This document shows positions 1-64,000 of a stretch of DNA of 64,000 nucleotides, in pieces. Under the pieces are notes generated by a model. That model did not search any database. It was given only the letters and a program-made list of their open reading frames with translations, and was not told the DNA's origin. Within the stretch, counting starts at the first letter, position 1, and each line of letters begins with the position of its first letter. Both the position numbers and the translations under genes were made by a program. Origin of the DNA: Trissonchulus latispiculum (taxonomy: Eukaryota; Nematoda; Enoplea; Enoplida; Ironidae); contig JASAND010028005.1 in assembly GCA_030248195.1 (NCBI GenBank), positions 18,939 through 82,938 on the forward strand. Direction: 5' to 3'.

Positions 1-44
1 CTCAAAATTCCCAAAAGGTCTCTAAAAATTCCCCCTTATGTAAC

Positions 45-960
45 TGTTGTAATTTTTATGTTCTGTCTGCAAAGACAGATCATGCACGTCAGCAGACGCT
101 GACAAAACTGGTTTTTTCCAGTTTGTCTCCTTTCGATGCTGACTCAGACTTATTATAGTCAGTTGGGAGTTTTGTCAATCTATTGAGCGGTCGGGTTTCG
201 GAGTCGGGGGCCCCACCCTTTCGCGAATCCACACCTAAAACGTAAGTGTTTTTATTTCCATTTTTCTTTGAAAATTCCTTTTAACTTATCTTTTCTGATC
301 CTCTTTTTAACCCCTTTCAAGTTCTTTTTCTTCTAATTCCTAACTCACACCCTCCTTCCCTATTCCCTTTCCGCGGGGTTGTCCCCGTTCCCCCCGGGTC
401 TACTTTTGCTAGCTACCACCCCTCCCCGTTTGAGCTGTACTTCCCTATTGCCCCCTTTGTTGCTGGTTCCCCCTTCTGTTTTATATCCTTTGTTGTACCC
501 TGTATTTCTGACGGTGTTGCGGGTAGCCCGCTGTGTTCCACTGTCCCCTCCGGGTAGCCCGGAAGGTTTGCCTCTATCTGTCCTTGTCCTGTCTGCCCCA
601 ATAAATTAGCCAGTTGCCTTTGTTTACTTAATGAACTTTGTCTATTAATCTTTACCTAATTTATTCTTATTAAATAGCTAGGTAGAGCTCTGGGGATAGC
701 CCGGAACTGTTTTATAACTGAGTTTAAATTTTGCGTGCGTGCCCCCGGTTTTTTTCTGGCGCCCCGTTGGCGTCCCCCAAAAAGTGTCTGTACCACCTGG
801 CGATGCAAGTCGGTGGAAAAAGAGCCGCCTGGACTAAAGATCTCCACCCGCAGTCGCTGGTCAGCGTTCTTGCGCACAGTTCCCTTGTAAAATTTGGTGT
901 GTGACCTCAGCGGTTAAGTTCCCTAGCTCCCCCATATTTTACAGAATCTCGAGTTTTGAA
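45..960 (+). repeat. LTR-like segment, copy 1
   Basis: This stretch shares ordered motifs with 49885-51080: an A/T-rich start followed by TGTCTG, a block ending CAGC(A/T)GA(C/T)GCTGACA (81-104 here, 49943-49965 there), and near the end the 14-mer CCGCCTGGACTAAA (825-838 and 50941-50954) followed by a related GAGCTCTGCGG/CTCAGCGG block. Length (about 0.9-1.2 kb), orientation and lack of coding sequence suggest solo LTRs or LTR fragments of one Ty3-type family. I could not define exact ends or target duplications. It lies inside an intron of receptor-like paralogue 1. Confidence 0.4.
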
Positions 961-1069
961 GTCTTTTCTGCGTTAGTATATAGATTCTGCGTAAGCGTAA
1001 CAAACCCCGACTTCATTACTGCAAATAAGCAACGTAAGTAAAGTAAAGTAAAATAAAGCAACAACTTAC

Positions 1070-1363
1070 ACAACAGATATGGTATCCTGAAATATGAAGA
1101 TCTGCCATTGCTGTAACAGTAGTAATCGTCAGGCCCTATCCAACTTCGGTTGAGATGAAATACATGTTCAAGAAAATTAGTTGAGCTTGAATTTATATTT
1201 TCTGTCCGACTTCCGTCGAAGATCATCAGTCTAACTTTCGTTCCCTGCGGAGATTTACAGTTGACGATTAGCTGACCGCCATCCTGTAGAAATGATGTCG
1301 GATCACCAAATTCATCGAAAAGGGTAATAGATGTGGACGCCTGGCCTTTGACTGGAGCAGAAT
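1070..1363 (-). CDS. Paralogue 1, exon 2: Ig-like domain
   Basis: The exon is 294 bp and is bounded by a TTTTAG acceptor and a GTAAGT donor, both in phase 1, the classic symmetrical Ig-module arrangement. The translation has the Ig pattern: a cysteine in LIVNC, a stretch of beta-strand-like residues, then DDYYC before a conserved IPYLLC end. It aligns along its whole length with exon 2 of paralogue 3 (53261-53560); shared anchors are DEFG-PTS-LQ-GG, the YYC motif and the PYLLC end. With exon 1 (3502-3538) it makes a secreted N-terminus. The next exon should be a Cys-rich module, which would lie left of the window. Confidence 0.72.
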
Positions 1364-2995
1364 CTAAAATAAGTGGTTAACTAAGTATCACATGTGCGTG
1401 TACAACTTTCTGCTAGCGGAGTCTAGGGAACATAAATTAATTGGCAATCTGGTTAGTAATATGTCTGTTCTAGTGATAGGCACATTTACCGTGTGAACAG
1501 AGTTATAATCAAATGGCCCCAAGAATTAAGCTAAATTCGTGTGAAAGTGGGGAGTAGTGTTGTTGCCTGGCCGGAAAAAAGTTTTGACCTATGTTTGGTG
1601 CACTTTGCAAAAGTTTTAGCATTAAATGCATACATTTACTCCTGGTTATCTATTACGTATAATACCACGTATTGGTTTGGTTCAGAAGATTCTGGCAGTT
1701 TCTGACCCGGACGGCCCATGTCAAGATAAAAGTTAGAACCCCCAGAACCCCCATTAGAAAAAAAGATATTAGATTATTAGATTTGTATGTGGCTACGTTG
1801 CGGATCCTTTCCTTCAGCAGGTACTTCAGCAGACATGATATGTTTATAATATGTATATGTATAATAATATGTGTAATATGTAATGTGTATCACAGTCATC
1901 AAAGTTGTAGCATATAACCGGGGTGTACTGGGGGGTCCTCTTGGCTTTTCTCATAAATATAGACTAAATTTGTACAGTTGACAGTATGGGTATCAATCGA
2001 AAGCTGACGACAATTAGAACAAGTTCGTCCTAAATCTAAGTCCAGGCAACGCACACACTTTTCGGCATAACCAGACTCCAGAACACTTTGAACCTCCAGC
2101 AAACACTTAAAACTAGACAGTAGAGGGTCAAATGTCTTGAAAAAATTCAGAACCTCCACGAACCCCAAGAACCCCCCCCCCATCAAAAAATGAAACTAAA
2201 CATAATTGTTAGATCAACTCTCTACTAAAATTAAGAACCCCCAGAACCCCCATGAAAATAAAAGCTGCAAGGAAAACAAGTGGTAGATCAGAACGCATCA
2301 GAAAGTGACTTTTATCTTGACATGGACCACACGGACGGCCTACTTGAGCCGCTGCGTTCCGCAGAATGGTTCTCCTCTGGCCGGCTGACCGCCTGATCGG
2401 CACCAGCCGATTTGAAACTGGCCGGCCAACAACTCTAGTGGGGAAAGACAAACGTCGCCAACAAACTCTTTTGTAACAGGACACTGACAACTATGTAGGC
2501 TATTAAAGTTTGGCCATCAGACCAAGCTAAATTTGGAATGGATAAATTTTCGACCACGGTGGCTTGAAAGTTTAGCATTTTTTGATTTGCGAGCAGTGAT
2601 TTGAAACTAAGGGGAAGCAGGAAACTTTTTATCTCCTATTTTTCGCTGAAAAGTTGTGTACAGGTGTTCCCTCTGTCTGCACACAAAACTGAATTTTTTA
2701 TAAGGAAACGCTATAAGGTTAAGATATAAGCTTTTGCAGAGTTTAACAAAAAGCTGAATAAAAAACCTTCCGTCTCCGTTTTTCTGCTCACAAAAACCTA
2801 ATGCGCTAGAAATTTAGCAAAATCGGATATTATCCATGTTATTGCTTTCCTTGATTGGTCCTTGCGAATCGACAATATCGAAAGTCTCGAAATTGTAAAC
2901 AAAACTGCTTTATTTGAATTCAAAGTGGCTAAAGGCATCTCCCTCACCTACATCACTTTTTAGCTCGATTGATTCCAAGAAAGCATCCAAAGTAT
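1364..2995. other. Intron 1 of paralogue 1, left part; no further gene seen
   Basis: I see no convincing exon or RNA gene here. Short open frames exist but have no family signature. C/G-rich patches of the type AGAACCCCCAGAACCCCCAT occur at about 1737-1755, 2150-2180 and 2233-2250 and may be remnants of one dispersed repeat. Confidence 0.4.
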
Positions 2996-3372
2996 GGAAC
3001 TCTGTCAAAAATAAATCGTAATTTTAAACGTATCTACGATTTTCTACTACGTTTCTAAAACATAGTAGTGGCTTTCTTCAATCGCAGTAACTTTTTAAGC
3101 TACTACGATTTCAAGTCGTAACTACATTTTATGAAAAGCCGCATGGGTCATAAAAATTGGCATAAAAACTAAGTTGTACACTTGCTTGCGCTTATGCACG
3201 AGCGCTTGTGCTATTTCAGCAGCAAGTTTTTATCACAGCTTAAGGAGTCCTGCGGTCTGCTACGATTTTTTTAGCAAAAACGTAGTTTCAAGTGAATGAA
3301 ATCGTAGCAGACACTTAAAACGAAACGTAAGTGATACAACGTAGACTACGTTATTATTTTTGACAAAGTTCC
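2996..3372. mobile_element. MITE-like inverted-repeat element with TAT duplication
   Basis: The ends are inverted copies: GGAACTCTGTCAAAAATAA on the left and TTATTTTTGACAAAGTTCC on the right, one mismatch. Both sides are flanked by TAT (2993-2995 and 3373-3375), which fits a 3-bp target duplication. The interior has repeated CTACGATTT/AAATCGTAG inverted motifs and no ORF. Superfamily is not resolved. Confidence 0.6.
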
Positions 3373-3501
3373 TATCCCAAGAATGTTTACTGAAAGCAAT
3401 AAAAATTCTGGTTTCCGCCAACAATTTTTCAATTTCTTAAGGCTAGTGAAATTAGTTGAAACTAAAAGGTTACTGAAAACTAAATGATAATATATACTTA
3501 C

Positions 3502-3538
3502 GGAATATCAGAAATATTAAGCACAGACATAACTTCAT
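3502..3538 (-). CDS. Paralogue 1, exon 1: start codon and signal peptide
   Basis: The ATG at 3538-3536 begins a 37-nt coding exon, MKLCLCLIFLIF plus one base, ended by a perfect GTAAGT donor in phase 1. This joins in frame to the phase-1 Ig exon at 1363, giving a hydrophobic secretion signal followed by HSAPVKG. The same design (short hydrophobic first exon, phase 1) is found at 54074-54107 in paralogue 3, which supports the call despite the exon's small size. Confidence 0.62.
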
Positions 3539-3845
3539 ATCATTGCTTCCTTACAGGTGGTAGTTAAAGTAAAACTATACTATTCTATGGTTCTGAGAGT
3601 AGTTGATCTAATCTTAGCAACGAAAGTTTACTTTTACTTCAAAATATGGTGCCACCTAAATCTACGAACTTCGCTGAAAAACAAAGAGAGTCTTAAGCAC
3701 AGGAATGTCATACAGCAAAACGCGAAATCTCTCAATTCTGTATTTGGATGGAAAATTTAAATGTACAATACCAGAAATGGATGTGAATTTTTCTCATTTC
3801 TGGCTTTCGATGGAAGTCCACATCCAATACTCGAAGTCATTGTAG

Positions 3846-4115
3846 CGCTTCTACCAGGGCTGGCGGATCAGGAAGAAACCAAGGACAAGCCCGAACGGGA
3901 GGCGTCATGCACCCTCGTACCCACGAAACCAGGACCTAAAAGAGAGAAGGGAAGAGGGAGGTTCAGCTTTTCACTCACCATTGAAAGTAAAGAATTGGTC
4001 CCGCCGGGGATCGAACCACGGCCCTTCTGCTCTAGAGTCAGACATGCTAAACCACTACACCACGGGACCATCAGCTGAACTCCCATTGCAGGCTTATCAA
4101 TCTTTCCTATGCCTA
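3846..4115 (-). mobile_element. tRNA-derived SINE, copy 1
   Basis: Read on the minus strand, a short leader is followed by a tRNA-like domain at 4069-3997: GGTCCCG pairs perfectly with CGGGACC at the other end, TGGTGTAGTGG matches an A box and GGTTCGATCC a B box. A non-tRNA body follows, ending near GTAGAAGCGCTAC. A second copy lies at 4335-4606 and a diverged plus-strand copy at 17150-17392. The closest tRNA by eye is glutamine-like. The anticodon-loop position reads CTA here, but this is a SINE head and not a working tRNA gene. Confidence 0.8.
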
Positions 4116-4143
4116 CTTCCCTTACTTCTCCCCTGGGTTTCAA

Positions 4144-4334
4144 TTAAGACGCGTCCCGCTTACTCAACTCGGAATCGAACCGAGAGCGCATCCAGCGCAG
4201 GGCATTCTGAGCCCAAGGGATCCGTGCTCCCCCGACGCACGTTCTAGACCCCTTTAGATCCAACCAACCAGAAGCAACTACTGGGGGACCGGAGACAGGA
4301 GTCCAATCCGGGTCCTGAGGCAGCCTCGCCACAT
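4144..4334 (-). repeat. Segment with tRNA-like B box between the two SINEs
   Basis: On the minus strand this contains CTCGGTTCGATTCCGAG, an exact B-box consensus inside a paired T-arm. I could not fold a full tRNA around it. It may be a second SINE family or a decayed tRNA-derived piece, wedged between two copies of the SINE described next door. Confidence 0.35.
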
Positions 4335-4606
4335 GTAGCGCTTCTACCAGGGCTGGCGGATCAGGAAGAAACCAAGGACAAGCCCGAACGGGAGGCGTCA
4401 GGCACCCTCGTACCCACGAAACCAGGACCTAGAAGAGAGAAGGGAAGAGGGAGGTTCAGCTTTTCACTCACCATTGAAAGTAAAGAATTGGTCCCGCTGG
4501 GGATCGAACCACGGCCCTTCTGCCCAGAGTCAGTCATGCTAAACCACTACACCACGGGACCATCAGCTGAACTCCCATTGCAGGCTTATCAATCTTTCCT
4601 ATGCCT
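4335..4606 (-). mobile_element. tRNA-derived SINE, copy 2
   Basis: This copy is nearly identical to 3846-4115 in the same orientation. The tRNA-like head is at 4561-4490, one base shorter in the anticodon arm, with the GGTCCCG/CGGGACC acceptor pairing preserved. The two copies and the DNA between them look like a local duplication or two insertions at nearby sites. Confidence 0.8.
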
Positions 4607-5126
4607 CCTTACATCATCCTGCAATTTCACTTTCAATCTTCTTTGAGTTCGGACTTATAAAGTTTAATCCTGTACATGTACAATACTGGCCCTTTGTTTT
4701 TTTCTAGATTAATTTCAGGATTTATCCAACTTGAATTAAAATATTGATCGCAATAACTAAAATGTAACATTAGAAGTCCCTTTCGCAAGTGAAAGTTTCA
4801 ATTTTCATGAGTCGCTTGTGGATTGTGAACTTTTGAACAAAGGGGAAATGAATATGGCAACCCATCCAGTATCATTTGCCCATTTGTGAGCTTGCAGTGT
4901 CACTAAATCAGGGCACAGCAAAACCGAACATTCGTCCCTTTATTGATGTAATCACTGCAGAATGGATGTAGTAACTCCATTGATGGCAGCATAAGTTTAC
5001 TGTAACTGTTCAAACCGTGAAAAATTGTAATGGTTTGCTCTATCGGAGTGTATCGGTGTCAGGATCCGTTACTAAGAACTCTGCCATTTTGTTGAACTGA
5101 ACCGAAGAGCACATTAACTTCCGGAA
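4607..5126. other. Unannotated intergenic stretch
   Basis: No gene, repeat border or RNA signal that I can support. Confidence 0.3.
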
Positions 5127-5214
5127 TTAAATTACACACTTTGGCCGATTTTCGAACACAAAGGTGTCTTTACAGCCACCTCACCCCAGTCGGTGCTCCG
5201 GTTAGGAGCAGTGC

Positions 5215-5400
5215 CCGCCATACGTGTGCTTGGGAGGGGTTTGGGGGGGGGGGTTTCACCCACCCAGACCTGAGCTCCCCCCCCCAGAGGGGTCCCGCCC
5301 CCCCCCCCAGAATCCGGATTTTTCCGGTAAAAAACCGGAAAAATCCGGTTTTTCGGCGGCCTTCGGCCGCCCTTCGCCCCCCCCCCCAGAACTTCCCCTC
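5215..5400. repeat. C/G-tract palindromic cluster
   Basis: Runs of eight or more G or C alternate with near-perfect palindromes, including TTTTTCCGG/CCGGAAAAA (about 5319-5342) and GGCGGCC/GGCCGCC (about 5355-5371). Open frames on both strands here are composition artefacts. The structure resembles the G-tract foldback element at 12644-13146, but the sequence is not the same. Confidence 0.5.
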
Positions 5401-5523
5401 CTGCACATGTCTGGTGCCCGCTCAGAATGTATGCATTTTTGAGGGAAGGGGTATGCTGACACTTAATAATTGCCATAGCAATTATCCGAGCTGTTCTACA
5501 AGGCTATCAGTACGTTCACCAAA

Positions 5524-7169
5524 ATTATAGAAACAAGTTAGTTTACGTACCACTATTTTTCCTTTTTCGGAATTTATTTCTGGGATGAAGTGAACAAAAA
5601 CAGAAGCCCGTCCAATATTAAAGAAATAAATAAAATACACTCTGGTGCTAATTCCAACATTTTCCAGTTATCATATGTACACGTAAAAACACATTAAATT
5701 CCTATATTAGTAGTGCATGCGACCTCTGCCAGACTTGGTTCAAACACTTGCGGCTCATCAGTGGAGAAGTGTAGAACTAAGTTCTTTAGGATGCTTTGGA
5801 AAAATCTTTTACAAAATAAGTGAAAAATAGTTTCGCCGCCAGTCGCCTCATAAAGTGTCATTAGTGTGGTGAACAAACATATATGACATCCAAAATATGA
5901 AAAAATTTTTCATTTTGAAAACTATTAACAATGGGTAGGGTAAGAAATTGGACAATTCCCTAATATTTCGATAATTAAAATATTTAAAACATGAAATTCT
6001 AACAGAATAAAATTAATAAATTTCATCACCGTTTCATTAAAATTATATATATATCTATATATATTTTTTTGATAAGTATATACTCAGAAAGGAGGAACTC
6101 GATAGATTCTGAAGACAAGACAAAAACTATTCTCGTTCCAAAATATGAAATATTTCTCATTTTGAAAACTGTTAACAAAGTGTAAGAAATAGGACAATTC
6201 CCTAATATTTCGTTAATTAAAACATTTCAAAACATGAGACATGAAATTCTAAAAGAATGAAATTAACAAATTTCATCACCGTTTCCTTAAGTTATATATA
6301 TATATTTTATGATAAGTAGTCAGAAAGCAGGAACTCGATAGATTCTGAAGACAAGACAAAAACTATTTCTCGTTCCAAAATATGAAAAATTTTCTCATTT
6401 TGAAAACTGTTAACAATGGCTAGGGTAAGAAATTGGACAATTCCCTAATATTTCGATAATTAAAAGATTTAAAACATGAAACATGAAATTTTAACAGAAT
6501 GAAATTAACAAATTTCACTGCTGCTTCCTTAAATAATATTTTTGAAACGTAGTCAGAAAGCAGGAACTCGATAGATTCTGCAGACATGACAAAGCTATTC
6601 TCATTCAAAATATAATACATTTATATATTCAATGTTAGTTCAATGCTAATACATAGATAATTCCCAAAACATACACTTTAGGCTAGAGTAAGAATTAGTA
6701 AGAATTAGTAAGTATTAGTACGGCTTCAATAGTACGTAGATATACTTTAGTACGACATAGGTCGTAAAGACTTTAGTACGACGACAGTCGTAAAATACTT
6801 TAGTACGACTATAAGTCGTAAAAGGGTGGGGTAAAGAGCTAGGAGAGACCAATTTTACAAAAACGTTGTTTTCTTAAACCCGTTAGTATGGAAGAGAGTA
6901 TAGAAGGAATTATATACTTTCAAAATTATGAAGCATATAGCACATAAATTTTTCGCGATTATCATGAAAAAGGAAGAAATAAACCAGAAAAATTAGGAGG
7001 ATAGATTTAGGTACGATGGAATCGAAAAACTTTACTCTATTTAGAGAAAGAAAATTGGTAAGCGGTAATAATTACGTATACGGAAAATAGAGCGCAGCCG
7101 CGCTAGAGTGGTAAGGAAAGGGACGAGAGTAAAAACTCTACAAGTACCCTAACCCGTTCACTCAAAACA
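5524..7169. repeat. Array unit 1 (type A)
   Basis: First complete unit. It carries the ATTATGAAGC and AATTTTTCGCG variants shared with unit 3, plus private bases such as CGACGACAG in the second hairpin loop. Confidence 0.85.
6744..6822. other. Triple hairpin motif (unit 1; repeated in every unit)
   Basis: Three successive inverted repeats, each TACGAC, a 4-5 base loop, then GTCGTA, occur in tandem, each preceded by CTTTAG. Equivalent blocks recur near 8394-8470, 10037-10112 and 11681-11757. Stems are identical among the three hairpins while loops differ (ATAG, GACA or AACA, TATAA). Confidence 0.7.
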
Positions 7170-8818
7170 ATTATAGAAACAAGTTAGTTTACGTACCACT
7201 ATTTTTCCTTTTTCGGAATTTATTTCTGGGATGAAGTGAACAAAAACAGAAGCCCGTCCAATATTAAAGAAATAAATAAAATACACTCTCGTGCTAATTC
7301 CAACATTTTCCAGTTATCATATGTACACGTAAAAACACATTAAATTCCTATATTAGTAGTGCATGCGACCTCTGCCAGACTTGGTTCAAACACTTGCGGC
7401 TCATCAGTGGAGAAGTGTAGAACTAAGTTCTTTAGGATGCTTTGGAAAAATCTTTTACAAAATAAGTGAAAAATAGTTTCGCCGCCAGTCGCCTCATAAA
7501 GTGTCATTAGTGTGGTGAACAAACATATATGACATCCAAAATATGAAAAATTTTTCATTTTGAAAACTGTTAACAATGGGTAGGGTAAGAAATTGGACAA
7601 TTCCCCAATATTTCGATAATTAAAATATTTAAAACATGAAATTCTAACAGAATATGAAATTAATAAAATTCATCACCGTTTCATTAAATTATATATACAT
7701 ATATATATATTTTTTTTTTGATAAGTATATACTCAGAAAGGAGGAACTCGATAGATTCTGAAGACAAGACAAAAACTATTCTCGTTCCGAAATATGAAAC
7801 ATTTCTCATTTTGAAAACTGTTAACAAAGTGTAAGAAATAGGACAATTCCCTAATATTTCGTTAATTAAAACATTTCAAAACATGAGACATGAAATTCTA
7901 AAAGAATGAAATTAACAAATTTCATCACCGTTTCCTTAAGTTATATATATATATTTTATGATAAGTAGTCAGAAAGCAGGAACTCGATAGATTCTGAAGA
8001 CAAGACAAAAACTATTTCTCGTTCCAAAATATGAAAAATTTTCTCATTTTGAAAACTGTTAACAATGGCTAGGGTAAGAAATTGGACAATTCCCTAATAT
8101 TTCGATAATTAAAAGATTTAAAACATGAAACATGAAATTTTAACAGAATGAAATTAACAAATTTCACTGCTGCTTCCTTAAATAATATTTTTGAAACGTA
8201 GTCAGAAAGCAGGAACTCGATAGATTCTGCAGACATGACAAAGCTATTCTCATTCAAAATATAATACATTTATATATTCAATGTTAGTTCAATGCTAATA
8301 CATAGATAATTCCCAAAACATACACTTTAGGCTAGAGTAAGAATTAGTAAGAATTAGTAAGTATTAGTACGGCTTCAATAGTACGTAGATATACTTTAGT
8401 ACGACATAGGTCGTAAAGACTTTAGTACGACAACAGTCGTAAAATACTTTAGTACGACTATAAGTCGTAAAAGGGTGGGGTAAAGAGCTAGGAGAGACCA
8501 ATTTTACAAAAACTTTGTTTTCTTAAACCCGTTAGTATGGAAGAGAGTATAGAAGGAATTATATACTTTCAAAATTATAAAGCATATAGCACATAAATTT
8601 TTTGCGATTATCATGAAAAAGGAAGAAATAAACCAGAAAAATTAGGAGGATAGATTTAGGTACGATGGAATCGAAAAACTTTACTCTATTTAGAGAAAGA
8701 AAATTGGTAAGCGGTAACAATTACGTATACGGAAAATAGAGCGCAGCCGCGCTAGAGTGGTAAGGAAAGGGACGAGAGTAAAAACTCTACAAGTACCCTA
8801 ACCCGTTCACTCAAAACA
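7170..8818. repeat. Array unit 2 (type B)
   Basis: Second unit. It has ATTATAAAGC and AATTTTTTGCG, shared with unit 4, and the longest TATA/poly-T tract (about 7690-7720). Confidence 0.85.
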
Positions 8819-10462
8819 ATTATAGAAACAAGTTAGTTTACGTACCACTATTTTTCCTTTTTCGGAATTTATTTCTGGGATGAAGTGAACAAAAACAGAA
8901 GCCCGTCCAATATTAAAGAAATAAATAAAATACACTCTCGTGCTAATTCCAACATTTTCCAGTTATCATATGTACACGTAAAAACACATTAAATTCCTAT
9001 ATTAGTAGTGCATGCGACCTCTGCCAGACTTGGTTCAAACACTTGCGGCTCATCAGTGGAGAAGTGTAGAACTAAGTTCTTTAGGATGCTTTGGAAAAAT
9101 CTTTTACAAAATAAGTGAAAAATAGTTTCGCCGCCAGTCGCCTCATAAAGTGTCATTAGTGTGGTGAACAAACATATATGACATCCAAAATATGAAAAAT
9201 TTTTCATTTTGAAAACTGTTAACAATGGGTAGGGTAAGAAATTGGACAATTCCCCAATATTTCGATAATTAAAATATTTAAAACATGAAATTCTAACAGA
9301 ATATGAAATTAATAAAATTCATCACCGTTTCATTAAATTATATATACATATATATTTTTTTTTGATAAGTATATACTCAGAAAGGAGGAACTCGATAGAT
9401 TCTGAAGACAAGACAAAAACTATTCTCGTTCCGAAATATGAAACATTTCTCATTTTGAAAACTGTTAACAAAGTGTAAGAAATAGGACAATTCCCTAATA
9501 TTTCGTTAATTAAAACATTTCAAAACATGAGACATGAAATTCTAAAAGAATGAAATTAACAAATTTCATCACCGTTTCCTTAAGTTATATATATATATTT
9601 TATGATAAGTAGTCAGAAAGCAGGAACTCGATAGATTCTGAAGACAAGACAAAAACTATTTCTCGTTCCAAAATATGAAAAATTTTCTCATTTTGAAAAC
9701 TGTTAACAATGGCTAGGGTAAGAAATTGGACAATTCCCTAATATTTCGATAATTAAAAGATTTAAAACATGAAACATGAAATTTTAACAGAATGAAATTA
9801 ACAAATTTCACTGCTGCTTCCTTAAATAATATTTTTGAAACGTAGTCAGAAAGCAGGAACTCGATAGATTCTGCAGACATGACAAAGCTATTCTCATTCA
9901 AAATATAATACATTTATATATTCAATGTTAGTTCAATGCTAATACATAGATAATTCCCAAAACATACACTTTAGGCTAGAGTAAGAATTAGTAAGAATTA
10001 GTAAGTATTAGTACGGCTTCAATAGTACGTAGATATACTTTAGTACGACATAGGTCGTAAAGACTTTAGTACGACAACAGTCGTAAAATACTTTAGTACG
10101 ACTATAAGTCGTAAAAGGGTGGGGTAAAGAGCTAGGAGAGACCAATTTTACAAAAACTTTGTTTTCTTAAACCCGTTAGTATGGAAGAGAGTATAGAAGG
10201 AATTATATACTTTCAAAATTATGAAGCATATAGCACATAAATTTTTCGCGATTATCATGAAAAAGGAAGAAATAAACCAGAAAAATTAGGAGGATAGATT
10301 TAGGTACGATGGAATCGAAAAACTTTACTCTATTTAGAGAAAGAAAATTGGTAAGCGGTAATAATTACGTATACGGAAAATAGAGCGCAGCCGCGCTAGA
10401 GTGGTAAGGAAAGGGACGAGAGTAAAAACTCTACAAGTACCCTAACCCGTTCACTCAAAACA
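8819..10462. repeat. Array unit 3 (type A)
   Basis: Third unit. It has type A variants at the two diagnostic sites and the short TATA/poly-T tract that it shares with unit 4. Confidence 0.85.
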
Positions 10463-12106
10463 ATTATAGAAACAAGTTAGTTTACGTACCACTATTTTTC
10501 CTTTTTCGGAATTTATTTCTGGGATGAAGTGAACAAAAACAGAAGCCCGTCCAATATTAAAGAAATAAATAAAATACACTCTCGTGCTAATTCCAACATT
10601 TTCCAGTTATCATATGTACACGTAAAAACACATTAAATTCCTATATTAGTAGTGCATGCGACCTCTGCCAGACTTGGTTCAAACACTTGCGGCTCATCAG
10701 TGGAGAAGTGTAGAACTAAGTTCTTTAGGATGCTTTGGAAAAATCTTTTACAAAATAAGTGAAAAATAGTTTCGCCGCCAGTCGCCTCATAAAGTGTCAT
10801 TAGTGTGGTGAACAAACATATATGACATCCAAAATATGAAAAATTTTTCATTTTGAAAACTGTTAACAATGGGTAGGGTAAGAAATTGGACAATTCCCCA
10901 ATATTTCGATAATTAAAATATTTAAAACATGAAATTCTAACAGAATATGAAATTAATAAAATTCATCACCGTTTCATTAAATTATATATACATATATATT
11001 TTTTTTTGATAAGTATATACTCAGAAAGGAGGAACTCGATAGATTCTGAAGACAAGACAAAAACTATTCTCGTTCCGAAATATGAAACATTTCTCATTTT
11101 GAAAACTGTTAACAAAGTGTAAGAAATAGGACAATTCCCTAATATTTCGTTAATTAAAACATTTCAAAACATGAGACATGAAATTCTAAAAGAATGAAAT
11201 TAACAAATTTCATCACCGTTTCCTTAAGTTATATATATATATTTTATGATAAGTAGTCAGAAAGCAGGAACTCGATAGATTCTGAAGACAAGACAAAAAC
11301 TATTTCTCGTTCCAAAATATGAAAAATTTTCTCATTTTGAAAACTGTTAACAATGGCTAGGGTAAGAAATTGGACAATTCCCTAATATTTCGATAATTAA
11401 AAGATTTAAAACATGAAACATGAAATTTTAACAGAATGAAATTAACAAATTTCACTGCTGCTTCCTTAAATAATATTTTTGAAACGTAGTCAGAAAGCAG
11501 GAACTCGATAGATTCTGCAGACATGACAAAGCTATTCTCATTCAAAATATAATACATTTATATATTCAATGTTAGTTCAATGCTAATACATAGATAATTC
11601 CCAAAACATACACTTTAGGCTAGAGTAAGAATTAGTAAGAATTAGTAAGTATTAGTACGGCTTCAATAGTACGTAGATATACTTTAGTACGACATAGGTC
11701 GTAAAGACTTTAGTACGACAACAGTCGTAAAATACTTTAGTACGACTATAAGTCGTAAAAGGGTGGGGTAAAGAGCTAGGAGAGACCAATTTTACAAAAA
11801 CTTTGTTTTCTTAAACCCGTTAGTATGGAAGAGAGTATAGAAGGAATTATATACTTTCAAAATTATAAAGCATATAGCACATAAATTTTTTGCGATTATC
11901 ATGAAAAAGGAAGAAATAAACCAGAAAAATTAGGAGGATAGATTTAGGTACGATGGAATCGAAAAACTTTACTCTATTTAGAGAAAGAAAATTGGTAAGC
12001 GGTAATAATTACGTATACGGAAAATAGAGCGCAGCCGCGCTAGAGTGGTAAGGAAAGGGACGAGAGTAAAAACTCTACAAGTACCCTAACCCGTTCACTC
12101 AAAACA
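10463..12106. repeat. Array unit 4 (type B)
   Basis: Fourth unit, type B at both diagnostic sites. The following fifth copy (12107-12350) stops abruptly within the CATCAGTGGAGA sequence. Confidence 0.85.
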
Positions 12107-12350
12107 ATTATAGAAACAAGTTAGTTTACGTACCACTATTTTTCCTTTTTCGGAATTTATTTCTGGGATGAAGTGAACAAAAACAGAAGCCCGTCCAATA
12201 TTAAAGAAATAAATAAAATACACTCTCGTGCTAATTCCAACATTTTCCAGTTATCATATGTACACGTAAAAACACATTAAATTCCTATATTAGTAGTGCA
12301 TGCGACCTCTGCCAGACTTGGTTCAAACACTTGCGGCTCATCAGTGGAGA

Positions 12351-12643
12351 CGTATGCGGTCATGGAAAGGAATTAGTGCTTAAGTGCGGTTAAAGGGATG
12401 GTGGGAATTTTCGTTTGGGGTTTAAAAAGAAAAGGTGGTGGGTTTTTAGGTCCCCTTTAGTGTTGGAGTGTGTTTGGGAGGGAGAGAGTAGTAAGATTGG
12501 AGGTTGGAAAAAAAAGTGTTTTGGTTTGGGGGGGTGGGGGGGGGGTTTAATAGATAAAAAAAAAAGGGAGTTTATAAGGATGGACTATGGAGAGATAAGA
12601 AATTGGGTCGGGCGTGCGGAGAAAGGAGATTTTCTCCTATATA
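12351..12643. other. G/T/A-rich, C-poor stretch after the array
   Basis: Cytosine is almost absent on this strand, with homopolymer runs of G and A. The 83-codon open frame at 12415-12666 is a product of this composition. It directly follows the array end. It could be a genuine low-complexity sequence or a low-quality assembly junction. Confidence 0.5.
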
Positions 12644-13146
12644 TTAGAAGAAGAGTAAGCCATTAGAGGGCTCCTCTTCTTGGCATTGCGTAACGGTGCT
12701 CCGACCACAATACGCGAATGTTCCCCGTTTGGGGGGGGGTCGACAGGTATACCTCCGCTCCGTTTGGTGGGGGGGTAGTCGAAAGGGGTCCCCGTTTGGG
12801 GGGGGGTTACTCAAACAGGCTAAGTTTTGCTCATTCTGATCGGCTGTTGGCGACCCCCTCCCAAACGGGGACCCATTTTCGAATAGAACAAAAACTACCG
12901 TAATCCTATGCTCTACCCCCCCCTCCAAATGGAAGGGAGGGTTTCTGCAATCTGATTGGCTGTTGGCTTCCCCCCCCCCACCAAACAGGGACCTCTTTTC
13001 TGCTACCCCCCCCCCACCAAACGGAGGGGGTATGCAATGTCGATTTGGTCGACCCCCCCAAACGGGGGAACATTCGCGTATTGTGTAGCACCGTTACGCA
13101 ATGCTGTGAAGAGAAGCCCTCTAGTGGCTTACTCTTCTTCTTAATA
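12644..13146. mobile_element. Foldback/MITE-like element with long TIRs and G-tracts
   Basis: The left arm (12644 to about 12745, from TTAGAAGAAGAGTAAGCC through GCATTGCGTAACGGTGCT to AATACGCGAATGTTCC) is matched in inverse by the right arm (about 13040-13146). Inside the arms, the motif CCGTTTGG followed by 6-9 G is repeated about eight times, on both strands, in mirrored order. There is no ORF. No clear target duplication was found; flanks read ATA/ATA-like. Confidence 0.8.
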
Positions 13147-13764
13147 ATAGTGTAGTTATGCATTCTTGATAGCATTATGTGCAGCAGGAGAATCAGAATA
13201 AACAGAAGCCACGTCAAGGTGGCGTCATACTGTGGTTTTGGTTTTGATTTTGGTTACCCAATGCACTACTTACCCTGCCAGAAGCTTGTGATAAACAAAA
13301 GGCCAAACTGTACTTGCAAGAACTAACTATGACTTGAACTAAATTGTTTCTGAACTATATGTTTTCTGTTTCTAAAACTAAAAACTTACAATGAGCAATC
13401 TGAGTAACATTAGAAGCCTGAATATTCGCTTACACCGCTATTTGGAGTGAATTTCGTCAGAGTGAACTGTTAAATTTAGGTTCAGAAAAATGTAGCAAGC
13501 GGCTGCTCTTCGCAGCAACTGCTTCGATAAGATAGCGAACATCGTCAGCAGCAGTTTCGATACCGCATATCAATTTCAACATGAAAATACTAAACCAACC
13601 AGGCTGCAAAAATTTGAATACATGCTCAATACTTTCTAAGGAAAATTTGAACTTAGCAACAAAATTATTCAGTACAGAACAGTCTAAAATACAGAGTAAT
13701 CTGTTACCACTACGAATAGCCGATATAGGGTTAGCGAATATAGTTTCAGTGGTATGAGCTAATC
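13147..13764. other. Unannotated intergenic stretch
   Basis: No gene or repeat border that I can support. Confidence 0.3.
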
Positions 13765-13841
13765 CAACTATCTGCCAATCTATCTAACTATCTAACTATC
13801 TAACTATCTAACTATCTAACTCTCTGACTAAACTATCTAAC
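13765..13841. repeat. TATCTAAC microsatellite
   Basis: An imperfect 8-bp tandem repeat (TATCTAAC) is visible for about ten units. Confidence 0.85.
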
Positions 13842-13965
13842 AGTTGTTCAAGTTCAAAATACACGAAGTCTTTGTGGGCAAGCAAAGACTTGTTGTTTTC
13901 AATTCTAAAAGGGAACCTGCTCGATAAGTAGTATGACATAACCAACCGGTAACAGTTTTGAGTAC

Positions 13966-15205
13966 TTAAGGGGGGGGTCCATTTTTGGCCGATTTTTCGA
14001 CCATCTCCGATTTTGCTCGTTTTCACATATTTTGTTCTCTGATTGGTATATTTTAACGAGTTTTTGAAATTAAAGTCGGATCTTTTACGGTTAATGAGTA
14101 ATTTCACTTCAAAGTTGAGATCTCATGTGTTAAACATAGGAAACTGGAAAAGTTTCAATTTGTTTACTAGTGTCAAAAAATCTCGAAACTGGGCAAAGAT
14201 TATCAGCATAATTTGGTATCGTTAGAAACGTCTATTTATACACTTTGATTTGTTGGAATTAGATTTTTGATTTAGGCCTTTGAATTTTTTTAAATAATTT
14301 TTGAAACCTGCTGACTGCGAAAATTGACGTTTTTCGTTAGTGGAAACTGGGGGGTTGTAATTTTGAGCAAGGATTACAGAAATTCTAAGGCCTAAATCAA
14401 AAATCTAATTACAACAAATCAAAGTATATAAATAGACGTTTCTAACGATACCAAATGATGCCTATAATCTTCGCCCAGTTTCGAGATTTTTTGACACTAG
14501 AAATTTGGTTTTTTACCAAAATTTTGATTTTTTTCGATTTTTTGCCTATTATGTGAGTCCATTGCAATCACCAGCTACCAAATGCCAAAATATCTCGTTT
14601 TATGTTATTTCTGGTGGCTGCAGTTCACTGTTGACTACAATTACTCCTGCTAAGTAGCCCAACGTGGTCCCTGCATTTCAATTTGTCGGACTGGCATTAA
14701 TATAGCAAAAATATCGATTTTTTCAAATTTCTCAAAACATGACAAATTTGACATCAATCGAAAGCCCTTAATGCGGGGAACATTTTTTCTTCTTGGGCTA
14801 TGGTCCGCAAATGCACCAAATTGAAGTTACGGGCTGTTAAAGGGTTTTGTGATCTAACCTCAACATTGGCTTTGCTGCTCCCTAAAAGTCGTTAAAAAGG
14901 CATGAAATCACGTTTAGCCTGCCAACACCGCGTCACAACTAATTCTTTAGATCAATTTTCAAATGTACACCCCATTGAAGCTCCAAAATCGAAGACTGTT
15001 TAAGGAAAATTGCTTTAGTCTCAAGCGGTACCCTCGTTTCGCCCATTATTACAATTGCAAGCAGTTGATAGCTTATAACTCGCGGAGACATGGATGAAAC
15101 AACTCAATATTTAAACTTGGTACGCACAACATGTGTGGCTACATTATGTGTAAAAATGAGCGAAATCCGTGACTACAAATTTTTTCATGGTGGACCCCCC
15201 CTTAA
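13966..15205. mobile_element. TTAA-bordered G-tract element, copy 1
   Basis: It is bordered by TTAA at 13966-13969 and 15202-15205, followed inward by GGGGGGGGTCC on the left and ending GGACCCCCC on the right. Near the ends, CGATTTTTCGACCATCTCC and GAAATCCGTGACTA match the ends of the two copies at 41263-43720, in opposite orientation. A long internal inverted repeat, AGGCCTAAATCAAAAATCTAAT with its partner, spans about 14255-14410. No transposase is seen. TTAA borders suggest piggyBac-type mobilisation, but the termini begin with G, not the usual C. Confidence 0.7.
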
Positions 15206-17149
15206 GCACTTTTGTGAAAAGCTCCCAGACGCTAAAATGTCGCCACCATCTACCTTTAACGGCACTTAGAGCACTAAGTATACCATGTTTTGATGTAATA
15301 CTAAATGATACTTCGTAAAGTTGGGCAATGCGTCACCGAAACACCAGCGACGTCCAGCGTTTTCCCAACTCTGGCTTGAGTGGAGAATCCTTCCCTTGGT
15401 CTCGCGTGCACTGGGACACAAAGTGGGGTCTCCTCGACCTGTGGGGTCTCCGGGGCCCCATGAATCTGGACTACTTACCCTCGGCCAAAACGAAGGGTCC
15501 GTTGAACCCTGCCTGAGCCGTCATGCAAGCATGGAGTCCTAAAACCATACTCTCCGTGCTGTTGAGGCCCAGGCTTTTAACCTTAGACAAAACTGTAGCA
15601 ACGTCCAGTACCCCAAAACATTATTCAAAAGTATCTCCTTCTTACGCCTACGGACGTCGTGCTGAGCTAGCAAGAAGTTCGCTAGTTCCGGTATCCGACT
15701 ACCGCAACGACTGTACTTGTTAGTTGTTAGCCATGTGGCGAGCCTTCCGGATTCGCTGCGACAATTTCTTCAGGTATTTCAGGTGGTCATGATACGACTG
15801 ATACTTCAAATCCGACTTCATCGAACAATCTGACTCATTCGACGGGATGTGTCCAGAACGCTCAGAATCCGTCTGTGCCTCGGCAAACAATTAAGAGTTA
15901 CCAGAAATAACAGAATAGCCTAACAGGTGTGCCCCCACACAATAGCAGACAGAACAAGATGACCCCTAAAAAGGTAGTATTCCACAGCAGAGATAGGGAC
16001 TTGAACCACCGTTTCTGTTTACGTTAGCATGAAAACTGAAGTAGCTGATTGCAAACTAATTTGCATAATGTCTTCAGTTAACAAAAGTTTCTGCATCTTA
16101 AACTCAACCGGAGGGGGTAAAGTAATAAAATTTCTAGAGGAAATTTAAGGTTAGACGTTTTACTATTGCTTTTTCGAGCAACGCCCCTCCCAGTAGAAGC
16201 AGCCAGCCTACTGAGCACAATGTTAAGGATAGGCTGCAAATGCCGTTGTGACAAGATTCAGTTTAACAAGCAATATTGTGTGCAAAAGATTAAGTTTTCG
16301 ATGGATGAATACTTTGCAAAATTATAAACCTGCTGCGCAGTCGACATTTTTATACGTGAGAGATGACAATTGCTTAGATAGTACAGCAAAATGTTCTGCA
16401 AAACATTGTGCTATTATTGCTAATGATAATTATCTTTGTTTGCTGGTGTCAGAAAAAAATTAACATTCATTCCATATTTTAGCAATAATTTGGACTGTTG
16501 AGTAGACGGAATGCTCCAGTATATTCTCTGCTTGAGAAATTTATGAAATTTAATATAAGAAGCTCACCACTGCCAGTTAAAAGCCTTTATTAGTCATCAT
16601 TTAGAAAAGAAGAAAATTTCCAGTTTCGAATTCTTATGTCAGTCAGATTCCACATAACTTGCACATATGCGCAAATATGTATTAGAAGCAGGAGTCTGCC
16701 AAAAGAAAATCCCACATAGAAATCATGTAAAGCCTATCTTAAATCATTGCACACATGCATTTACGGCAAAATGCATGTTTCACAAATAAAATGTGTGCTG
16801 ATTCTCAGCCTGAACAAATTTAAAAGATCTGCTGCGCTGAGGCGCAGCAGGAAAAAGGGGCTAAACCTATTTACAAATATTCCACCTCTAGGTGGAATAA
16901 AAACAATTGTGGTAGCCTGAGTGGCTCCCCTCACTGAGTGAGTATTAATTAATGAGAAAACAAGTAAGAGTAAAGTTTAATTTGGATTGGACATAATTCG
17001 CATATTTCATTTGCTGTACGTTCACTCTCAACATAGAAATTCAGCTTAGTGGGTATCTGTGAGACTTCCCTATTTTGAATACTTTAGCTCATATGGATGC
17101 TGTCAAAAAATAGACTAAAGCAGTGTCCACATGTAGATGTAAGGGAAGC
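15206..17149. other. Unresolved intergenic stretch with a GC-richer patch
   Basis: 15321-15860 is richer in G and C than its surroundings and has open frames of 60-73 codons, none with a recognisable family signature. Short CTGCTGCGC-containing palindromes occur near 16330 and 16828-16852 (CTGCTGCGC/GCGCAGCAG). I see no further gene. Confidence 0.3.
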
Positions 17150-17392
17150 AGGCATAGGAAAGAATGATAAACCTGTAACTGCTGATGGCCCTGTGGTGTA
17201 GTTGGTTAGCATGTCTGCTCCGGAGTCCGGCTGGGTCAATTCTTTACTTTCAATGGTGAGTGAAAAACTGAAACTCCCTCTTCCCTTCTCTCTTCTAGGT
17301 TCTGGATTCGTGGGTACAAGTTCGCCTGACGCCTTGGGCTTCTCCTTGGTTTCTTCTTGGTCCACCAGCCTGGTAGAAACGCTACATAGACA
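17150..17392 (+). mobile_element. tRNA-derived SINE, copy 3 (truncated head)
   Basis: It has the same leader, A-box region (TGGTGTAGTTGG from 17193) and 3' body as the SINEs at 3846-4606, but in plus orientation. The anticodon and T arms, including the B box, are mostly deleted after GTCTGCTCCGGAGTC. This copy could therefore not be transcribed from its own promoter. Confidence 0.75.
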
Positions 17393-17783
17393 CCACTGAG
17401 TCAAACCATCGACACAGGTATTGTTTGTTGAATCAAAATCCTAATGCAATCTCAGAGTGCCACACTAGAGTAAACGAAATGTTATTTGCTGTTCGGACTG
17501 AATGTTTTTGTAAAACAGCGCTTAATTCTACGGTAGTATCTCGCAGTTAGTTCAAGCATGAATACATTTACAGATGCTCATCCAGCATTAACAGCGATCT
17601 GTCAATACGATTACGACAACGCCTAACTTCTAAGTCAATACGGAATGCAAACAAAGCTTAAATATCATAGAAATTGGAGTTAAACATAACTAGTTCATAT
17701 TAATATAAGTATCATAATATAATGTCATTGTTATTAATGTCACCGTTCTTCAAAAGCATTTTGTAGCTGATAATAACTTTTTC

Positions 17784-17908
17784 TTATTTCTTTGTTTCCT
17801 TCTTCAATGACGATTTCTCAGATCCTCTTTTTAGTGACTTGCTGAGAGAGATTACTTTTTCCGGAGCAGCTGTCGTCTTGGTATCTTCTTTACTAACTAT
17901 CTTGGATC
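17784..17908 (-). CDS. Paralogue 2, last exon: cytoplasmic tail
   Basis: The exon starts at a TTGTTGTTGCAG acceptor in phase 1 and ends in TAA at 17786-17784, 125 nt. The peptide is rich in Lys, Ser and Thr (KIVSKEDTKTTAAPEKV at the start) and contains GSEKSSLKK near its end. The last exon of paralogue 3 carries GSEKASLKK in the same place, which supports both calls. No signalling motif is obvious. Confidence 0.72.
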
Positions 17909-18258
17909 CTGCAACAACAACATTTCACGAATTTCTAGAGTTGTCAAACTTGCCAAATTAGCAGAGTGGCCCTAAATGTCGCAAGAGACTTTGTATGGAA
18001 ACGATGATGCTTTTGCATTTAGAGTTGTTTAGGTGCTTAGGTTGCTAAGGTTTACTCAAGCTAGTTGTTAATTCAATCGATGCTGTGAGAAATAAAGAGA
18101 AAATTGGCTACCAAACGTTAAAATGCCGTTGTGACTGAGTATAAACATCGTCCAATGGTCAGCATTCTTAGTTCGAAAACACTTTTTGTGACAACCCATT
18201 TGCCTTCACAAAATGTTTTAGAGTTAGCTTCAAAATCAAATGTAAAACATACCCTTAC

Positions 18259-18372
18259 GGCCTTTTTGCCATCTCTTAAATAACCACAGTCCAGCAAGAA
18301 CGAGTGCCACGATTGCTAAGGTTCCAAAAATTGAACCAGCTACAGCACCCCCTACGTTGGAAGCCTGTTTTC
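18259..18372 (-). CDS. Paralogue 2: transmembrane exon
   Basis: A GTTTTAG acceptor (phase 1) and a GTAAGG donor (phase 1) bound 114 nt. The translation is a short polar lead, then a helix from about AGSIFGTLAIVALVLAGLWLF, followed by KRWQKGR as a stop-transfer signal. It corresponds to the transmembrane exon 46736-46851 in paralogue 3, although that one exits in phase 0. Confidence 0.78.
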
Positions 18373-18829
18373 CTAAAACATATTACAAAAGATTAATATG
18401 TGGATGGAATGATTTGTATACTTACTGTATAATTGCAAATATATTTTCTAAACAAGGATGCAATGAAGTTCACAATGTTGGACAAGCTGTGCATGCAGCG
18501 CAGAGGATCATTCCTTGCACTAACATTGCGCAGACTGCAACTGCACTGCCACTGTTTCAACTTAGTGAGAGTTCAACTAAAAATTTTGCGATTTCCAAAA
18601 AATGTTCGTCATAAATTGCTGTCGGTAATGGAATGAAAATGTTTTAATTTGTGCTAAGTAAATAAGTTAATAATCAAAGATTACGCAATTATCAAGAAGA
18701 ATATATCTTATTGTCTGAATCAAATTATTTCATTTCAATATTATTCCCACGCATTTCAATGTTATTCTCCGGCATTCAAAGAAAGCAACACTACAATCTT
18801 GAAACCAATTATTGCACTGAGGTTTTTAC

Positions 18830-18871
18830 CTTGTCTGGCAGCTCCAGCCTCACTCTCTGGTTCTGTTCCAC
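18830..18871 (-). CDS. Paralogue 2: short stalk exon
   Basis: This 42-nt exon lies between TTTAAG and GTAAAA splice signals, phase 1 on both sides. It encodes GTEPESEAGAARQ, a polar linker. It has the same position, size class and phase as the 48-nt exon of paralogue 3. Its acceptor overlaps the target duplication of the MITE at 18883-19438, so the intron sequence normally upstream of the acceptor has been displaced. Confidence 0.55.
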
Positions 18872-18882
18872 CTTAAACAAAT

Positions 18883-19438
18883 AGGTCTTATCTCGATTAC
18901 CCCCCACCGCTCAAACTCCTTAAAACTTGACCAAATGAGCTAAAATTTGGTATAGGTATGTTTGTGACTACGCTGAGTTCAAATATGGCAAGATTTTTCG
19001 ATTTCGCGAAATTAGATTTTTTCGATTTTTAAGGTGGGACCAAGCGAAACCGAAAACGTTCTTGTCTTCGATTTTGCCGATAACATGTATATATAAACAC
19101 GAATAGAAAGTTCTTTTTTCGATTCAGCTTTTCGTTAGCTCCGTATAGCTTAAATCTTTAGCTTATACTGGGCTAACGAAAAGCTGATTCGAAAAACGGA
19201 CTTCAGATTCGAGTTCTACGATCCTTAAAACCCTACACACATGTTTTCAGCAAAATCGAAGTCAAAAAATGTTTCGGTTTCGCTTGGTCCCCCCATAGAA
19301 ATCGTAAAAATTGAGTTTCGCGAAATCAAAAAATTTCGCGATATTTGAACTCAGCGACAACATACCCATACCAAATTTTAGCTCACTTGTCAGGTTATGA
19401 GGATTTTGCGTGGTGGGTGGGTAATCGAGATAAGATCC
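18883..19438. mobile_element. MITE with 8-bp target duplication (hAT-like)
   Basis: The direct repeats AAACAAAT at 18875-18882 and 19439-19446 flank inverted termini (AGGTCTTATCTCGATTACC on the left; the right end inverted differs in two of the first three bases). The inverted homology extends about 180 bp inward on both sides, including TTTCGCGAAAT and GTTTCGCTTGGTCC. An 8-bp duplication is typical of hAT and P families. No ORF. The internal part around AGCTGATTCGAAAA resembles the centre of the element at 30320-30863. Confidence 0.85.
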
Positions 19439-19446
19439 AAACAAAT

Positions 19447-21070
19447 CAGTTAGTTTGCTCATAAACCCTCGAATCAATTAGTCGTATGAAACAAATTTGA
19501 ATTAAGTACTGCTTGCTTGCTACTTCCTGATGTCACCTTTAATTATACACAGAAATTGTGATAATTAAAAAATTGTTAATCCCCTACTGTTATGGAAGAG
19601 TCCAAGAATTTGATAGCACTTAAGTTATTTACATAAATTTAAGTCCACGCATTCACGAAAAATGCCAAAACAGGTAATTTTCATTATCCGCCACTCCACT
19701 TCACACATCCCTCAACCTTACATATCACTCACACGTTCCCACCTATCACTTTTGAGTCAAGGCTTTTACTAATTGAGACAGTTAATTCGAGCTATACAAT
19801 AATTGAAATACATTGAGATGTACACTCGGACCTTTAAACTTTGTCATTGGTTCTGGCGTGAATTGTAACAAGCGAGACTCACACTGATTTACTTGTATTT
19901 CTTATGTGGCAAAGAGAAATGTCGCATATTTATAGAAAGCTTGGGAAAATCTTATCAAATCTCGGAAGCGCTCCTTTGACAAAACAGACAGCACGCTTCT
20001 AGGATCGTCCAGAATACATCCAAATACATACTCTCTTCACATTTCTCAACTCATTTACTTTAGGACTTACCCATGAGAACTCTGAAGACAGGGAGTATCA
20101 AATCTTAAACTCAAGTCATCGGGATGTGCATAAAACACGGTCCCGTCATTGCCCCATCAAATAAAGGAGTCGTCGCAAAGAGAACTGCATGTAGCACCCC
20201 TGATCTAATATAAAACATTGAAGTTTGAAAAATGAAGCAACAATCGTATATAAATTTTAAGCATTATAATTTTTTAATTTCTTTCTAAACATAACAGTGG
20301 CGGTTTTCGTATACATAGCAGTTACTTAAGCATTGAGCGGGGTGCCTCATTTGTTGCAAGACTGTCGCCTGAGATGTTGTCTGGATATTCCATATGAAAT
20401 TCAAAACCTTTTGAAACTTGAACATGAAAAAAACTAAGCCAATACTTCGTTACTAAGCAGTGACCGTCCGCATAATACAAACTTTGACATGTGTCCAAAA
20501 TATCTAAGAAATACAGCTTATGTAAGAAAATCTATCTATGGGTCACTGTTTACAATTTACACCAGAAACAATGGCAAAGTTTAAAAGCGTGTCTATATAA
20601 ACGGTCTGTTCATCTCAACTTTGCAGTCTCAAAAGTTTTTACACACTGTGAATTAATAATCGTTGGCTCGATCAAAATTGTGTCCAATTTATTAATTAGC
20701 ACAAACTAACTGTTTAAGTTAGTCTAGCCTTACTCAAAACTGTGACTGCTAAGAAAATGGAGGTCTACTCCACGCCACCCTTCGGTGAAAGGACCGTTAG
20801 AAGTCAATCATTCATAGTCTCATGTGGCTCTTTTGGGTCAAAGATGGCGGTTTTAGGCGGCTATTTTTTTAATTTGATTGTGGTTTCTTTCTTTGCCATA
20901 AATTGGTGTCAATTGATGTCAATTTAGTATGAATACAGGTCAGACTCCCTTGCCTTAGAATTGAGCTTGAAATAGTCCAATACTTATTTTACAACGAGCC
21001 ATATGAGACGGTTGCCAGTAAATCATTTTGCCTAAAATTCTACGGCTGTAAACAAAGCAGGCAAACGTAC
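19447..21070 (-). other. Intron of paralogue 2
   Basis: This lies between the stalk exon and the FWPYS-type exon. Apart from the MITE at its 3' end, I see no feature that I can support. Confidence 0.4.
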
Positions 21071-21218
21071 AAGTAACTGATATATTTTTAGAAAAGGAAT
21101 CTATAACGGTTGCAGAGTATGGCCAATAGAAAACCAAATTCACTGAAATCCTGCACTCCAGAGCGTAGTTAAGTTTTCCGGGAGCAATTTCTATGCAGTT
21201 ACTTATAGACGCCATACC
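21071..21218 (-). CDS. Paralogue 2: ectodomain exon with WPYS motif
   Basis: 148 nt, acceptor TTGTTTAG (phase 0), donor GTACGT (phase 1). The translation has a conserved core, ECRISVNLVFYWPYS, then DSFSKN and a final cysteine split by the intron. Paralogue 3 has ECKVSVELVFFWPYS in the same exon (47573-47726). Candidate N-glycosylation is present at NIS. No known domain recognised. Confidence 0.75.
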
Positions 21219-21745
21219 CTAAACAATAAACCAATTACATAAAAGACAAAAGTAAACATTCACGTTAGATTTTGCAAAGTTGCATCATAATTGAAAGCGC
21301 GATACGTGACGAACTCTTAGTTATTGAGATAAAATCAGTCACTGTACAAAAATGGCAGACACGAGATATGTGAAACAATGGAATGTACCGTGCCGGGCCT
21401 TGACCTCACTGAAATTTGATGCCGTGGTCTGCCCGGCCCAAGGCCCAAAGGCCCAATTCAAGTCCTAGATCTGATGGACTGACGGATTCTGCTTGACCGA
21501 GAGGAACGATTCAGCGAACGAGATTTAACGAGGTGCTGAATTAAACACCACTACTTTGGCCAAGGATTTACGATTGGCTACGTTTTGAAAACACATAAAT
21601 TGTCTAGTTTTACCATTGTCCAAAATCCGAGCGCCTATAATCTGCGGAAGTTACCATTTAAACAATTATTTGTTGAAAAACGGGTGATGGTATTACATTA
21701 ATACCTCTTTCGGGGCAAACTTGGTACTGATCTTAGTAGATTTAC

Positions 21746-21867
21746 CTGTTGCCAGTCGATTATTCTCACTTTCGGTTGAAAAAGGAAAAAAGGAGATGAA
21801 ACATTGCAACAGACAACAGCACTAGACTGATGATTGCATTCTGTTTCGGTAATATCCGGCGCTACTA
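21746..21867 (-). CDS. Paralogue 2: ectodomain exon with VCCNVS motif
   Basis: 122 nt if the acceptor is the AAAG ending at 21868 and the donor GTAAAT after DWQQ; this gives phase 1 to phase 0, exactly what the flanking exons need. The core VVCCNVSSPFFLFQ matches VCCNVSTPYFLLQ in paralogue 3 (48258-48397). The acceptor lacks a good pyrimidine tract, so the 5' edge is less certain than the reading frame. Confidence 0.6.
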
Positions 21868-22740
21868 CTTTCATAATTGATAATTCATAATTGAAATATT
21901 GCATAAATTATAGCAGAGCTGTTTTCAAATGTTATATATTTTAGTTATGTTAAGTCTTGTACTATTCAATATGGGTTGAAGTTTGCAACAAGCAAGAACT
22001 TTGTGCAAAAGAAACCTATTCTGACCATATTAACCGAAAATATGCCGAAAGCCTAGAAACATCCGTATGGAAATACATCACATAAACTTCCGAACTGCAA
22101 CCGAAGCCTGCATACCATAGACTGAGGAGGCATGAAATTACCTGCATATCTGTTGTAGTTTGCATTTGCAAACACGAATATGTTTTGTAAGAACACTTGC
22201 CATAGTTAACTTGTGTGGAACGAGTATAAATTTTTGAACTTTTAATATTCAAACCTCTACTTTGAAAGACTACGGCAAGAAGCCACTAGACCTATGCAAT
22301 TTGCGGAAATTTTATAACATTCATTTTCAATTAGCCGACAGCACTCACTAAGCTAGTATAAGAAAAAGCTTTCACATGTGCAGCAGCAGGATACAGCAAA
22401 CTATGGACATAGCTTTGGAGCTTTAGCAACATTTTAGCAAAATTTTAGCACACGCTTTAGCAACATTTAACGTAAACCTCAGAAACTACTTGTATATTTA
22501 AACTTTTTATAAATTTAAAATGTTAGTGCCACAGAAACTTGAGTTTAATCTGTTGAACTCCGCGATATCATCGGTACCAGTGTGACTTAAACAACAATCT
22601 TCGTTTAGTTTAAATTTGAATTTTAGTATTTCAATTAAAAATTTTACGCGTGAATAATTCATGCCTAATTATGATGTTTCTTGGGTTCGTTGCTTTAGAA
22701 TCGTTTACTGAACTTTTTACTTACGCAATCTATGACTTAC

Positions 22741-23049
22741 TATAGGGTACAAAATATGAATGGAAATAGTCCGCTGCTTTATTGTAGTCCTTGTCGTATT
22801 TCCAACACTTCAGTTTGGATAGCTGAATATTATCAGATGTTTTGTTTATATTAACAGCTGCTATGGTGACGTTTTTATAGTGAAAACTATCGATTATGAA
22901 GTCACTGCCGCTCAGTGCACATAATCCATTGTAGATATTAGCGTCAATGACTGCAATTTCATTCTTTTGTATTGGAATTTCAAGGGCAGATACACGTGCA
23001 AATGGCAAAGGCAGCTTATTCTGCTTCCAGTTTAAATCAAACGATATTC
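22741..23049 (-). CDS. Paralogue 2: ectodomain exon ending in PYS
   Basis: 309 nt, acceptor TGTATTTCAG and donor GTAAGT, phase 1 on both sides. It begins SFDLNWKQNKL and ends FHSYFVPYS. It shares W-K-Q, two internal cysteines (GLCALSG, KLKCW) and the FHSY--PYS end with paralogue 3 exon 48577-48888. NKT and NVT are candidate glycosylation sites. The domain may be a second Ig-like fold, but I cannot show this. Confidence 0.75.
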
Positions 23050-23688
23050 CTGAAATACAGAAAATTTCAAAATTTCATTTTCACCAAATTGAGGAGTGTC
23101 TTCAAAACGCACATTACTGTCTTCATAGCCAATTTGTAATCGGCGAAAACTTTCGCCTGGAACTGTGTGTTTTGCTAGTAGCCTTAGCTGTGACCAGTGA
23201 TCGTGGGAGGAGTGTGAAACATTGAAGACATGCTACAAACTGGACATAATTTTTTACATTTACACTGGTTTGCACCAAATGTGATTAGCAAATGATTGAC
23301 AAATTTCGTGGTAACCATTGCTTAGCAAGTGCTTAATCCCAAACTCCTTTGCACCAAATCTGATTACGTTGACCAACTGCTAAGCTGATGCTAATCAGGT
23401 GCTCAATAAGTAAATATTTAATCCTATTCTGGAGGAGGATTATCTGCGAAATTTCTGCTAATTTTTCGAAATTATTACTATCCCCAGTCAAACCTGGCGA
23501 AAATCTTTGCTAGATACCTAGAAATTTATCATGTTGCTGCACATAGCAGGAATCCAAATCCAAATTTGAAAGCTGAAAGTTGAAAGCATTTTAAGATTCT
23601 TAAATATTTGGTAATATTTGATACGTTTAGTTTCATATACCACAGCTAACACAGCAGCAGTACTCATTCCAGGGCCTTTTCGCAAAAG

Positions 23689-23880
23689 GCTAGAGAAGAG
23701 TAGAGTAGAGTAGAGTAGAGCCAAAATTAACTCTTTTAACCCGTTTCATGAATGCACAGAGTTAAATTTAACTCTGCCAGCTTTTAACTCTTTTAACTCT
23801 GTAGAATTAAAATCAAAGAGTTAGAAGAGTTAAAACTGGCAGAAAATTAACTCTCTGTATTCACGAAAATAGTTAAAACG
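23689..23880. repeat. GTAGA microsatellite and small foldback
   Basis: AGAGTAGAGTAGAGTAGAG at about 23699-23720 is followed by a ~140-bp inverted repeat whose arms read TTTTAACCCGTTTCATGAAT and, in inverse, ATTCACGAAAATAGTTAAAA, with ACTCTGCCAG/CTGGCAGA inside. It sits in the long intron of paralogue 2. Confidence 0.6.
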
Positions 23881-24154
23881 TTCATGTATAATTCAACCGA
23901 TTCAATTCATAGACTGATTTCTTGCATCTAATTGTATTTCCTGAAAACAAGCAATAGTTTTGTGCAAAACTAATCTAGATTTGTGCACAATTCCTCTGAC
24001 AGAAATAGTTATATACGTATTTCTAACTATGGACCTGCTGCGAGCAAAGTTCTAAATCTAATGTGTATCAGCAATTCTATGTAGTTATCCTTGTAAGTGT
24101 ATTCTCGGAGAGCATGTAGAAGACAAGGAAACTCGTCCAACTTGTAAATGAATA

Positions 24155-24320
24155 CTACTTGCTATCACTTGGTTTAAACATACTTCATACAATGTTCACA
24201 GCTACTGTAAATTTAATTCAATTTCAGTTTCAGTCGGCCGCCAAAAAATGTTTCAGTTTCAGTTTCAGGAAACATCCCAAAATAGATTCAGTTTATGTTT
24301 CAGTTTCAGTGCCTGAAACA
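24155..24320. repeat. Direct repeat flanking the Penelope-like element, left copy
   Basis: ATCACTTGGTTTAAACATACTTCATACAATGTTCACAG... here corresponds to 30054-30115, followed in both by a run of GTTTCA hexamers and a CGGCCG/CGGCGG motif. Both copies have the same orientation, one at each side of the Penelope-like element, as expected for pseudo-LTRs of that family. Confidence 0.6.
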
Positions 24321-24785
24321 TCACTACAGATCCCTACGGATTTTCTTAGTCCTGCAAGTCAAAGGGAAAATTTTAGAACGATAGGTCCCATTAAGAACAT
24401 ACATATAGGCCAATAAGAAACATAATATATTCTGTGCATAGAACATCCTTGGGGTGGCGATTACCATGCATAAGCAAGCTACCTAAAATACTGAGGGTAC
24501 AATAGATAACAAATATGAATCAACCCCTACGATGTGGTACAGACACAGTCATAAAGGTTAGGTGAGTTCACTCGCTGACCACTCTGCCAGACTGATACCG
24601 TCAGTGGCGTACCGACCTACTAATTGCAGCTTTAGGTTTTTTGAACCCCTGATTGAAAAGTAATAGAAAAAACGTTTCTGCCCTGTGGTCCCATTCACAC
24701 GTGTTGTTTAGTGTATGCAAGCAAACAAAAAACAAAAAACGTAGACCCTGACCTCATTGCTGAGACAGGTAAGTATAAGTATAGT

Positions 24786-26340
24786 ATAGTTATTCCAGGC
24801 CAACCTGATGAATGGTACACACAAGGCGCCTATATCTTGAAATAAGTCAAATATATCCATACATTCTTAGTTAATAAGTGAATAATGTGTTAAGTTGGAA
24901 TTTTTCTTTGATCCAGGTTTGCTATTTGAATGTCCTCTATGTTTGCTTTTTCTTTGAATGTCCTCTATTCAGACATGTTTCAAATACATCTTTATTGTTT
25001 TTTCTGAGATGAACTAAATTGTCACTTATTTCACAGATTCGTGTTAACTGACAGATTATTGTATTTTTCATGATTTTACTGGAGATATGAGAGTCTGCGG
25101 GAGGGAATTTGTAAGTACAAAAATCGAAATTTTCCCTTTTATCATACATTTTAGTAGTGAAAGTTTTATTAGAGATACTTATGTTTAAGTCTAGTACATT
25201 AGCTTCTATATTACTTGAATTAACTTTATTTAGTTCTAAATATGGGGGATTAATTTTAGTTTAATTTTTTCTAAGACGTTGTGGTTGTGATATCGTCAAT
25301 GTATCTATATACGTAGATAAGGGACTTAGCCAGGTGTGAATTATCTTTGTCGGCTATAAATTTATGCTCAAAATAGTTTAAGGTTAGATTAGCCATAGTT
25401 GGAGCAGCATTTGTTCCCATTGGTATACCTATTTGTCGAAGAAACAACTTGTTGCCCATTTTAAAGTAATTGTTTTCTATTAAAAACTGTAATATATTTA
25501 TTATATCGGTTTTAGTGTATGTAGCATATTTAGGTGCACCGTTTCCCCAATACGTATATATTCAGTATAGTTATTCCAGGCCAACCTGGTGAATGGTACA
25601 CACAAGGCATTGTATATCTGGAAATAAGTCAAATAAAACCATACATTCTTAGTTAATAAGTGAATAATGTGTTAAGTTTGAATTTTTTTTAATCCAGGTT
25701 TGCTGTTTGAATGTCCTCTATGTTTGCTTTTTCTTTGAATGTCCTCTATTCAGACAAGTTTCAAAGATATCTTTATTGTTTTTTCTGAGATGACTAAATT
25801 GACACTTATTTCACAGATTCGTGTTAACTGACAGATTATTGTATTTTTCATGATTTTACTGGAGATATTAGAGTCAGCGGGAGGGAATTTGTAAGTACAA
25901 AAATCGAAATTTTCCCTTTTATCATACATTTTAGTAGTGAAAGTTTTATTAGAGATACTTATGTTTAAGTAGTACATTAGCTTCTATATTACTTGAATTA
26001 ACTTTATTTAGTTCTAAATATGGGGGATAAATTTTAGTTTAATTTTTTCTAAGACGTTGTGGTCGTGGTATCGTCAATGTATCTATATACGTAGATAAGG
26101 GACTTAGCCAGGTGTGAATTATCTTTGTCGGCTATAAATTAATGCTCAAAATAGTTTAAGGTTAGATTAGCTATAGTTGGAGCAGCATTTTTTCCCATTG
26201 GTATACCTATTTGTTGAAAAAACAACTTGTTGCCCTTTTTAAAATAAGTGTTTTCTATTAAAAACTGTAATATATTTATTATATCGGTTTTAGTGTATGT
26301 AGCATGTTTAGGTGCACCGTTTCCGCAATACGATTTGCCA
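24786..26340 (-). repeat. Tandem duplication of the PLE 3' part (~780 bp unit)
   Basis: Units 24786-25564 and 25565-26340 match nearly base for base, starting at TATAGTTATTCCAGGCCAACCTG. Both contain the RT GIPMG...NAAPT.ANLTLNYFEH block, the YIDD region in the left copy, and the KRENFDFCTYKFPPADS tail. Differences include short indels that break frames. Confidence 0.85.
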
Positions 26341-26817
26341 TATCGTATAGGAATACGGTTAGTCACGTCGTTGTTAATTATATGGCTTAAAGCAGAAATG
26401 ATAGTGTTATGCTGCAATAAGGTAGTAAAGCCATAAGTATTAATAGTTTGGGGCATATTATTTCCATTTAACTGTTTATTGTTTTTAGTATAGGTTTATT
26501 GCTATCGATGATCCAAAACGGGTTACAGTTTGTAGTAGATTCTAATGTTTTACTTCGCCTTTTTCTACTTATGAAAATAAGCTTGAGTATTTTATCTAGA
26601 GTAATTGAAAGAGGACTGCAAGAAGTGTTACGGCTAGCTATTATAGCTCTGAATTTATAGGAGTTTTGGGAAATTTTGGAATTATATAGATAAATTTTAG
26701 TTTGTTGTTGTCTTTACAGCTGATATTAAGACATTTACAAAATGCATTTATTCTATTTATTATACTATTTTCATTATCTGCTTGAATTTCACGATAAGTG
26801 TTGTTGTTTGTAGTATT

Positions 26818-28624
26818 TAAGTAGTATAGTATGCACGCTTCGACCCTGATTTCGAGGGACGAGCGAGTTCTGGAGTATCGACTTTTGATTTTAATTGAAC
26901 GATGACTGAGTGGCTTAAATTTCAAGTCTAATGACTAGAAATTGTGCTTACAATATAGTCTAAGCTTGCTTATGCTCTATTCTTCGCCCAAAAGGGATTG
27001 CCAGCAAAGCCAGAACATTTCGACCCTGATTTCGAGAGACGAGCGAGTTTTGGATTTTCAACTTTTGATTCAAATGGACCCGTGACGGAGTGGCGTCATT
27101 TAAATAGAACGTGTGCTTACGTCGTAGTCTAAGCTAACTTGTAGTCCCTTTTTTGGCTACGTGCTAAACAGTTAAGCCAGAAAAGTTCGACCCTGATTTC
27201 GAGGGATGAACAGTTTTAAGGTGTCGACTTTTGATCGGGAGGGAGGGCTTCAGAAGCGGAGCGGGTTCTGCCATGACCTCTTTCTTGCGACTTGGTCCTT
27301 TGAGAGATGATTGTGAGAGCAAAAACTTCAAATTTATAATGTAATATGGTTAAGAATAAAATGAGAAAGGCACAATTTGAGCAAAGGAACCTTGGAAGCA
27401 AACAAGTGCCACTGAACAACAGTTTTCTGTGTGACTGCTGCGGTAGTTTTGATTTAAAAATGAAGACTATCCCATTTGCATTTATATTTTGTGCATCGTG
27501 TGGTTATGTAATAGAGAGATTGACAAATTTCTGCAGACTGCATTATGAAACATCAAACAAATTGAAATGTCCAGTTACTGAACACAACCGGTTGAATTAT
27601 TTCCTAAACAAACTGAGTCAATTTCAACAAAACGAAATGGTCAACATTAATGTTGATGTATTAGGCGACATAAAGGCTGAGCTACGAAAACAGAAAATTT
27701 ATGATTTCTCAACAATTACTCCAAGCTTTCTCAAATTTGAACTAAAGACTTGACAAAACCAAGTTTCCAGACGAAAGAAAATTTTAGAGAAAATACTACA
27801 AAAATGCAAATTACTTAATTTTCCTGCTGAAAAATAAATACCTTTAGTTCTGGACACAAAGCGTCGGAATATTTTATAGAACTTTTCGGAAAAACACAAG
27901 TGATTTTCAACCAGTTGAAACCGGCAGACAGAAAGCACTTTTTAAATTATAATTTCGTACTCCGCAAATTTATAGAAATAAAGGGTATTCCAAAATAGTT
28001 TCAACCTCAAGTACTCAAAAATAAGGAAGAGATTAGAGAGCAAGACAAACTGTGGAAGCAGATTTGTGAAAGTTAGGCAAAAGTTTTTCTTTGCAAACTT
28101 TCTGGCAAACTTTCTGTTGGAACCAGTTTTAGCGGGAACAGTGTTACTTTCTGAGAAAAGCTTGGTAAAGCATGTCTCTAAAGTAAAGTGAACCTCTTCG
28201 TCGACACACTAAAACTCCCTCATCCCTCGAAATCAGGGTCGAACTTTTCTGGCTTAACTGTTTAGCACGTAGTCAAAAAAGGGACTACAAGTTAGCTTAG
28301 ACTACGCCGTAAGCACACGTTCCATTTAAATGACGCCACTCCGTCACGGGTCAATTTGAATCAAAAGTTGAAACTTTAAAACTCGCTCGTCCCTCGAAAA
28401 TGTTTTGGCTTTTCTAGCAATCCCTTTTGAGCAAAAAGGGAACATAAGCAAGCTTAGACTATATTGAAAGCACACTTTCATCGTCTTTCACACTTTCTTG
28501 AATAGTCATTAGACTTGAAATTTAAGCCACTCCGTCATCGTACAATTAAAATCAAAAGTCGATACTCCAAAACTCGCTCGACCCTCGAAATCAGGGTCGC
28601 AATTTGCACACTATACTGCTTATT
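26818..28624. mobile_element. TIR element carrying a VLTF3-like gene, nested in the PLE
   Basis: Inverted repeats of about 410-420 bp (26818-27227 and 28202-28624) bracket the internal gene. Each arm is built from two to three tandem ~170-180-bp subunits starting TTCGACCCTGATTTCGAG (left: 26839, 27019, 27186). Outermost bases TAAGTAGTATAG on the left match TAAGCAGTATAG inverted on the right. TAGTATT occurs just outside both ends (26811-26817; 28625-28631), a candidate target duplication. PLE coding sequence continues on both sides, so this is a later insertion. No transposase is seen inside. Confidence 0.75.
27346..28076 (+). pseudogene. VLTF3-like (viral late transcription factor 3) gene, decayed
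   Basis: The first 135 codons (27346-27753) are open. They carry a zinc-ribbon-like pair, CDCC and CASCG, then NRLNYFLNKLSQFQQNE, VDVLGDIKAELRKQKI and TITPSFLKFELK, the order seen in VLTF3-family proteins. After a frame change, 27897-28076 continues with QLKPADRKHFLNYNFVLRKF, one TAG (27996-27998), then VLKNKEEIREQDKLWKQIC, matching the family's C-terminal part. Family members are known from large DNA viruses and related elements as late-gene transcription factors. Here the gene is broken by at least one frameshift and one stop. The assignment rests on motif order by eye. Confidence 0.62.
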
Positions 28625-28836
28625 TAGTATTCCTAGTTCCTTAAACACGGAATAAATGTAAAAGTTTTTATAAATGATAGCTATTTGTTGTTATAAACAC
28701 AAATTTTTCCTTATAACTGCTTAATAAGTTATGTAAGACGTATGTTTGATATGGGCTATTATCAATAGTAACATTCTTTAAGATTTCTGTTTACGAAATT
28801 TCTGTTTTTAACTTATAACCTTATATATCTTATAAC

Positions 28837-29270
28837 TTATAACCTTATATGCAGCTTTCGATAATCCCAATGATATTTCCTGATTACTTCTTCAATATAT
28901 TTATTGATTCCTTCATAAGTATCCTTAATAGTTTGTAGTTTGCAAGATTTTTGTGGAATTCTATACTTAGGACCCTTACTGAACAAGGATTCTAATGCAT
29001 CATTTTCTAATACTTTATAATTACCAGTAATTATATGGTTGTGAACATTATCCTTAAATTGAGATCGATGGCAATCGCATGAAAAATCATTTTCGAAATA
29101 AGATTTCAACCATGCATCACAATCGAGGAAGTTTATAGTAGCCTTGCAATTAAATATTTCATTTGCAATGGGTGTTTTATATTTGAAATAAACTGAGGGA
29201 TTGTGTGCTTGCGTTCTACTATTTAAGTAAGGTCAAAATTGTTTACGCTTATCAAATAGAGGCTGAAAAT
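28837..29270 (-). pseudogene. PLE region preceding RT core (C.CH, HIITG motif)
   Basis: Reads through CDCHRSQF, HNHIITGNYKVL and SKGPKYRIP, the conserved order of the Penelope-like N-terminal RT extension. The frame upstream (to about 29270) continues with PSVYFKYKTPIANEIFN. It is interrupted downstream by the TIR element at 26818-28624. Confidence 0.65.
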
Positions 29271-29645
29271 TTATCTTATCTATTAACTTGTTACTAAAAT
29301 TTATGATGATGAAATCTGTTTTTGGTTTTTCGAGAGATTGTTTTATCCTCTAATCGACAGTTAATTATATCCTTAACGAAGTCATAGTTAGGGCTAGAAT
29401 TGTCATGTTCGAGAACTTTTTGTATCTTTTTAATCTGTCTTATACCTGTCTGTGTGAGAACCTTATATAGTTTTCGTTTATTACTACTTAACAAACTTTT
29501 AATTTCATCAGTTGTAAAGAGCATAGAATTTTTTCTATTTCTATTTGTTCTGTTTTTGTTATTAGAGCTGGTAGCGTTAATATTCTTTTTTATCTATAAA
29601 TTATGTAAAACAGAAATTTAGTGTTTTCTCCTAGTAATAGTTTAT

Positions 29646-30045
29646 TTAGACTAACGGATATTTAGTTTTTAAACGTCTTATCCAATAAGCTTCTCTATGT
29701 ATTCTAATTTTTCTGTCCAGAACTTTGTCACTTGTCTCTGGTAGCACTTCAATCATTTGTACATGAAAAGCTTTGCAATTGCCTGTATTGAAATGTGCGG
29801 AAAATCTCAGCAGTGGCACATCTACTGAGCTTGGTTTGTCATACATAGGTTTAGAATTGTCGTCAGTCCTCCAACATTTTGTGTCAACATACCGGGGTTC
29901 GGTAAATAGTTTGCCTCTTGGTGTGGGGGGAAAGGGGGGGGGTACAAACATTAATATTATTATAGTAGCTACTAAATTGTGATCCATCCATATAAAGTTG
30001 GCAGCATTTACAGTTTTTCTTATTGCACATCCTACCAGTACTAAC
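29646..30045 (-). pseudogene. PLE N-terminal Cys cluster and GIY-YIG-like domain
   Basis: CNKKNCKCC lies upstream of, and out of frame with, a 113-codon frame whose end, LLRFSAHF...CKAFHVQMIEVL followed by IHREAYWIRRLKTKYP, matches the second half of a GIY-YIG nuclease as found in Penelope-like elements (Arg, His, then Glu in the E.yWI.rLkT motif). A G-run near 29930 probably causes the frame break. Confidence 0.6.
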
Positions 30046-30049
30046 TGCT

Positions 30050-30290
30050 AAGCTATCGCTTGGTTTAAAAATACTTCATACAATGTTCACAGCTACTACA
30101 AATTTAATTCAGATCCTTAGTGTTGTTTCAGTAACTGATTTTAGCTTTAGTTTCAGTTTCAGTCGGCGGTCCAAGACGGTTTCGGATTCAGTTTCCGGTC
30201 TTTTTCCACAATAGTTTCAGTTTCTGTTTCAGTTTCATTCGGGATCTCAAAATAATTTCAGTTTCAGTTTCACAAAACCTTTTCACCTAG
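30050..30290. repeat. Direct repeat flanking the PLE, right copy, with GTTTCA hexamers
   Basis: This corresponds to 24155-24320 in the same orientation: TATC-CTTGGTTTAAA-ATACTTCATACAATG, then GTTTCA-rich DNA. On the minus strand it lies just upstream of the PLE Cys cluster, fitting a pseudo-LTR. Confidence 0.6.
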
Positions 30291-30319
30291 TTTCAAATAC
30301 AAACGACATAAATAAAATT

Positions 30320-30863
30320 AAGTGTCACTCATTTGCCTACACTACCGTAATCTCCTTTACAACTGTACACAGTATATACAAGTATGAAGAAATATACTAA
30401 AGCCTAACACAAAAATGTGCGTAGAAAACTATGATCAGTTCTTACTGCATTTATTATTCATCAGAAAACAAAAATATAATCTATTTTCAGAATTTTCAAA
30501 ATGCTGAAAGGAAAATTTAACAAAATCCAAAATTTTGAGTTTAAAATTGGTAGGGGTTTAGTTCGGTATGTGTAAAGTGTTAAGCTCAAAACTTCAGCTT
30601 TTACAAAGCTAACGGAAAGCTGACTTGAAAACTATATTTCAGATTCATGCTCAGCGCCCATGAAAACCCCTGTATGCACGTGTTCAGCACACTTATTTCA
30701 AAAATTTTTCTGTTCCCCATGCTACCCCTACTATTTTGGAATTTTTTAATTCATCGGCTTCTAATATGCATCCATGCAAAATTTCAAAGTTATTTTTTAA
30801 AAAATCAAATAATCCGCAGTTATTAAAGGAGATTGCGGTAGTGTAGGCAAGTGAGTGACTCAT
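30320..30863. mobile_element. MITE-like inverted-repeat element
   Basis: The left end TTGCCTACACTACCGTAATC, continuing TCCTTTA, is matched in inverse on the right by TAAAGGAGATTGCGGTAGTG, continuing TAGGCAA. The interior resembles the interior of 18883-19438 (AAAGCTGA-T-GAAAA, TTCAGATTC, TGTTCAGCA). No ORF. Target duplication not resolved. Confidence 0.75.
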
Positions 30864-31010
30864 AGTTTTGAAAGATTAATCTGTAGGTAGAAGAGTGATT
30901 CTTAGTTTTGGAAGATTTATTTGTAGGTGAATGAGTGACTCTGAGTTTTGACTAATAAACGTAGGAAGGAGAGAAATCTTGAGTTTTGAAAGGGTATAGG
31001 TAAAAAGAGT
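30855..31010. repeat. Degenerate ~48-bp tandem repeat
   Basis: Three to four units of GAGTGA(C/T)TC-TAGTTTTG-AAGATT-AT-TGTAGGT follow one another directly after the MITE. Confidence 0.6.
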
Positions 31011-31669
31011 GATAGGCAGCCGGACAGTAAACCGGGTAGACTAAGTGACTTTCTGCTTCATCTACAATAACCTAATTTGCATATATTCAAATCTCTCAAC
31101 AGAGTAGCATGCAACATGTGTATTTCATGTGCGGGAGTGTGAATACCACTGCATATGTGCTAAAAGCACTTTCAACTTTTAGACCTGCTGCGCCGAGGCT
31201 GCAGATTAACCAATTGCTAATCAGATGTGGTGCAAAGGAACTGCTAGTTAATCACATTTGCAAACAATGCAAACGGCCGCTAGTTTTCTAAAAGATTTTG
31301 ATCCCCTTCGTTTTACGTTACCAAGTTAGGATTTTAAATTATTTAAAATTTTTAAACTTTTGAATTTATCTGGCTCCAGCAAGTTTCTCGTGCAAAATCT
31401 TAGTTATTGGTCAAAAATCAAAAGTTAGGGATTTTGGGGAATTCGCGAGAGATCCATCGTCTTACGTTTTCTTGTCAAATATTCAAATATTATTTTCCTA
31501 CAAATTACACGTGCATTTTCAAATAAAAGACTTGTCTGAGGTTGCAAATTTCCAGTTCCACAAAATTAGTGCAATGTACTTATCCAGGTTCCAAAAATTA
31601 AGAAAATCACGTTGTTTTAGAAAACGCAGAATCACACTACGTAAAGTTAGTATGGTTCATTTATTATAT

Positions 31670-31830
31670 ATTTATATTGGGTCATTTGAGTCTTGGTCAC
31701 GAAAATTCTTGGGTCAGTTGGGTCTGGGTCACGAAAACGTTTGGGTGATTTGCGTTTGGGTCACCAATTTTTAAAATTTTAAGGTTCGCCTTGGGTCTGA
31801 GTCAAATTTCCGTTTGGGCGAGTGGGTCAT
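31670..31830. repeat. GGGTC-rich degenerate tandem repeat
   Basis: Units such as TTGGGTCTGGGTCACGAAAA recur at 20-45 bp spacing. No coding function suggested. Confidence 0.55.
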
Positions 31831-31969
31831 GTGTCAAAAAAGTGTCCAAGTAAGTTTCCATCCCTCCACATAATCCTTGCCATTGTACATATGCGTAGTA
31901 TAGTAGAAGAAGCCATGTTTAAGTCAAAGTATCAAATATCACAACATTGCGTGCTAGGGGACTCCTGGG

Positions 31970-32042
31970 GCTTTCTTTCTTTCTTTCCTTCTTTCTTTCT
32001 TTTTTCCTTCTTTTTTCTTTCTTTCTTAAAAATTTCTTTTTC
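31970..32042. repeat. CTTT microsatellite
   Basis: Pure pyrimidine run of CTTT/CCTT units. Confidence 0.85.
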
Positions 32043-32630
32043 TTTGCACTCAAATACGACATATGCTGAATATATTGAACTGGCGCAGGCATAGAGCTAA
32101 CGGTAAGACAATGATTGTGAACACTTCGCCACAGTATTCTCTTTGGGTACTTGAACGGCGGTACTTGACTAGACGTTTCGTCGGTAGACGTTATGAACGT
32201 TAGACGTTTTGAGTTTAGTCGTTTTAAACGGACACCCTTAGATATCAGGAATGCGTTTACGTTTGAAAGCAGGGACAATAGTTACAAAAATTTGGTAACA
32301 AACAATAGTGACCCTGTCATCTGCAAAATGAAAATTAATAAGATAAGTAAGATAAGATTAGTATCATTATCTTCCTTTGTCAGCTGCGGCTCTGGAAGGT
32401 CTCACGATCTGTTACCTCTTATTTTATTACTAATAAGACCAGTATGTGCGGTTTTTGTGAACTCATGATTTTGTGTGAATTCGTTAGAAAAGGTCCAAAA
32501 ACTGCTACAATTAGCTATACGACGGTGATAGTAAAGATATTTAGTCCATGCATAGGTATCAGCTTCCGTGAAATATTATTTGCAAAATGACTGCAAAAGC
32601 TTTTGAATTTTTTTTACACTTCTCACTTAC

Positions 32631-32912
32631 CACAGTGTGATTTATGGGTAGACTCATATGCCGCATCTACGCCACCAGCTGCTGAATGGTACAGACAAAC
32701 TGTAGGTCGCCAATTAGGTGATTTGTGTTCACAAGCAGCAGTAGTACGCTTTTGAAAACTACCCTTAAACATGACTGTTGATTGAAAGTGAAGTCTGCAT
32801 TCGTAGGAGCTAATCCGACGACATAAAGGGTCTTGTTTCGGCTTTTCGTACAAACAGTAAGAATAATGATCCGGACATGCAACTTGGTTGCATCTTTGGT
32901 CGCCAAAACTTG
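32631..32912 (-). CDS. Paralogue 2: Cys-rich ectodomain exon
   Basis: 282 nt, acceptor TGTTTTAG and donor GTAAGT, phase 1 on both sides. The translation starts SFGDQRCNQVACPDHYSYCLY and ends KSHCG. Eight cysteines match the spacing in paralogue 3 (52464-52742: RYGDESC, FCLY, QTQCNL, KITCNL, PCL, KSKCG). The intron to the next exon is unusually long (about 9.6 kb) because the Penelope-like element sits in it. The expected upstream Ig and signal exons were not found to the right, where Polinton-derived and other mobile DNA lies. Confidence 0.75.
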
Positions 32913-33224
32913 CTAAAACATCAAGCTATCAAATCAATCCGTAATACGTGTCTTGGAAAATTCGCAGACATTGCATTTTTAGAGAATCTGTTTAAAAACC
33001 ATTTCAACGTTTAAACGTTTTCACATTTTCGAAAGTTAAAGTATTGCTGGACTGCCAATTTATTTTAAAAGTGCATTCTGGAAAACCTTCAATAATCAAT
33101 TTCAAATCAGTCAAGAAGCAAACTTAAATTTACGCCAATACGGCAAACGTAGACTGTTCAATTTTGACCACAGCGACTCCTTAGGTACCTATCCCTGCAA
33201 ATATGTGCTTTCTAGTGTTCACAT

Positions 33225-34620
33225 TTGCAGTTTCCAGAGACCAAGCCTTCGGTTAAGCCTACGCTGGACATTTGCCCATTGTTTAATATCCAGGGTCGAC
33301 CGCTGAATGACCTGCATCTTGAGCCATTCTTCCAGGAACTTCGCACAAATGAAGAGCTAAACGGTACGCAGCCACGAAACATCTATATACAGACGCTAGA
33401 TCAATGCTGGATACCAGTTCGCGTACCTCTTCATCAGGTTATGCTGAAGTCCAACCAGTAATCAGTTTGCTTCGACATATCGTCCAGCGTGGCTCTACCC
33501 GCATATCTCTATAGACAGTGGACTTCCAGATAATAGCTTGAACGAAATCATTCGGTGGATGCGGGACATCAACAAAGGTGCAGTCGGACGTGTTTCATAT
33601 AAATTCGACTTTTGGTTTGTCAGCGAAAACCTGCGACAACTTCAGTGATGCTTGAACCCTAATGGTAATACTGATGGTATCTGCTGGCTGCCTATTGCCT
33701 ACTGCTCTGGATCATTTCACGGTTGAATATTCCAAACGAATGGCTGAGGTTAATATTATCGCAGCTTTCGTCCCCAAATTATACAATTACCCTCACCACA
33801 AAGATAATCTTTAAATGCATAGCAGAGATCCATACCATGCTAAGCGTCACCGCGTTCGCCTGACGGCCATCAATCAGCCCTTAAAGCAGTATTACCACCC
33901 AAACATGCAAGATGTGGAACCTCATCAGCTCATTTTTTGGATCTTCCTCACGGCACGAATCTTGAGATTGGTCAACTTTGTCTTTGTCACGGCAAAAGAA
34001 ACATCTGTAGCAGGTTTGAAAATCGTGCATTAGCAGCCAAATCAGGGATGTGGAAATTTTCAAGCATCCTGATTACAACGGGCATCGAGATCGAGCATCT
34101 AGTCGATGCGAGGATGGAAATACATTCATCTGAACGACTGATCTACTATTTGAAGAAATTGCAACAGAAGTTGGCAGACACAGTGGTTGCCTGTACGGCT
34201 TGGCATTTGTGAACCCGTATTATTGAATCAGACTCAACATTCCGACATCCGGATGGTACGTCGTTGACCGATATGGAAGATTTTTCCACGTTTTGTTGAC
34301 CGTGCACGGGCCTATAAGATAGAGTTATTCCAACGACAGGATCTTCTGAAAGGCATGTTCAACGTTTTGCCTGGTTCATTAGGGCAAGATCTGAATATTT
34401 ATTTCTGGACGGCTTTTCGAGGGATCACGACGGCTAGGTCGAATTCAGGAAAGGAAAAGAGGCGAATTCAGATAACAGCCGCGCGGAATGGATGCCTGGT
34501 AAGTGGATCCAAAACCCGGATCCGAGCGCAATTTATGAGCACCAATACCAGCATCCGAGCAATTAATAGTTCGAAAACTCTTCGCTGTATTTCTAGCCAG
34601 TTCTAAAGTAGCTCCCAATT
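33225..34620 (+). pseudogene. Degenerate coding-like remnants, unrecognised
   Basis: Several open stretches in changing frames are richer in protein-like composition than the surroundings: 33225-33461 (including LDICPLFNIQGRPLNDLHLE), about 33540-33650 (EIIRWMRDINKGAVGRVSYK), 33937-34212 (SERLIYYLKKLQQKLAD) and 34355-34606. Stops separate them. The closeness to the capsid cassette at 35828 and the same strand suggest decayed genes of the same Polinton-type element, but I recognise no family. Confidence 0.35.
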
Positions 34621-35040
34621 TTTCTGCAGGCTATATGTGTCTTTAACCGTTTCGACCACTGCCAAAAGGCCTCATCTGATGGCTTATGGCTACCGTTAAG
34701 GATTTTTGTCCATCAAAGCCATTACATTTGATAAAATGATGCATTTGATAAAATCATCACTATATGAGTCAATGGTAATATTATCCCCCTTAATCTGATT
34801 CTTCTATAGGATCTCTTTGGTGGGAGGATATTTTCATCTATCTTACCATTTTTTCGATAGTAATCTTACAGAGGTCGGAGGACGAAACCAAGAGAGTCAC
34901 ATTGTCGATCTGGAGAATTAACCGATGGAGCAATCCGACTATAAATTATTTTCTTATCGAGTCCTGTTTGCCACATAGAATGTCATTTTGGTATATAAGT
35001 CGCCTCCCTAGGTCCTGTCGTTAATTAGTACGTATAGCAA

Positions 35041-35390
35041 GCTTAACAAAAAATCACCCGAAATTTTAACAAAAAAATCACCTCACCCTGACTCACAGGA
35101 AGGTCGAGAGAGCCAAATTTTTGCATGGTGATAGCCGTGAGTTTGAGCCCCTAGGCCCTCTCCATGCGTTCAGGGCAGACAGGGCAGGCAGGGCGAGGGT
35201 TCCCAAAAGTGACCTCAAAAACGTCATGACCGAAGTTTGAATTTCGGCTGCTATGTACTAAGGGAAAACCCTAGGCAATCCATATTGTGCATGTGACATG
35301 TCCTGACTGTGGGCTATCGATACATATATAGAAGTTCCCAGTTGGACCTCTGTGCCGTCCTGGGGTGGGTGATTTTTTTTTGTTAAAATT
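35041..35390. mobile_element. Short inverted-repeat element
   Basis: GCTTAACAAAAAATCACCC on the left faces GGGTGATTTTTTTTTGTTAA on the right. A second AACAAAAAAATCACC lies 20 bp inside the left end. No ORF and no clear target duplication. Confidence 0.5.
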
Positions 35391-35827
35391 GTAACAAATA
35401 AAAAATCATTTTTATGTTTTGTTACTGAAGTGAGAACAGCAGCTAGAGCAAAACTAACGTCGAATTCGAGCTCAGCGACCTCGAAAACCTTATATACGTT
35501 GTTTTTGAGGTTGCCTAGCGCTTCTGGTAGTCCAACCTGGTAACCAGCCGGGCCTGAACCGTCCGACGGTAAACGTGATCCCAGAAGTCAGTATTAGCCC
35601 ATGGTTACCTAAAAACTAGTGCCAGATTTGAATTCAGCGTCCTGAAAAACCCCCTAGGACATGTTTATAGCCACTTCGGACTGTCCAGTTGGTACCTGGA
35701 GGGTTCGGACGGGTCCGGCAGGGGTCACGTGACCGTGGGTCATACCACACCACATACGAAGTTTTGAGTTTCTCTGCCAAAATGCCTAAGTTACAAAATT
35801 TGCTAAGTTACACTTCCGAAAGCGAAG
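35391..35827. other. Region upstream of the capsid cassette
   Basis: It contains imperfect repeats of the type AG-CCAACTGG/TCCAACCTGG and GTACCTGGAGGGTTCGG. No terminal repeat of a Polinton could be fixed here. Confidence 0.3.
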
Positions 35828-36619
35828 ATGAGTTTCTACCTGTATGTGACCGGAAAAGACGGAACCTTTGAGAACCAGCTAGCTCACCCTCTGCATCTAC
35901 ATGGCAGGTGGTCTGTTGCAATGGTTGACTTTATCTATCCGCACACCTGGAAAGCCATCAATTCTAATGCAGACACATTCATCATAGTCCTGTTTGAGGC
36001 AGACGAGAGAGCAGTTAGTAATATACCCAGACGGAGATACTATAACCTTCACGACCTGATAAATACCATCAACCTTACCATTCAGTCAATTCTTAATGAA
36101 CGTCAGGAATCACCTCCTATACGTTTCGTCTATGATCAGGAAACGGATCGAGTCTACCTAGACTAATACGAAAATCCAGAACACCTTGAAAGACCCAACT
36201 TCGGGTTTGTCCAATTTGCTCCTACCATTGTACGCATGCTTGGCTTTGACTCTCAGAAATTTACAGTAGACCCATCCGAAGGTAGAGATGCCCTGAAGAC
36301 AAAGAAATTCTACGCACAACGTCCACCCAGCCTTAACTTTCATTATCTTCAAGTCCATTGTGATATCGTGAAAGAACAGCTGGTGGGCACAACTACCGGC
36401 AACCTGCTGGCAGTAGTAAAGGCGGGTAAAGAGTATGGGAATACCATCCAGTACTCTCCAGAACCTCACTACGTTCCTGTGAATAAGCATGTGATCAATA
36501 GCATTAAGGTCCATATAAACAATCACATTGGCAGGAGTGTACATTTTGAGTATGGTAGTATAGTTATCAAGTTACACTTCAAGAAAGATGAGGACCAGAT
36601 ATCATCCAGAAACCGTTGA
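35828..36619 (+). pseudogene. Polinton minor-capsid-like (penton-like) protein, one internal stop
   Basis: Codons 1-112 (35828-36166) and 36167-36619 are the same frame, separated only by a TAA at 36164-36166, giving about 263 codons in all. The N-terminal block LHLHGRWSVAMVDFIYPHTW is characteristic of the protein that precedes the F54H12.2-like capsid protein in many invertebrate Polinton/Maverick elements; it is thought to be the minor, single jelly-roll capsid protein. The rest remains well preserved (VNSI-like NKHVINSIKVHINNHIGRSV near the end), so the stop may be recent. Next gene overlaps its end by 32 nt. Confidence 0.62.
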
Positions 36620-36977
36620 AGACTGGCAACTGCACCTGGTACAGAGAGGGTCTGGCTTCTACGCCGGCCAAAGGTATCAGCGAGGAGACGGCCTAGGTAG
36701 CCTCTTGAGAGGTATTGGACGCTTTATTTGGCCAGTAGTACGTCGTGTAGGTCTAGAGGCAGGCAGGCAAGCCTTTCAGACAGCCGGAGATGTAGCTCGT
36801 GATTACTTGAATAGAGGTGAAGATCCAAAAAAAGCACTCAAACGACATGGTAAGGCAGCCATTGGACGCCTGCTGGAGAACAGTGGAAAGGCAATTTTCC
36901 AACAAGGGGAAGGTATTGGTTCCAGACCACATAGACGCAAAGTTAAGAGATCGAAGCGCGATATTTACAGCCCATAA
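36588..36977 (+). CDS. Polinton basic core-like (pX/pVI-type) protein
   Basis: A 129-codon intact frame overlaps the end of the capsid gene upstream and stops 45 nt before the next. It has a Gly-rich amphipathic block, GDGLGSLLRGIGRFIWP, a helix-prone middle (GLEAGRQAFQTAGDVARDY, KKALKRHGKAAIGRLL) and a strongly basic C-terminus (RRKVKRSKRDIYSP). Proteins of this size, composition and place between minor and major capsid genes recur in Polintons and adenovirus-like elements and are presumed to bind DNA or membrane. The exact role is inferred. Confidence 0.6.
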   Translation: MRTRYHPETVEDWQLHLVQRGSGFYAGQRYQRGDGLGSLLRGIGRFIWPVVRRVGLEAGRQAFQTAGDVARDYLNRGEDPKKALKRHGKAAIGRLLENSGKAIFQQGEGIGSRPHRRKVKRSKRDIYSP

Positions 36978-37022
36978 AAACCCACCCTATGTAATACCAA
37001 TTATATACTAACAATTATTTCA

Positions 37023-38285
37023 ATGGCTAAGCAAGTAGATGAACGGTCTATGCCGGCCTTCAAGTCCGAAATGGATCTCTTCTCGCTACCTCCAACTCAG
37101 GTCAGTGTGGAGAGTGGCTATATGGCAGAAATTTATCCCCTAAATCCTGTAACCAGTAGTGGCCCATATTACCTAAAGCTACGGATAACTGAGAGTTATG
37201 GAAAGGCAGTAGCAAAGGCGGCCGACGGTAGTATCTCAGTGGCACCCATCAATATGCTAGCAAAGTCGTTCATTAGACGATTAGTGGTCAAACTGTCCGA
37301 CAAGGAAATTTACAACAGTGGAGACCTTTATCACCATGGACGTACCTGGAGACTATCGCCAACTTTGGGAAAGAAGCAAAAACATCTCATCTGCAGAGTA
37401 AAACATTTGCAAAGGATAGTGATTTCAATGATATCTCCACTACTGCAGCTAAGCATCGGGGTACCATTTACAGATGGTCGGTATGTCGTGGTGGCAGGAC
37501 CCCTTCATTGCGACCTCTTCAAGCAAGACCGATACCTTCTGAGTGAGTGCCAGTTGCGTCTGGAATTACACCGTAACAATGACGAAATCCTCCTCCAGTC
37601 AGCAACCAGTGGATACAAACTATTAGTCGATGATATACGTTGGCATGTATGGAAAGTCAGACCACAAGACTCTCTCACCATGGCAATTGAGGGTGTACTA
37701 AGAGATCACGAGACGGCCAAGTACCCAATCAGAAGAACTAAACTGGTGACAAGGCATATCGCTCCTGGTGTGCAGACTGTTGTGGAAAATTCCATATTCA
37801 CCGGTCAACTCCCACGTAGAGTCCTAGTGGCAATGGTCAAGTCAGAGGCATTCAATGGAAGTCAAAAGCATAATCCCCTCGAGTTCCAACACTGTAATGT
37901 CAGTGAGATTGCCCTAAAGTATGGTGATGAGTTTGTACCAAAGCAGCCAATGAAGATGGCATGGGATAAGTTCCAGTATACAATGCCCTTCATATACCTC
38001 TATGAAGGCAACGATATGGCCGGATCCACCAAGGGAGCAGACATTTCCTACGAAGACTTTGCCAAGGGATACACTATTTTTGCCTTTGACCTGACACCAG
38101 ACAATATTGATACAGGGGCAATGCAACTGATCACGGAAGGTGATGTGTCACTGAGGATGCAACTTGAGAAGGCCCTGCCGGCAGCCACTTATCCTCAGGG
38201 TTTTGAAATCATTATATACGGAGAATTTGATAATCTCATATCAATAGACTATAATCGGACACCATTCTTTGACTACGCACTATGA
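37023..38285 (+). CDS. Polinton major-capsid-like protein (F54H12.2-like)
   Basis: This 420-codon intact frame has the signature near its start, SEMDLFSLPPTQVSVESGY, shared with the F54H12.2-like proteins annotated in many invertebrate genomes and encoded by Polinton/Maverick elements. Its length and position, between a core-like protein and the protease, fit the double jelly-roll major capsid protein; I did not test the fold. The stop codon overlaps the protease start (ATGA at 38282-38285), a virus-like compact arrangement. Survival of the full frame contrasts with the lost polymerase and integrase genes, neither of which is in this window. Confidence 0.72.
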   Translation: MAKQVDERSMPAFKSEMDLFSLPPTQVSVESGYMAEIYPLNPVTSSGPYYLKLRITESYGKAVAKAADGSISVAPINMLAKSFIRRLVVKLSDKEIYNSGDLYHHGRTWRLSPTLGKKQKHLICRVKHLQRIVISMISPLLQLSIGVPFTDGRYVVVAGPLHCDLFKQDRYLLSECQLRLELHRNNDEILLQSATSGYKLLVDDIRWHVWKVRPQDSLTMAIEGVLRDHETAKYPIRRTKLVTRHIAPGVQTVVENSIFTGQLPRRVLVAMVKSEAFNGSQKHNPLEFQHCNVSEIALKYGDEFVPKQPMKMAWDKFQYTMPFIYLYEGNDMAGSTKGADISYEDFAKGYTIFAFDLTPDNIDTGAMQLITEGDVSLRMQLEKALPAATYPQGFEIIIYGEFDNLISIDYNRTPFFDYAL

Positions 38286-38746
38286 ACACCCGTGAGATCC
38301 TTGAGACTTTAAGGAAAGATTGCAAAGTTCCTCTCCTAGGAGTATTTCCCAGTGATAAGCTACCACGATACCGCCCAGGGTGTCTTGTTGCTAACACTGA
38401 GGCATCTGGTGAGGCTGGAGAACACTGGGTTGCAATGTGGCTAGAGGATAATGGGGTAGAATATTTTGACAGCTACGGACTACCGCCTCTCCTCTTCATG
38501 TCATTCATTGGCAAGAGGGAACTACAGTATAATCGCATTCAGTTGCAAGATTTCACCACTGATGTATGTGGGGAGTACTGTATATACTTCCTTCACCACC
38601 GGGCTAGAGGAAGATCAATGGACTCAATTGTCAACTATCTGAGGAGAAGAAGTGACACTAATGATAACACTGTCAATACCTATGTTGATCGGGTGACACT
38701 AAAACCCACACCTTACTGCCAGAAATCCCATAAAAAGTCTGCGTAA
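38282..38746 (+). CDS. Polinton adenain-type cysteine protease
   Basis: A 154-codon frame starts in a 4-nt overlap with the capsid gene. The catalytic set of the adenovirus protease family (C5) is in order: His48 in GEHWVAMW, Asp63 in EYFDSYG, Gln89 in LQDFTTD and Cys96 in VCGEYCIYFLHH. Such proteases mature capsid proteins in adenoviruses and are a hallmark gene of Polintons. All four residues are present, so the enzyme could still be active if expressed. The C-terminal tail is basic. Confidence 0.8.
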   Translation: MNTREILETLRKDCKVPLLGVFPSDKLPRYRPGCLVANTEASGEAGEHWVAMWLEDNGVEYFDSYGLPPLLFMSFIGKRELQYNRIQLQDFTTDVCGEYCIYFLHHRARGRSMDSIVNYLRRRSDTNDNTVNTYVDRVTLKPTPYCQKSHKKSA

Positions 38747-41262
38747 GTGCACTAATAATTTTGAGCTATAAGTTATAATGCAAGTTATAAAGCAATAGGA
38801 AACAATCAATATTGCGCGGATTTCCACCCTTTCCCGGGCACTAGATATTAGTCCTGACTACCCGCTCGGCAGATAACCAGAAGCTAATATCCTACTTCCT
38901 GCCTAAGGAAGCGGCCAGAGGTCAATTCGCACGTTTTTAGAAGTTTGACAGGATTTTAGATTTCCCCGAAAGTTCAAGTTAGACAAGGAGATTTTCAACA
39001 AAAGCAACGAAAGAAGAGAGAAAGACAAAAATTGAGACAATACATTTCAATTAAGAGTTCAAGAGTTTTAGATCAGTCTTCTGTATGAAGTTTCCGGGTC
39101 CCCAACTCCAAACCACAACCGAAATTTTGGTAGCCTTGGAACAGGCTCTCAGGGCCGAGAAGCGGCAGAATTTCGCTAAGGACAGCTTTTGATGATCGGT
39201 CAGTCGTCTGGTCAAGGGAGCAAGCCTCAACCAGGGGGGAGTTTCAGTGCACGGCAAAGATGTCAGATAGTAACAAATGGGTGTCGGACAAATCACCCTT
39301 AGTCGATAGAGAATGATCCAAAGGGTGTCGGACAAATCACCCTGACTGCAGCAGATGTGTGTGCACTCTACTCTGCCCCTGGCAGACTGTTTATCCCGGT
39401 TATAAAGAGAAGAAAAATGTTACAAAGTCTCCAAGTAAAGCACCTTCGGTTCCTAGGCAGCAGGAAGAGAGAGAGAGAGTGAGAGGGAGGTAAAGAGACC
39501 GGGGGATCCACGGGGGAACTCACACCGGTGAGAGCAAAAGGCAGAGACGGAGAGGTCCAAGGGAACCAACTGGGGACACCTGAGCAGCTGTCGGAGATGG
39601 GAGATCCACGGGCAGAGCAGCAGGGATCAACAGGACAGGCAGCGAATCACTGGCAGGCAGGCCAGACAGAGAGACTAGGATCCAGGAAGGCAAGGCAAGG
39701 CAGGGCTTGAGCGCAACCTGAATCAAATGGGTTAAAACCGTTAGGATCTTTCGGAAAAAGATCCTAACACGATATTTCCTGGGTCCAGGAATAGTCCCTA
39801 AGAAGCTGAGATGAAAAGTTTGAAGAGTGCGTAGAATTGTGTGAAAGTTTGAGAATGCGTTCTGTGGCTTAAAATTGAGAAAATTTTAATTGAAAGTGAA
39901 ATTTGAGGACTTTTGGGAGAGTTCCCAAAAGTCCAAGCTTCTCTATCCAAAAGTGAGTGCTAACTTCACGAAATTTCAAACTAAATTCTTCTTTTGGGTA
40001 ATGTCCAAGGTCGAACATAGCTAATTCTTTTTCTATCCAATTTTGGGCGCACAATCTGTCAGTGTCTAATTTGGGATAGTTATAAGTGGTGGTTTTTCTT
40101 GGTGCCCATTACGCTGATTCTTATTTTGGAGTCAAGTGAGGTAAATTTTGGGTTCCCCCTTTTGGCGCTTGCCTTTTATCTTTTGTATTGTCTATATAAC
40201 TCGTGGTACTTGTCCCCTTTTAACGTGGAGGGTAGAAACGTGGAGGATAGAAAGGTCGAGTGTAAATAACGTGAAGATGGAGATGAATAAGGATGGGATG
40301 GGAATAAGGATGAATAAGGACTACAAATAATGTTTTTATTGTCCTCTGCGTCAAAAACGTATTCTGTGATGCTAAAATTAATTTTTGGCCAGCTACCAAA
40401 ACTGTTAATACACTGTCGCTAATGGTAAGATACAACTTCAAGAAGATGCACAGTATGCTAAGCTTGTCTTCGATGCTCTGTTTTTCAATGAAAGATTTTT
40501 AAGAAGTTAAGATTATGTTGACATTGAAGGAAGGTCTACATCAGCCTAACAAACTTTCCATTTTTGATTCTGCGCACTCATAATATCAGCAGTCTAGCTG
40601 AGGTACAGTTAATTTGTGTACACGACAGAGCTATTTTATTTGCCTTATATGCTCTTTATGCTTCATGAATGTTTTTCCCAGGCATCGGCACCACATTCTC
40701 GAATGACATACATAGTTTGGTGAACGCTTTATTTCCCCCAGTATTTTCAGGGAATATTGACCATATCGTTTCACTTGTCCATTATCACTTGGAGAAAATT
40801 GCAGTGAAACTTTGCTTGCGGTGTTCTGAAGAAGACCCGCTTGCAATGATCAATAGTCCTACTAAAAGCTGAGCATTAATAAACATGCTTTGCAACATAA
40901 TCCGCATTGATCGTGATTAAGACAAGAAATTTGCTTTTTCTAAAACAGGAACTATTTGAAGCAAGGAATGCAATATTCATTTTAGATTTAAATTACTTCT
41001 CAAATGCTATTAAAACTTTTGAAATGGATTGTTGTCTCCTTTGCTCCAGAATTGTATGTAGGAATAGCTCCATTTCCTTTTTGATTTGTCATTGATAGAG
41101 TATGTAGCTATCTCATACAAAAATTATTGACAAACTTCATGTCAGATTGAACCGATCGATAGACACTGTTTCTTGTCTCATGTACAAGCTCTGTATGTAC
41201 CGAATATGACCAGCAGCCCGCACCTTCTGCCCAGAAAAATTAATACCCTTTCTGTTCCATCC
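38747..41262. other. Non-coding stretch right of the Polinton cassette
   Basis: It contains an A/G-rich part (about 39460-39500, GAGAGAGAGAGTGAGAGGGAGG-like; 39640-39710, GGCAGG/AGGCAAGGC repeats), a strong hairpin (39740-39768) and a GGAT-AGG-rich stretch at 40225-40325. I find no integrase, ATPase or polymerase remnant. Confidence 0.4.
39740..39768. other. Strong hairpin
   Basis: GTTAGGATCTTT, a short loop, then AAAGATCCTAAC: a perfect 12-bp stem with a 5-base CGGAA loop. Role unknown; it might be part of a mobile-element end. Confidence 0.6.
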
Positions 41263-42507
41263 TAAGGGGGGGGGGGGGTCGCCAGGTACCAAATTTTATA
41301 GTCACCGATTTCGCTCATTTTTGGGTATAATATACCCCGATACGTGCCCAAAAACAAGACAAATTTTTAGAGTCCAGGGTCAATCCAGTCTAGAGATATT
41401 GCAGTTCAAATCTCTACAATTTAGAATTTACGTTAGTATGCTTCGCTGAGGGCTTCGAACTCGCGTACAAGTGGGATGACAAGAGACTGTGGCATGACAA
41501 ATACATCAATTTAAAGCCTTTACCTGTAGGGTTCATTACCGCATAAATTACAGTGGCAAGCTAAGTAACGAGCGAGACACGACGATTGGACGATTTGGTA
41601 AAGCTTATTTCGACTGTGATTTGCTTCAAACTTTAACTCGCTCTAACTTTCCCATACTGCTTTATAGAGACTTGGTGCAAGAAGATAAAATGTTCAGGAC
41701 ATCGAGAGCTTCAATTTGATATAAAATATGGCTATATTTGAAAAAGTTGAAAATTTGACATTTTTTTGCTCATAGGTGTCCGCCATGCTATCGTAGTACG
41801 TCACCAGCGGAAAACATTGGCTATTGGCATGAAACCTTACATAAGCGTAGGTTTTATCCAAGTCTATTAAGCATGCCAAAGTTTATTGAGATACCTTAAG
41901 ATTTGACTGACTTATGAAGCAGCAAACATGAAATTTTCGAAAAATGACGATTTTCGAGGAAAAAAATTTCGAGAAAAATTTCTGCTACGAAAACTGCGAG
42001 CTACTGAAACGGCCAAATAGGGATTGATTATATGCAAAATAAAGCTCCAACAATATACTGTGCTAATATCTAAATGCGAAGTTTCTACACCAAAGGGTTA
42101 GTTCAGGACAAGACAAAACGTCCACTGACCTACACATTTGTAGAGCGATTTTGAGCAAAAATCGACTTCTCCGGACTTTGAAAATTCGTATAAAATCAGC
42201 GACCCTACGGAAAATAACCTCGTATAGATCCTAGCACTTTACCTAGTCCAAATTAGGTTTACAGCGAGTGGTAGCCGATTTGCTCTTACACAGCGCTCAA
42301 ACTTTTGGTAGCAGAAAAGTTCCTAACTTTTTCATTTTCCTGTGTTTAACACATGCCGGAGTCACCTTTGGAGGGCTGTTGTGAATGATAGGAAAAGTTT
42401 TGCAACAAACGCACTTGTCTTGCTTTGTGGACCCATGGGGACTACAAAATATGTGAAAATGAGAAAAATCGGAGATGGTCGAAAAATCGCGACCCCCCCC
42501 CCCTTAA
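41263..42507. mobile_element. TTAA-bordered G-tract element, copy 2
   Basis: The left border is CTAAGGGG... (TTAA changed to CTAA) and the right border CCCCTTAA ends at 42507. The ends carry the GTCACCGATTTCGCTCATTTT and ATCGGAGATGGTCGAAAAATC blocks shared with 13966-15205 and with the next copy. No ORF with a known domain. Confidence 0.7.
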
Positions 42508-43720
42508 GGGGGGTCACTTTGGTCAAAAATCGATAGTCACGGATTTCGCTCATTTTCACACATAATATGCCCCCATATGTTCTCAAAAATAACTTAGAAT
42601 ATTAGCGTTCGAAATCAAACTGTGACAGAGTTATTCAGGTTCAAAGCCGGAAAACTTGAAAATTCGGGTGACGAGCCTTGCAAGGTCAGGTGGAGACCAA
42701 ACGCGACCGAAAACAGGGTTAACCGATACACCAAATTAAAGCCTTAACTAAGGTAATATTTAAGTGCAGACGTGGCTCAAGGCCAGCTATCCAGGCGTTC
42801 ATAGTGCATGCTTGAGTGCTGCACTGACCTAACCTGCAGGACTGCCCAGTATAACTTTAACTCGTTTTATCTTGCACAGACGACATTTTAGACACATGGT
42901 TATATGAGAAAAGTTGCTCCTCGTTCCATTAGCTATCGATTGATACCCATTCTGTCTATATTTGGAAAAATTTTAAAATTGACATTTTTCACCTATAAAG
43001 ATCAAAGGTGCCGCCACAGCAGCATGTTCAATATTGACGCATTTGTTTTGGCCACATCATGTGACAGACATAGATATATTAATTAATCTGCCAAGTTTGG
43101 TGATTTTTTACAACATAATGAGTGAGAAATTATCAAAAGAATGTGAAAATTATGAAAAATGGCCATTTTTAGCAAAATTTGCTGTTTTTGTGGCAAGTCT
43201 TTTGAACTTACTGTAAATGATAGAAACATGCGAGTACTTTCATAAGACGTGGTTTTATGCGCAGAGTGCAGCTATCTATTGGCCGTTTCTGTAGCTTTTG
43301 CCAGTCGTTCAGGGCAAGCAAAAGAGTACCGTAGGTCCTGTTTTTCATGGTCCAAAAATGGCCGATTATCCAAAATTCTGAATTCAAAAATTCGCCAAAA
43401 GTCCAATACTGAACAGAATCGCTTCAGAGGAGATAGCTGCACTCTACAATATGTCCTTAATGGTTCTGAAAAGGTTTCAGAGTTCTGACTCTTATACAGC
43501 GAAAAATTTTTCTGCCACAAACTTTTAAACCTAACTTTTTCATTTTCCTATGTTTAACACACGTCGAGGTCACCTTTGAGGGCCTGTACAGAACGATAGA
43601 AGCAATATTTCGCAAAACGCTCTTGTCTTATTTCGCGGACCCATGGGGACTACAAAATATGTGAAAACGAGCAAAATCGGAGATGGACGAAAAATCGGCA
43701 AAAAAGTGACCCCCCCTTAA
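42504..43720. mobile_element. TTAA-bordered G-tract element, copy 3
   Basis: It begins at the same TTAA (42504-42507) that ends copy 2 and ends at TTAA 43717-43720. Same orientation and same terminal blocks as copy 2. The shared single TTAA means one copy inserted exactly at the border of the other, or the pair arose by recombination. Confidence 0.75.
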
Positions 43721-43809
43721 GCAGATTAATATACACAACTCGTTTGCTCGTTCAAACTTCACGTACAAATTAGCTGCAGTGATCTTATGTACTGCAGTGA
43801 GTGCGAATC

Positions 43810-45263
43810 GTGCTGGGACCGGCTCCGATTTTTGAAACCGGTTCCGGTTCCGATTCCGGAGCTACCGGTTCCGGTTCCAATTGGTATTTAAAAAACGCTA
43901 AAATCACTCAATTTTTATATTTTTTTGAAAATCGCTATAAAACCGTGATGTATAATTGACTGCACAATACTACAAAGTTATTTTAATTCCGTTTTTTACT
44001 ACATTTTACTATTTATAAATATTTTCTGTTAAAAAAAATGTTTTCTGTCTCAACACTTTAGCAAAATGTTTGGAACATTTTAGGTAACAGTCTTGCCAAG
44101 ATACTTAGTAATTGTCAATCCAGATAAAAATTTTGCTGTCGCCTTTCAGAAAGCGAACGTCGCAACTTTAGAAATAACAAACATACCTTACTGTCAGTCA
44201 AAAATAAAACTTTCTTCGGTCAATTTCAAACCGTCCAATAAAATTTGCTCATCGAGTTAACAGTATAGGATCAACTACAAAGCTTGGTCATTGAAATGCA
44301 GCTATCTGAGGCCGATGGTTTTTCTGAGATCAAAAATTCAGCAGAGGAAAATTGGAGCAAATCGTCGAAGTGAATTTTCGAGTACTTCTGCAGAAAACAG
44401 GTACAACTAACTAGCATACATTCGAAACCAAAAAGTCGTATATATGTGTAAATGAAATCAGTCAGTTGAGTTTTTATTTTACACAGATGTTGATTTAATA
44501 TTATTAGCCCACGTAACCATAATTTTGTAGCAAAAGCGCCATTTTCTATCAAAGCGTAATCCTATCGGCATAAAAATACTAAAAGATGACCATGAAATAT
44601 GAAAATATTTTAATAAGCCGTCAAATCATTCTTCCTTTCGGTAGAACTAGCCAATTACTATTGATCATGAACTGTATCTCAGGGTCCAGGAATACTATTG
44701 CTCAGCTTAACCCCTAATCTGGAGTTACGCCTTGCTTTGCTGGTGTGCTTCTATTTAAGTTAAGCACACACAAAATGCAGAGGCAGTAGTAAAGCTCGAA
44801 GAGTTTCCGTAAATCATCAAATCCTTAATGTTTAACCTTTGTCAACCTTGAGGAAGAGCTAACATCGAATATATACACCTTAGTTATTCGTTAGTTATAA
44901 CCTTTCCAGAAAACTTAAAACATTGACTAAACACTGCTGTTAAAAATATACTATAGAATAGATATCAAATCGTCTACCATTTATACTAAAACTTAGCCGT
45001 CCTCAAAATTGCAGTCTAAATACAATTTCCAAAATTAAGGTTAAATTTCAAGTGCTAAATTCAAATTCCTGGTAAAATTTTAAAATTATACAAAATAAAC
45101 CTTGATTGTAGTTTCAAACAGCCAAAATTTACACTAGAACCGGTCCGGTTCCAAAAGCCACCTGTTCCAGTTCCGGTTTCGGTTCTGAAAATCCTACTAG
45201 TTCCGATTCCTGTTCCGGTTCCGGTTCCGGTTCTACCGGTTCATTTGGAACCGGTCCCAGCAC
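43810..45263. mobile_element. Inverted-repeat element with GGTTCC-rich ends
   Basis: Ends are GTGCTGGGACCGG and, in inverse, CCGGTCCCAGCAC. Next to each lies an array of (C/G)GGTTCCGGTTCC hexamers (about 43838-43882 and 45130-45240) in mirrored order. The middle is A/T-rich with no recognisable gene. No target duplication was found. The terminal CTGGGAC sequence recalls non-autonomous hAT elements, but that is only a resemblance. Confidence 0.65.
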
Positions 45264-46093
45264 TAAGTACCTTATACGGTCTAACTTTTTGCTTTTAAAG
45301 CTTAAACCAGCAAGTTCACTGGAACTGCTAAAAACATTCTTTTCTCAGCTTCGTCGATCTTCCAAAATAGATTTCTCATCACTGTAGAAACGGAAAATCA
45401 TAATGTGCGACACGATATAGACGACATGTAGCCGAAGGACATTTGAATGCAGCTGAGCCGCATTTAATGGTCCAGAAAATTGTGAACATATTTAAATATG
45501 CAACTAAATAATTAAATAACCGTTCCGAGCACTGATTACCTGAAAACTCAACACTTTTAGATCTCCGACCTAGCTCAAAAAGTGCATGGAAGGTTTCTTT
45601 CAATTTTTATGCCGGATTGAAGCTTGTAGGTCCAGATTTACTCGGAACGATACTACTACCTTCTGTTAGTCCATGTACAACATTGCTCCTATTGTCAGCC
45701 ATGATAACTGACAAGAAGGTTCCGGATTCTATAAATTTACTGATATAAAGATGTATCGTACATTGATTACCACCAAAAGGTTGCGTGTAGTCTGCACTTT
45801 TAGCTAAGTTGTAAATGTTTTAATACATTAAAGCTAGACCGCTGAAGAAAAGAAAAGACTCAAGTTTCCATGGGTAGCCTTGAGCTGCATTAATGCTTCT
45901 GCCATAACATTATCCACACTACAATATGCCTTAGCATATGATATTTCAGGGCTGGAAATTCTCAGAAATGTACCAAAACAACAATATAAGCCTTCAAAAC
46001 AGATCAGTGGCAAGTACGTATACCAGTCCAGGGTTCACTTGTGTTGTATTTCGGGTACTAGTCATTTTTGCAGCGACCAGTTTGCGCCTTCAT
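45264..46093. other. Stretch downstream of paralogue 3
   Basis: No gene that I can support. A minus-strand frame at 45379-45603 has no homologue among the exons described here. Confidence 0.3.
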
Positions 46094-46336
46094 TTACTGG
46101 GATTTAGTTTTGTTTCCAACACTACCGGCAACAGCAGATTTCTTGAGTGATGCTTTTTCAGATCCTGCATCGCCAGATCTGTCAGATTGTTTGATATTTT
46201 TAATGTCAGATGGTTCTTTGCCTCCTCCTTTAGGTCCGCCATTTTCCTGTAGTTGCGAAACGACTTTGTCCATGCTTTCTGCCTTGGCCTTGCCTGGTTT
46301 TTGTGACGTATTCTTGTTTCCTTTAATACTTTGTTT
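46094..46336 (-). CDS. Paralogue 3, exon 9: cytoplasmic tail and stop
   Basis: It begins after GCGTTTTAG in phase 0 and ends at TAA (46096-46094). The 80 residues are rich in Lys, Gly, Ser and Gln, with GGPKGGGKEPSD and GSEKASLKKS. The latter matches the end of paralogue 2. A different frame of the same DNA is also open but does not join to the other exons. Confidence 0.72.
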   Translation of the reverse strand, partial: KQSIKGNKNTSQKPGKAKAESMDKVVSQLQENGGPKGGGKEPSDIKNIKQSDRSGDAGSEKASLKKSAVAGSVGNKTKSQ

Positions 46337-49300
46337 CTAAAACGCAAAGAGACAAATGCTATCAGATCCACACCTATGGATCACTGTTTACCTTGTTTTA
46401 ATTTTATTAAATATTTTGCTCCTTTCTATGAGCTGTAGTTTCTAATAGTTTTCCTCATTGAGACAAATAAAACAAGAGATTGGAAGCAAACCTAAACATT
46501 CAACCGGAAGTAGAGTGCTATCGAGTATCCGCAAAGTTGCGTTAAAATTAGTTAAGCTCGACAAATATTAAATAATTAATTAGTTTGCAGGTAAGTCTAC
46601 AAAAGAAATTACTCCACATTGCAGGCGAGCTCGCACCAGCCGCACTATGTTAACTTAGGTTAAATGGAAAAAAATAGAACGGAATTGGGACAAAAAAGAG
46701 TCACTCTTTGTATAGATACTACTAACGATTCTTACGACTCCTTCACGTGTCCTCTTTCTCTTTCTGATAACAAAGAATATGACAACTCCAAGAACAACGG
46801 CTGCCACTATTCCAAGCACGATCCCCATAGCAATAAGACCACCGCCATTTCCTAAAATTATGTGATAATACAACATGTGATTTCTTTGGTAAAAGTGAAT
46901 TTTGAAATGGAACATTGCGAATCTTGTCATAAGAGACACATGGTGTTTTTTGTTGGTGGCATATGGTAATATTTTAAAATATGATGTATTAAGCTGTTGA
47001 CATGCATTAAGGAAACATCAAATATGGGTTAAATTGCAGAACCAATCAGCCAAGTTGCTTCATCTTAATTGTGTCTGAATCCTTTTTTGACGTTTGCTAC
47101 GATCGCTGATTTTTGAAATTTAAGTTGAAATTTGAAATTTGAAAAGAAAAGCCAATGCTTACCTCCATTGTTATCTTTTGCTAAGCTACTGCTTGAATCC
47201 GCGCGAGCACCTAAATCATGCAATTTATCACCACCACAGCCTTTTGCACAAGTAAAGGATTATCGATTACAAGAACACCTAACTTTTGTAGAAGCTATTT
47301 CAATAACAAGAAAACGTTAATTGAACATGTATCTTTCATTTAGAACGTGTATGGAATACTGCATGCAGACTTGTACGTCTAACGAATTTAAGATTTTGTT
47401 AGAAATCAATCCAGTTTAGTGTTAGAAGAATCGTTGATAAGAAAACTTTTGTGACATTGAAAACTATCCCTCTCTAAAAAACTGCCTTGACAGCCTGCAT
47501 GAAGCGTAGGAAGTTCATTTCAAAGCGCAATCTCAATCAGTGAAGCAATTGTTATAAATACTATTAACTTACACTGAAAAGTCACATTTCTTGAAAAGGA
47601 ATCGACAGGTGATGTGGAGTATGGCCAGAAGAAAACCAATTCTACTGAAACTTTGCATTCTACTGTAAAAGATTGTTTCGTCCAATTGTAGATAATCGAC
47701 ATGCAATTATCGTTTGATGGCGTTCCCTAAAGAATGCAGAAAGGAACTTAGTAATTTACGTAACTTAAATAAGTAACTTAAATTTAATTTTAGTTGACGC
47801 TCAGACAAACGTGTATATTGTGACTCCTTCGTTTTTGTTCTTCAGTAGTTAATTTCTCGAAAGCAGATTTGGAATGTGTGCTTTCGATGGAAAACCAAAT
47901 CGTACACCTCAACACACGAAGTTAAAACACCACAGACTGAAATCTATAATTCATGTCATTCACGTATTGTCAATGGCGATTTGAATCAGTTCAGATATAT
48001 TTAATACCACCAATATTGTATACAGTTAACATGATGTCGACTTTCGATGACTGCCGCACCAGATAGGGACAGATTATATCCTCCTTCATCAAACTTTCCA
48101 CTAAAGCGACTGACTGAATTGAATTGAATGTTTTTAAATCGGTATAGCTGGGATACTGGTGAACGTTTTACAGAAAATTTTTCAGATAACTTTAACACCA
48201 GCCGATATAGATGTTAGAAATCATGTCTACATTGTTATATATTTATTATGTACAAACTTGATCAACATTTGTGATAGCAGCCTTCGTCTGTAGTAAAAAA
48301 TATGGAGTAGAAACATTGCAGCAAACTGTAGTGTTAATTTCCTGGATGCATTCCGCTTCGCTAATGTTGCTCACAACTACTGCTACCATTGACCTGCCTG
48401 TAAGAAACGGAAAGTATGACATTGGAATTATTAGAATATACAGAAACTACCGAAACGCAGCCAATGCAACTGACCTAATACATACTTCATGAATGATGGA
48501 AATATTGATCTGTTATACATTGTTTTCAAGCTTCTGGCCTCTATAAAAGATTTAAAATTGAAGTAAGCATTCTTACTATATGGTAGAATGTATGAATGGA
48601 AAAATCTTTCAGCGTTTTCGTAGACAACATCTCCTTCCCAGCACTCTAGTTTCGATAGTTGTACTTGGTCTGTCGTGTTCTTTATGTTTATCTGCGTTAT
48701 AGTTTTGTTCGAGGATGTACTGAATGCAAAGCTATCTATTTGAAAGCCGCCGCTTAATGAGCAGTATCCTTTCAAAGACGTGGAAATAGTTGCCTTTTGT
48801 GATCTTTGATCAGATGCATCAAAGAAAGAGACACCTCCGTGATACAGTCTTTGTCCACTTTGTTTCCATTTCAGTTCAAGCGATGCACCTAAGCATTGCA
48901 CATGTTCTGACTGGATGCACAGGTACTACGGGTAGAGTATTGAAGTGTCTGGTTTTTTCTTCAAACGTGCATATCAAATAAGCCAAAAGCGTATATTACG
49001 AGAAAATATTGCTATACATCTAGAGACAAGTGCAGTCAACACTGATAGGTTACAAGAGAGTTAACCTTATTAAGATTTACAAAAACGTCCACGTTCGGTT
49101 TGCAGTCATCAGTATCTTTTGAAGTTTTTTATTTTTTCACTAATTTTATGGCTTCCGCTATGCAGTTATTTCTGTCCTTAGTGAATTAAATATTCGATCG
49201 CGCTACAAACTCATTTTCATATCCTATCTATTTTCCGTCTTTATACAAAAGCAGCAATCGGGGCAACTAAAAAGGGGTTCCTGGGTATTTTTGCGTAAAA

Positions 49301-52300
49301 CACGTCCAGTAAGTGGCAAGCCTCTAGCTTGCATAGTAAATGCTTCACAATCGCTGGAAAAAATTGGACATGTTTTTGCTAAAACTACATTTTTTATGAT
49401 TGCAGCGTTCGGGATAGCATTTAGAAGATTACAATGCCATGAATAATCGGCCCCGACGAGACCTTCAAATTAACACCCTTAGTTTAATTTTACGGCTTGC
49501 GTAGCTCAAGATATGGCGGATTATTTGATTTTTGCAAAAATGACAAATTTGAGCGCCAAAATAAGAAAATCAGCTATATCTCACTATAGAGAAAAGCTAG
49601 AAAGGTGCTTCAAAAAGCAAAAATGTAGAGCTCAACAAGATCTTTCGAATGAACACAATCATGGCTATGCAGCCACTGTCTTATTTTTAAAAATTGGCAA
49701 AAACTGCTCTGAACGGAGATGTCGACGTTTTAAAGCGGGATTGCGCGGAGGGTGTTAGAATGCTAAAAGAACTTATTTTGGAAAGTTTCATCAAATTTCA
49801 TCTTGATTTTTACCGTCAACCGATAATATGTGTCCAAAAGGAATCACCACCTTAAATGCACCTGAGTATTATAATGGATTAAATGTTTTATGAGAACTGT
49901 TTCAATATTGCAATTTTTATACTGTGTCTGGAAAGATGGATTATGCATGTCAGCTGATGCTGACATAGCCGGCTTTTTCCTGACCGAGTTGTAACAATGC
50001 CGAATCAGTATTGTTTATGGTGTGTTGGAAGTTTCTTTTGACGCGTACGCCTGCGCTGCTGATTTGTGGGTTTCCCTAGGTTTGCCTTTTCTGCATTCTC
50101 AAAGTACTTAAACTTTACCTTTTCACTTTTGACATAAACTAATCCCCTTTAACTGTTGTTTCTAAAAATAATTCCTAGCCTGTGTTTTCCTTTTTTACCA
50201 AAAAATGCTAACTGATTATCTTCTCCCCTCTTGATTTCTGTGGGATCGTCACGCTTGCAACGCCAATTTTTCTCCCAAGTTTTGGTGGTGGTTCCCCTTT
50301 CCTAGAGCCATGGCGTTATTTAAGAGGAAAGAAAATTAAGGAAAATTCTTTAAATAAATACGAAACTTTTCGGTGAATTTTATTATTTGATTAATGGCTT
50401 CATGTTGGGCTACGTCTAAACTATTGGCAGCACTTGCACTTTTCACCTATGCTTAGTGTGCATATTCTTTCTCGCCTTTAAACATATTGTTTATATCTTT
50501 GACGCTGACACCTGTCAGATCTTAGCTTGCGCTATTGAAATTTTCTTCTTATCCAAGGAAAAGAAAGTAAAGAAAATTTTGTCCCCTCAATTAACGACAT
50601 GGCTGTAATTTCCTGTTATTGTCTCCCCTCATCTTTTATACTTGTATATTATTTATGAGCAGTGAGTGATCGGTCGGTTATTACTCTAGTATTATCCAGT
50701 GGATCGTCCATTGTTATTTCCGAAATTTCTTGCTAATATTGTAATTTGCACTCCTTAGTATTCATTTGTTGTCTCTGGTATTTAATATCAAATTATCGAA
50801 TATTGTTTTCTCAGTTAATTAACTTGGTAGAATTCTAGGACTATCGCGCAATTATTCTGAGGCAGTTTCGTGTAAATTCGTGTCCCCATCCTTTTCTGTT
50901 GACGTCTCCCATTCCTTGGCAAGGTGTAAGTCCTATTCGACCGCCTGGACTAAATATCCCCACTCTTGGTCCTTAGATTTGCTTTCATTGAGTCAGTCCT
51001 AGTAGTGGTCTGAGCTCTGCGGTTTTATTCCCGACTCATCCATTGCATTAGAGCTATGCCTCGGTGGTGTCTCTTATTTTCGTTTATTAGTAAGATTGAA
51101 GCAAGCGCACCTGTAGTTTCATATTTTCCCCCTAAGCGCTCGAATGTATTTAGTCCCTATACAAGCGGCCTAAACTCAACTAAACTTTGGTAAACTAAAC
51201 GAGCTGGTTCCCGCATTGTTGACAATAGGTACTTGCATGTCCGAATTCTAAAGTGTCTACAAAGTAGAAAACAGAAAATCCAGAAGTGTACAGGCTGAGT
51301 ATATACTCTGTGTACAAAACTGCTCACAGAGAATGGTACATGTACACTTTGATCATAAAGATAGTCCCTATAAGCCATGCTCAAAGGGGCTATCTCTATG
51401 AGCAGCACACTGTACCTACTCTGTGTGCTCGAAGCTTTTTGGAGTCGGCTAACTAGCATAATTAATTTAGCTGAGCATATGCTTTAAAAATGGCTTAGGT
51501 TTGGATCACAGGGATTACGACTAAAATTTCAATACATTTCCGGCTTTGCGGGAATTTGTCACTTAGATATCACTATTTTGGCTAAAAAACGTCCAAAAAA
51601 CGTTTTGCTCTTTGCTAAAATATTATAAAAACGTTTTTTGCTAAAACATCGCTGTTTCCTTTAAAAATTAGTAAAAACTTCCTCATAAATGATGTAATTG
51701 TATTGTATGTACACTGATTCTCAATGTTTGTACAGCATCACTGAATGATAAGCGCGACGGCACCAATTCGCTCAATTAGCAATTTAGATTGCGTAATTGG
51801 TTGGTAGTACGATTTTTGTGCATTTACTGCCATAAGTGTATAGAGGGATTCCTCGTCATAATTACATCTGGCACAAGAATTGTAATTAGAATTGTTAACT
51901 CAGCACATTGAGATCTGTAGCTTTAAAGCATGAAAGCATGTGCCAAACGCACCCCGTGATGTATCATGAGCAGCAGCCGTTTGTTAGAAAAGAACAACGT
52001 ATATTTTTAAGCCCGGTTCACACTAGGCAATGTGCAGGCAATTTAATTGCCAGCAATTGAGGAGCAATGGCAATATTCCCAGCAATGCACCCGTTCACAC
52101 TGCATCATCAATATTGCCGGCAATATAGCGGGAAATTCAAAATTTTAGTCCAGCGGCAATATATACGCCGCTATATTTACGTGTTTAATTGCCACAGCAC
52201 AGAGCTTGCTCACTCTCCTAGCTGAGATTGCCGATTGCCAGGAATATTGCTGGCAATTTTACACTGTTCACACTAACAATAAATGGGCAATCTGTCGGCA

Positions 52301-54107
52301 ATCATATTATTGCCTAGTGTGAACCGGGCTTTAGTCAATTAGCGTTGGACATCTAAAAGAATAATTTGTGATACAAACTATAAGGATAAGTTCGTCGTTG
52401 TTAAGTTTTTCGTGTATAAATCCTTCCTCCCTAGATGTAGTGCACAGCAGCATTAGTGTTTACCGCATTTTGATTTATCAACAGCATCATATGCCATAAT
52501 ATGTGACCCATAAGCTTGGGTGAGGCAAGGAGTTGGCTCACTATGTCCAGTATTTAGATTGCAGGTAATCTTTTGCGGCTGGAATAAGTTCTGTGTGAAG
52601 ACAGCAGTTGAGGCCACATTAAGATTACACTGTGTCTGGTGAATTAGGTCGCATGAAGGCATCGATTGTGTCGAACTTGAATACAAGCAAAAGTACTGAC
52701 TCTTGCAATCCAGGTCCTTACAGGACTCGTCACCATATCTAGCTTAAACGTTCAGAAGGACAAAGATAGCGGTTTATGTAAAAGCAAATTTTTGGGTGGT
52801 TCTCAGCATAACGCTAACTGCCGAAGTGTTGACTAAGATCTTGGGTGAAGTATATCTGTCCTTTTCGACTGTGACTGTAAGAATAACCATTAATCTCACA
52901 CAAAGTAAATTTAGGCCATAAATGTAAAATAACTGTGCTGACTGGTGTTAAAAATAACTGTGCTGACTGGTGTTAAGAATACCGGTGCAGTAGATGGAGG
53001 GATTAATCTAGACAAGTTTTAAGCCGCTTTTTATAATCACAAAACAAAAATTTATAAAAAATGTCAACTTAGTCTTAGTAAGATTTGACTTTGTGAAAGA
53101 TTGTTATTGCTTAAATTCCATAGGATCTAGAAAGAATGGAGCGCTTTAATTCATTTGCACTACCCACGATTCAGAGTAATTTTTTACGGATGTTAAATTT
53201 TAGGCTAACACAATATAGCTTATACTAGGTGATCCTCCACAGAAACTAACAATCACTTACACAGTAGGTACGGTATTTGAATTTTTTCACCGGCATTACT
53301 GCGACAGTAGTACTGAGCGGGTCCTATTAACGACTTGTTGAGGTTAATGGTATAGTCGCGGAAGTGCAGGCTTCCTGATCCAACCAGGGTTGTACGCTTT
53401 CCCGACAGCTCCTTCACAAACTCAGCACGCCCCATTGTGTCACCACACAACACTGTAATTTTCCCACCTTCTTGTAGGTAGGAAGTTGGGCTTCCAAATT
53501 CATCTGTAATGTTATACAGTATTCTTGCGAAATTCTTCTGTCCAAGAATGCATACCATATCTAAAGCAATAAGCCACGGCTGTTTCTTAAAGATAAATCC
53601 AACTAAATGGAATATTAACCCAGCTGGTACTTTTTGTAAAGGAAATGATTAAAATGATGAAACTAAAGGCCGGTTTTCGAGCAGCAAGGTCCTGCTAGTA
53701 AAAGATTGAAACTGATCGGTCTTTAGACAGATAAACGAAAGTCACCGGTCGTACTCAAGCTAAGTAGATACGTAGATGATTCTGGACTATACTGTAGCTA
53801 CGGCGCCGACATCGGTAGCAAATGACAAGAGGAACATGATATAATTTATAGGTAAATTGACCAGGATTATAGCTAGAGTTACAGGTTTGTAACACGTGTA
53901 ATGGTAGGTCGGAGGCTAAAGTATTCCATTGGCCGCAAAAACCTACACCCTATGTCTTATTCAGAAGCACATTTGCAACTTTAAGGTCTGAGAATACGAA
54001 AGTCCCTACAACTGATGGAAAAAGTGTTTTACCTAAGCAGATTACAAAAACCAATAAGGAATTAAACTCTTACAGGAAAACGGCAACACAAAAGCAAGTT
54101 TTAGCAT
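46094..54107 (-). CDS. Paralogue 3: complete nine-exon type I membrane protein gene
   Basis: Nine exons join to 1626 nt, 541 residues plus stop, with all phases consistent: 54107-54074, 53560-53261, 52742-52464, 48888-48577, 48397-48258, 47726-47573, 47210-47163, 46851-46736, 46336-46094. Order: signal peptide (residues 1 to about 20), Ig-like domain (to 111), Cys-rich module (to 204), three further ectodomain exons (to 406) with many N-X-S/T sites, Ser-rich stalk (to 422), transmembrane helix (about 428-451) with an RKRKRTR stop-transfer, and a Lys/Ser/Gly tail. It would sit in the plasma membrane with a large glycosylated ectodomain. Tandem paralogues with conserved modules suggest an expanded receptor or recognition family; ligand and pathway are unknown. 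Confidence 0.72.
46736..46851 (-). CDS. Paralogue 3, exon 8: transmembrane helix
   Basis: 116 nt from a CATAATTTTAG acceptor (phase 1) to a GTAAGA donor (phase 0). NGGGLIAMGIVLGIVAAVVL continues as GVVIFFVI, then RKRKRTREGV. It has small-residue faces (G-A-G), which are common in dimerising helices. Confidence 0.8.
47163..47210 (-). CDS. Paralogue 3, exon 7: stalk
   Basis: 48 nt, phase 1 on both sides, between ATGATTTAG and GTAAGC. It encodes ARADSSSSLAKDNNG, a flexible Ser-rich linker that corresponds in place and phase to 18830-18871. Confidence 0.6.
47573..47726 (-). CDS. Paralogue 3, exon 6: WPYS ectodomain exon
   Basis: 154 nt, acceptor GCATTCTTTAG (phase 0), donor GTAAGT (phase 1). 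The core ECKVSVELVFFWPYS and DSFSRNVTFQC align with the paralogue 2 exon at 21071-21218. Confidence 0.77.
48258..48397 (-). CDS. Paralogue 3, exon 5: VCCNVS ectodomain exon
   Basis: The acceptor TTTCCGTTTCTTACAG is strong. The donor GTTTGT after NVDQ is weak but gives the phase (0) needed by exon 6, and aligns with the DWQQ donor position in paralogue 2. The core is VCCNVSTPYFLLQ. Confidence 0.62.
48577..48888 (-). CDS. Paralogue 3, exon 4: PYS-terminated ectodomain exon
   Basis: 312 nt, acceptor CAATGCTTAG, donor GTAAGA, phase 1 on both sides. It contains LELKWKQSGQRLY, GYCSLSG, LSKLECW and FHSYILPYS, in register with paralogue 2 (22741-23049). Confidence 0.77.
49885..51080 (+). repeat. LTR-like segment, copy 2
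   Basis: This relative of 45-960 has the same order of motifs and the same orientation (see the shared 14-mer CCGCCTGGACTAAA at 50941). It is diverged, so the two insertions are not recent duplicates. No internal retroelement coding sequence adjoins it, so it is probably a solo LTR. Confidence 0.4.
52010..52330. mobile_element. Harbinger-type MITE with TTA duplication
   Basis: Perfect inverted ends: AGCCCGGTTCACACTAGGCA and, on the right, TGCCTAGTGTGAACCGGGCT. Both are flanked by TTA (52007-52009 and 52331-52333). Trinucleotide TTA/TAA duplications are typical of PIF/Harbinger elements. The interior repeats GCAAT and ATTGCC on both strands. Confidence 0.85.
52464..52742 (-). CDS. Paralogue 3, exon 3: Cys-rich module
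   Basis: 279 nt, acceptor TTTAAG (a TAG four bases downstream would put the frame out), donor GTAAAC, phase 1 on both sides. It has RYGDESC, CLYSSS, QTQCNLN, KITCNLN and KSKCG. It aligns with 32631-32912. Confidence 0.72.
53261..53560 (-). CDS. Paralogue 3, exon 2: Ig-like domain
   Basis: 300 nt, acceptor TTGCTTTAG, donor GTAAGT, phase 1 on both sides. The Ig pattern is clear: GGKITVLC for the first Cys, then LHFRDYTINLNKS and QYYC for the second. It aligns with 1070-1363. Confidence 0.78.
54074..54107 (-). CDS. Paralogue 3, exon 1: start codon and signal peptide
   Basis: The ATG at 54107-54105 encodes MLKLAFVLPFS and one further base before a GTAAGA donor in phase 1. Joined to exon 2 the hydrophobic run continues (YMVCILG), giving a plausible signal peptide. 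Confidence 0.6.
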
Positions 54108-55289
54108 GTTTCGAGAGCGTCGTACAATTGCTGGATTAAATCACATGTTGCAGTTTGAGAAAGTGAGGAGTGTCTAATGCAGAGTTAACGAGAAAGGTAT
54201 TATTTCATTTAAGGTGCTGGTTCGTGTATTTGCAGCAAACTTTGAAAGACTGTAACTTGATCTATTCAGGGAATTCAACGATAATTTTTATATCATTTTA
54301 AAGCCTGGAATGTGCTTGTTACAACTAGGTAGGTATATATGTTTCAACTTTTCGACTTGAACATGCAATAACAAGAAAGCAAATTTTGAACATGGATTTC
54401 TGGAAATGTGGGAAAGCTAAAGAAAAGCGACCACTTCAGGCTTCAATGTCTTCCCGAGGGCTATTTCTTCTGAAATCTTTTAATAATCAGGTAAACTCAA
54501 GATTTTAAGAACAATGTAAATTTTGTCTGATTCGCCAAAATTTTCAAGTTTGTGTGAAATATTCCTTGAATTTCGTGAAAAGTTGAAACAAACGGTTAAG
54601 GTGGTGATTCCTTTTGGAGACATCAACTTTGAACCGTTATTACTCATTCATTCGTTGGAGTTAAGAAGCCATTTTTATATCGAATTGAAGCTTAACATTT
54701 TTTGTTGCTAATGAATACAAAGAATCAACTTTAGCTCTCGTAAATTATTTTACTACATTTTCGAAGTAATTTAATTTTCCAGATTTTTTTCTGACGAAAG
54801 TAAATGTTTTTGCTAGGCATCGGCTACATAATTCGATTCCACTACACAATACCTGGGGTTCCTTTTTAATTATTATGAAACCACTCTTCGTTATAAATGT
54901 GATGGGTGGTCAAGTTTTCTGTAACATTTTGTGAACCTTCTACATTGTCTGTACATTTTGGTAGCCGTTTTCCCTATCGTGGAGTAGGTACAGTCTGACT
55001 GAGAAGTGGAAAATTCCTGTTATGATGTTCAAATTTGACTGTCAATGTTCAGTGTTTTGTTTTGGCCAGTTTGCAATTAATGGGGTCTTAGATGCAGAAA
55101 AATATTTGATAATAGGCTTATCTTGCAGAATTTTGGGGACAAAATTAAACCCCAAGAAGCCCTTGAGCAAACCATTTTTCATCTTAAAAGATTAGTTTCC
55201 TTTCTTATCGAAAAGAATCACGGTTACTCAAAAAGACTCTTGCGCTTGCCGAAAGGACCATGACTGACAGGACAAAGACTTAAGACGCT
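54108..55289. other. Region between paralogue 3 and the retroelement
   Basis: No gene, and no LTR border could be fixed for the retroelement to the right. Confidence 0.3.
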
Positions 55290-56060
55290 GGGTGACTGAC
55301 CCAGCCACAATTTTGTTTTCTCCCAAGATTGAGTGGGGGGCAGGCTCGCTATGGTTGGGTGGGGTGGGGGAAGAGTGTTATTCTCTATTCTGTGGGCTGG
55401 GGGGGGGGGGGGGGGTGGTGGGGTTGGGGGGGGGGGGGTGGTGGGGGGGGGGGGGCTGGGGGGGGTTTGTTGTTGTCTGTGTGTGTCGGCCCTGCGTCGG
55501 TAAACTAATCTCTTCCTTCACTTTTTCTATTGTTTTTTCTATTGCTGCTGCTGGGGGGCGGGTTTTTTGTGTTTTTGTGGGTGTTGTGTATATGTGGTGG
55601 GTGGTGGGGGACGGTCGGGGTGGTTTGTTGTATGTATTGGTGAAATTATTTAATTTGCTGAAGTGTGTTGTCGCTTTTGTTCTTTTTTTTGATTGTTGGG
55701 GTTGTGGGTGCAGTGTTATTTGGTTTTTGTTGTTTTTGTTTTGTTTTTTTCTGGTGGTGTGTTGGGCTGTGGGTTGTTTTGTGTTGTTCTTTTATTTCTG
55801 TTTGTGTTTGTTGCCTTTGGGGGTTTGTGTCTTTTTGTTTGTGTGTTGTGTATTATGTGTGTGATATTGAATTAAATTTGGTCCTTGGTTAGGGGTGTGG
55901 ATTTTAGCTGGTCGTGAGGCCTGGGTGTGTTGATGTTGATGTTTTGTTAGTTATTGGTTGGTGTTTTGGTTTGGGTGGATTGATTAGATTTACTAAGGGA
56001 GGGGGGCGGGTGAGTATTTATGTGATGTGTTTGGGGGTGGGTGGGGGGGGAGGGAAACCA
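55290..56060 (+). other. Extreme G/T-rich, A/C-poor segment
   Basis: The plus strand is almost only G and T, with G runs of 8-19 at 55398-55470. The 190-codon open frame at 55292-55864 (Phe, Val, Cys, Gly and Trp only, in effect) is a composition artefact. It lies where the 5' LTR or leader of the retroelement would be expected. It could be a real strand-asymmetric sequence or an assembly error. Confidence 0.6.
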
Positions 56061-56449
56061 GTGCTCTGGGTAGTGAATAGTTGTAATTAACCAGGCTAGC
56101 TATTTTTACTGTGGGCCCCGTGGGTGAGTCGACCCCTGGTTTACGAAATTATTGTGTGATTGTATCGTCATAGTTGTAATTTATTTCCATTAATTTGTTA
56201 CTTAAATTACATTACGTAGGCCTTAAATTTTATAATTTCGATTATACGTACGTCTAGGTGATAAACTTTCAAAATTCATAACTTGACACTTTCGTACGAA
56301 TTTTGATGGAACAATTTCTCGTTTTGAGATGCTGCTACGTAATATCGAAACCTAACGATAGTTTTGAGAGAGTATTTTATTTTTCTTGAATTTTTCTTGA
56401 GTCTTCAAACTCCATTTTGTTAGTTTATTAAGACCAACACTGAACAAAT

Positions 56450-59400
56450 ATGCCGAATGAGACAGCTGAGCTTGGGCCGCCTGCGCAGCCAGGGCCCCGG
56501 GGAAATCAGAATCATCCCCCTAGTGTTGAGACACAAGTTTTACAGAAATTAACAGACACGCTTTCGGATTTTAATTCGGCTATTAGGGCGCAAGGAGTCG
56601 CCACTGCCTATAGTTCAGTCCCCATTTACCATGGGAGGCCCTCAGAGTCCTTCGAGGAACATCTCGAAAAATATGACCGTTTTTGCCAGGTCATGGACTT
56701 TGAGGAAGGGCAGAAAATTCTAACTTTCTCAAGTTCGCTCGAAGGCAGAGCATTAGAGCAATTCCGATCAGTGCCAAAAGCTAGTCGCGGAACATGGGCC
56801 GAAATGGTCGAAGCCGCTAAGAAAGTTATGATTCCTCCCCACACGGCGCTGCATGCGTCATCTCTTATGTTTCAAGTGAAACAAGAGAAGGGAGAGCCAG
56901 TGATGGACTACCTTATGAGGCTCAATAGGTATGCGCGACTGAGCTTCACAGAGAAAGATGGTTTTTCAGAAAGTCAGATTGAGGTGCTAAAGTTACGTCT
57001 ATTTTTATTCGGACTAAGAAGTGATTTGAAAGCTCGTGTGCCTCCAGGCTGCAAGACAATGGAGCGCGCGGTTGAGAAAGCATTGCAGGCCGAGGGTGAA
57101 TATCCCGGTGAAGCCTATCCATCTTTTATCGAACCAAACTTCCGAAGTAGCCAGGACACGCCTGCAGCCATTGCAGAAGCCGAGAAAGCTGTTAAAGAAC
57201 TGAAGGCAAAGTTTGAGAAATTTGAAATTGACTCTAAACAGAGCGGAAATTCTGGCAGAAACGGGAAAGGGCGTGACCTGCCTCCAGGCACCACCTGTTT
57301 CAATTGTAACAGACCAGGGCATGTTCGCAGGGAATGTCGCCAACCTGGTGGGGGCGCTTACCGTCCCAATAATCAGGGTTCGGACAGAAACTTCCAGAGA
57401 AGACCAGACGCAAATAGAAATTTTAGGAGTAATCCAAATTACCAAAGTCGCCGAGAAGGAAATTTTGATCAGAATGGTCGCAGAGACCGCTATGAGCCAG
57501 ATAACCGGAATTATCAGGCCGACCGCAGAAATGATCGTGGTCCCAGAAGGGAACAGCACTATGGAAACCAAAATTATGATCGTAGGGATCGGGGTAGAGA
57601 TTTTCCCCCGGAAATGAAGAGGGAATATGGGCCTAAGTTTGCAGTGTCTTGTTCCAAGACACAGGAGGGAGATCGACGTCTTGAGGGCGGATATCCATCT
57701 GGGCGTTATTCGAGTGCCTCCGGATCAGTACATAGTGACTATCAGAATGATCACTATGAAGGTGAGCAATATTATTCTCCCCGCCGCAGAGGAGATTCTA
57801 GGTCCGACTCTTCCGGGCAATATTCGGTTCGCTCTGCGCGAAACATCTCGCGGAATTGTTTGATGCATGCTAAGCGTTGTCTGGTCTCACCTCACTTCCA
57901 ACATAAAGTTTTGATGTGCCGGCAGCCCTTGATCTGTACTTGTCGCGCACCTGAACCGTATGTCCCGTATGAACGACCTGTGGTTAGGCCACCTAGTGCT
58001 AGCTCGTTTACCTCAACTGAGGAGGAACTCTTTGTGCCTGTCCCTCGTAATTCTACCCGTATGCCTAGTGCCAGGCGGGTCCGCAGAGTTCATGAGCCCA
58101 TTGTGGATACCAACACGGTTGCTGTTCAGTGTAGCCTTGAGTCCACCGAAAATAACGTCGAGGTTCAGGGTAGTGAGGAAGATAAGGCTAGTTTAGGTCA
58201 ATTTTCCTCGGTAGTCATGTGCCTACTATGGGTCATGACTGTGTTAGCTCGAAGTTTGAGAAAGGCTGCCTTACCCGCTGCTTGGGTTTTGCTGGCCTTT
58301 TTAGTGTCGAAAGCCAACGCACAGACGCAGGCTGACACCGATTCCTCGCGATTCCTAGCGGACGAGATTGCTAAAATTGGAACACTGGTCTTGCCCCGTT
58401 GGGGAGCAGTTTTGAGTCCCGCAGGGATAGGGGTCATCTCTCAGAAAACCGAATATCTAGCTCTGATAGTACAGCTGGCGGTGCCGCCGATGTCTCCTCA
58501 ATGGAAGCCCCCCGAATGGGCTAATGAGGAGGACTGTATCGATTTAACTACTGGAAAAACGAAGACTGACCAATACTGCGTTCGTATGATTAATCAAAGT
58601 TGCCCGCAGTTTGATTACCTAGAGCGCGAAGTGGATGCTATTAAATTAGAATATCGAAAATTATATTCAGGAGTACTGAATACGCATTTTTACTCGAAAC
58701 TTCTATCTAGTTTGTGCCGATCTACGCCTGGAGTTTGTACGTCATACCCTACACCTGAGCAACAGCATAGCCGACCAAAGCGTTTTATCGAGTTCCTGTT
58801 GGCTGGGGCCCTGGGATTAGGAGGTTTAGCGAATAGTTTGGCTAACACTTATCATATGGGGCAGTTAGATAATCGGGTTTCTGCTGTTGAACACGGATTC
58901 AATGTTTTGCGAGAGGACCAGCTCAAAATTACTGACTCTATCAAACGTATAGTCCACGCGAACGAGCAAGTTTATGCCTTTTTACACCATACCGTACAGG
59001 ACTTGACAACTTTAATTATCCGGGCCAGGTGTTCGAACTTCTCTTATATGCGACAAATTTACATGCAACTTTTAGCGCATATTTTCACTTCTTCTTTGAG
59101 AGATGGCTTAAATTCTGTTATGAGAGCTGGATTGCATTCAGAAATTAACCCGAATTTGATAAATTTGCAAACTTTGAAAGGAATTATCCGAACTCATCCG
59201 TCATTACGGAATTCCTTGCTCAGCCAGGAGCCAAGTTTGATTTACCAGTTTGGAAAAGTTTACCCGATCAAAATTGATTTCAGTACTCTACGTTTCGGAT
59301 TCATGCTGGAAATTCCCGTTCCCCTGGAACAGGAGGTGCGTCCTCTTTACGCCATTCATAACGTCGGTTACAACTCTCGAGAAAATGGAATTACAGCTTT

Positions 59401-62400
59401 GGCGCCTTTACCTGAGTATGCGCAGCGACTAGACACGGGTGAAGTTCGCGAAATTGATGTTTCAGAGTGTAAAACCGCGCCTGGATTATGGTTTTGCCCG
59501 CCTAATGCGATTGTAACTAGCTTAAAAGCAAAATGTCTACAAATCTTAATTAGTCGTCCTATTGAACATATGGGGAAAGAGTTTGAACACTGCCGGGAAT
59601 ATATTCAAGTCAAAGTTTTAGATAATTCCACTATCTACCGCACCACACCAGCAGGAGTTTTAATTAGGACAAATTATACTGAGGTCATTGTCGCTCGTTC
59701 GCCCTCGCTGAATCACGTCGCTGAGGGTGAGAGAGTACCAGTCCCTGCAACTGGAACACTTTGGTTTGAGCACGGACGCTATCTACATTTAATCATAGGG
59801 AATACGATTTTGACCAGCACCTTAGGTGTTGCCAAAACTACCATAACTATGTCGGATTTACAAGAAATTATTGTTCCCGCCCCGTTGGGACGGATCCCGT
59901 TGCACTTCACCGAACTTTCTACCGCCGCTTATGAAAATGAGCAAGCCAAAAACCTAATCCAAAGTCAGGTGAAGAATTATGTGCATCTACCGTTAATACC
60001 CTTAGAGCTTAAGCATGGTTTAGTAATAGTGATTGTAATTGTTTTAGTAGGGTGTTTTATAGTTTGGTGGATTACACCCTGTGGCAGGAAGTTTAGGGCC
60101 CGAATACGTAATCGACGAGGTCCCCCGCCACGACCTGACCGCCCAGCTATCTCAGCCCCGGTAGAGAGCCAAAAGTTACAGGCATCTTTGTTTAGCGATG
60201 ATGAGGAGGAACCTCCCCTAGAATTGGGAAACCTATCGGTTAAGAGTGATCCTATGCCGTACCGGCCACGAGAAAATTTAGAAACTTCTTTCGCAGAAGG
60301 AAATCGTAGATCAATGGCCAACCGTTGCCACGTGATGGCACACTACAAACCTATGTCCCGAGACACATCTTATGCCTCTTCTATGTCCGACTACGGGCAT
60401 GACCACCTGGACCTGAGTTCTCGGCCTATGACTGATGATAGTCAGGAAAGTCAACCGTCACCGCTAATTGACTTAGATTTCGGAAATGCAAAAGGAAAAG
60501 GAGAAAGAATCGTGCGCTTTTCACGACAGGTAACTTTTGAGGGTTCGGAGGAAGATAATAGTGGGTCACCTGGCCATACACAGGCTGACGCCGCCACGAG
60601 TCCTTTTAAGCGACATGTTAGGCCCACTAGTCCTGAATCTGACGGATCAGGACCACAGACTCGCTCAGGCATTAGGAATTCCGGAAGAACTGTGAATGCA
60701 CATTCTGTTTTGATGGTACGAACCATACCGTTAATGATCAGTTTGCTTCTGGTAGGTAGACCAGTGGATGCGCTTTTTGACACTGGCTCGTTAGTATCTG
60801 TCGTCTCGCAAAGTTTGGTCGAAAAGCTGGGCTTAACCACTACGCCTGTAGAAACTTTAGGCTCACTTCGCACCGCTAACGGGGGAAAATGTCAAATTTT
60901 GGGGTATGTTAAAATACCGATTCTTTTTCGTGGAGCCGAAAGACGTTTACCTGTTCATAACTGGAAATTTTTAGTGGTTGAAAAACTTACAACAAACTGT
61001 ATCCTAGGATCTGATTTCATGGTAACTTTTCCTGGAGAAATTTCCTTAGATCTGGGGCAGCACACGATAACTTGGCCAGCGCTTGATGGCACCCGTGTGA
61101 CCTTGCCTCTTACTATACCGGCTAAACAGAAAACGAGCAGAACTTTTCAGATAGGCATGACCAAACGTGAATGTTGTACTTGTCAACTGGAGGAGGAAGT
61201 TGTTTCCCTGCCTCCTAGGCCGTTACCTATGATTTACGTAAATCTGAATGGGCAACTCGTGCAAACTTTATTGGATACCGGCGCAAATTTGAGTTTAATG
61301 AATGAAAGTTTAGTAAGACATTTAAGGCTGAAAATTCTACCTATGGATAGACCACTACATGCGGAAGGTGTTAATGGCCAAGCCTTAAAATTTCGGGGAG
61401 CCGTCAAAGTTCCAGTTGAATTTTATGATACGCCTGGGGTTACTGTTGAACACACCTTCTTGGTACCAAAGGGTTTAGCAGAAGACTGTTTAATTGGAAC
61501 TGATTTTCTATACGAACATGGAGGGGATTTGACTTTAAGTTTTGTGCAGGGTGAATTAAGATTGTCAAAGCCTGAGAGACCCCCCATGATTGCCAAATTG
61601 ATTCATCACACGCCTGTTACGCAGACTGCCTATAGGGTGTCAGCAATCAGGAAAGTTACAATCCCTGCTTACTCTGAAGTCACTGTGCCTGCTTTAGTTG
61701 AAAGTATGGACAAATTAAAATATGACGGATTTTTTGAACCTTCTGAATTGAAATTTGAGAGCAATGACTCTTCTATTCAAGTCATGCCTGCTATGGTTAA
61801 TTTGAGACAAAGATTAATTCCGGTTTTAATGAAAAATAAAACGGGTCAGCCGTTGACTGTCTACGAAAATTCTACACTGGGTAATGTTACACCTCAAAAT
61901 GAACTTAGGAGAGGTCAAATTATGCGTGAGTACAAGCCGCTTGTCAATGAACATGGTGAGACAGTCTGTCTCAGAAACTCATTCAAGTCTAATTATGCTC
62001 GGGGCACCAAGGGAAACCAAAATTTCAACGTTAATACCTGTAAACTTAATCGTCCGTGCAAATTGAATGACCTCCCTGAGGCCATGCGCGAAATTTCTTT
62101 CGACAAGGAAAATATGAGTGAGAATGAAATTGGACAATTTCTTGGACTCTTGAATGTGAACAAAATTTGTTTTTCTCAGCATCCGTTTGACATCGGAAAA
62201 TGTACGATTTTTAAAGCACACATTAATACGGGTGAGTCAAAACCGATTTACGCCACCCCTTACAGGCTACCCGTGCATTTACGGCAACCTCTACTGGAAG
62301 AACTTACTGAGATGCTAAAATACGGATTAATTAGACCATCCACTAGCCCTTGGAGTTCACCTATGATTTACGTCCCAAAACCGGGTGGGAAATTGCGACT

Positions 62401-63715
62401 GTGCGTAGATTTTCGAAAAGTCAACAAAATTAGCGACCCTGACGTCTATCCTATCCCGCGCATTGATGATATTATGACATCTCTAAAAGGATCAAAATAC
62501 TTTTCTACCATTGACTTGAGTAAAGGATTCAACCAAATTGAATTAGATGAGGAGTCTAAGGCTAAGGCTAGTTTTAATACTTTTCATGGCCAGTTTGAAT
62601 ATAATGTTTTGCCTTTCGGGTTAAAATGTGCACCAGGCAATTTTCAGCGCTGCATGGAGCGAATTTTAGGAGATCTGCAATGGAAAAAGTGCATTATTTA
62701 TATCGACGATATTTTGATTTTTTCCAAAACATTTGAGGAGCATCTGGAAATTATGCAGGAAGTTTTTGATCGACTACGCGCAGCTGATTTAAAAATGAAT
62801 CCGGGAAAGTGCCACTTTTTGAAAAAATCTGTGACGTACCTTGGGCACATTATTTCGGAACTAGGTGTTGAGCCTTTGAAAGAGCGAATTCAGGCTATTC
62901 ATGACTTGGCTGTACCCAAAAACATCAAGGACGTCGAAAGTTTTCTGGGGATGTGCGCTTATTACGCGAAATTTATTAAGGGTTTTGCCCATTTAGCCGC
63001 GCCACTTTATTCGTTGAAAAAGAAGGGAGTGCGTTTCGTCTGGAATAATACTCACCAGCAATCTTTTGACTTACTCAAGAAAAGTTTGGTCGAGGCACCT
63101 GTACTCGCGCACCCTGATCTCGCGAAAGGATTCATTTTACACACCGATGCTTCTGACTTAGGATTAGGCGCCGTGCTATCACAAGAACAGGATGATGGTA
63201 AATACCATCCTGTCGCATATGCCGCTAGATCATTAAAGAAATATGAGAGAAATTACTCCACCCATGATAAGGAATGTTTAGCTATGAAATTTGGTATTGA
63301 ACATTTTCGTCACTATTTATACGGAGGTCCCCCATTCACTTTGTTTACCGATCATTCTGCCTTGAGATGGCTAATGAAACATCCCCCACGAAATTCTCGT
63401 TTAGCTAGATGGCAGATGACCTTTTCAGAGTATGACTTCGAAATTAAACATCGGAATAACCCCCAACTTCGAAACGCTGATGGACTTTCACGAAATCCAC
63501 TTTTTGCCGATATTGCTAAAGGTCTACTTGGAGATGAAAAAGAGAATGATCGGAAATTCGTTCAAGTTTATCAAGATGAGAGTGAAGATTTAGTCGCTCA
63601 CATAAACATGGTAGTTGTACGAGATGGAGCCCGAAGGGCCCGAGATCCGAACGTGTCAGTGGTCAACAAATTACGCGCAAAAAAGGGTGTAACTACTGTT
63701 CGATCCAAAGTTTAA
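56450..63715 (+). CDS. Retroelement polyprotein, 2421 aa: Gag, Env-like, two retropepsins, RT, RNase H
   Basis: Start ATG has A at -3. Gag-type capsid homology spans about residues 45-220; a CCHC knuckle is at Cys283, Cys286, His291, Cys296; an Arg/Asn/Asp/Tyr-rich linker follows to about 470. Residues 590-1208 form an envelope-like module. Retropepsin-like domains have DTGS at 1444-1447 and DTGA at 1609-1612. RT follows (RPSTSPWSSP at 1962, catalytic YIDD at 2084-2087), then RNase H with Asp2233, Glu2275, Asp2301. RT sequence and RNase H place it in the Ty3 (Gypsy) group. No integrase is fused; the ORF ends after an RNase H tail. Usual Ty3-like order is gag-pro-RT-RH-IN with env last, so the internal Env-like module and doubled protease are exceptional. 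Confidence 0.88.
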   Translation: MPNETAELGPPAQPGPRGNQNHPPSVETQVLQKLTDTLSDFNSAIRAQGVATAYSSVPIYHGRPSESFEEHLEKYDRFCQVMDFEEGQKILTFSSSLEGRALEQFRSVPKASRGTWAEMVEAAKKVMIPPHTALHASSLMFQVKQEKGEPVMDYLMRLNRYARLSFTEKDGFSESQIEVLKLRLFLFGLRSDLKARVPPGCKTMERAVEKALQAEGEYPGEAYPSFIEPNFRSSQDTPAAIAEAEKAVKELKAKFEKFEIDSKQSGNSGRNGKGRDLPPGTTCFNCNRPGHVRRECRQPGGGAYRPNNQGSDRNFQRRPDANRNFRSNPNYQSRREGNFDQNGRRDRYEPDNRNYQADRRNDRGPRREQHYGNQNYDRRDRGRDFPPEMKREYGPKFAVSCSKTQEGDRRLEGGYPSGRYSSASGSVHSDYQNDHYEGEQYYSPRRRGDSRSDSSGQYSVRSARNISRNCLMHAKRCLVSPHFQHKVLMCRQPLICTCRAPEPYVPYERPVVRPPSASSFTSTEEELFVPVPRNSTRMPSARRVRRVHEPIVDTNTVAVQCSLESTENNVEVQGSEEDKASLGQFSSVVMCLLWVMTVLARSLRKAALPAAWVLLAFLVSKANAQTQADTDSSRFLADEIAKIGTLVLPRWGAVLSPAGIGVISQKTEYLALIVQLAVPPMSPQWKPPEWANEEDCIDLTTGKTKTDQYCVRMINQSCPQFDYLEREVDAIKLEYRKLYSGVLNTHFYSKLLSSLCRSTPGVCTSYPTPEQQHSRPKRFIEFLLAGALGLGGLANSLANTYHMGQLDNRVSAVEHGFNVLREDQLKITDSIKRIVHANEQVYAFLHHTVQDLTTLIIRARCSNFSYMRQIYMQLLAHIFTSSLRDGLNSVMRAGLHSEINPNLINLQTLKGIIRTHPSLRNSLLSQEPSLIYQFGKVYPIKIDFSTLRFGFMLEIPVPLEQEVRPLYAIHNVGYNSRENGITALAPLPEYAQRLDTGEVREIDVSECKTAPGLWFCPPNAIVTSLKAKCLQILISRPIEHMGKEFEHCREYIQVKVLDNSTIYRTTPAGVLIRTNYTEVIVARSPSLNHVAEGERVPVPATGTLWFEHGRYLHLIIGNTILTSTLGVAKTTITMSDLQEIIVPAPLGRIPLHFTELSTAAYENEQAKNLIQSQVKNYVHLPLIPLELKHGLVIVIVIVLVGCFIVWWITPCGRKFRARIRNRRGPPPRPDRPAISAPVESQKLQASLFSDDEEEPPLELGNLSVKSDPMPYRPRENLETSFAEGNRRSMANRCHVMAHYKPMSRDTSYASSMSDYGHDHLDLSSRPMTDDSQESQPSPLIDLDFGNAKGKGERIVRFSRQVTFEGSEEDNSGSPGHTQADAATSPFKRHVRPTSPESDGSGPQTRSGIRNSGRTVNAHSVLMVRTIPLMISLLLVGRPVDALFDTGSLVSVVSQSLVEKLGLTTTPVETLGSLRTANGGKCQILGYVKIPILFRGAERRLPVHNWKFLVVEKLTTNCILGSDFMVTFPGEISLDLGQHTITWPALDGTRVTLPLTIPAKQKTSRTFQIGMTKRECCTCQLEEEVVSLPPRPLPMIYVNLNGQLVQTLLDTGANLSLMNESLVRHLRLKILPMDRPLHAEGVNGQALKFRGAVKVPVEFYDTPGVTVEHTFLVPKGLAEDCLIGTDFLYEHGGDLTLSFVQGELRLSKPERPPMIAKLIHHTPVTQTAYRVSAIRKVTIPAYSEVTVPALVESMDKLKYDGFFEPSELKFESNDSSIQVMPAMVNLRQRLIPVLMKNKTGQPLTVYENSTLGNVTPQNELRRGQIMREYKPLVNEHGETVCLRNSFKSNYARGTKGNQNFNVNTCKLNRPCKLNDLPEAMREISFDKENMSENEIGQFLGLLNVNKICFSQHPFDIGKCTIFKAHINTGESKPIYATPYRLPVHLRQPLLEELTEMLKYGLIRPSTSPWSSPMIYVPKPGGKLRLCVDFRKVNKISDPDVYPIPRIDDIMTSLKGSKYFSTIDLSKGFNQIELDEESKAKASFNTFHGQFEYNVLPFGLKCAPGNFQRCMERILGDLQWKKCIIYIDDILIFSKTFEEHLEIMQEVFDRLRAADLKMNPGKCHFLKKSVTYLGHIISELGVEPLKERIQAIHDLAVPKNIKDVESFLGMCAYYAKFIKGFAHLAAPLYSLKKKGVRFVWNNTHQQSFDLLKKSLVEAPVLAHPDLAKGFILHTDASDLGLGAVLSQEQDDGKYHPVAYAARSLKKYERNYSTHDKECLAMKFGIEHFRHYLYGGPPFTLFTDHSALRWLMKHPPRNSRLARWQMTFSEYDFEIKHRNNPQLRNADGLSRNPLFADIAKGLLGDEKENDRKFVQVYQDESEDLVAHINMVVVRDGARRARDPNVSVVNKLRAKKGVTTVRSKV
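56570..57340 (+). other. Gag domain with zinc knuckle
   Basis: Residues about 41-297. YHGRPSESFEEHLEKYDRFC and the following helical region fit the Retrotrans_gag capsid family. CFNCNRPGHVRREC (57296-57337) has exact CX2CX4HX4C spacing for RNA binding. Confidence 0.85.
58217..60073 (+). other. Envelope-like module inside the polyprotein
   Basis: Residues 590-1208. Met590 starts a hydrophobic segment (AALPAAWVLLAFLVSKANA) with a likely signal-peptidase site after Ala624. A furin-type site R775-P-K-R778 is followed by a Gly/Ala/Leu-rich fusion-peptide-like stretch (FIEFLLAGALGLGGLANSLA) and a heptad-like helical region to about 860. CPPN-type cysteines lie near 1025, N-glycosylation sites are scattered (NQS, NFS, NST, NYT), and a transmembrane helix spans about 1190-1208. 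These are the parts of a class I-type fusion glycoprotein. A pyrimidine tract and TAG (58205-58214) lie just before Met590, a possible splice acceptor. There is no stop after the helix; the frame runs on into the protease. Confidence 0.75.
60740..61560 (+). other. Two tandem retropepsin-like domains
   Basis: Domain 1, about residues 1431-1540: VDALFDTGSLVSVVS and later CILGSDFM. Domain 2, about 1595-1703: VQTLLDTGANLSLMN and later CLIGTDFL. Each has an active-site Asp (1444; 1609) and an ILG-like hydrophobic motif (1518-1520; 1681-1683). The two are clearly diverged in sequence, so the duplication is not recent. Confidence 0.8.
62330..63500 (+). other. Reverse transcriptase and RNase H domains
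   Basis: The RT runs from about residue 1945 to 2140, with KLRLCVDFRKVN, FSTIDLSKGFNQI, LPFGLKCAPGNFQ, IIYIDDILIFS and YLGHIISE in order. RNase H (about 2225-2345) has LHTDASDLGLGAVL, DKECLAMKFGIEHFRHYLYG, FTDHSALRWL and RNADGLSR. All catalytic residues are present. Confidence 0.92.
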
Positions 63716-64000
63716 AAATTCCTCAACCTTTAGTTCTAGTAGCTCGGACGAGGAGAAAAGCCAACCCTCGCCGGAGAAGCAACCGAAACTGAAAAGTGCT
63801 GGTAAAATTTCTAGTTCGGATTCCGAAGAATTGGAACCAGAGGTTAAAAAGATCTGTTAGGCCAAAAATCTTAGACTTGGACTACCCTAGTAAGGCCTAT
63901 GAAAAGTCGCTAGAACCGCGACCCGAACGTCGGCTATCTGATACTGGTCGCCCTAAACGGAATGACCCGACCACAGCCATGTTTAGCGAGGTCTTTCACC
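63716..64000 (+). other. Sequence after the polyprotein stop; open in other frames
   Basis: One frame off the main ORF, a Ser/Glu/Lys-rich stretch (SSSSSDEEKSQPSPEKQP) runs to a TAG at 63858-63860. The next frame over is open from about 63846 to the window end (KILDLDYPSKAYEKS, then PERRLSDTGRPKRND). This may be the start of a second ORF or of a part reached by frameshifting; integrase would be expected further right. Confidence 0.45.

What the first reader, a model, noticed from the sequence alone, without database searches (positions are those of the whole stretch)
56450..63715. Envelope-like glycoprotein module lies between Gag and protease in one continuous ORF
Seen: a CCHC Gag, then an internal signal peptide, RPKR site, fusion-peptide-like segment and transmembrane helix, then protease, RT and RNase H, with no stop in 2421 codons. 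Known: Ty3-like errantiviruses and retroviruses place env after pol and express it from a spliced RNA. Inference: the product could be a membrane-anchored Env-Pol chain with Pol in the cytosol, or the module may be expressed alone by splicing. This order is, to my knowledge, not standard.
Basis: partly seen in the sequence, partly recalled or inferred. Interest (0 to 1): 0.92.

Follow-up and report, generated by a model that had tools for sequence, protein, structure and literature searches.

The report
Retroelement with envelope inside Gag-Pol
An animal-type genome carries a large family of virus-like jumping elements whose membrane (envelope-like) protein is built into the middle of one giant protein instead of being made separately, an arrangement reported before in planarian worms and shown here to be old and strongly conserved.

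Summary
Window 56450-63715 is one 2421-codon frame with Gag, an envelope-like module, protease, RT and RNase H. It is one damaged copy of a family: 71 copies were scored in the same genome. In 50 of 50 copies examined the order is Gag, Env, then the linker-protease piece. Env is the most constrained of the three pieces tested (dN/dS at most 0.03 where measurable), and the three trees give the same five clades. Two copies continue through integrase and an OTU cysteine protease; small paralogous ORFs follow; one copy has LTRs and spans 18.8 kb. The order has a precedent: planarian Burro elements (PMC6431247). Most likely Env is an internal, twice membrane-spanning part of the polyprotein: its first Met is kept in only 4 of 9 Envs, while signal peptide, R-x-K-R and TM are kept. 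A conserved acceptor-like site before the protease (27 of 27 copies) keeps an Env-skipping splice alive. Fusion function rests on features only: no homologue was found and the fold model failed.

The parts
56133..56449 (+). 5' leader of the element: homology to other copies begins sharply near 56133; primer-binding site and LTR end not recognisable upstream in this copy (an 86-bp match at 55263-55348 to sequence upstream of the leader in another copy may be an LTR remnant)
   Evidence: (35 of the 40 rows other than the window itself start at query position 330-335 = window 56129-56134)
56450..58216 (+). Gag (Retrotrans_gag at 56726-56944, CX2CX4HX4C zinc knuckle at 57293-57343) with a poorly conserved tail; the 58216 boundary is by alignment, not by experiment
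58217..60073 (+). Envelope-like membrane glycoprotein module, 619 codons, without a conserved start codon of its own
   Evidence: dN/dS
58217..58321 (+). Internal signal peptide; cut predicted by eye after A-N-A (residue 35)
   Evidence: hydropathy; motif conserved
58772..58783 (+). R-P-K-R furin-like site; R-x-K-R in 9 of 9 aligned Envs
58784..58840 (+). Fusion-peptide-like hydrophobic segment directly after R-P-K-R
60017..60073 (+). Transmembrane helix, followed by TPCGRKFR, invariant in 7 of 7 representatives
60074..60697 (+). Linker between TM and protease, presumably cytosolic
60754..60755 (+). Acceptor-like AG after a pyrimidine-rich stretch, AG kept in 27 of 27 clean copies; possible 3' splice site of an Env-skipping RNA
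60755..61018 (+). First retropepsin domain (DTGS)
   Evidence: (Asp_protease_2)
61238..61510 (+). Second retropepsin domain (DTGA)
   Evidence: (gag-asp_proteas); PR2 query cross-matches the PR1 region at 32-35% in 3 loci
62372..62854 (+). Reverse transcriptase; best solved-structure match is Ty3 RT
   Evidence: (1.2e-76 to 4ol8)
63041..63433 (+). RNase H
63434..63715 (+). Linker in which this copy's frame ends early; other copies continue to integrase and OTU

Best explanation
A Ty3/Gypsy-type LTR retroelement, possibly an endogenous virus, whose envelope-like glycoprotein is translated as an internal part of one polyprotein: Gag - Env - PR - PR - RT - RNase H - IN - OTU. Ribosomes pass from Gag into an internal signal peptide, which sends the Env part into the ER. 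Signal peptidase cuts after A-N-A, a furin-type protease cuts at R-x-K-R to expose the fusion-peptide-like segment, and the C-terminal TM stops transfer so that Pol emerges in the cytosol. Gag and Pol are then both cytosolic and Env luminal, as in the capsid-glycoprotein-replicase polyproteins of flavivirus-like RNA viruses (recalled analogy, no call). The element's own paired retropepsin would free Pol from the Env tail. Shown: order, open frame, constraint, conserved motifs, co-inheritance. Inferred: translation through the junction, topology, cleavages, fusion activity. An extra Env-skipped RNA that supplies soluble Pol would be compatible with this.
For: Order in 50 of 50 copies; a Gag match in the Env frame in 49 of 50 and a match to the linker-protease piece in frame in 50 of 50 (L019 keeps only its first 46 residues, L049 its first 234); 21 of 50 have no stop in the fetched stretch, which for L031-L050 can include non-coding leader. 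Open frames of 3341-3396 aa in 18 of 71 copies. dN/dS: Env at most 0.03 wherever dS was measurable, Gag part 0.03-0.11, linker-protease part 0.01-0.13 (27 clean copies of 50; 60 of 351 pairs printed). The three trees give the same five clades, one of them a single copy. Env position 1 is Met in 4 of 9 aligned Envs (window-like rows) and Val or Leu in the 5 from clades C, B and D; R-x-K-R in 9 of 9. Only SP, fusion-peptide-like segment and TM are hydrophobic in Env, none in Gag. Basic residues precede the signal core and follow the TM in 7 of 7 representatives; no acceptor-like or donor-like site is conserved across them in the aligned part of Gag.
Against: AG after a pyrimidine-rich stretch at 60754 is kept in 27 of 27 clean copies although synonymous sites are saturated between most clades; 0 of 200 synonymous redraws of that region gave such a site in all 7 representatives (tested after the site was seen). 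It may be an acceptor that removes Env. Donor-like sites in the matching phase exist in Gag: at about 57096 in 11 of 11 examined rows of clades A, A2 and C (0 of 5 of B and D), and at about 57762 in 6 of 7 rows of A and A2 (not L012) and 0 of 9 of C, B and D. A fourth hydrophobic segment (residues 209-227 of the linker-protease piece, score 1.82) lies at the start of the first protease; if it were membrane-inserted the topology would differ. One weak donor-like site is conserved inside Env. The last Gag window before Env has low synonymous change (0.70, mean 0.92), though some Env windows are as low. No homology of the module to a known fusion protein and no usable fold. Clades A and A2 do have an ATG at the Env start.
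Confidence: 0.52

Rival explanations
1. RNA splicing separates the parts: an intron covering Env (or Gag tail plus Env) is removed to make Gag-Pol or Pol, and/or Env is made from a message spliced from an upstream exon. The continuous frame is kept only because the intron also codes.
For: Conserved acceptor-like AG just before the first retropepsin, 27 of 27 copies, 0 of 200 redraws. Donor-like sites of matching phase in Gag: about 57096 in 11 of 11 rows of clades A, A2 and C, about 57762 in 6 of 7 rows of A and A2. Drosophila endogenous retroviruses make env from spliced RNAs, in one subclade from within gag (PMC12992720, passages).
Against: No donor of 7/9 or better at a place common to the five clades (16 rows) and none above 6/9 in the leaders of 4 copies, the window's leader being partial. 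Whether protein constraint alone keeps the donor at 57096 was not tested. No conserved acceptor in Gag before Env in 7 representatives. No RNA data.
Confidence: 0.33
2. The module is a secreted or membrane protein cut from the polyprotein but not a fusion glycoprotein; for example it anchors Pol or Gag to membranes or acts on host cells.
For: No Pfam, PDB or viral-contig relative; fold not predicted; dN/dS at most 0.03, low for an entry protein (general knowledge, no call).
Against: Signal peptide, R-x-K-R immediately followed by a hydrophobic segment, 11 cysteines invariant in 9 Envs, 4 N-glycosylation sequons and a C-terminal TM, in that order: the feature set of class I fusion proteins (general knowledge).
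Confidence: 0.12
3. A chance chimera or decayed insertion in one copy with no functional meaning.
For: The window copy itself is damaged: frame ends early, 5' LTR end not recognisable.
Against: 50 of 50 copies share it, strong purifying selection, five clades.
Confidence: 0.01

Closest known systems
Burro giant Gypsy-like LTR retrotransposons of planarians (PMC6431247; section 7 read, other passages seen)
   Same: Env in frame between Gag and protease in one polyprotein; Gypsy-like Pol; very large; accessory ORFs; extra domains, some linked to ubiquitin pathways (OTU here).
   Different: Burro has BCL2, MATH/TRAF, Ubi2/SUMO-like, BIR, ankyrin and dUTPase-like domains and exceeds 30 kb (that paper). 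None of these was listed by Pfam in the four window pieces at E<=1 (some of Burro's were found by HHpred, so this is a weaker test). Here: tandem retropepsin, C-terminal OTU, Cys-motif accessory paralogs, 18.8 kb in one copy. Sequence kinship not tested: no Burro sequence was held.
Errantiviruses / insect endogenous retroviruses (PMC12992720, passages only)
   Same: Ty3/Gypsy-type Pol plus an Env with signal peptide, furin site, fusion peptide, cysteines and TM.
   Different: Their env is made from a spliced subgenomic RNA and follows pol (position from general knowledge); Pfam gave no Baculo_F match for 9 Envs of this family.
Ty3 and other single-ORF Metaviridae
   Same: RT-RNase H best matched by Ty3 among solved structures (1.2e-76); CX2CX4HX4C knuckle.
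   Different: No Env, OTU or accessory genes there (general knowledge).
Troyka (PMC12440569; abstract and section 12 read)
   Same: Mostly a single Gag-Pol ORF, in animals.
   Different: Troyka has no envelope and a CX2CX8-10HX4C knuckle; this Gag has CX2CX4HX4C.

Membership tests
Metaviridae (Ty3/Gypsy) | Order PR-RT-RNase H-IN | tested here: met
   PR, RT, RH in the window; Integrase_H2C2 and rve after RH in L053 by Pfam; the same stretch read in L054 and 81% identical. An OTU follows IN.
Metaviridae (Ty3/Gypsy) | RT and RNase H closest to Ty3 | tested here: met
   best two PDB matches are 4ol8 and 7q5b (7q5b named Ty3-G), ahead of other viral RT chains; no tree with reference elements was possible
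Metaviridae (Ty3/Gypsy) | Long terminal repeats and primer-binding site | tested here: met
   The one copy with both flanks fetched (C480): repeats of 1434 and 1384 bp, 87% identity; TGG-starting site 2 nt after its LTR end and at the aligned place in C14750 and C21565. The outer LTR start lacks TG and may be truncated; no target duplication was shown.
Errantivirus / insect endogenous retroviruses | env as separate gene after pol | tested here: not met
   Env lies between Gag and the protease piece in 50 of 50 copies
Errantivirus / insect endogenous retroviruses | Env homologous to baculovirus F | tested here: not met
   No Baculo_F match at E<=10 for 9 Envs; sequence profile only, distant kinship not excluded
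Errantivirus / insect endogenous retroviruses | Env made from spliced RNA | not testable with these tools
   No RNA data; site scans ambiguous
Burro | In-frame env between gag and PR | tested here: met
Burro | BCL2, MATH, Ubi2 or other domains between Gag and Env; dUTPase between PR and RT | tested here: not met
   none listed at E<=1 in the four window pieces; Pfam only, no HHpred-type search
Burro | Sequence relationship of Pol or Env | not tested
   No Burro sequence found in the collections at hand; protein database switched off
Class I viral fusion glycoprotein | SP, furin site, adjacent fusion peptide, TM | tested here: met
Class I viral fusion glycoprotein | Trimeric helical fusion fold | tested here: inconclusive
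   pLDDT 32.1; not submitted to fold search
OTU cysteine proteases | D-G-N-C-x-[FY]-R-A motif (recalled) and Pfam threshold | tested here: met
   PF02338 29.3 and 28.9 bits, cut-off 23.3, in 2 of 2 copies; motif read; solved-structure matches weak (best E 0.058)

The most novel reading that the evidence does not exclude
A reverse-transcribing, virus-like lineage, with a domain set unlike that described for Burro, that makes its glycoprotein the RNA-virus way: a single message and a polyprotein threaded twice through the membrane, with Gag and Pol on the cytosolic side and Env in the lumen, matured by signal peptidase, furin and a single-chain two-domain retropepsin, plus an OTU deubiquitinase and a set of accessory proteins. 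If the conserved acceptor is real, Env would be intronic and removed to make soluble Gag-Pol, the reverse of the retroviral logic.
Probability: 0.45. Interest if true: 0.85.

Novelty: new variant of a known kind. Interest (0 to 1): 0.66.

Why it matters
How capsid-only retroelements become enveloped, and how they express Env, is an open question; the textbook answer is env after pol on a spliced RNA. This family shows an in-frame Gag-Env-Pol layout kept over long divergence (synonymous sites saturated between most clades) with Env the most constrained of the pieces tested. With Burro, it suggests a second route to an enveloped retroelement. Open frames, clear module limits and one candidate splice acceptor make the question directly testable with RNA and protein data from the host.

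Tried and rejected
Decayed or single-copy chimera: rejected by 50 of 50 copies, dN/dS and trees.

Env from its own ATG at 58217: disfavoured, because Met is absent at that position in 5 of 9 aligned Envs.

Homology of the module: no Pfam family above cut-off, no NCBIfam; PDB by sequence gave one meaningless hit (E 1.1) and by profile none; none in phage records, viral contigs or prokaryote contigs. The large protein database was switched off, so the wider distribution could not be tested.

Structure: Env with 9 sequences gave pLDDT 32.1; an accessory protein with 9 sequences gave 44.9. Both were judged unusable and no fold search was run. One of the 9 Env rows (L045) has a visibly disrupted N-terminal stretch.

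LTRs: none found by the repeat search of 52000-64000 or between the first two C480 flanks, because about 5.4 kb separate the main ORF from the 3' LTR; found with further stretches.

Host identity, other Env families in the genome, and Env-less relatives: attempted, never answered (genome search busy).

Literature: 10 searches of an open-licence library; four papers opened (PMC12440569 abstract and section 12; PMC6431247 section 7 and passages; PMC12992720 passages; PMC11410931 passages, which mention Burro only in passing). Among what I saw, only PMC6431247 describes in-frame env between gag and pol. I saw no paper on an OTU in a Gypsy-type Pol in the listings, which is weak evidence of absence.

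Full report
What was checked. Searched in pieces, 56450-58216 is Gag (Retrotrans_gag, zinc knuckle), 58217-60073 matches no Pfam family above cut-off, 60074-61876 holds two aspartic protease stretches, and 61877-63712 is RT and RNase H. The translated module has a signal-peptide-like segment, R-P-K-R, an adjacent hydrophobic segment and a C-terminal TM. These are its only hydrophobic segments at the threshold used; Gag has none; the linker-protease piece has one, at the start of the first protease.

Other copies. Searching it with the module scored 71 matches (1148 candidates in the first look, 71 scored, so a lower bound) at 82-100% identity; 65 of 71 have no stop inside the match, and 18 of 71 lie in open frames of 3341-3396 aa. 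For 50 copies, 30 delivered with the search and 20 chosen further down the list, I had the module with up to 1.5-1.9 kb on each side. In 50 of 50 Gag lies upstream and the linker-protease piece downstream; a Gag match is in the module's frame in 49, a linker-protease match in 50, though L019 keeps only the first 46 and L049 the first 234 residues of that piece. In 21 of 50 the fetched stretch has no stop; in L031-L050 the stretch can include non-coding leader, so a stop there is not always damage.

Constraint. Of the 50, 27 copies are free of stops in all three pieces and long enough, and were used for rates; 23 were dropped. In the 60 of 351 pairs printed, Env dN/dS is at most 0.03 wherever dS is measurable, the Gag part 0.03-0.11 and the linker-protease part 0.01-0.13. 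Between A/A2, C, B and D the dS estimate is saturated, while Env keeps 80-92% amino-acid identity against 54-76% for the Gag part and 52-83% for the linker-protease part; between A and A2 dS is about 2 or more. Maximum-likelihood trees of the three pieces give the same five clades (four with several copies and the single copy L041, a long branch); inside clade A some rows differ between trees, and dS differs by piece for the same pair (for example L001-L012: 0.94, 1.74, 0.28), which suggests recombination between copies. The module is therefore an old, co-inherited part of the element.

Anatomy beyond the window. In two copies of different clades the frame continues after RNase H into a zinc-binding and core integrase and ends with an OTU cysteine protease domain (Pfam OTU 29.3 and 28.9 bits, cut-off 23.3). 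Between these two copies integrase is 81% identical and OTU 66%, while the linkers are 39-44%. The two retropepsins (DTGS, DTGA) are tandem relatives (cross-match 32-35% in 3 loci). Downstream are small ORFs: three in 3 of 4 copies examined and two in the fourth, paralogous to each other (roughly 27-40%) with C-x2-C and C-P-N-x2-C invariant in the 9 sequences aligned; the three from one copy match no Pfam family above cut-off. The one copy whose both flanks were fetched has direct repeats at 28365-29798 and 45742-47125 of its contig (87% identity), so that element spans about 18.8 kb. A TGG-starting primer-binding-like site follows its LTR end by 2 nt and is found at the aligned place in two more copies. 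The window copy is damaged: its frame ends between RNase H and integrase, the contig ends soon after, and its clear upstream homology stops near 56133, with one further 86-bp match at 55263-55348.

How it most likely works. The module's first codon is Met in 4 of 9 aligned Envs and Val or Leu in the 5 from three other clades, while the A-x-A before Q, R-x-K-R, the hydrophobic segment and the TM are kept. Basic residues lie before the signal core and after the TM in 7 of 7 representatives. The simplest reading is that Env is made as an internal part of the polyprotein, inserted into the ER by its internal signal peptide, leaving Gag and Pol in the cytosol. Order, frame and constraint are shown; translocation, cleavage and fusion are inferred.

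Evidence pulling the other way. A scan for splice signals conserved in 7 representatives found none in the aligned part of Gag, one weak donor-like site inside Env, and one acceptor-like AG at 60754 just before the first retropepsin. That AG is present in 27 of 27 copies; drawing synonymous codons at random gave such a site in that region in 0 of 200 trials (Env region 10 of 200, Gag region 0 of 200). The test was made after the site was seen, and the null ignores shared ancestry. Donor-like sites of 7/9 or better in the matching phase lie in Gag at about 57096 (11 of 11 rows of clades A, A2 and C, 0 of 5 of B and D) and at about 57762 (6 of 7 rows of A and A2, 0 of 9 others); none is common to all clades. 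Leaders of four copies, the window's being partial, have none above 6/9. An Env-skipping splice that makes soluble Gag-Pol therefore remains possible and could coexist with the polyprotein. On rechecking, the 57096 sites and the hydrophobic stretch at the start of the first protease were added, and I moved the odds slightly from the polyprotein reading (0.55 to 0.52) to the splicing rival (0.30 to 0.33).

Comparison with what is known. The element's RT-RNase H is best matched by Ty3 among solved structures. Insect endogenous retroviruses splice env (PMC12992720, passages) and place it after pol (general knowledge); this element fails that order. The in-frame Gag-Env-Pol order was reported for planarian Burro elements, called there the first case (PMC6431247, section 7 read). 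Burro's other domains were not listed by Pfam here and its sequence was not held, so kinship is open. Troyka has no envelope (PMC12440569, abstract and section 12). The verdict is a new variant of a known kind: same layout as Burro, different domain set, with evidence of age and constraint that I did not see in the Burro section read.

Limits. The module's fold was not resolved and no homologue outside this genome was found, so 'envelope' rests on features and position. The genome search answered only three times, so more distant families, and relatives with Env elsewhere, could not be looked for.

Noticed in passing
window 55349-56132: Strand-asymmetric stretch, 82% G+T (A 10%, C 8%) with long G runs, where two other copies and the C480 LTR have balanced sequence; either a GT-rich repeat or a poor-quality assembly stretch.
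   Followed up: partly
window 37023-38285 (+): A 420-aa ORF, the only other closed ORF of 200 aa or more in the window, with a sub-threshold Pfam match to a double jelly roll-like domain (E 0.0045, 16.7 bits, cut-off 27).
   Followed up: no
window 3996-4069 and 4489-4561 (-): Two tRNA-like genes by Rfam (49.8 and 32.8 bits); ARAGORN reads the first with a CTA anticodon, possibly a suppressor-like or decayed tRNA.
   Followed up: no
L001 against L004, L007 and L012: The same pair of copies has very different synonymous distances in the Gag, Env and protease pieces, a mosaic pattern that suggests recombination between element lineages.
   Followed up: partly
L052 1209-3443, L059, L060, L061: Two or three paralogous accessory ORFs per copy with C-x2-C and C-P-N-x2-C motifs and no known family; fold prediction too poor to use.
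   Followed up: partly
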